This document shows, in pieces, positions 1-24,260 of a stretch of DNA of 24,260 nucleotides; position 1 is the first letter of the stretch, and each line of letters opens with the position of its first letter. Source of the DNA: a virus; IMG/VR virus record IMGVR_UViG_3300008952_000293, positions 1 to 24,260 of that record, one strand, 5' to 3'. The translations under genes and the position numbers were made by a program. The notes beneath the pieces were generated by a model. The model was not told the DNA's origin, searched no databases, and was given only the letters and a program-made list of their open reading frames with translations.

Positions 1-483
1 AGTTATGTAAATGGTTCTCAAGCTTTTGATTCAGTAATAAATAATTCTGGAACTAAATATAATGGTTTAACTGATTGGGATGGTTACTATTCAACTGATT
101 TAGCATCAACTGGTGATTATACTCATCATCTTGGTAAAGCTAGAGATAGTGGAATATCAACTTATGAATTTCATGGTGGTAAAACATTTGATAATTCTAT
201 AGGTAAATCTTCAATTAAGAAAGCAAGTAATCTTAAAAAAAATGCAAAATATGCTGCAGGAACTATGGCTAAAAGTTTATTAAGTCAAGATAGTGCATAT
301 AAATTACCTGAAGTTATGTATGCATCAACTGCAGATATGACTCAGACAACTACTGGTGGATATGGTGGTACTGAGATAGAAGGTTCATGGGGTGGAAGTT
401 TATTAAAAGGTGCTTTTAATGATGACCAAAGAGAAAGAATTATGAACTTTTATAAAAACATGAATATAGTAGGAAGTCATTAA
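1..483 (+). CDS. C-terminal part of a probable virion protein (5' end outside window)
   Basis: The reading frame is open from base 1 and ends with TAA at 481-483, so the start lies upstream of the window. About 160 residues are visible. They are rich in Gly, Ser, Thr, Tyr and Asn, with a Lys-rich stretch in the middle and a Gly-rich segment (TTTGGYGGTEIEG) near the end. There is no membrane segment and no catalytic motif that I recognise. The stop overlaps the start of the next gene (TAATG), so it belongs to the same late operon. Its position just before the internal-virion-type genes suggests a structural role; that is inference from context only. An internal ATG at 265 exists but the frame is clearly coding before it. 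Confidence 0.75.
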   Translation, partial: SYVNGSQAFDSVINNSGTKYNGLTDWDGYYSTDLASTGDYTHHLGKARDSGISTYEFHGGKTFDNSIGKSSIKKASNLKKNAKYAAGTMAKSLLSQDSAYKLPEVMYASTADMTQTTTGGYGGTEIEGSWGGSLLKGAFNDDQRERIMNFYKNMNIVGSH

Positions 484-644
484 TGCCTTTTAAATCTGAA
501 AAACAAAGAAAATATTTATGGGCAAATGAACCAAAGGTCGCAAAAAAATTTGTTGACCATGCAAAAAGAAAACAATATAATAAAGGTGGATGCATTACAA
601 TTATGATTGCAACACCAATGAAAAAAGATAAGAAGAAAAAATAA
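483..644 (+). CDS. Small conserved phage protein (KSEKQRKYLWAN type)
   Basis: A 53-aa protein that starts in a TAATG overlap with the preceding stop and ends in another TAATG overlap with the next gene. The AGGAAG about 7 nt upstream of the ATG is a usable ribosome binding site. The N-terminus (PFKSEKQRKYLWANEPKVAK) matches a short motif that I recall from many phage genomes, always in tiny proteins of unknown function. The C-terminus is a Lys tract (MKKDKKKK). No function is assigned. Both overlaps and the recognised motif make it a real gene despite its size. Confidence 0.75.
   Translation: MPFKSEKQRKYLWANEPKVAKKFVDHAKRKQYNKGGCITIMIATPMKKDKKKK
553..581 (+). promoter_or_regulatory. Possible internal sigma70-type promoter
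   Basis: TTGACC (553-558), a 17-bp spacer, then TATAAT (576-581), inside the small 53-aa gene. This is 11 of 12 matches to consensus at ideal spacing. It would drive the 644 gene and those downstream. The genome is so AT-rich that a chance match is possible. Confidence 0.35.
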
Positions 645-1201
645 TGGCTGAAAGAGTAAAAGAAAATCAATTTGATAAAGTAGGAGTTAATCCTTTTAAC
701 GCACCTGTGCCTGGAGAATCCTTGACTGCATCTCCAGCTACTCAACAACCTTGGGAACAACCAGGAAAATATACAGAGCAAGATAAAGCTATGGAAGCTG
801 TATATATGGAATTAACTTCTCCAGATAATCTTGAGAAATTAATAAATATAATTAATGATGGAACTCCTTTAGATGAAATAGCTCAAGTTGTTTTATATAA
901 AGGTTATACTGAAGGATTATTTAATCCTGATTTAATGTTATTATTAATTGAACCAACTTTATATTTATTAATTGCTATAGCTGATTATGCAGATATTAAT
1001 GATTATATTTTATATGAAGGTGAAGATACAGACCCTGAAGCTGAAATTCATGGAGATGATGTTGAACCTGTTAATATGGATGAAGATGAAGTAACAGAAG
1101 AAAGACCTGAACCTAAGAAAGAAACTTTAGGGGAAAGTCTTTTAGCAAAAGTTGAATCAGAATTACCTGTAAAAGTTGCAGAGATTAAGGAGAAAGAATA
1201 A
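644..1201 (+). CDS. Probable virion-associated protein, 185 aa
   Basis: The N-terminus has an extended Pro/Asn-rich segment (NPFNAPVPGESLT, residues 16-28). It is followed by a mostly helical, hydrophobic middle (about residues 45-120, including LLLLIEPTLYLLIAIADYA) and a strongly acidic C-terminal tail (residues 120-165). I recall the 'NPF..P.PG.SLT' opening and helical core in phage late-operon proteins of unknown function. The hydrophobic stretch at 97-115 could be a buried helix rather than a membrane segment. It starts in TAATG with the previous stop and ends in TAATG with the next gene, so it is translationally coupled on both sides. Function unknown. Confidence 0.8.
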   Translation: MAERVKENQFDKVGVNPFNAPVPGESLTASPATQQPWEQPGKYTEQDKAMEAVYMELTSPDNLEKLINIINDGTPLDEIAQVVLYKGYTEGLFNPDLMLLLIEPTLYLLIAIADYADINDYILYEGEDTDPEAEIHGDDVEPVNMDEDEVTEERPEPKKETLGESLLAKVESELPVKVAEIKEKE

Positions 1202-2988
1202 TGGGATTTAATTTATGGGATATAGGAGCTGTTGCTACAGGAGCTATTGAAAGAGATAGAGAAGTAACTAAAGAAAATTTATTAATTCGTGCTGATGAAT
1301 TAAAAGCTAAAAGAGATTCTCTTATTAAAAGAAAAGATAAAAAATATGATATGGAAATTAAATCTTATTATAAAGAAAAAAATAAATTAGATAAAATTAA
1401 TTCTTTAAATGCTGAAGCTGCAGCTTTCAATGAAGCTAATAAAGCTTCAGGAAAAACTTATGACCAAGATTTATATGCAACAAGATATTTATTAGCAACT
1501 GTTGATGGTTTTTCAGATTTAGAAGAAACTGAAAGAAAGAAAATGATTAAAAATTTTGGTTCTTCTGGTAATAACTATGTAATACAAACAAAAGACCCTG
1601 ATAAATTAGCAGCATTACAAAGTAAAGAAGAAGATATTATTTTAAAAAATTATTCAAATGAACTATCAAAAGCGAAAGATGATAGCTTCTTAATTAATAA
1701 AATTTTAGGTAAATCAACTAATCAAACTCCAACAAAAGATTTAGAAGAAGCAATTAATGCAGATGTTAAAGCTTCTGAGATTGTTACTAAAATTGATGAT
1801 GCAGAAAATAAGAATAAAACAGATGGTTCATCTATAATATTAAGTAAAAAAACATATTATGAAACACCTCCAAAAGAATTTCAAACTGAATGGTCTAGTA
1901 AACGAGATGCCATTACATTTGATATAAGTAAAAATAATAATAACACATTTAAATTTTTATCTTTAACTGCTGGATTAGGTGGTGGAGATGAATTAAGTTA
2001 TAAATATAATAAAACAGATAGTAAAATTGAAGGTATGAATGGACCTGCTATAGAAAATCTTTTAGCTATGGAAACCATGTTTACTGACATTAAAAATAGT
2101 AAGGATACTATGCTGAAACATTATAATGAAGTTGATTCCAATAAGGGAAATATTGGTAAACACTTTAATGCGGATAATGTTTATAAAGAAATGAGTTCTC
2201 TATTAAAAGATAGAGGAAGTAATATTAATAGAGGAGCAGGAAATCCTTTAAAGAATTTAAGATTAACTACATTTGTTCCTATATCAATTGCAAATCAAGA
2301 TAATATTTTGATGATGGGTGAAGTTGCAGTTGATTTATCAGATGCCAAACAAATGAAAAGTGTTGCTAATCATATGGCAGATTTTATTAAAACTGAAGCA
2401 TTATTAGCTAATAAAGATATTGATGATGTTGAATTACAAGACATTGGTGCTAGAATATATAAAAATTTATATCATGGTGATGCAAATACAGTTGTTAAAT
2501 TTAAAAATTATTTATACAACAATGATGAAAATATTAAAAAAGCATTTGATGATGGTCCTAAGAAAAAAGATGAAACAGCAAAAACTACTGAGGGAGAAAC
2601 AACTAATGTTGAAACAACTTCAGATGGTAAGGTCGCTGCATCTGAAACAAAATTTAAAATTAGTACAACTAAAGATGGTAGTGCAGCAGTAATAGTAGAT
2701 GGTGAAGCTTTTAAAATTAAAGATAATCTAGAATATTTAAAATCAATAGATGATGCAGATTTACAAAACGCAATTTCTGAAGCATTAAAATTTGAAAATG
2801 ATATGAAGAAAGGACCTGAAGTTGGACTTCCAGAAAAATATTTAAAAGATGAGAATGGAAATTATATTACCAGAGGAAAAAATAGAAGAAAAGTTATTAA
2901 TCCTGAATGGCAAAAACTACAAGATATGAACAAAGCTATAGTAGCTTCTAATGTAAAACCAGTTATTCCAAAAAGAAAAATTAGATAG
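1201..2988 (+). CDS. Large internal-virion-type protein of unknown function, 595 aa
   Basis: A long soluble protein preceded by a good ribosome binding site (AAGGAGAAAG, about 6 nt from the ATG), starting in a TAATG overlap. Residues 15-75 are highly charged and predicted helical or coiled-coil (many Lys, Glu, Asp). The middle is Asn/Lys/Asp-rich. Residues 455-480 form a Thr/Glu-rich linker (KTTEGETTNVETT), and the C-terminal part is basic. There is no signal peptide or membrane segment. Its size and its position before a giant lysozyme-bearing protein fit a T7 gp14/gp15-like internal core protein. I see no diagnostic motif, so this is placement-based inference. Confidence 0.75.
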   Translation: MGFNLWDIGAVATGAIERDREVTKENLLIRADELKAKRDSLIKRKDKKYDMEIKSYYKEKNKLDKINSLNAEAAAFNEANKASGKTYDQDLYATRYLLATVDGFSDLEETERKKMIKNFGSSGNNYVIQTKDPDKLAALQSKEEDIILKNYSNELSKAKDDSFLINKILGKSTNQTPTKDLEEAINADVKASEIVTKIDDAENKNKTDGSSIILSKKTYYETPPKEFQTEWSSKRDAITFDISKNNNNTFKFLSLTAGLGGGDELSYKYNKTDSKIEGMNGPAIENLLAMETMFTDIKNSKDTMLKHYNEVDSNKGNIGKHFNADNVYKEMSSLLKDRGSNINRGAGNPLKNLRLTTFVPISIANQDNILMMGEVAVDLSDAKQMKSVANHMADFIKTEALLANKDIDDVELQDIGARIYKNLYHGDANTVVKFKNYLYNNDENIKKAFDDGPKKKDETAKTTEGETTNVETTSDGKVAASETKFKISTTKDGSAAVIVDGEAFKIKDNLEYLKSIDDADLQNAISEALKFENDMKKGPEVGLPEKYLKDENGNYITRGKNRRKVINPEWQKLQDMNKAIVASNVKPVIPKRKIR

Positions 2989-3001
2989 TGAGCTATGACT
3001 T

Positions 3002-5338
3002 ATGGCAGAACAAATCTCAACAATCATAGACAAATCCAAATTAGTTGGTGGGGAAGTCATCAACGAACAAATTCTTGAATCTCAAGAAGAAGAAAAAAAT
3101 AAAGAAAAAGAAACAGAAGTAATTTCAGAAACATTAATTGATAAATCAAAATTAATTGGTGGCGAAAAAGTTGAAGAACCTACCCAAATAACTTTCACAA
3201 CAGACTCTATAATAGACAAATCCAAATTAGTTGGTGGCGAAAATGCTATAACTGGTGAAGCATATACTGAACCTACAAATTGGGATAGATTAGAATATGG
3301 TTGGGATAAAGAAACTATGGCTTTTGGTAATCTGTTTAGAATTGGAAAAGCTTATGTTCAAGATATATTTGATGATGATAAAACTTTTAAAGATTATATT
3401 TTAGAAAATGAAAATAAAAGAATAGAAGATTTATATAAAGAACATTGGAAATTTAAAGGTCGTGAAGATGAGGGTGGTTTAACTACAGTTGGTTCTATCG
3501 CTTCCATGTTATTAGACCCATATTATTTAGCTGGATATTTAAATCCAATTAGTGTCAGAGCTATGGCAAATCCAATTAGCTCAGCAACTTTAAATGGTTT
3601 GTTAATATCAGGTGATGTTATATTAGATGACTTAGCAAAAACTGGTGAAGTAGATTGGAATAAAGTTAAAGTAAGTGGAGCAACTGCAGCAGCAATTGGA
3701 GCAGTAATCCCTATTGGTTCAAAAATAATTAAAAAATATGCTCCGAAAATGATTGAATCGGAAGTTAAATTAGTTGCTGAATTTATAGATAAAAAACTTG
3801 CAAGAAATAATAATCTTTCCACTTCTCAATTAAAAAAAATTCAAGCTGTTTCTACAAGTGCAGAAGTAAAAACTGCAAATAATGAATTAATAAAATGGAC
3901 TAGAAATTTTGTTGCTCCAATGGCAGCAGAAACTAGAAAGTTTAAAGCTCTTGAAAAGACATTATTAGAAAAAAGAAATTTATTAATTAATATTAGAAAA
4001 TTAAAAGGGAAAAAGAAACCAATACCAGGAAAATTATCTGGTATGTTAAAACAGGAACCTCTTAGTAAACAAATTGTTAATATTAGAAATCAAATTATAG
4101 ATGCAAAAAAAGCAAGTGAAGCTGCTAAAAAAATATTAATAGATAAACAAGCTAAAAAATTAGATAAATGGTCTGAGTTAGTTGCAAATAGAAATACAAA
4201 AATTTTAGAACAATTAAGAAAAAATGAAACAAGAATTGATTGGGCAGCTAGAGGTTTATTATCTGCTACAATAAGACCATTAGTTGGTGCTGGAATGGGT
4301 ACTGTTGGTGGAATTTTATTTGGTGATGAAGAAACTGATTTAATGTATTGGGCTACTGCTGGTGCTGTTGCAGGTCAAATGCAAAAGATGATAGCAAGAA
4401 GTTCTAAGTTTGGAACTCAATTAGAAAAAGGAAAAATATTAGGAGTTATTGATAGAGAACTAACTCAATTAGCTTTACAAAAAGTTAGAGATTTAATGTC
4501 AGCAACAAGTTCTTCTAAATTAAATTCTTATGGTGGAGCTACAGAAAAAATAAGTAAACTTTTATTAAGAGAAATTGATTCACCTGTTCAAGAAAAATCT
4601 GCAATCGCTGTTGCTGAACAAATGCAAAGATACTTCTTTAGAAAAGCTGATAATCTTACTAAAGGTTATACTGCTGCTGAACAAGCTGAAGCTATTTCAC
4701 TTCTTAGAGGAAAACAAATAACAAAAGAAACTCCTAAAAGAGTAGAGGAATTATCAAAAAATATTAAAACTTATCTAGATGAGTTTAAAGATTTATATAA
4801 TTCAGCAGGATTCTTTTCTAAAAAAGAAATAGATAATTATTTTCCTAGAGTTTTAAATTTTGATTTAATTAAAAGAGATGAAAAAGCTTTCTTAAAAACT
4901 GTTGAAGGTATTTATAAAAGTTTAGGACATAAAAATCCAGAAAAAGCTGCTTTAAATTATTATAATGGACATAAAACTTCTGGTGATAGTGTATTTAATG
5001 CTTTAGTATTAAAAGAAATGTTTGCAAAATCTACATCAGGTGTTTCAAAAGAAGGTAACAAATTTATTATCACTCCAGTTAGTGAACATATTACTAAAGA
5101 AAGAGCTTTAAAAGGTCCATATAAATTAGTAGAAGAAGTATTAGAAAAAAAAGGATACTTAGTAAATGATGCTAGATTTATATTAAGTAGAATTGCAAAT
5201 GATTCAGTAAAATCTATTGCGTTTGCTAGACAGTTTGGAACTCATGGAGAATTATTACAACCTTTCTTTAAACAAATACGAGATAAATATTTAAAATCAG
5301 GATTAGAAACTGATAAAGCTTTAAGTGCAGCAAATTAA
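3002..5338 (+). CDS. Giant internal virion protein, N-terminal part (778 aa, ends at an in-frame TAA)
   Basis: It begins with three copies of a decapeptide IDKSKLVGGE/IDKSKLIGGE at residues 9-18, 46-55 and 71-80, separated by acidic linkers. Then follow a globular part, an Ala/Gly-rich helix (about 225-245), a long Lys-rich helical region (250-410), and a Gly-rich hydrophobic segment (RPLVGAGMGTVGGILFG, about 424-440). The TAA at 5336-5338 is in the same frame as the next gene. Removing it would give one open frame from 3002 to 7306 (1,434 residues), close to the 1,318 residues of the T7 DNA-ejection protein gp16. I infer that both parts belong to a gp16-like ejection protein. No ribosome binding site is obvious just before 3002. 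Confidence 0.8.
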   Translation: MAEQISTIIDKSKLVGGEVINEQILESQEEEKNKEKETEVISETLIDKSKLIGGEKVEEPTQITFTTDSIIDKSKLVGGENAITGEAYTEPTNWDRLEYGWDKETMAFGNLFRIGKAYVQDIFDDDKTFKDYILENENKRIEDLYKEHWKFKGREDEGGLTTVGSIASMLLDPYYLAGYLNPISVRAMANPISSATLNGLLISGDVILDDLAKTGEVDWNKVKVSGATAAAIGAVIPIGSKIIKKYAPKMIESEVKLVAEFIDKKLARNNNLSTSQLKKIQAVSTSAEVKTANNELIKWTRNFVAPMAAETRKFKALEKTLLEKRNLLINIRKLKGKKKPIPGKLSGMLKQEPLSKQIVNIRNQIIDAKKASEAAKKILIDKQAKKLDKWSELVANRNTKILEQLRKNETRIDWAARGLLSATIRPLVGAGMGTVGGILFGDEETDLMYWATAGAVAGQMQKMIARSSKFGTQLEKGKILGVIDRELTQLALQKVRDLMSATSSSKLNSYGGATEKISKLLLREIDSPVQEKSAIAVAEQMQRYFFRKADNLTKGYTAAEQAEAISLLRGKQITKETPKRVEELSKNIKTYLDEFKDLYNSAGFFSKKEIDNYFPRVLNFDLIKRDEKAFLKTVEGIYKSLGHKNPEKAALNYYNGHKTSGDSVFNALVLKEMFAKSTSGVSKEGNKFIITPVSEHITKERALKGPYKLVEEVLEKKGYLVNDARFILSRIANDSVKSIAFARQFGTHGELLQPFFKQIRDKYLKSGLETDKALSAAN

Positions 5339-5341
5339 GAA

Positions 5342-7306
5342 ATGAAATTAGTAGCTAATACTATTGATGCATATTTTGATAGACATGGTGTAGCTATGAC
5401 AGGTGCATCAAAATCAGCAGCAGGTATTATTGCTACATTAGGTAATGCTAATATGTTAGGTAGAGTTACTATAACATCTTTAGGTGATTTAGTTCAACCT
5501 TTTCAAAATTCTAGTAGCTTTAGAGCAATTGTTCAAGGTTGGAGAAAGACTGCTTTACGAGGAAAAAAAGAATCAGGTTTAGCTAGAAATTTAAACTATG
5601 ATATTAGTAATGAAATTCAACAAGGTCTAATTAAATCTGCTGGAATGGAAAGTAAAAACGTAGTAATGGGTAATAGTTTTATGGGTCAAACACCAAATCA
5701 AAAAATTAATAATATAATGTTTAAATTTTTAGGATTAGAATGGTTGACTGGTTATGCTAGAAGATTTGCTTATAATGTTGGAAATGCTGATGCTTTTTAT
5801 TTATCCAAAACTTTAAATCAATTAACAAAAAAAGGATTAGATAATAGTGGTAGAGCAAAACGAATTAAATATTTTTTAGAAAATAATTATGGAATAAATA
5901 ATAGACAAGCTTTACAAATAGGTGCAGCTAAAAATTTTGATGATGCTATTTTAAATAATGCTAATAAAAAAGTTATAGAACAAGCAGGTGTAATAACTTC
6001 TAATAGAGACGCATTGATTCCTCAAGTATCTAATAGATTATTATTTACTCAAAGTAATAATCAATGGGTTAGATTAATGGGTCAGTTTTTATCATGGGCA
6101 CAAGCAAAGTCTGCACAAACAAATAAAATATTACAAAGAATAGAAAATGGAAGTGCAAAAACTTTAGTTAAAACTTTAGCAGTATTACCAGTTTATAGTG
6201 GAATTCAATCATTAAGAGAATTAGCAAAACATGGTGAAGTAGTAACTGACTATGATGCAAATAATAATAGATGGTGGGCAGAGGGTGCAAGACTTTCAGG
6301 TATGTTTGGTTTCTTACCAGAATTAGTTGCTAATAGATTTATTGGACCAGGTTCTAGAGAACCATGGTACTTATTTGCTCCCTTTTTTCAAATTATATCA
6401 GCACCTGGACAAGCTATTAAACAAGCATGGGATGGAAATACCGACAGAGCTATAAGAATTATTAATGAAAGATTATTACCACTTCCTAATTGGAGAAGAA
6501 GATTATGGGATTTATTTCAGATTCCAAAACCTCTGAAATTAAAAGGTTCAGGTACAATAGGTGGGGAACTTATGCCTTTTGAATTAGGTGGTTTAGTTCT
6601 TAGAAAGAAATTTAAAAAAGGAGATGTAGTAGAAGCTGCTGCTATGGAAGATATAAACTTAAACCAACAGGAAGATATGAATATAAAAGATTTAGCAAGT
6701 GTCGCTGCTGCAGCAACAATAGCTACAACAGGAGTAGATGCAGAGATAAATAAAGCTGTAGAAAATAAAATAGTACCTCCTCCTATAGAAGAAAAACAAA
6801 TTTTACCTGAAGCAAAACCTATTTATGCTGAAGAAAAATTTTTAAAATATATAGAAAAAGTAGAAAACCCTAATCTTAAACATGGAATGATACATAAATC
6901 TATTGAAGGTGGTAATGATACAATAGCATTTGGACATAAACTTACAGATAAAGAAATAAAAGATAACAAAGTTTATGGTTATGACTTAAATAACTTAACT
7001 AAAGAAAATGCAAAACATATATTACTATTAGATTTACAAAAAGCAGATGAACAATTACAGGCAGATTATGGAGAAAAATATAATAAGTTAGATAAAAACA
7101 GAAAACAAATGCTTATTGATTTTCAATATAATATGGGTAGTGTAGGATTAAATAAATTTAAAAATTTTAAAGAAGGTCTTTTTTCTAATGATATAAACAA
7201 AATGAAAAAAGAATATGAAAGAGGATTTACAAATGAACAGGGAGAATTTAAACAATTAACTGGAAGAAATAAGGATTTTTTCAAGTACTTCTTTGTTGAC
7301 AAGTAA
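5342..7306 (+). CDS. Giant internal virion protein, C-terminal part with lysozyme domain (654 aa)
   Basis: It continues the frame of the preceding gene one codon after its TAA. The ATG at 5342 has no convincing ribosome binding site. Residues 1-410 look like the C-terminal body of an internal virion protein: helical, with amphipathic segments. Residues 430-495 include an Ala-rich hydrophobic stretch and a Pro/Glu-rich linker. Residues 500-654 resemble a GH24/T4-type lysozyme, with a possible catalytic Glu in YIEKVE, the core NDTIAFGHKLT corresponding to TIGxGHxLT, FQYNMGSVGLNKF, and a late LTGRN. Such a domain on an ejection protein would cut peptidoglycan locally during DNA entry. It could also be the phage endolysin, since no separate one is evident in this window. 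Confidence 0.8.
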   Translation: MKLVANTIDAYFDRHGVAMTGASKSAAGIIATLGNANMLGRVTITSLGDLVQPFQNSSSFRAIVQGWRKTALRGKKESGLARNLNYDISNEIQQGLIKSAGMESKNVVMGNSFMGQTPNQKINNIMFKFLGLEWLTGYARRFAYNVGNADAFYLSKTLNQLTKKGLDNSGRAKRIKYFLENNYGINNRQALQIGAAKNFDDAILNNANKKVIEQAGVITSNRDALIPQVSNRLLFTQSNNQWVRLMGQFLSWAQAKSAQTNKILQRIENGSAKTLVKTLAVLPVYSGIQSLRELAKHGEVVTDYDANNNRWWAEGARLSGMFGFLPELVANRFIGPGSREPWYLFAPFFQIISAPGQAIKQAWDGNTDRAIRIINERLLPLPNWRRRLWDLFQIPKPLKLKGSGTIGGELMPFELGGLVLRKKFKKGDVVEAAAMEDINLNQQEDMNIKDLASVAAAATIATTGVDAEINKAVENKIVPPPIEEKQILPEAKPIYAEEKFLKYIEKVENPNLKHGMIHKSIEGGNDTIAFGHKLTDKEIKDNKVYGYDLNNLTKENAKHILLLDLQKADEQLQADYGEKYNKLDKNRKQMLIDFQYNMGSVGLNKFKNFKEGLFSNDINKMKKEYERGFTNEQGEFKQLTGRNKDFFKYFFVDK

Positions 7307-7324
7307 AGAAATTCCTACTATAAT
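7296..7324 (+). promoter_or_regulatory. Perfect sigma70-type promoter for hsp20
   Basis: TTGACA (7296-7301), exactly 17 bp, then TATAAT (7319-7324): a 12/12 consensus match at optimal spacing. The -35 lies inside the last codons of the upstream gene. Transcription would start near 7331, giving a leader of about 58 nt before hsp20. Confidence 0.85.
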
Positions 7325-7332
7325 ATAGGAAT
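7311..7332 (+). promoter_or_regulatory. Palindrome enclosing the -10 box of the hsp20 promoter
   Basis: ATTCCTA (7311-7317) and TAGGAAT (7326-7332) are perfect 7-bp inverted arms on either side of the TATAAT. The position is ideal for an operator that blocks the promoter. There is no T-tract after it, so it is not an intrinsic terminator. Confidence 0.5.
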
Positions 7333-7388
7333 GAAGTAATGCCCATTGTGGGGTTACTCAATTTAAATCGCTTAACGAAAGGATTAAT

Positions 7389-7808
7389 ATGACACATTAC
7401 GATTTAATAAACTTTGACCCATTTAAAAACTTCTCTATCGGTTTTGATAGAATGTTTGATTCATTGAATGAGGTCTCTAAGATAAACACTTCAAACTTTC
7501 CACCATATAATATCAGAAAGATAAAGGATGGTAAGTATCAGGTAGAGATGGCATTAGCTGGGTTCTCTAAGTCTGACATCAAGTGTGAGTTGCAAGATGG
7601 CATACTTACAGTTGTAGCAAAGAAAGAACAAAAGGATAGTGATAACTTGATTCATCAAGGGATTGCTTCTAGAAGTGTGTTAAGGAAGTTTACTCTATCA
7701 GAGTATATGAAGGTAGAAGATGCTGATTTTAAAGATGGAATGCTTAAAATCAAACTCTATCAAGACTTACCTGAAGAGAAAAAACCTAAGACAATAAAGA
7801 TTAAGTAA
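7389..7808 (+). CDS. hsp20: Small heat shock protein (Hsp20/IbpA family)
   Basis: A 139-aa ATP-independent holdase chaperone. The N-terminal YDLINFDPF...GFDRMFD (residues 4-25) is typical of IbpA-like proteins. The alpha-crystallin domain spans about residues 40-135: PPYNIRK, then YQVEMALAGFSKSDIKCELQ, then LTVVAKKE, then a long basic segment with the FTLSE and FKDGMLKIKL strands. The length is normal for the family. The ribosome binding site is strong (GAAAGGA, 5 nt from the ATG). It uses AAG and C/G-ending codons more often than its neighbours, which suggests acquisition from a different source. Hsp20 genes are known from marine phages, where they may protect virion assembly or the stressed host; the role here is inferred. 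Confidence 0.95.
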   Translation: MTHYDLINFDPFKNFSIGFDRMFDSLNEVSKINTSNFPPYNIRKIKDGKYQVEMALAGFSKSDIKCELQDGILTVVAKKEQKDSDNLIHQGIASRSVLRKFTLSEYMKVEDADFKDGMLKIKLYQDLPEEKKPKTIKIK

Positions 7809-7819
7809 TCTTTACTGTG

Positions 7820-7855
7820 ATGGCGGTAACAACCTGTGAGTTGCTCTGCCGCCAT
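7820..7855 (+). other. GC-rich hairpin after hsp20 (possible terminator or processing structure)
   Basis: ATGGCGG (7820-7826) pairs perfectly with CCGCCAT (7849-7855), and CAAC/GTTG can pair inside. This is by far the most GC-rich stem in a very AT-rich region. The next bases are GAAAAATTATT rather than a T-run, so classical intrinsic termination is doubtful. A transcript-stabilising or processing structure is equally possible. Confidence 0.55.
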
Positions 7856-7866
7856 GAAAAATTATT

Positions 7867-8232
7867 ATGATACCATACAATATATTATTTAAACTTGGTT
7901 CAAAAGCTGTCGGTACTTTTATGACAAGAAGAAAAGAAAAGTCTGACAGAGCACACGCAATAGCTATGCAAGAGATGGCTACTGGAAATGAAAGAGCTAA
8001 AAGAAATGGTTCTTTATTTTTAGATTTAATTCTCGGTGCATTTATATTAGCACCACTTGGAGTACTAGCTTATGGTTCTTACTTCGGTGATGAAATGATA
8101 TTACAAAGAACTGAATTTTATTTTAACAGACTAAAAGAAATTCCTGAAGTCTACCTTTACTTAGTGTTTATAGTAGTCGGTGGAAATTATGGAATATCAG
8201 TTACGAGTTTATTAAAAAATAGAAAAAAATAA
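7867..8232 (+). CDS. Two-TM membrane protein, holin candidate
   Basis: A 121-aa protein. The N-terminal 50 residues are basic and amphipathic (FMTRRKEKSDRAHAIAMQEM). Two hydrophobic membrane segments follow (about residues 50-72, LFLDLILGAFILAPLGVLAYG, and 95-112, VYLYLVFIVVGGNYGIS), and the end is Lys-rich (LLKNRKK). The length, the two segments and the charged ends fit a holin, which would permeabilise the inner membrane at lysis. The N-terminal DRAHAIAMQE pattern resembles GTA-type holins (from memory). It opens the cluster of small membrane and secreted genes. No strong ribosome binding site is seen. The function is inferred from architecture and context. Confidence 0.8.
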   Translation: MIPYNILFKLGSKAVGTFMTRRKEKSDRAHAIAMQEMATGNERAKRNGSLFLDLILGAFILAPLGVLAYGSYFGDEMILQRTEFYFNRLKEIPEVYLYLVFIVVGGNYGISVTSLLKNRKK

Positions 8233-8246
8233 AATGAGGAGTACTT

Positions 8247-8312
8247 ATGAAATGGTTGAAAAAACTATGGCACAAGTATTTGGAGTGGTTATTCAAAGAC
8301 TTATATAAATGA
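8247..8312 (+). CDS. 21-aa Trp/Lys-rich amphipathic peptide
   Basis: A micro-gene with a strong ribosome binding site (TGAGGAG, 6 nt from the ATG) whose TGA overlaps the next gene's start (ATGA, 8309-8312). The peptide begins MKWLKKLWHKYLEW and ends LFKDLYK. It has 3 Trp, 6 Lys and 5 Leu/Phe spaced so that an alpha helix has one hydrophobic aromatic face and one cationic face. It has no signal peptide. That pattern is typical of membrane-surface-binding peptides; a lysis accessory or membrane-disrupting role is inferred. Start, stop overlap and Shine-Dalgarno together make it likely to be translated. Confidence 0.65.
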   Translation: MKWLKKLWHKYLEWLFKDLYK

Positions 8313-8710
8313 AAATATCAGACAAGACTGCAATTTCTATGCCTATGCGTAACTTGCTGGGAATTATCTCGGCTGTCGCAGTAGGGGTGTATGCTTTTTT
8401 TGGTATCCAAGAAACTCTAAACAAACATAGCACAACTTTAGAATTAATGGCTAAAGATTTAGAAGCTAATAGTGAATTTAGAATTAAATATCCTAGAGGT
8501 GAGTTGGGTACATCAGCAGGGGAAGCAGAGCTTTTCATGTTAGTGGAACACATGGCAGGACAGGTTACTAAAATTGAAGATGCTATGTCAAACATGATGC
8601 ATAATGAAGTTAATATAAATAGACTTCAAAAAGATATGGAAAAAGTTTTAGCGGATATTGAAAAATTAAAAGACAAACAAAGAACATTTGCAAATGGAGG
8701 ACAACATTAA
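8309..8710 (+). CDS. Single-TM protein with coiled coil (133 aa), lysis-region candidate
   Basis: The N-terminal membrane segment is at residues 14-32 (RNLLGIISAVAVGVYAFFG). A helical region rich in Glu, Lys, Met and Asn with heptad-like spacing follows (about residues 35-125; NINRLQKDMEKVLADIEKLKD). The topology is N-in with the coiled coil in the periplasm, as in inner-membrane spanins, but there is no sequence proof. It is coupled to the upstream micro-peptide by an ATGA overlap and to the downstream gene by TAATG. It could alternatively be a membrane-anchored assembly or exclusion protein. Confidence 0.8.
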   Translation: MKISDKTAISMPMRNLLGIISAVAVGVYAFFGIQETLNKHSTTLELMAKDLEANSEFRIKYPRGELGTSAGEAELFMLVEHMAGQVTKIEDAMSNMMHNEVNINRLQKDMEKVLADIEKLKDKQRTFANGGQH

Positions 8711-8967
8711 TGGCTGACAAGTTAATGACATTATTAGTCGGATTGCTCATAGCCCTAGGTGGCTGGAGTCTTAGTCGTACATTTGAACTCTCTACAATTC
8801 AAGCAGTACATGAAGATAAAGTGGATAAATTAGAGAGACAAGTTTTAAAATTAGAAGATAAAATGGATAAGATGATGGATTCAGATGAAGAAATTATGGA
8901 CCAACATAAAAAATTATTTGAAAAATTAGAATCAGAAAACAGTACAACAGGGAGTTATAATTACTAA
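8710..8967 (+). CDS. Small TM + coiled-coil protein, copy A (85 aa)
   Basis: The membrane segment is at residues 3-22 (DKLMTLLVGLLIALGGWSLS), followed by a charged heptad-patterned helix (residues 33-75; VDKLERQVLKLEDKMDKMM). The ribosome binding site is GGAGG, 9 nt upstream, and the start overlaps the previous stop. Its N-terminal third is clearly related to the gene at 9837 (shared DKL-T-L--LLALGGW-L pattern), so the two are paralogs. Topology suggests an inner-membrane protein with a periplasmic or cytoplasmic coiled coil. Function unknown; a spanin-like role is one option. Confidence 0.8.
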   Translation: MADKLMTLLVGLLIALGGWSLSRTFELSTIQAVHEDKVDKLERQVLKLEDKMDKMMDSDEEIMDQHKKLFEKLESENSTTGSYNY

Positions 8968-8968
8968 T

Positions 8969-9190
8969 ATGATAGAAACAGTTACAGCATTATTATTATT
9001 TTTAAATGGAACTATGATTGAGCACGTTTATAAACCTGACCTAGGTTCATGTCTTAAGTCCAAACGTATAGCTTCTCGTGAATTAAATCCTGAACGAGTT
9101 GTTTTTAAATGTAAAATTATTAAAGCTAAAATTGAATTAGATGAACAAGCACAATATGGAAAAAGAATTTTGAAGGTGTTAGATGAGTAA
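8969..9190 (+). CDS. Small secreted-type protein with two conserved Cys, copy B (73 aa)
   Basis: A short hydrophobic N-terminus (TALLLFLNGT) is followed by a domain with the pattern SCLKSKRIASRELN...VVFKCKIIKAKIELD...GKRILKVL. The same pattern is found in the next gene (GHCLKEKRKA...FVFACDKVDALVEI...WKILKIL). The two Cys could form a disulfide, which would fit a periplasmic location. The N-terminal hydrophobic stretch is short, so export is not certain. It overlaps the next gene by 8 nt. No known family is recognised beyond this local paralogy. Confidence 0.75.
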   Translation: MIETVTALLLFLNGTMIEHVYKPDLGSCLKSKRIASRELNPERVVFKCKIIKAKIELDEQAQYGKRILKVLDE

Positions 9191-9605
9191 ATTTAAAATT
9201 ATTTTATTAACATTATTAATATTATTCTTTGGGGTATGTGTAGCATTCGGAGGCGAAGCTGAAGATGTTGCAAAGAAAAAAGGATTAGTTGATTTAAGTC
9301 CTTCAGCTCCTGAAAAAGGTATTGTTTTTGCAGTATGTATATTTGCTGTGGGTGAAGATGGAACTAAATATCTAGTAGACCATAGAGCCGCAGTTAATAT
9401 GGGTCATTGTCTTAAAGAAAAAAGAAAAGCAGAATTAAAATATAGAGACCCTGAACATAGAAAATTAATGGGTGGTACAAGATTTGTTTTTGCTTGTGAT
9501 AAGGTAGATGCCTTAGTAGAGATACAAGAAAATGGAGATTGGAAAATTTTAAAAATATTAGGTAAACATAAAGCAGCTTATAAGAAAAAGAAAAGCTATG
9601 AATAA
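9183..9605 (+). CDS. Secreted protein with two conserved Cys, copy B' (140 aa)
   Basis: A clear signal peptide: MSKFK, a hydrophobic core of about 15 residues (IILLTLLILFFGVCVA), and a probable cleavage site after AFG near residue 23. The mature part contains the C-L-K-x-K-R ... F-V-F-A-C core shared with the 73-aa gene upstream. The charged C-terminal tail is Lys-rich (HKAAYKKKKSYE). The ribosome binding site AAGGTG lies 4 nt from the ATG. It is probably periplasmic with a disulfide. Function unknown; its location among lysis-type genes hints at envelope interaction. Confidence 0.8.
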   Translation: MSKFKIILLTLLILFFGVCVAFGGEAEDVAKKKGLVDLSPSAPEKGIVFAVCIFAVGEDGTKYLVDHRAAVNMGHCLKEKRKAELKYRDPEHRKLMGGTRFVFACDKVDALVEIQENGDWKILKILGKHKAAYKKKKSYE

Positions 9606-9747
9606 ATGTGAATCATGCAATTGCAATTGTCATTGTTCTAGTAAGGAACACTCTGACTTATATGGAGTATGTCCTTGCACCAATTGTAAATGTAAAGAAA
9701 AAGAAGTAGTCGTTGATGATTCAAACGAATGCTTAAGCTGTCAATAG
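9598..9747 (+). CDS. Metallothionein-like 49-aa protein with 11 cysteines
   Basis: The start overlaps the end of the previous gene by 8 nt; the stop is TAG at 9745-9747. Cys occur at residues 4, 7, 9, 11, 13, 25, 27, 30, 32, 45 and 48, with His at 12 and 18. They are arranged as CESCNCNCHC, then VCPCTNCKC, then CLSC. Dense CxC and CxxC clusters without large hydrophobic residues are the hallmark of metallothioneins, which bind Zn(II), Cu(I) or Cd(II) through thiolate clusters. There is no signal peptide, so it is cytoplasmic. The ribosome binding site is weak; translational coupling to the upstream gene is likely. The exact MT family is not assigned. Confidence 0.75.
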   Translation: MNKCESCNCNCHCSSKEHSDLYGVCPCTNCKCKEKEVVVDDSNECLSCQ

Positions 9748-9759
9748 AAAGGAGAAACA

Positions 9760-9828
9760 ATGGCAAAAAAGAAAAAGAAAAAAGGCAAAAAGAAAAACAA
9801 AAAAAATAAAAAGAAAAAGAAAAGATAA
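9760..9828 (+). CDS. 22-aa polylysine micro-protein
   Basis: Behind an excellent ribosome binding site (GAAAGGAG, 6 nt from the ATG) is a 22-codon frame encoding MAKKKKKKGKKKN and more of the same: 16 Lys and 1 Arg of 22 residues, ending TAA at 9826-9828. Both AAA and AAG are used. Such a peptide would bind nucleic acid or anionic membrane non-specifically, for example condensing DNA or RNA or neutralising lipopolysaccharide. No homolog is known to me. An alternative is that the A-rich tract serves as RNA and the frame is incidental, but the perfect Shine-Dalgarno argues for translation. Confidence 0.6.
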   Translation: MAKKKKKKGKKKNKKNKKKKKR

Positions 9829-9836
9829 TATAATTA

Positions 9837-10034
9837 ATGGTTAATGATAAACTTATAACAATCCTGATTGCTATACTATTAGCATTGGGCGGTTGGAATT
9901 TAAAGGAAACTTATAGCATATCTAAAGATATGGTTTTGATTAAGGAAAAGGTGGCGACTATTCAAAATGAAGTATCGGACTTTAAAACTATTAAGAAGAA
10001 GAAGAAACGCAAGAAAAAAAATGAGGATGATTAA
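9837..10034 (+). CDS. Small TM protein with polybasic tail, copy A' (65 aa)
   Basis: The N-terminal membrane segment at residues 4-21 (DKLITILIAILLALGGWNL) is a close paralog of the 8710 gene. A short helical region (25-50) follows, then a strongly basic tail (KKKKKRKKKNEDD). Compared with copy A, the coiled-coil part is shorter and the tail is gained. Its last 14 nt overlap, in another frame, the start of a lipoprotein gene, an arrangement like Rz/Rz1 spanin pairs. A spanin role is inferred only from architecture. Confidence 0.75.
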   Translation: MVNDKLITILIAILLALGGWNLKETYSISKDMVLIKEKVATIQNEVSDFKTIKKKKKRKKKNEDD

Positions 10035-10224
10035 TGCGTTGGTCCGCTATATAACTATATTCCTTTTCAGTATTTTATTTCTTTTAATATCAGGATGTGA
10101 AAATACAAGACACTCTATAGGTATATCAGGTAAGCCCTTAAGTACTGACATGGAACAAAATATTAAAATGAATTATAAAATAATTTTTGGAAAAGTTAGA
10201 CCGAAGGAAGATACTGACGAATAA
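10021..10224 (+). CDS. Small lipoprotein (67 aa), possible outer-membrane spanin partner
   Basis: I chose the ATG at 10021 because the frame upstream of it overlaps the previous gene almost completely. The ATG at 10027 is also possible. A signal sequence with hydrophobic core IFLFSILFLLISGC ends in a lipobox (L-I-S-G-C), predicting lipidation at Cys 26. The mature part is about 42 residues and hydrophilic (ENTRHSIGISGK...). A short lipoprotein starting within the end of a TM protein gene resembles o-spanins such as Rz1, though it is not Pro-rich. It may link the outer membrane to the inner-membrane protein encoded upstream. Confidence 0.75.
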   Translation: MRMINALVRYITIFLFSILFLLISGCENTRHSIGISGKPLSTDMEQNIKMNYKIIFGKVRPKEDTDE

Positions 10225-10291
10225 ACTTTATGCTTATTTCCTTAAAAAAAGAAGAGCAATTAAAAAGAAAAGAAGAAAAAAGAAAAGATGA
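10214..10291 (+). CDS. Possible basic micro-protein with non-ATG start
   Basis: A frame ending in TGA at 10289-10291 overlaps the next start as ATGA, the arrangement common in this operon. It encodes NKLYAYFL followed by KKRRAIKKKRRKKKR. No ATG is available after the stop at 10181-10183. A CTG at 10214 sits 5 nt after AAGGA, and a TTG at 10187 has no ribosome binding site. The polybasic ending matches other small genes nearby. The rare start codon keeps confidence low. Confidence 0.3.
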   Translation: MTNKLYAYFLKKRRAIKKKRRKKKR

Positions 10292-10542
10292 AAATAGCTT
10301 TGGTAATAACAATATGTGGAGTCATGGGTTGTATGCCTCCATTAACTCATAATGATTGGAGATTTGAAACAGAAGAACAATGTTATTATAAAGGGTATTA
10401 TCATATAGCTGAAGTCGCTGAAAATTATATGAAGTCTATAGGGATAGAAGCTTTTAAAAAACAAGAAATTAAAATGATGTATAATTGTTTCCCTGCTGAT
10501 AAAGTATTTGAAGGAGTAACACCTTCAGGTACACCGACTTAA
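10288..10542 (+). CDS. Small secreted or lipoprotein-type protein (84 aa)
   Basis: N-terminal signal MKIALVITICGVMGC: a lipobox-like V-M-G-C at residues 12-15 or a simple signal peptide. The mature part has two Cys (residues 32 and 67; EEQCYYKGYYHIAE and MMYNCFP). The first Cys is followed by a helix and the second sits in a strand, an arrangement reminiscent of the copy B/B' genes though too divergent to call homologous. It is the last gene of the late block. Its TAA (10540-10542) overlaps the stop of the opposing minus-strand operon, leaving no room for an intergenic terminator. Confidence 0.75.
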   Translation: MKIALVITICGVMGCMPPLTHNDWRFETEEQCYYKGYYHIAEVAENYMKSIGIEAFKKQEIKMMYNCFPADKVFEGVTPSGTPT

Positions 10543-10736
10543 GAATAAAAAGTATCTTGGGCTATCTTCTCAAGGTAGTCATGCAAATCTGAAAAATTAG
10601 TTTTACATTCCCTCAACATAGAAGCTATCACTCCTGCATTTTCTTTCTTAAAATGTAGAGGAATCTTATCCATAGGATATGTTTTAAGTTCAGTAATAAA
10701 CTGTCCTTGATTATTAATAATCAATTTAAAGCCCAT
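10539..10736 (-). CDS. Hypothetical protein, 65 aa, last gene of the minus operon
   Basis: I chose the ATG at 10736 because AAAGGAAG lies 8 nt upstream; the longer frame back to 10796 uses a GTG with no ribosome binding site and overlaps the previous gene. The protein starts MGFKLIINNQGQFITELKTYP and ends in a helical region rich in charged residues (ENAGVIASMLRECKTNFSDLHDYLEKIAQ). No motif is recognised. It shares its stop region tail to tail with the plus-strand operon. Confidence 0.65.
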   Translation of the reverse strand: MGFKLIINNQGQFITELKTYPMDKIPLHFKKENAGVIASMLRECKTNFSDLHDYLEKIAQDTFYS

Positions 10737-10770
10737 CAAGTCAGCTTCCTTTCGCTTGACTCGTTTCTTT

Positions 10771-11103
10771 CTACTTAACTTTCGGTTGGGTTGCACTAGC
10801 TTTCCTCATTAAATCAACAAAGAAGTCATCATCAGCTTTGTCTTTTCTTAATTTTGTTAGGGGTTTAGTACCATCTTTATATATCTCTACACTTCTAACT
10901 CTAATAGGATTAGTCATAAAGACTGGTAGTCTTGTGTTGTTAAAACTTTTAACCATAAAGAATCCATCATCAGCAATTCCAAATGTTTGGACATTCTTTA
11001 TATCAATATCATCTAAGCCAACTAAACATAACCTCATGTTATATACATCAGGTTTACCTTTAATTGGATTACCTTTTAAATCAACTATCTTTTCTCGTGT
11101 CAT
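10771..11103 (-). CDS. Hypothetical protein, 110 aa
   Basis: It starts with ATG at 11103, inside the end of the previous gene (23-nt overlap). It looks like a small mixed alpha/beta protein (YNMRLCLVGLDDIDIKNVQTFGIADDGFFMVK), with a basic C-terminal third (TKLRKDKADDDFFVDLMRKA). No catalytic or metal-binding motif, signal or membrane segment is visible. It is part of the replication operon and is expected to be expressed early or in mid-infection. Confidence 0.7.
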   Translation of the reverse strand: MTREKIVDLKGNPIKGKPDVYNMRLCLVGLDDIDIKNVQTFGIADDGFFMVKSFNNTRLPVFMTNPIRVRSVEIYKDGTKPLTKLRKDKADDDFFVDLMRKASATQPKVK

Positions 11104-11434
11104 TTTCGTAACTTAAATCTTCAGCATCAGAAGAAGTTTTATGTTCTAAAGTATCATATCCTTTAACTAAATATTTTTCAACTCCTAACTCACCTGATTG
11201 TCCATCATCATCAATTAAACTATCAACACTTGTGGTATAATGTTCATTTAACTTTTCATTATTCCTTGTTATTTTTTTCTTTAAGTGTTCTTTAAGTTCA
11301 CCAATTCTAACAAACAACATCTTATCTATGGTAGGATTAATACCATACATAGATAAATCATTTAATGCTGCAATCAGTATACGAAAACCTCTTGCTCTTT
11401 TTTCTAGTTGTCTTATTTGTGCTTCGCTATTCAT
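11081..11434 (-). CDS. Hypothetical helical protein, 117 aa
   Basis: ATG at 11434 with AAAGGGA just upstream. The N-terminal 65 residues are basic and helical (EAQIRQLEKRARGFRILIAALNDL). The C-terminal half is acidic and probably disordered (SLIDDDGQSGELG ... TSSDAEDLSYENDTRKDS). It overlaps the DUF3310 gene by 8 nt and the next gene by 23 nt. A basic helical head with an acidic tail is seen in small nucleic-acid or protein-binding phage factors, but I recognise no family. Confidence 0.7.
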   Translation of the reverse strand: MNSEAQIRQLEKRARGFRILIAALNDLSMYGINPTIDKMLFVRIGELKEHLKKKITRNNEKLNEHYTTSVDSLIDDDGQSGELGVEKYLVKGYDTLEHKTSSDAEDLSYENDTRKDS

Positions 11435-11666
11435 AATCCCTTTCCAATATCATTTCTAAATAGTGTATGGCTTTTTCTATATCCTTTCTCTTACCCTTTT
11501 TCTGATGTCTGCATATATACTTAATAGCATTACCCTCAGCAAAGAGTAAGTTATTTTCATTAATAAATTCTGCTGGTTGAATCTTCATATTACTATAATG
11601 ATTTCCATCTACTTGTTTATTTAACGATTCATATGTCATACCTTTAAACATTCCTTTATCTGTCAT
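11427..11666 (-). CDS. DUF3310 family protein
   Basis: A 79-aa protein with the family signature: QVDGNHYSNMKIQPAEFINE (residues 18-37), then LFAEGNAIKYICRHQKKG (41-58), then a final helix (KDIEKAIHYLEMILERDYE). DUF3310 proteins are common in tailed phages. Some are annotated as nucleotide kinases by relation to T7 gp1.7, but there is no Walker A motif here and I would not assign that activity. The length is typical of the stand-alone domain. Its start overlaps the previous stop as TAATG. Confidence 0.85.
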   Translation of the reverse strand: MTDKGMFKGMTYESLNKQVDGNHYSNMKIQPAEFINENNLLFAEGNAIKYICRHQKKGKRKDIEKAIHYLEMILERDYE

Positions 11667-11977
11667 TACAGAACCATTGGTCCTTTCTCCATATATTTTT
11701 GTCTACGTTTATCTTTCTCACTTGGTTCTAAACTTTCATTTAAATCATCTATAGTCCAATGAGGATTCTTTTTTAATTTCTTTACTATCCATTTATAAGA
11801 CCAAGGTTGTAAACGTAATGTAGTACCATGCCAATAATGAGTTTGATTAGGCATTAAAGTTAATACATTCTTAACATTAACTTTCTTTTGCTCTTCAGGA
11901 TTTAATAATCCTTTAAGCCATTCAACCATTATATGTTTAGCTTTATTCCTTATCTTACTCATTTGTTTAGTGTTCAT
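11666..11977 (-). CDS. Hypothetical basic protein, 103 aa, with duplicated N-terminus
   Basis: I chose ATG 11977, with GAGG 3 nt upstream. The first nine residues, MNTKQMSKI, are identical to those of the next upstream gene because of a 27-bp direct repeat. The rest is basic and Trp-rich (HYWHGTTLRLQPWSYKWIVKK), resembling a small winged-helix or nucleic-acid-binding fold, without a definable motif. The ATG at 11962 is an alternative start but has no ribosome binding site. Confidence 0.7.
   Translation of the reverse strand: MNTKQMSKIRNKAKHIMVEWLKGLLNPEEQKKVNVKNVLTLMPNQTHYWHGTTLRLQPWSYKWIVKKLKKNPHWTIDDLNESLEPSEKDKRRQKYMEKGPMVL
11950..11976 (-). repeat. 27-bp direct repeat, copy 1
   Basis: Identical over 27 bp to 12203-12229. 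It encodes residues 2-9 (NTKQMSKI) of the 103-aa protein. Confidence 0.9.
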
Positions 11978-12230
11978 AAACCTCTAATTCACTTATTAAA
12001 AATTTATATATTTTATTACCATGGATAATTTGATAGTCTCTATTTATCAAATTAGGATTTTTTATAATATAAGTATCTGGAAAAATCCTTTCATTGTTTT
12101 TATTTTTATAAGTTATATCAACTTGTAAATCATTTTTTAATCTAAAGTCAGCAATTCCTATACTCTTATCTTTCCAAATCGGTTCTTTTATTTCATATTT
12201 ATTTATCTTACTCATTTGTTTAGTGTTCAA
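11967..12230 (-). CDS. Hypothetical protein, 87 aa, probable TTG start
   Basis: The frame extends back to 12245, but all starts before residue 11 are TTG or GTG. The TTG at 12230 is preceded by GTGGGGA at suitable distance, overlaps the previous stop (TTGA), and gives an N-terminus MNTKQMSKI identical to the next gene's. The remainder (YEIKEPIWKDKSIGIADFRL...VDITYKNKNN...YIIKNPNLINRDYQIIHGNKIYKFLISELEVYE) looks like a small beta-rich domain. No family recognised. Confidence 0.65.
   Translation of the reverse strand: MNTKQMSKINKYEIKEPIWKDKSIGIADFRLKNDLQVDITYKNKNNERIFPDTYIIKNPNLINRDYQIIHGNKIYKFLISELEVYEH
12203..12229 (-). repeat. 27-bp direct repeat, copy 2
   Basis: Identical to 11950-11976, at a distance of 253 bp. 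It encodes residues 2-9 of the neighbouring 87-aa protein. Confidence 0.9.
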
Positions 12231-12412
12231 CTTAATCCCCACCAAATTAAAATGATAGGTATAATAATATGTTCAAAAATTTCATACAAACAAATAAAAA
12301 CTAAAAGCCAAGTAAAAAACACACTCGTTTTAGATTTGCGAGTAAGATATTTAAACATCTTTTCATGCCAAGTTGTGATTTTTTGTGTAAGTTTTAATAG
12401 ATATTTTTTCAT
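12227..12412 (-). CDS. Small membrane protein, 61 aa
   Basis: The basic N-terminal half (MKKYLLKLTQK...KYLTRKSK) is followed by a long hydrophobic stretch (SVFFTWLLVFICLYEIFEHIIIPIILIWWG), enough for one long or two short membrane segments. The start overlaps the SET gene's stop as ATGA. It is presumably an inner-membrane protein with the basic end in the cytoplasm. Function unknown; early phage membrane proteins often affect superinfection or host membrane processes. Confidence 0.7.
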   Translation of the reverse strand: MKKYLLKLTQKITTWHEKMFKYLTRKSKTSVFFTWLLVFICLYEIFEHIIIPIILIWWGLS

Positions 12413-12738
12413 GTTATATTATAAAAAGTATATTTAACAGTTAGTTCATCTCCTCCTGTAATATCTTTTATAGAAACTAAATTATATTTACTATAATTTG
12501 CATCATGTGTTTTTACTTTCTCACAATTAGGGTCATCAGAATGATTTATAAATCCACCTAAAGGTGTACGAATAAGTTCATCTTTAATTTTGTAATGACT
12601 TATACCAAAATTAACACCCTTTGGTACAAACAATTGGGTGAATAATCCTAGACCTTGTATCTTACTCTTATCAATTGTAAGTTTAATACATTCATTATTA
12701 GGTAATGGTTTATATAATTCTTTATTTTTAGTTTCCAT
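12409..12738 (-). CDS. SET-domain protein (putative lysine methyltransferase)
   Basis: A 109-aa protein that fits a minimal SET domain. SKIQGLGLF (residues 25-33) matches the N-terminal GxG SET motif, FINHSDDPNC (63-72) matches NHSxxPN, and DITGGDELTVKYTFY (92-106) matches the GEELxxxY end with its aromatic residue. SET enzymes transfer methyl groups from AdoMet to lysine side chains of proteins. Pre- and post-SET parts are absent. It is the neighbour of an AdoMet decarboxylase-like gene with an 11-nt overlap. The target (host ribosomal protein, histone-like protein or phage protein) is unknown. The family call is strong; activity is inferred. Confidence 0.8.
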   Translation of the reverse strand: METKNKELYKPLPNNECIKLTIDKSKIQGLGLFTQLFVPKGVNFGISHYKIKDELIRTPLGGFINHSDDPNCEKVKTHDANYSKYNLVSIKDITGGDELTVKYTFYNIT

Positions 12739-13120
12739 CTTTATCTAACTTTAATAATTTAAAATTCTTTTCTCTATCAAAATATCTATAACTCATCCTA
12801 ACAGGTTGAAACTTATAAACATAATCAAACACAATCTTTTCATCTAACTCTTTACAACTATACACATCTAACTGTACTAAAGCAGGGTTCAGTTCATCCC
12901 ATGAGTGTAAAGTTATATGTGAGGTTTCTATAATAGTAACACAAGTTAATCCTCTATTACCTTGTACCTCACAATACTTTGCATAAGGTCCACCTAATAC
13001 TTTCATACCAATATCTTTTATTAAAGACCTCATCCACTTCTTAATAGCTTTTAAATCTTTAGGTGGTTCTAAAGTTTCTGCTCTAACTAATAAATGTTTA
13101 TGTTTTAATTCGCTTTCCAT
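12728..13120 (-). CDS. S-adenosylmethionine decarboxylase-like protein (SpeD family)
   Basis: A 130-aa protein with the SpeD core ETSHITLHSWDEL (residues 65-77). The family's pyruvoyl-forming Ser is S67, the proton-donor His is H72, and the processing/catalytic Cys lies in LDVYSC (C89). The C-terminal FQPVRMSYRYFDR also fits. SpeD self-cleaves to make a pyruvoyl group and decarboxylates AdoMet for spermidine synthesis. The residue before the cleaved Ser is normally Glu; here it is Thr (Glu is one place earlier), which may alter processing. SpeD homologs outside the main lineage, including some in phages, have been reported to act on ornithine or arginine, so the substrate is open. Confidence 0.85.
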   Translation of the reverse strand: MESELKHKHLLVRAETLEPPKDLKAIKKWMRSLIKDIGMKVLGGPYAKYCEVQGNRGLTCVTIIETSHITLHSWDELNPALVQLDVYSCKELDEKIVFDYVYKFQPVRMSYRYFDREKNFKLLKLDKDGN

Positions 13121-14027
13121 ATGTTTTTAATTCTTCAGAAAAGTTTTTAGTTATCTCTTCAACATTTGGTTGTCTATTTACTTCAGCTAAATAAACAAAC
13201 TTATTAGAATATTTAAATACTCTTAATCCTTTACCACCATTTGCATCTTTATAACACTCCCATTTATGTGCACAAAACTGACAACCAATAGGTAAAGATT
13301 TATTTCCACCTTTAGTTTCAGATAATTCATAACATCTTTCAGGTGGTGTATTACTCTTTAATGTATCTTGTAATGTTTTAATTAAAGTTGTAACATTAGG
13401 TTTAGCTAACTCATCAGGTTTATAGAAACAAACATCTCCACTTGATTTATCCATAACCAAGAAGCCACCTGCCTTTGTACCCATACCTGTTTCATATCCT
13501 GATAGCTGGGCATGATAACCAAATGGGTCATCATTAACTAACTCACCTGTTTTAAATTTCTTAAAACTAAATGATGATGCAGACTTAACATCACATACTT
13601 CACCATCTACTGTTGCATCTATATGTCCTTTAATATTATCTATCTCTACTTTCTTTTGTTGGTCTCCAATTTTATGTCCAGTTAATTCTGCTAGATATAA
13701 TAATAAATGTTCTAATATATGTCCATATAAAAATTTAATATTTAAACTAGCATCATAGTCTTTAGTTTTCTTTGGACTAAATCTATCATACCATAATTGT
13801 CTAGGTGGTTTACCTAGTACACTCATTCTTAATTTCCCATCCTTTTCTCTGACAGGATTATTCCATGCATTAAAAGCTTCCTTAATATTATTAAGGAATC
13901 TCTCCATGTTTTCCTCTGTTACTTTTGCAGGTTTACCATTAGATATTCCAGCTACTAAATTTTTAATATCAGTAGCTATTGTATCAATGCGTTTCTGCCC
14001 AGTTGTTTCCGATTTTATATTCGCCAT
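13098..14027 (-). CDS. PD-(D/E)XK exonuclease with probable Fe-S cluster
   Basis: A 309-aa protein of the Cas4/RecB-type nuclease fold: GHILEH (102-107, Glu 106), GHIDATVDGE (134-143, Asp 137), then DVKSA (146-150, with Lys 148), then YHAQLSGY (171-178). Together these form the E...D...DxK...YxxQ active site. Cys 232, 249, 252 and 258 (CQFCAHKWEC) are placed to hold a 4Fe-4S cluster. It probably replaces T7 gp6 exonuclease in host DNA breakdown, primer removal or recombination. It overlaps the polymerase gene by 44 nt. AAGGTG lies 8 nt from the ATG. Confidence 0.88.
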   Translation of the reverse strand: MANIKSETTGQKRIDTIATDIKNLVAGISNGKPAKVTEENMERFLNNIKEAFNAWNNPVREKDGKLRMSVLGKPPRQLWYDRFSPKKTKDYDASLNIKFLYGHILEHLLLYLAELTGHKIGDQQKKVEIDNIKGHIDATVDGEVCDVKSASSFSFKKFKTGELVNDDPFGYHAQLSGYETGMGTKAGGFLVMDKSSGDVCFYKPDELAKPNVTTLIKTLQDTLKSNTPPERCYELSETKGGNKSLPIGCQFCAHKWECYKDANGGKGLRVFKYSNKFVYLAEVNRQPNVEEITKNFSEELKTYGKRIKT

Positions 14028-15666
14028 CTAATGGACACCTTATTTTTAAATCCTTTCCAGCTTGGATGATTGACTGTACTGCCAACTCTCCAAACTCTTT
14101 TGTTTTACTTTCTTCAACTTCATATTGAAACTCATCATGTACATTTACTACAGGATAAGCTTTGATTCGTTTCTTTATAACATATTCTTCTAGTAATGTC
14201 AACGCATACTTCATAACACACGCACCAGCACCCTGTAATAGGGTATTTAAAGCCGCATGGGGGTGTCTTATGAGGATTTTTCTTTGGTCAAGTCCTTTGA
14301 GCCATCTTTTTTTAGCCACTCCATCCACTTTTTCTCGTAAGCTTCTAAGACTTGGTGTATGTCTGAGAAATTTTTCTTTAACTCTTCTTCCATCTGCTTC
14401 AGACCTTCCGAGGATACTTCCGATTTTTTTATCCCCTGCTCCATAGATGAATGCGTAAATAAAAGTCTTCGCCTCATCTCTTGACCCCAAACCAGCAGAA
14501 TTTTTATTTGCTGTGTGTATATCTCCATTAATGATTTCATTTGTGTATTCCTTATCGTTCATGTAATGTGCTAACATCCTCAACTCAAGTCCTGAAGCAT
14601 CAACACCTACTAATTTATAGCCCTTCTTTGCCACCCATAATGCCCTACATTCCTTACCATAGGGCGAGTACACAGCAGGAACTTGTGCCATATTGGGCGA
14701 TTGATGGCTCATCCTTCCAGTAACAGTACCATTTGTAATTACTTTGCCATGTACTCTACCATCCTCTCTAGTTGCTTCAATCCAAGAACTGACTTGAGCA
14801 ATTCTTTTCTGAAGCATTAGAAACTCTTTAATTAATTCAGCTTCAGGAATATTTTTAATCTCTGATAAAACTTTTTCATCAACTATTATATGTCCTTTAT
14901 CTGTTTTCTTTTTAGGTTTCCACCCCAACATAATTAATCGTTCTCCAATCTGTTGTCGTGAACCTAAATTAAATTCTTTAAACTTAACTTTAGTAAAAGG
15001 TTTTCCCTTTACATATCCTTTAGCTTTGTTATTAACCTTTGGAATAAATTCTGTTTCAATTTTTAAAGGAGGAAAAGTTTCTCTAACTTTATCTTGAAGA
15101 GTATTCATGTCCTCTTTAAATTTAGCTTGAAGCATATGTGCACCTACTACATCAATCATAAATCCTCGTTCATGTTGTCGTTGTATTATATGTGCAACCT
15201 TATGTTCTAAATCAATTGACTTACCAAAGTCTGTCATCTTTTTAGAAAGGAAGTTGTATAACTTTTCTGTTAAGTCAACATCATTTCTACAATACCTTAA
15301 CATCTCTTCACTAAAATAATCAAACTGGTCAAACTCATATTTCTTTTTATAAAGTTTTTCTCCCCAGTTTCTTAATGAATGACCACCCTCTAACATAGGA
15401 TTAAGTAATCTTGATAAGATTAATGTATCAGTTATCTTACACTTCTTAAATAAATCATAACCAAAAAATCTATTGAGTACTGGTATATCAAACCCTATAA
15501 TATTATGTCCTATTACTTCATCAGTTTGTTTTATAAACTCTTCAAACCTATGTAATTTATCTTGTCTGAATTGATAGTAAGTACCTTTATGTTTACAAAC
15601 AATACACCAAATTTTATCTGCATTAAGAGTTGTTTCAATATCAAATATTACTTTATCAAAAGTCAT
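13984..15666 (-). CDS. polA: Family A DNA polymerase (T7-like)
   Basis: A 560-aa replicative polymerase. The 3'-5' exonuclease domain is complete: FDIETT (8-13, Asp 9 and Glu 11), GHNIIGFD (53-60, Asp 60), YCRND (125-129). Polymerase motif A is VGVDASGLELRML (353-365), motif B is RDEAKTFIYAFIYG (396-409) and motif C is VHDEF (509-513). Tyr 404 occupies the position of E. coli Phe 762 and T7 Tyr 526. It is shorter than T7 gp5 (704 aa), and I see no clear thioredoxin-binding insertion. It overlaps the primase-helicase gene upstream by 11 nt and the exonuclease downstream by 44 nt. Confidence 0.97.
   Translation of the reverse strand: MTFDKVIFDIETTLNADKIWCIVCKHKGTYYQFRQDKLHRFEEFIKQTDEVIGHNIIGFDIPVLNRFFGYDLFKKCKITDTLILSRLLNPMLEGGHSLRNWGEKLYKKKYEFDQFDYFSEEMLRYCRNDVDLTEKLYNFLSKKMTDFGKSIDLEHKVAHIIQRQHERGFMIDVVGAHMLQAKFKEDMNTLQDKVRETFPPLKIETEFIPKVNNKAKGYVKGKPFTKVKFKEFNLGSRQQIGERLIMLGWKPKKKTDKGHIIVDEKVLSEIKNIPEAELIKEFLMLQKRIAQVSSWIEATREDGRVHGKVITNGTVTGRMSHQSPNMAQVPAVYSPYGKECRALWVAKKGYKLVGVDASGLELRMLAHYMNDKEYTNEIINGDIHTANKNSAGLGSRDEAKTFIYAFIYGAGDKKIGSILGRSEADGRRVKEKFLRHTPSLRSLREKVDGVAKKRWLKGLDQRKILIRHPHAALNTLLQGAGACVMKYALTLLEEYVIKKRIKAYPVVNVHDEFQYEVEESKTKEFGELAVQSIIQAGKDLKIRCPLDGEYKIGNNWAETH
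14174..14202 (-). promoter_or_regulatory. Probable sigma70-type promoter inside the polymerase gene
   Basis: On the minus strand TTGACA (14202-14197), 17 bp, TATAAA (14179-14174): 11/12 consensus at optimal spacing. It lies near the 3' end of the polymerase gene and would boost the exonuclease, SpeD-like and SET genes. Confidence 0.5.
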
Positions 15667-17287
15667 TTGCTTTAACTTCAGTTAATCTTCCTGTATCATT
15701 ATCATATTTTAAATCACAACATGGTCCAGTTAATCCTGCAAATCTATTCTTTAATACTCTAACCTTTGTTGTATTTCTAATATCAGGGTCATCATTTTGT
15801 GCATCTCTTTCCAATCCGATAACCATATCACTTAACTGTCCTATACTAGCACTACCTCTTAATTGAGATAGAGAAGTTGCCGCACCCTCTTCATGTCCTT
15901 TACCATCAGGTCGTCTTAAATGTGATACAACTATCATAGCTATACCTGTTTCTTGTACAAGTGTTCTTAATCTAGTCATGATTTCATCCAATGCTCTTCT
16001 CTCATCACCATGACTTTGGTCAGATACAATAATACTAACGTGGTCTATAATAATATATTTACAATCTAAACCTTTAGCTAAATATCTAACTCTTGAAACT
16101 ATATTATCAATAGTGTTAGAACCAAAATGGTCAAACATAAATACTCTACCAGTACCAACAGTTGCATCAAAATAAGTTTTTAATTCTTCTTTAGGTACAT
16201 GAACATCAGGTAAATGTAATCTTTGATTCGCTTCAATACTCATTATACCTTTAGATGTTATAACAGGGGTCTCTTCTAACATTAACAAACCTATATTATC
16301 TTTAGTAGATTTAATTAAATGATGAACCAACTCTCTCATAACTTGGGTCTTACCTAACCCACTACCTGAAGTAAACGTCACTAATTCAGATGGTCTTAAT
16401 CCATATGTTATTTTATTTAATCCTTCAAAAGGATATTGAACAAAGCTTTGAAGTGTTGGTTTACTTATCTCATCAAATAAAATGTTAGCATTTATAATTC
16501 CATCAGGAGCATAGACCTTCGCATTCCAAAATGCTTTTTGATATACTTGTAATTTATTTTTCATCAAGCAATCAGATGCATCTTTAAATTCATTTGGAAG
16601 ATACATTATCTTACATTTCCCAGGGCTAAATAATTCAGCTACCTTTAATGCACCTTCACGACCATGCTCGTCATTGTCAAAGTTTACTATAACATTTTCA
16701 AATTGTTCTAACCAATCTAAACTTCCTTTAATATCTTTAACCGCAGAAGTTATACCATTCTTAATACTAACCACAGGAGTTTCATATCTATCAGTCTTAA
16801 ACATTTGATAAGCTGATAAACAATCTATCTCACCCTCAGTTATTATTACAAATTTATTTTTAGAGAATAAATGTTCTCCAAATAATCCAGAGTTCTTTGT
16901 ATTACCTTGTATAGTAAACTCTTTTAATTTTGTAAATCTAGTTTTAGTTGCAATCTTTGCACCTTGTTTGTCATGGTAAGGATAATAATGATTTGTTATA
17001 TTACCCATACTATCCATCTTAATTGTCACCCCATATCTTCTGCAAGTAGGTTCACTTAAATTTCTATCTACTATCTCTGCATAATCAGATGACTTCATAT
17101 AATCTTTAACTTCGTATTCATGTTTCCCATTACCATTTGTTTGTTTTGTTTCCATATCATATTCCTTCATATATTGTTGACATGAAAAACAAAATGCCGA
17201 ACCATCTGCATTAACAGATACAGCATCAGTACTGTCACATAATGGACAGGGTAGATGATACTTTACAAATCCAGTTTTTGTTTCCAT
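15656..17287 (-). CDS. Primase-helicase (T7 gp4-like)
   Basis: The start is ATG 17287 (AAGGG upstream); the frame also has ATG 17311, but that codon abuts the T-tract of a terminator and has no ribosome binding site. Numbering from 17311: zinc ribbon C22-x2-C25 ... C41-x2-C44; TOPRIM VIITEGEIDCLSAYQ (155-169) with NFDNDEHG (210-217); helicase Walker A TSGSGLGKT (314-322), Walker B YIIIDHV (419-425), His 464 in VVSHLRRP, and LRGSASIGQLSD (484-495). It unwinds DNA and lays primers for the polymerase encoded next. All key residues are present; total 543 aa from the chosen start, close to T7 gp4A (566 aa). Confidence 0.96.
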   Translation of the reverse strand: METKTGFVKYHLPCPLCDSTDAVSVNADGSAFCFSCQQYMKEYDMETKQTNGNGKHEYEVKDYMKSSDYAEIVDRNLSEPTCRRYGVTIKMDSMGNITNHYYPYHDKQGAKIATKTRFTKLKEFTIQGNTKNSGLFGEHLFSKNKFVIITEGEIDCLSAYQMFKTDRYETPVVSIKNGITSAVKDIKGSLDWLEQFENVIVNFDNDEHGREGALKVAELFSPGKCKIMYLPNEFKDASDCLMKNKLQVYQKAFWNAKVYAPDGIINANILFDEISKPTLQSFVQYPFEGLNKITYGLRPSELVTFTSGSGLGKTQVMRELVHHLIKSTKDNIGLLMLEETPVITSKGIMSIEANQRLHLPDVHVPKEELKTYFDATVGTGRVFMFDHFGSNTIDNIVSRVRYLAKGLDCKYIIIDHVSIIVSDQSHGDERRALDEIMTRLRTLVQETGIAMIVVSHLRRPDGKGHEEGAATSLSQLRGSASIGQLSDMVIGLERDAQNDDPDIRNTTKVRVLKNRFAGLTGPCCDLKYDNDTGRLTEVKANDF

Positions 17288-17311
17288 TGTCGCCCTTTTA
17301 AATTCGTTCAT

Positions 17312-17351
17312 AAAAAAAAGGAGAGCCGACCCTATTACAAGCCGACTCTCC
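17312..17351 (-). terminator. Intrinsic terminator before the primase-helicase gene
   Basis: On the minus strand GGAGAGTCGGC pairs with GTCGGCTCTCC (11 bp including U-G pairs; 17351-17320), followed directly by eight T (17319-17312). It is a textbook Rho-independent terminator placed upstream of, not after, the gene. Confidence 0.85.
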
Positions 17352-17379
17352 AGTAGGAGTAGAAAATGTAGTCACGCAT
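17335..17379 (-). other. Possible leader peptide, 14 codons, aromatic-rich
   Basis: The frame MRDYIFYSYWRVGL, ending in TAA, lies inside the predicted leader RNA, and its end runs into the terminator stem-loop. It has 3 Tyr, 1 Phe and 1 Trp among 14 residues, as in amino-acid-sensing attenuators. No ribosome binding site is visible, so it may be fortuitous. Confidence 0.25.
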
Positions 17380-17400
17380 TATGACTAAATAACCAAGAGG

Positions 17401-17429
17401 TTTATACTAAAAATCTTCCTTGATGTCAA
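17401..17429 (-). promoter_or_regulatory. sigma70-type promoter before primase-helicase
   Basis: TTGACA (17429-17424), exactly 17 bp, TATAAA (17406-17401) on the minus strand, overlapping the end of the SSB gene. This is 11/12 consensus, placed for transcription of the leader and the replication genes. Confidence 0.7.
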
Positions 17430-17856
17430 CACCATTAGAAGATTTTTCTACATTAAATCCTTCTTTAGGTGTGTATTCCACTAAGTCCAGTACCTGAACA
17501 GCTTGTAAATCTAAACCTTTGCCCTTCTTTCCTTTGAAATTCCAGTCATAAGATTTATACATTACCTTTACCTTACTGCCATTACCGATTATTTTTTCAA
17601 TAGGTTTCTTTTCAGCATCCACTAATTGTGGTTGTTGGTTCTTATCACCATTTGCTTTTGAAACCTTTCTCTTAAACCTGATGATATTCTTTACTACTTT
17701 ATCATCAGCTTTTGTTTCACCAATATTAAATCCTTGAGATTTAAAATCCTGTGCTGTTGCATCATCAACTGCTAAATCAATTCTCCACATAGGTTCAAAC
17801 TTTTCGTTTGGTCGTGTCAGAGAAGCCCAGTAAGCTGTGCCTTCAATTATTGCCAT
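17407..17856 (-). CDS. Single-stranded DNA-binding protein (T7 gp2.5-like)
   Basis: A 149-aa protein with a predicted OB-fold: GTAYWASLTRPNEKFEPMWRIDLAVDD (6-32), then a basic IIRFKRKVSKANG stretch (58-70), then IGNGSKVKVMYKSYDWNFKGKKGKGLDLQAVQVLDLVEY (89-127). The acidic tail ending in DIKEDF has a C-terminal Phe, as in gp2.5 and bacterial SSB, where the tail recruits polymerase and primase-helicase. The ribosome binding site AAAGGAAAA is good. It sits just upstream of the replication genes. Assigned from pattern and context. Confidence 0.85.
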   Translation of the reverse strand: MAIIEGTAYWASLTRPNEKFEPMWRIDLAVDDATAQDFKSQGFNIGETKADDKVVKNIIRFKRKVSKANGDKNQQPQLVDAEKKPIEKIIGNGSKVKVMYKSYDWNFKGKKGKGLDLQAVQVLDLVEYTPKEGFNVEKSSNGVDIKEDF

Positions 17857-17883
17857 ATGTATTTTCCTTTTGTTGTTGTTAAT

Positions 17884-18216
17884 TTACTTTTCATAAAACT
17901 CTTTTAGCATATCAGCACCCCCCTTGTCAACACTTGAAGCATCTTTTTTTTCCTCATTTTCGCTAGTGTTTTCAAGGATTTCTGTTATCTTTTCATCTAT
18001 CACTCTTTTAATCTTCTGTTTCTTTTTTAATTTTGTTTCTAACTCTGCAATTCTTTTACCTAATACCTGAACATCTTGTGTTGCTTGTTCAACTTGAATA
18101 AGTAATTGTTTTATTTTAGAATCTTTTTGAGAAACTAATTTAATAGCATCATCTTTTTCTTTAGTTAAATCTGATATAGTATTTTTATATTCTCTAATTA
18201 AATCTCGTTCACTCAT
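17884..18216 (-). CDS. Coiled-coil protein, 110 aa
   Basis: Almost entirely helical and charged, with heptad-like leucine/isoleucine spacing across residues 10-80 (TKEKDDAIKLVSQKDSKIKQ and VLGKRIAELETKLKKK). The C-terminal tail is acidic and Gly-containing (TSENEEKKDASSVDKGG). No enzymatic motif, signal or membrane segment. It lies between the SSB and a lipoprotein gene. Likely an oligomerisation or scaffold-type accessory protein; function unknown. Confidence 0.75.
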   Translation of the reverse strand: MSERDLIREYKNTISDLTKEKDDAIKLVSQKDSKIKQLLIQVEQATQDVQVLGKRIAELETKLKKKQKIKRVIDEKITEILENTSENEEKKDASSVDKGGADMLKEFYEK

Positions 18217-18219
18217 ATA

Positions 18220-18699
18220 TTATTTTCTTTTTTTTCTTTTAAGTTTTTTCTTTTTAATTTTTTTCTTTTTAATTTTCTTTGGTTTCCTACAACAATGTAT
18301 AACTAGGTATATTAAACTAAATGCTAACAGAACAATAGATACAGCTAGGAAAAAAGAGAGATAACAAATAGTAAATACATCTATTGTAAATACAACTCTT
18401 TCATTTTTAGTACTGGCTAACTTAATACTTTCATCTACTTTAAATGTTTTTCTTTCTACTGATGGTGCAACTATATCAACAAAAGTTTTCTTAACTTCTT
18501 TTGCTTTAACTATGTACTCATATGCATGAGTTTTAATATCTTTTTTAGTTGTAAGTGTTGTTGCTAAATCTATACCACTATATGCTTTAGCATAAGCATT
18601 ATTACTTAAAGCTAGACTAGACCCACTTGATACAATCGCTATATTACTACATCCAGTTAGTAATAATAAACCAACTATCAATCCTATTATTTTTTTCAT
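18220..18699 (-). CDS. Lipoprotein with C-terminal TM and polybasic cytoplasmic tail
   Basis: A 159-aa protein. The lipoprotein signal MKKIIGLIVGLLLLTGC has a canonical lipobox (L-T-G-C, Cys 17). Residues 18-105 are a periplasmic domain. Residues 106-133 form a membrane segment (CYLSFFLAVSIVLLAFSLIYLVIHCC), and the final 24 residues are nearly all Lys/Arg with a few Ile, Leu and Pro. The positive-inside rule puts the tail in the cytoplasm. It is therefore tethered twice to the inner membrane. The start overlaps the previous stop as ATGA; GAGAGGA is 8 nt upstream. A superinfection-exclusion or host-takeover role is plausible but inferred. Confidence 0.8.
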   Translation of the reverse strand: MKKIIGLIVGLLLLTGCSNIAIVSSGSSLALSNNAYAKAYSGIDLATTLTTKKDIKTHAYEYIVKAKEVKKTFVDIVAPSVERKTFKVDESIKLASTKNERVVFTIDVFTICYLSFFLAVSIVLLAFSLIYLVIHCCRKPKKIKKKKIKKKKLKRKKRK

Positions 18700-18893
18700 G
18701 TAAACAATCCTCTCTTTAATTGAGATGCACTTACAAATGTTTGCTTATCATTATCATTTAATTTACTATGACAATTACTACATATCTTTTTATTTCTATC
18801 ATGTACGTTTCGGAGCATAGTACCACCCAAAGCAGTACCATCACAGGCATGACACCTGTCTTTAAAGTTATCTCCTCCATCCATCATACCCAT
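18696..18893 (-). CDS. Zinc-ribbon protein, 65 aa (HNH-like?)
   Basis: Two metal-binding knuckles: RCHACDG (C14, C17) and ICSNCHSKL (C38, C41, H42), spaced by 20 residues. This gives a small zinc ribbon. The second knuckle CxxCH with upstream His residues recalls HNH-endonuclease zinc sites, but the protein is too short for a full HNH enzyme and the His-Asn-His set is not complete. Likely a nucleic-acid- or protein-binding zinc finger, possibly a transcription regulator. Confidence 0.75.
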   Translation of the reverse strand: MGMMDGGDNFKDRCHACDGTALGGTMLRNVHDRNKKICSNCHSKLNDNDKQTFVSASQLKRGLFT

Positions 18894-18894
18894 A

Positions 18895-18978
18895 TTACTT
18901 ACCTATAAAACTTAACAGAACCATAGTGACAATAAATAAAAGGATATAAAATAAAATTAAATATATTTTTTCTTTCAT
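18895..18978 (-). CDS. 27-aa single-TM micro-protein
   Basis: ATG at 18978, one nucleotide after the stop of the nuclease gene; TAA at 18897-18895, just before the next start. The sequence is MKEKIYLILFYILLFIVTMV followed by LLSFIGK: a charged N-terminus, a 20-residue membrane span and a Lys end. There is no clear ribosome binding site, but it fills an otherwise empty gap exactly. It could be a membrane-targeting micro-protein. Confidence 0.45.
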   Translation of the reverse strand: MKEKIYLILFYILLFIVTMVLLSFIGK

Positions 18979-18979
18979 A

Positions 18980-19375
18980 TCAATCAAACAATGCATAACA
19001 ACTCTCACTAAAGATTTCTTTAATAGGTATTACTACACATTTAGATGCCCTGTAATCTCCTATCTCTTTAGTGTGTGTCTTTTTATATTTATCTACTATC
19101 TTTTTTAATCTATTAACTCTGAACACTATCATATTATATTCTTTGTTCTTTAATTCAAGGATATGAAACCACCATTTAGCTTCTGTCTTTGCTATACCAC
19201 TTGGCTTACCTCTAAACTCATACTCAATAGCAATATTCCCTGACTTTCTCCACCAGCTACGTTCAGTTTTAACTTCTACATTACCACCTTTAAGTAATTC
19301 ATCAACTCTTTTCTCTCTCACTTGACCATACTTTAAATCAATATCAAATGCAGAAGTCTTATTCAAATTTCCCAT
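18980..19375 (-). CDS. Probable PD-(D/E)XK-type nuclease (resolvase-like), 131 aa
   Basis: FDIDLKYGQVREKRVDELL (residues 10-28) leads into VEVKTERSWW (33-42), a candidate E-x-K active site. IAIEYEFRGKPSGIAKTEAKWW (48-69) follows, with the Glu/Thr and Trp-Trp pattern of small phage Holliday-junction-resolvase or restriction-like nucleases. The length suits a dimeric resolvase (T7 gp3 is 149 aa). It probably resolves branched replication intermediates or degrades host DNA. It is placed upstream of the replication genes. The call rests on motif pattern only. Confidence 0.7.
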   Translation of the reverse strand: MGNLNKTSAFDIDLKYGQVREKRVDELLKGGNVEVKTERSWWRKSGNIAIEYEFRGKPSGIAKTEAKWWFHILELKNKEYNMIVFRVNRLKKIVDKYKKTHTKEIGDYRASKCVVIPIKEIFSESCYALFD

Positions 19376-19377
19376 CC

Positions 19378-19728
19378 TTAATGAAAGCTACATAGGTAAT
19401 GCGTTAGAAATTTATTTAAGTTCTTATGCTCAAATAATTTTTTCGCATTTGCTATTTTTAATTTGTGGAAAGTTTTTGTAATAAAGGAAGGGTCAAAGTC
19501 GGAATATTCACAGACCTCACAGAATGCTTCATCATTTGGATTGAACCAAGCATTAGCATTCTTAACAATCTGTAATCTATGTTTACCCCATGCATGAATA
19601 TCTACATCAAGGGCATCCATGATGGCTCGGACAATAACACTCCTCCATAGTAATATGTGTGGAGTTATCTTCTTGCCTTCGCCTTTCCCCTCATTCCAAA
19701 GGGGTATTGTATTTCCATTACGTATCAT
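19378..19728 (-). CDS. Conserved phage-type hypothetical protein, 116 aa
   Basis: A mostly helical protein. LLWRSVIVRAIMDALDVDI (26-44), then ANAWFNPNDEAFCEVCEYSDFDPSFI (58-83) match a pattern (LWRaVi.qAi.D ... A..W....d..F..ic..a..dp..v) that I recall from phage proteins of unknown function, often near replication genes. It may be a small DNA-binding or adaptor protein. The C-terminal basic helix (KLKIANAKKLFEHKNLNKFL) is consistent with nucleic-acid contact. No ribosome binding site is obvious. Confidence 0.7.
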   Translation of the reverse strand: MIRNGNTIPLWNEGKGEGKKITPHILLWRSVIVRAIMDALDVDIHAWGKHRLQIVKNANAWFNPNDEAFCEVCEYSDFDPSFITKTFHKLKIANAKKLFEHKNLNKFLTHYLCSFH

Positions 19729-19772
19729 ATTTCATTTTATTGTCTAGATACTTTGCAATCAGTTTTGGCTTT

Positions 19773-20036
19773 TTACTTTTTACAATCTTTGAGTGAAACT
19801 GTTTTCTCATTAACATCTGTGCTATTGGATTTCTTGACTTTATTTTTGTATGTTTCTTCATCAATTTCCTCCACAGTATTACGTTTAAACTTCACTTCTT
19901 TACCAACGATTTTTGAATAAGGCGACCAATGTAATTCTCTAGTTGCTTGTTCTAAAGTAGTACCTGAATTGTAATAATCTTCAATACACATATCTACATT
20001 TACCCAAGATTTTTTCATAAAGAATTTATTCGCCAT
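19773..20036 (-). CDS. Hypothetical protein, 87 aa, first gene after the strong promoter
   Basis: I chose ATG 20036 (MANKFFMKKSWVNVDMC); an upstream ATG at 20048 is possible. The N-terminal half contains CIEDYYNSGTTLEQATRELHWSPYSKIVG (residues 17-45), which looks like a helical HTH-like module. The C-terminal half is charged and probably extended. It is the first gene downstream of the promoter at 20133-20105, about 60 nt from the predicted transcript start. Possible DNA-binding protein; not assigned to a family. Confidence 0.65.
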   Translation of the reverse strand: MANKFFMKKSWVNVDMCIEDYYNSGTTLEQATRELHWSPYSKIVGKEVKFKRNTVEEIDEETYKNKVKKSNSTDVNEKTVSLKDCKK

Positions 20037-20078
20037 AGTACTATCCAATAAAATATTATTTAATAAAAGAAATACTAA

Positions 20079-20115
20079 CCCTATTAAGTAGGGCAGTATC
20101 TCCTATTATAGAGGG
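20079..20115 (-). promoter_or_regulatory. Pair of operator-like elements at the middle promoter
   Basis: CCCTATTAAGTAGGG (20079-20093, 5-bp perfect arms) and TCCTATTATAGAGGG (20101-20115) match at 11 of 15 positions. Their centres are 22 bp apart, two helical turns. One covers the -10 box, the other lies just after the predicted start point. This is a typical geometry for cooperative repressor binding. Confidence 0.5.
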
Positions 20116-20133
20116 CAATACCACCTGTGCCAA
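20105..20133 (-). promoter_or_regulatory. Strong sigma70-type promoter for the replication operon
   Basis: On the minus strand TTGGCA (20133-20128), 17 bp, TATAAT (20110-20105): 11/12 consensus, in the only sizeable gap (20049-20193) of the operon. The predicted start is near 20098. Confidence 0.8.
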
Positions 20134-20193
20134 CACCCCTAAAAAATAAATTTTATTCAATAAAATCAATGGTTTAGACAATATATTCTCCTT

Positions 20194-20406
20194 CTAGTTG
20201 TATTTAATAATTTGAATTGCTCGTGCATAATTAGGTATCCTTTTTATGTACCCTTTCCATTCAATATACCCAAGCATATTCCATATAACACTCTTTGATT
20301 TGACATTCATATGTTGCATCATCTCATTAAATGTTGGCATCACTTCATTATCTTTAAAGTAATGCTGTAAAAATTTAAATAACTTTAATTGTTTTTTAGT
20401 TAGCAT
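20194..20406 (-). CDS. LexA-type DNA-binding domain protein (peptidase-less), 70 aa
   Basis: It matches the N-terminal winged-helix domain of LexA: LTKKQLKLFKFLQHYFKDN (2-20), MPTFNEMMQHMNVKSKSVIWNML (23-45; recognition-helix region with KSKS), then EWKGYIKRIPNYARAIQI (49-66), equivalent to LExKGxIxRxPxxARAI. The autoproteolytic Ser/Lys peptidase domain is missing, so it should not respond to RecA. It lies directly upstream of a promoter with paired operator-like sites, making it the likely regulator of that promoter. It overlaps the upstream gene by 11 nt. Confidence 0.85.
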   Translation of the reverse strand: MLTKKQLKLFKFLQHYFKDNEVMPTFNEMMQHMNVKSKSVIWNMLGYIEWKGYIKRIPNYARAIQIIKYN

Positions 20407-20656
20407 CTCTTAATCTCTTCTGTGCTTCATCAACTATATCAAACAAGTCAGTTAATTTTTTTTCTTTCCTAACTTTACTAATCATCTCTCTTAATCTACT
20501 ATGATAATCAGTAGGATGATAAGCTGTGCCATTAACCCTTAACTCTCGTTCATATTTAACATCAGCTTTTAAATTTTTAATCTCCTCTTTTAGAGTAGCA
20601 ATTTCTTTTTTATATGCATTCTCTTTAAGAGAAGTTAAATAAATATCATCACCCAT
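20396..20656 (-). CDS. Coiled-coil protein, 86 aa
   Basis: I chose ATG 20656, because GAGGAG lies 4 nt upstream; the longer frame from 20716 overlaps the previous gene. The helical and charged first half (NAYKKEIATLKEEIKNLKAD, residues 13-32) reads as a coiled coil. The second half has YHPTDYHSRLREMISKVRK and a helical, acidic end. No catalytic motif. Unknown early protein. Confidence 0.7.
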   Translation of the reverse strand: MGDDIYLTSLKENAYKKEIATLKEEIKNLKADVKYERELRVNGTAYHPTDYHSRLREMISKVRKEKKLTDLFDIVDEAQKRLRDAN

Positions 20657-20867
20657 TTTTCTCCTCACCATTCCCATAGTGTTTGCTTTGCTCAAACAAA
20701 TAGTATTGATGTCCATCTTTCTCTTCTTGTTTCTGCATTAACTTTGCATACGCATCAGCATCTTCAACTGTTTTAAATGCTCTGTCTTGATAAAAAGTTT
20801 CACTAAACTTACCTTTAGACATTACTATATATCTTTTCAACTCTGCTTCTTTAACTTTTCCAAACAT
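20649..20867 (-). CDS. Hypothetical small early protein, 72 aa
   Basis: AGGAG lies 6 nt upstream of the ATG. KRYIVMSKGKFSETFYQDRAFKTVEDADAYAKLMQKQEE has the strand-turn-strand-helix look of small domains in which a strand pair is followed by 'F.t.edA..yA' (as in DpnD/PcfM-like and similar proteins). It ends in a charged Gly-containing tail. Function unknown. It overlaps the next gene by 8 nt. Confidence 0.7.
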   Translation of the reverse strand: MFGKVKEAELKRYIVMSKGKFSETFYQDRAFKTVEDADAYAKLMQKQEEKDGHQYYLFEQSKHYGNGEEKNG

Positions 20868-20879
20868 TTATTTCTCCTA

Positions 20880-21110
20880 TTAATATTCTTGTTTAACATC
20901 AAACGCAACTGAAACTTTATCATAAGGTTCTTGTTCTAATGAAAATTTAATTGCGGTATATAATTCACCTAACTCAAAAATATTATTCTCAAATAAAGTT
21001 TTTTTTGTTATCTTCGGTGTCTTATACTTTATATGTTTTCTTTTATCTTCATCCCAATAATCTTTATCAATTTTTGTTGAGATTATTTTTACATTATCAT
21101 ATGTAATCAT
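20880..21110 (-). CDS. Hypothetical small early protein, 76 aa
   Basis: ATG 21110 with AAGGAG about 8 nt upstream, inside the end of the previous small gene. It is basic at first (IISTKIDKDYWDEDKRKHIKYK) and ends with a helix and strand (ELGELYTAIKFSLEQEPYDKVSVAFDV). No signal, membrane segment or motif recognised. Confidence 0.65.
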   Translation of the reverse strand: MITYDNVKIISTKIDKDYWDEDKRKHIKYKTPKITKKTLFENNIFELGELYTAIKFSLEQEPYDKVSVAFDVKQEY

Positions 21111-21112
21111 TT

Positions 21113-21253
21113 TTATTTCTCCTTATTTTTTTTGTTATGTCTACCCATGTACCATGCAGATGGTTCGTAATCCCATCTATGTCCTTTGTGTCCTCTTATT
21201 TTAGCATACCACATACGCAACCTAACTATTAATTTTTTAAATCTTAATGACAT
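21113..21253 (-). CDS. Basic micro-protein, 46 aa
   Basis: ATG 21253 to TAA 21115-21113, filling the gap between two accepted genes, with its stop 2 nt before the next start. It is very basic with Trp/His/Tyr (LRFKKLIVRLRMWYAKIRG and HKGHRWDYEPSAWYMGRHNK). It may bind nucleic acid. The ribosome binding site is weak (AAGAA). The composition and exact fit support a real gene. Confidence 0.5.
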   Translation of the reverse strand: MSLRFKKLIVRLRMWYAKIRGHKGHRWDYEPSAWYMGRHNKKNKEK

Positions 21254-21276
21254 ATGTTCTTATAGCACATTAAAAT

Positions 21277-21579
21277 CTAATGCACAACCCTTTCTTTTAA
21301 TATTTTATTATCAATTAAAAAATGTGCTTGTCTGCCCATCCATCCATGTAATTTCCAAACAATCCCTGTATCTATTAGAAATTGCCACGCATCTAACTCT
21401 TCAGCAATAGTATTACATGGAATGAAACCCTCTGCTCTACCAACTGCTTGGTGTATATCATCAACCAAATCTGCTGGTATATTTATCATCTTATATCTTT
21501 TATAATAATCTAATTCTTCAGGTAAATTAAACTGCTTCTTACCATAGATAGCTTTCTTTATTTTAATTTTCTTACTCAT
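21277..21579 (-). CDS. Conserved phage-type hypothetical protein, 100 aa
   Basis: The C-terminal half ELDAWQFLIDTGIVWKLHGWMGRQAHFLID (residues 61-90) matches a pattern 'W..LvdtGi.w.LqGwfGR.a..Li' that I recall from many small phage proteins of unknown function. The N-terminus is strongly basic (KKIKIKKAIYGKKQF). The helical central part (DLVDDIHQAVGRAEG) precedes it. It overlaps the LAGLIDADG-like gene by 8 nt. Confidence 0.75.
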   Translation of the reverse strand: MSKKIKIKKAIYGKKQFNLPEELDYYKRYKMINIPADLVDDIHQAVGRAEGFIPCNTIAEELDAWQFLIDTGIVWKLHGWMGRQAHFLIDNKILKERVVH

Positions 21580-21895
21580 AATATTTAACTATCTCCTTTG
21601 CTACTTTTATTCTCTTCTTTGTTAAGAGATAAGGTAGTATAGTTTTACATACTTTGTAAGCTGTTTCATTTAAAGCTACCCATATCTCTTGAGGTTTAGC
21701 TTTCTTACCTGTCGCTGTTATTCTAGGTTTAGACTTATAAATTCTACCTCCAAAAAGTTTATGTAATAATCTTATTGGTGCAAAGTCTGTGCCTGTCACC
21801 TCTATTCTTTTTCTTTTATACTTTACATTCTCAAATTGTAAATATCCTTCACCATCTATGTAAGCACTCGCCCATCTCTTGTCATCAAGTTTCAT
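21572..21895 (-). CDS. LAGLIDADG-type homing endonuclease-like protein, 107 aa
   Basis: The motif WASAYIDGEGYLQF (residues 8-21) corresponds to LAGLIDADGxF, with the metal-binding acidic positions D14/E16. It is followed by strands (KRIEVTGTD), a helix with LLHKLFGGRIY (43-53), and IWVALNETAYKVCKTILPYLLTKKRIKVAKEIVKYY (71-106), typical of the second half of the domain. A single motif in 107 residues implies a homodimer. It is free-standing, not inside an intron or intein that I can see. It cuts long asymmetric DNA sites in known relatives; here it may spread itself or exclude related phages. Confidence 0.75.
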   Translation of the reverse strand: MKLDDKRWASAYIDGEGYLQFENVKYKRKRIEVTGTDFAPIRLLHKLFGGRIYKSKPRITATGKKAKPQEIWVALNETAYKVCKTILPYLLTKKRIKVAKEIVKYYE

Positions 21896-22074
21896 TTAAT
21901 TAACTCCATATCTTTTTTATTAATATCAAAACAAGTACTCTCTCCATCATTACCCTCTATCCATTCATCTCTATTAACATCCATAGCTTTGTCATGAGCA
22001 TCTTGTTTGTTGTTTGCCTTTAGTTCTATGTAGTATCCTTGAGTTTCATATCCCCACACTCTATACTTTTTCAT
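21892..22074 (-). CDS. Small DpnD/PcfM-like protein, 60 aa (copy 2)
   Basis: I chose ATG 22074 (GGAGAG 4 nt upstream) over ATG 22098. MKKYRVWGYETQGYYIELKA (1-20), then NNKQDAHDKAMDVNRDEWIE: strand-strand-helix with the pattern Y.V......Y.IE..A....DA..KA. The next upstream gene has the same plan. Similar small domains are called DpnD/PcfM-like; their role is unknown. The stop overlaps the LAGLIDADG-like start by 4 nt (ATGA). Confidence 0.65.
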   Translation of the reverse strand: MKKYRVWGYETQGYYIELKANNKQDAHDKAMDVNRDEWIEGNDGESTCFDINKKDMELIK

Positions 22075-22294
22075 TCTGCTCTCTCCATTTCTTAACACCC
22101 TCTGTTGGTGTATCTCCTTCTTTAGTTATCTCTGTATCAACTAATTTATATTCTTCTTCTGCTTCTCTCCATTCCTGATTAACATAATCTCTCTCATTAT
22201 GTTTTTCCCATGCATCATCTTCATCTTTAGCATCAATAAAGTTCTCTACTATTTTCCACCCTGTTAGGTGTTCTGTTATTTTATATCTTGGCAT
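22061..22294 (-). CDS. Small DpnD/PcfM-like protein, 77 aa (copy 1)
   Basis: A perfect ribosome binding site (AAGGAGG, 7 nt upstream). MPRYKITEHLTGWKIVENFI followed by DAKDEDDAWEKHNERD mirrors the strand-strand-helix layout of the next gene, suggesting tandem paralogs. The C-terminal half is highly acidic (REAEEEYKLVDTEITKEGD). Function unknown. Confidence 0.7.
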   Translation of the reverse strand: MPRYKITEHLTGWKIVENFIDAKDEDDAWEKHNERDYVNQEWREAEEEYKLVDTEITKEGDTPTEGVKKWREQNEKV

Positions 22295-22445
22295 TATTAA
22301 CCTCCTTAATTTTCTTATTAATGTACCATTCGTGCCTCGCCTGTTTAACTTCAGGTCTTGCGTTATACTCTTTAAAGTATTTCCTTTTCTTTTCTATCAC
22401 ATCAGGTCTTTGATGGTAGAGTTTATTATATTCTTTTCTGTTCAT
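22281..22445 (-). CDS. 54-aa protein with two RP(D/E)V repeats
   Basis: ATG 22445 shares one base with the previous stop (TGATG). The sequence has two similar units: YHQRPDVIEKKRKYFKEY, then YNARPEVKQARHEWY. It is Arg/Lys/Tyr-rich. Repeats of 'Y..RPEVk.k.r.y' occur in phage and HNH-associated proteins that I recall, probably as DNA-contacting helices. It ends inside the next gene's start (14-nt overlap). Function unknown. Confidence 0.65.
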   Translation of the reverse strand: MNRKEYNKLYHQRPDVIEKKRKYFKEYNARPEVKQARHEWYINKKIKEVNNAKI

Positions 22446-22816
22446 CAATCTACAATAGGGTCATGAGTTAGCTTACTCATCTGTTCTAACCTAGTCTTTG
22501 GCTCATCATTATCTTCTTCTTCTGTTTCACTTGGCTCATAATGTTTCCAATATAAATGTTGATTGTGTTCATCAACATCATTCACTAATGTTTCTTTTAA
22601 CTCTTTATATTTTTCTACATCATAACCAATTTGATTTATCTTGGTATCAAACTCTTTACCTATCATCCACCCACTCGCCATCAAATCACCATGCTCACCT
22701 GCTTGTGTTATATCACCATCCATATAAGCATTCCAACATTCATTCATAATTCTAACCACATTAAAAGGTACATCACCTAACTCTTCAAAGGTGTATTGTA
22801 AATTTTTAAAGTCCAT
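22445..22816 (-). CDS. Hypothetical acidic early protein, 123 aa
   Basis: A strong ribosome binding site (AAGGAG, 4 nt upstream). Residues 1-60 are helical with several Met/Trp (VVRIMNECWNAYMDGDITQA). The C-terminal third is very acidic (YEPSETEEEDNDEPKTRLEQ). No signal, membrane segment or motif recognised. The acidic tail is compatible with a DNA-mimic or protein-binding inhibitor, but that is speculation. Confidence 0.7.
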   Translation of the reverse strand: MDFKNLQYTFEELGDVPFNVVRIMNECWNAYMDGDITQAGEHGDLMASGWMIGKEFDTKINQIGYDVEKYKELKETLVNDVDEHNQHLYWKHYEPSETEEEDNDEPKTRLEQMSKLTHDPIVD

Positions 22817-22958
22817 GATACTCCTTAAATAATTTTCTAAAAAAGATTTTCAATTCTTTAAACTCTTCGTTAGGTGTTAACTCTGCCCAATTCCAATCAA
22901 CTTTAGAATTTATATCTAATGCTTTTATTATCTCATATTCTAATTGTTTAGAGTTCAT
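22806..22958 (-). CDS. Small helical protein, 50 aa
   Basis: ATG 22958 lies in the last codons of the preceding gene (11-nt overlap) with GAGG about 9 nt upstream. The stop overlaps the next start region by 11 nt. The sequence MNSKQLEYEIIKALDINSKV followed by DWNWAELTPNEEFKELKIFF is helical and amphipathic. It is too short for family assignment. The overlaps at both ends make it a convincing gene. Confidence 0.6.
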   Translation of the reverse strand: MNSKQLEYEIIKALDINSKVDWNWAELTPNEEFKELKIFFRKLFKEYHGL

Positions 22959-23133
22959 ATCTATTACCTCTATCTCTTACTCTGCATCTTGTATAAAGAA
23001 AGCCCTTTTCTTTTGGTATCAAGTCTTGTTTTTTCATAGATTGTATCTTATCAATCGCATCTTGACACAATAAAGCTGGTACATTTATCTTCATAGTTCT
23101 TGTTATGTATATATATTCTTTATTCTTATTCAT
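22948..23133 (-). CDS. Small early protein, 61 aa
   Basis: I chose ATG 23133: GAGAGGAG lies 7 nt upstream, whereas the frame before it lies within the previous gene. MNKNKEYIYITRTMKINVPA, then LLCQDAIDKIQSMKKQ, then a basic end with RCRVRDRGNR. Strand-helix composition. No motif. Confidence 0.65.
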   Translation of the reverse strand: MNKNKEYIYITRTMKINVPALLCQDAIDKIQSMKKQDLIPKEKGFLYTRCRVRDRGNRYEL

Positions 23134-23347
23134 AAGGATACTCCTCTCCATCATTTTCTTTTTGCCATACTGCCTTGTCATAATACTTCTCAACTAAAGT
23201 ATCATCAAGGAAGTAAAGATTGTCTAAACTATTCATCTCATTTTGATAATTAAATGTAGCTTTAATCTCACTCAATTTAAACCCATCCATTACCAAAGAT
23301 ATGACTTCTTCTTCAACTTCTTGTATGGCTTGTTTGACTTTTCCCAT
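23126..23347 (-). CDS. Hypothetical acidic early protein, 73 aa
   Basis: I chose ATG 23347, with AAAGGAGG about 10 nt upstream; the frame upstream to 23404 is read by the HTH micro-gene in another frame. Helical N-terminus (QAIQEVEEEVISLVMDGFKL) with 'LSEIKATFNYQN', which could be a short helix-turn-helix-like unit, and an acidic C-terminus ending DGEEYPYE. Function unknown. Confidence 0.65.
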   Translation of the reverse strand: MGKVKQAIQEVEEEVISLVMDGFKLSEIKATFNYQNEMNSLDNLYFLDDTLVEKYYDKAVWQKENDGEEYPYE

Positions 23348-23442
23348 TTGCGTATGTCCTCCTTTGTTATGTTTATGGCTACTGCTAATCTTCGTGTACT
23401 CCAATGATTTTCTTTTATTAATTGTCCTATTGTTTTATTCAT
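23290..23442 (-). CDS. HTH (Xre/Cro-like) micro-protein, 50 aa
   Basis: A perfect ribosome binding site (AGGAGG, 4 nt from the ATG), directly abutting the stop of the first visible complete gene of this block. MNKTIGQLIKENHWSTRRLA followed by VAINITKEDIRKWEKSN fits the Xre-type helix-turn-helix: IrxLRkxxxwSxxxLAxaxxIxxxxIxxWE. The C-terminal 19 residues are basic (YKKLKKKS) and are encoded in overlap with the next gene (58 nt). Probable DNA-binding regulator. The overlap is large, so its 3' end is less certain than its start. Confidence 0.65.
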   Translation of the reverse strand: MNKTIGQLIKENHWSTRRLAVAINITKEDIRKWEKSNKPYKKLKKKSYLW

Positions 23443-23907
23443 CTATCCTCCTATATAGTACTTACCTTTGATTACAAAGGGTTTTGTTTTATATGTTCTA
23501 TCTATCTCTAGTATTCTTAAAGATAAATATTTCTTAATCAATCTACATATCACACCTGAATTGACATCAGGAAATTTAAGTCTTAATGCTTTGATTAAGT
23601 TTCTCTTCTTGTACTTATCACTATCTATTAATCTAAATAGTTCAGTTGCTATTTCAGATTTAATAGAGGTAGTAATTCTTGTATCATCTTTAACATAAGG
23701 GGTCAAGTCTATTTTATATTTTTCTAATAGATTATTAAAGTGTTCTTCACTTACCCAACTGCAACACATTTGAGGCATACTTAAATTACTTAATAGCATA
23801 CCCAAACTATCTGCCTCATTAGTATCCAACTTATCTAACGCAACCATAAATTTTTCTGCATTAGGTACATCTTTATATTTAGTTGTAGCTTTATTATATC
23901 TATGCAT
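23443..23907 (-). CDS. Early protein with C-terminal winged-helix-like region, 154 aa
   Basis: A strong ribosome binding site (AAAGGAG, 3 nt from the ATG). Residues 1-90 are helical with a Cys pair (QMCCSW). Residues 90-150 (ELFRLIDSDKYKKRNLIKAL, then RLKFPDVNSGVICRLIKKYLS, then an ILEIDR and FVIKGKYYI strand pair) look like a winged helix. It is the first complete gene after the promoter-like region at the right end. It may be an early regulator. No family assigned. Confidence 0.65.
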   Translation of the reverse strand: MHRYNKATTKYKDVPNAEKFMVALDKLDTNEADSLGMLLSNLSMPQMCCSWVSEEHFNNLLEKYKIDLTPYVKDDTRITTSIKSEIATELFRLIDSDKYKKRNLIKALRLKFPDVNSGVICRLIKKYLSLRILEIDRTYKTKPFVIKGKYYIGG

Positions 23908-23929
23908 ATACTCCTTTTGTTTTTTTATA

Positions 23930-23985
23930 ACACAATGCTACTAAAAGATTGTGTCAATTTTATGTTAAGACCTTGTTCATTGTGT
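23930..23985 (-). promoter_or_regulatory. Inverted repeat ACACAAT/ATTGTGT plus a third half-site
   Basis: ACACAAT (23930-23936) and ATTGTGT (23948-23954) are perfect 7-bp arms. A further ATTGTGT occurs at 23979-23985, 31 bp on. A TTGACA (minus, 23957-23952) overlaps the second arm, but no -10 box lies at a suitable distance. The rest of the 239-nt gap 23908-24146 is AT-rich, with a 5-bp inverted repeat ATGCG/CGCAT at 24014-24032. A probable control region for the early gene at 23907. Confidence 0.4.
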
Positions 23986-24146
23986 GTCCTAACAGAAAAT
24001 TTTGTATTAACATATGCGACATACTGACGCATCTTCTATAATATTTATCATGTTCTATTATAATCATAAAAATTTTTCTATATTAATTATATATAAATCA
24101 TTAGGGCTAATAATCATATCACCATTACAATTTCTAATTATATATA

Positions 24147-24260
24147 TTAAGCACACTCAAACCTCTCATCAGAATAAGTTATTCCTTGATACTCATCAAC
24201 TAAATCACAACTCTCTTGCGTTAGTTCATCTATTAGAAAGTTAATTCTATAAACTCTTCT
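24147..24260 (-). CDS. C-terminal end of an early gene (5' end outside window)
   Basis: The minus-strand frame is open from 24260 to TAA at 24149-24147. It encodes 37 residues (RRVYRINFLIDELTQESC, then DLVDEYQGITYSDERFECA). Composition (mixed, acidic, with two Cys) is protein-like and the other frames are closed. There is no start inside the window, so it continues upstream. Function unknown. Confidence 0.6.
   Translation of the reverse strand, partial: RRVYRINFLIDELTQESCDLVDEYQGITYSDERFECA

What the first reader, a model, noticed from the sequence alone, without database searches (positions are those of the whole stretch)
17312..17429. Promoter, ~83-nt structured leader and intrinsic terminator before the primase-helicase gene
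On the minus strand TTGACA-17-TATAAA (17429-17401) is followed by a leader with a TAGTCA/TGACTA hairpin, then an 11-bp GC-rich terminator stem and T8 that abuts the primase-helicase frame. A terminator in front of a gene cluster, with its own promoter, means either a discrete small RNA of about 83 nt or conditional read-through (attenuation) controlling replication genes. A CTCC/GGAG pairing just upstream competes with the terminator's 5' arm, as antiterminators do. I know of no such element described for T7-like phages.
Basis: partly seen in the sequence, partly recalled or inferred. Interest (0 to 1): 0.78.

Follow-up and report, generated by a model that had tools for sequence, protein, structure and literature searches.

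The report
Pelagiphage promoter–RNA–terminator before replication genes
In a group of viruses that infect the ocean's most abundant bacteria, a promoter hidden in the tail of one gene appears to make a short, two-hairpin RNA that should stop just before the DNA-replication genes, so those genes probably depend on read-through; the arrangement is conserved in most of the relatives examined, but nobody has yet looked for the RNA in infected cells as far as we could find.

Summary
The window is a pelagiphage of the HTVC103P type. Between its ssDNA-binding protein (SSB) and primase-helicase genes lie TTGACA-17-TATAAA (17429-17401, overlapping the SSB tail codons), a 7-bp hairpin, a linker with CUACUCC, and a 13-bp terminator stem with U8 (predicted RNA about 83 nt). 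Of 97 distinct gap sequences (the window's included), 78 have exact TTGACA and a T tract, 13 neither, 4 only the T tract, 2 only TTGACA. The stem covaries (9 of 11 pairs with double changes). Codons under the -35 box are nearly fixed (GTT 74 of 74; GAC 72 of 75). By a strict scan it is the only intrinsic terminator in the window and in complete HTVC104P. HTVC103P and 104P lack a T7-type RNA polymerase. The primase ribosome-site motif starts 10-29 nt after the T tract in 69 of 82, so replication genes need read-through or an unrecognised promoter. Best reading: a conditional or leaky terminator with its own promoter. The CTCC/GGAG antiterminator is not conserved (32 of 97). A trans-acting RNA is possible, but no target was found and Hfq was not detected in 99 host-family genomes. 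No transcript data exist here.

The parts
17401..17429 (-). sigma-70 type promoter TTGACA-17-TATAAA; -35 box lies in SSB codons Val-Asp, -10 directly after the SSB stop
17369..17387 (-). hairpin 1 of the leader (7 bp, loop 5)
17352..17368 (-). single-stranded linker with CTACTCC (17362-17356); CTCC kept in 95 of 97 distinct sequences
17312..17351 (-). intrinsic terminator: 13-bp stem, 6-nt loop, T8
17312..17394 (-). predicted terminated RNA, about 83 nt (start inferred from the -10 box)
17407..17856 (-). gp2.5-like ssDNA-binding protein gene; its last codons carry the -35 box
15656..17311 (-). DNA primase/helicase gene, next gene downstream; conserved start probably at 17287

Best explanation
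A conditional (or deliberately leaky) terminator with its own promoter. Host RNA polymerase starts at the promoter in the SSB tail, makes a two-hairpin leader of about 70-90 nt and mostly stops at the U tract; the same terminator would also stop transcripts arriving from SSB. Only polymerases that read through express primase-helicase, DNA polymerase and the genes behind them. This keeps SSB high relative to the replication enzymes and/or delays them until a phage or host factor lowers termination. Shown: conservation of promoter, structure and U tract in most relatives; absence of a T7-type RNA polymerase in the nearest complete genomes; too little room for a promoter between terminator and primase in most relatives. 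Inferred: that transcription starts and stops there, how efficiently, that it is regulated, and by what.
For: Covarying stem (9 of 11 pairs with double changes; 95.2% of cells paired against 40-57% when slid). -35 codons nearly fixed: GTT 74 of 74 (elsewhere 422 of 1077), GAC 72 of 75 (elsewhere 296 of 1119). The hexamer 17 nt on begins TA in 80 of 80 TTGACA-bearing sequences, with at least 4 of 6 matches in 78 of 80. Only terminator above a strict threshold in complete HTVC104P and in the window. No PF00940 RNA polymerase in HTVC103P, 104P, 115P or the window, found in controls HTVC019P and 119P. Primase ribosome-site motif 10-29 nt after the T tract in 69 of 82. Two distinct sequences (L051, L128) keep TTGACA without a T tract, as expected if the promoter also serves the downstream genes.
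Against: No transcript data; no regulator identified. The -10 box ends in T in only 46 of 80 TTGACA-bearing sequences, and not in the window, so promoter strength is unsure. No conserved antiterminator fold and no conserved leader peptide. A promoter inside the replication genes is not excluded; a TTGACA-17-TATAAA match lies in the polymerase gene at 14202. Hairpin 2 persists in 15 of 15 sequences without T5, so it has some use other than termination (three of them, L053, L071, L076, keep a short or broken T run). The T tract remains in 4 sequences without exact TTGACA. The losses fall mostly in one clade (5 changes of promoter and 4 of T tract on the tree, outgroup HTVC115P counted), so joint loss is not statistically shown. 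By entropy the -35 Asp column is not exceptional (0.43 against a mean of 0.57 for 71 two-fold columns); it is the preference for GAC that is unusual.
Confidence: 0.5

Rival explanations
1. A discrete small RNA acting in trans. The terminated RNA pairs through its exposed UCUACUCC linker with ribosome-binding sites of phage or host messages; read-through to primase is secondary.
For: Own promoter, own terminator, compact two-hairpin fold. CTCC kept in 95 of 97, and a CAT 6-9 nt before it in 90 of those 95: the reverse complement of a GGAG-spacer-ATG start site. The HTVC104P linker is on average more complementary to 88 phage start sites than shuffled linkers (1 of 150 shuffles as good).
Against: No single target: the best phage start site is no better than with shuffles (65 of 150 as good). 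In the scan of whole HTVC104P the best site after the element itself (-22.8 kcal/mol, 35869, minus strand) lies inside a gene, not at a start; that scan had no shuffle control. Six host genomes hold 20 near-matches to the complement against 35 for the reversed control. 16S rRNA: no better than shuffles overall, though 1 of 30 variants (L152) beat all its 20 shuffles. Hfq in 0 of 99 host-family genomes, so a canonical Hfq-type sRNA is unlikely. Thirteen distinct sequences lack both TTGACA and T tract.
Confidence: 0.22
2. A Q/AlpA-type antitermination control point: a phage protein loads on RNA polymerase at this promoter and makes it ignore the terminator, switching on the replication genes.
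For: Same layout as promoters served by Q and AlpA: sigma-70 promoter with an intrinsic terminator shortly downstream (passages of PMC9371919); phages without a T7-type RNA polymerase; the only strictly scored terminator to overcome.
Against: No Q-like protein identified (not systematically searched); no -10-like pause element recognised by eye; the promoter spacer codons show no conservation clearly beyond their coding duty.
Confidence: 0.13
3. A plain SSB 3'-end or processing element: the hairpin stabilises the SSB message or trims the SSB:primase ratio; the promoter adds little.
For: Hairpin 2 persists without a T5 tract in 15 of 15 such sequences, 13 of them also without TTGACA; SSB is needed in large amounts (general knowledge).
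Against: Does not explain the nearly fixed -35 codons, the -10 box directly after the stop codon or the kept hairpin 1 and linker.
Confidence: 0.13
4. Chance resemblance with no function.
For: In the loose scan of 8000-24260, terminator-like and promoter-like sites are no more frequent than in shuffles, and this promoter is not listed.
Against: Conservation and covariation in relatives and fold z-score -4.7.
Confidence: 0.02

Closest known systems
IsrK RNA of Salmonella prophage Gifsy-1 (PMC4825925: start of abstract and passages)
   Same: One promoter, a short RNA ending at a Rho-independent terminator, and read-through making a longer phage message.
   Different: No sequence comparison was made; prophage of an enteric bacterium; the read-through message there is not reported in the passages as primase/polymerase; there the short RNA acts in trans, here that is unknown.
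Lambda late promoter with terminator and Q protein; AlpA of Pseudomonas (PMC9371919: abstract and passages)
   Same: Sigma-70 promoter followed closely by an intrinsic terminator that gates downstream genes.
   Different: Those gate late or lysis genes and need Q/AlpA, a binding element and a pause element, none identified here; here the gated genes would be replication genes.
P4 CI RNA (described in a passage of PMC4825925; further details recalled)
   Same: A short phage RNA and premature termination controlling replication genes.
   Different: CI RNA is processed from a leader and pairs with sites up- and downstream; here a dedicated promoter and intrinsic terminator, and no complementary site stood out in the window (no control).
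StxS sRNA (PMC12197685: passages; its late-promoter origin is recalled)
   Same: Short phage RNA (74 nt in that review's table); by recall it arises by termination downstream of a phage promoter.
   Different: Trans targets known there, none here; Hfq not detected in this host family.
Lambda oop RNA (recalled only)
   Same: About 77-nt terminated RNA beside replication genes.
   Different: oop is antisense; this RNA runs in the sense direction of the operon.

Membership tests
Intrinsic (Rho-independent) terminator | G+C-rich stem directly followed by a U tract, conserved | tested here: met
   13-bp stem and T8; stem covaries; T5 or more in 82 of 97 distinct sequences
Intrinsic (Rho-independent) terminator | Transcripts end there | not testable with these tools
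   needs transcript end mapping or in vitro transcription
Sigma-70 promoter of host RNA polymerase | -35 and -10 hexamers at 16-18 nt, conserved | tested here: met
   weak point: last base of the -10 box is T in 46 of 80 and A in the window
Ribosome-mediated attenuator (trp type) | Conserved leader peptide with regulatory codons | tested here: not met
   The window has an ORF MRDYIFYSYWRVGL, but of 25 sequences printed 6 have no ATG ORF there and the others differ; no frame through the linker is open in all (61, 49 and 39 of 95)
Antiterminator-type attenuator or riboswitch | Conserved mutually exclusive antiterminator pairing | tested here: not met
   CTCC/GGAG hairpin with loop of 3 or more in 32 of 97; other alternative folds were not searched
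Known Rfam family | Score above gathering threshold | tested here: not met
   0 matches at gathering in the window; sub-threshold matches far below cut-off, e.g. PyrR 27 of 54 bits, suhB/mmgR 16.1 of 41
Q/AlpA-type antitermination site | Promoter closely followed by terminator | tested here: met
Q/AlpA-type antitermination site | Binding element, -10-like pause element and a Q-like protein | tested here: inconclusive
   None recognised by eye; no systematic search
Hfq-dependent trans-acting sRNA | Host has Hfq | tested here: not met
   0 of 99 Pelagibacteraceae genomes, while 5 of 14 control genomes ring; genome completeness not stated, and the window's own host is not known
Hfq-dependent trans-acting sRNA | A conserved target | tested here: inconclusive
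IsrK-like dual short RNA / read-through message | Short terminated RNA and read-through message both exist and act | not testable with these tools
   no RNA data

The most novel reading that the evidence does not exclude
The terminated leader is an Hfq-independent phage regulator whose exposed CAU-(6-9 nt)-CUCC stretch is antisense to the Shine-Dalgarno plus start codon of messages, so that one switch couples replication-gene read-through (less short RNA) to release of translation of other phage or host genes.
Probability: 0.1. Interest if true: 0.78.

Novelty: new variant of a known kind. Interest (0 to 1): 0.52.

Why it matters
Pelagiphages without their own RNA polymerase must time their genes with the streamlined SAR11 transcription machinery. 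A paper on a different polymerase-less pelagiphage reported sigma-70 promoters but could find no terminators (PMC10504331, passages). A conserved promoter-leader-terminator in front of the replication operon is a concrete, testable control point, in a host family where the usual sRNA chaperone was not detected in 99 sampled genomes.

Tried and rejected
CTCC/GGAG antiterminator: not conserved. Leader-peptide attenuation: the window has a short ORF rich in Tyr/Trp, not conserved. Antisense to SAR11 16S rRNA: prompted by a resemblance between the linker and a recalled SAR11 probe site; energies match shuffles overall, 1 of 30 variants (L152) beating all 20 of its shuffles. Phage target sites: pattern counts near chance, no start site better than shuffles, whole-genome scan without control. 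Host target sites: 20 near-matches in 6 genomes against 35 for the reversed control. Copies in host genomes: 0 of 147 (stricter filters and no positive genome inside that call; the same model rang in 13 of 17 phage records). Second copy within a phage: one match in each of those 13, none in the other 4. Independent co-loss of promoter and T tract: only 4 independent pairs, not testable. A TATAAT inside hairpin 1 of the clade without TTGACA has no convincing -35 box by eye. Papers: searched the open-licence library; none of the titles or abstract starts listed describes this element (one search listed 15 of 543 papers, 12 of 27). I read only passages, no whole paper.

The first RNA-polymerase search had no ringing control and was repeated with HTVC019P and HTVC119P. 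A regular expression for the primase start failed and was replaced.

Full report
What the window is. The window is a 24,260-base virus record. Its nearest named relatives in the phage collection are Pelagibacter phages HTVC104P and HTVC103P, with about 80% DNA identity over 84% of a 3-kb query and 82% primase identity. Minus-strand genes include a gp2.5-like SSB, a primase/helicase, a DNA polymerase, a Cas4-type exonuclease and an S-adenosylmethionine decarboxylase. No T7-type RNA polymerase domain (PF00940) is found in the complete records of HTVC104P, 103P and 115P or in the window, a fragment, while the same search finds it in HTVC019P and HTVC119P. So although the replication genes are T7-like, transcription most likely rests on host RNA polymerase, and sigma-70 promoters and intrinsic terminators are the relevant signals. 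Exact TTGACA-17 with a -10 of at least 5 of 6 occurs 3 times in the window (shuffle mean 0.37) and 5 times in HTVC104P (0.6; 30 shuffles each).

The element. The 83-nt RNA folds at z -4.7. The stock promoter scan did not list this promoter because it requires T at the end of the -10 box.

Relatives. Scans with the primase and with three SSB proteins found 358, 212, 211 and 220 relatives, of which each call kept the best 80. With the window's own locus and named phages, 315 loci were examined; 307 have both genes close together, giving 98 distinct gap sequences, many loci being the same contig fetched by different queries. HTVC115P (L004) lacks the element (a 16-nt gap) and is left out below; tallies it under 'T tract only' because of an unrelated T run. 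Of the other 97, the window's own among them, 78 have exact TTGACA and T5 or more, 13 neither, 4 only the T tract, 2 only TTGACA. Of 80 with TTGACA, the hexamer 17 nt on begins with TA in 80 and matches TATAAT in at least 4 of 6 places in 78, but its last base is T in only 46. The predicted RNA is 71-87 nt in the 78 (start assumed 13 nt after the SSB stop).

Selection on the promoter. The -35 box lies in SSB codons. Among 87 distinct SSB coding sequences from the first set of loci, Val at that place is GTT in 74 of 74 (422 of 1077 elsewhere) and Asp is GAC in 72 of 75 counted from the stop codon, 72 of 79 by alignment column (296 of 1119 elsewhere). The sequences are related, so these are not independent counts. 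By entropy the Asp column is ordinary (0.43; mean 0.57 over 71 two-fold columns); what is unusual is that it favours GAC so strongly, while other Asp columns vary more or favour GAT.

Structure. On 30 representative sequences the terminator stem has 95.2% of cells paired and double changes at 9 of 11 pairs (0 of 500 shuffles reach the covariation score; the number of pair types is not unusual, 81 of 500); sliding the partner gives 40-57% paired. On 22 sequences of the AGTCAT type, 98.0% of cells over both helices are paired; hairpin 1 has a double change at only 1 of 7 pairs, and the number of pair types is no higher than in shuffles (491 of 500). Across clades hairpin 1 changes sequence widely; its region folds better than shuffles with mean z -2.7 in 29 representatives, 28 of them below -1, though many are not significant singly. 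RNAalifold on the full alignment returned only the terminator stem, as hairpin 1 does not align across clades.

Where it is and is not. A covariance model finds it once in each of 13 of 17 records searched, including complete HTVC103P and 104P; none in HTVC115P, 019P, 119P or G157, whose relative lacks the T tract. It rings in 0 of 147 host-family genomes. No Rfam family reaches its threshold (weak matches). By my strict scan (8 or more pairs with at most one mismatch, T6, -9 kcal/mol or lower) it is the only terminator in the window and in all 54 kb of HTVC104P.

Consequence. In 82 sequences with a T tract, the primase ribosome-site motif starts 10-29 nt after it in 69; in the other 13 it starts 102-129 nt after it, and behind the T tract lies a small ORF, of 30-38 residues with a hydrophobic stretch in 9 and of 12 residues from the first ATG in 4. 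There is thus little or no room for a promoter after the terminator in most, and primase and polymerase need read-through or a promoter not recognised here. The two sequences with TTGACA but no T tract fit a promoter that also serves the downstream genes. Hairpin 2 is kept in 15 of 15 sequences without T5 (L053, L071 and L076 keep a short or broken T run), so the hairpin has a further use. On the tree of 96 rows promoter and T tract change 5 and 4 times, outgroup counted, and the sequences with neither fall in one clade of 16, so I draw no statistical conclusion from joint loss.

Small-RNA reading. The linker keeps CTCC in 95 of 97 and a CAT 6-9 nt before it in 90 of those 95: antisense to a Shine-Dalgarno plus start codon. 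In the clade without T tract this CAT lies in the stem of hairpin 1, so structure alone could explain it there. The HTVC104P linker fits the average of 88 phage start sites better than 149 of 150 shuffles, but its best single site is ordinary. Hfq was found in 0 of 99 host-family genomes. I keep this as the main rival.

Verdict. A real and conserved promoter-leader-terminator cassette of HTVC103P-type pelagiphages, not described in any title or abstract start listed by my searches of the open-licence library. It works most likely as a conditional or leaky terminator before the replication genes. In kind it resembles IsrK, Q-served late promoters and P4 CI control, without having met, or having been testable for, their further defining features.

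Noticed in passing
17287-17311 (-); L002, L003, L056, L070, L385: Relatives carry a small ORF of 30-38 residues with one hydrophobic stretch (MNEFK... type) right after the T tract; the first codons of the window's primase ORF (MNEFKRAT) look like its remnant, so the true primase start is probably 17287.
   Followed up: partly
7296-7324 (+): 12 of 12 sigma-70 promoter before the gene at 7389-7808, with a similar one before the Hsp20 gene of HTVC104P.
   Followed up: no
L131, L133, L135, L138, L145, L152: Relatives without TTGACA and T tract keep the second hairpin, with CCTCC in its loop and compensatory stem changes.
   Followed up: partly
20133-20078 (-): TTGGCA-17-TATAAT followed at once by a 6-bp hairpin in a gap between listed ORFs.
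   Followed up: no
Pelagibacteraceae genomes (99 sampled): No Hfq match in any of 99 genomes although 5 of 14 control genomes, including Caulobacter, ring.
   Followed up: partly
L002, MN698243.1 9830-10279: HTVC104P and HTVC103P annotate a lysine-acyltransferase-like gene two genes before SSB.
   Followed up: no
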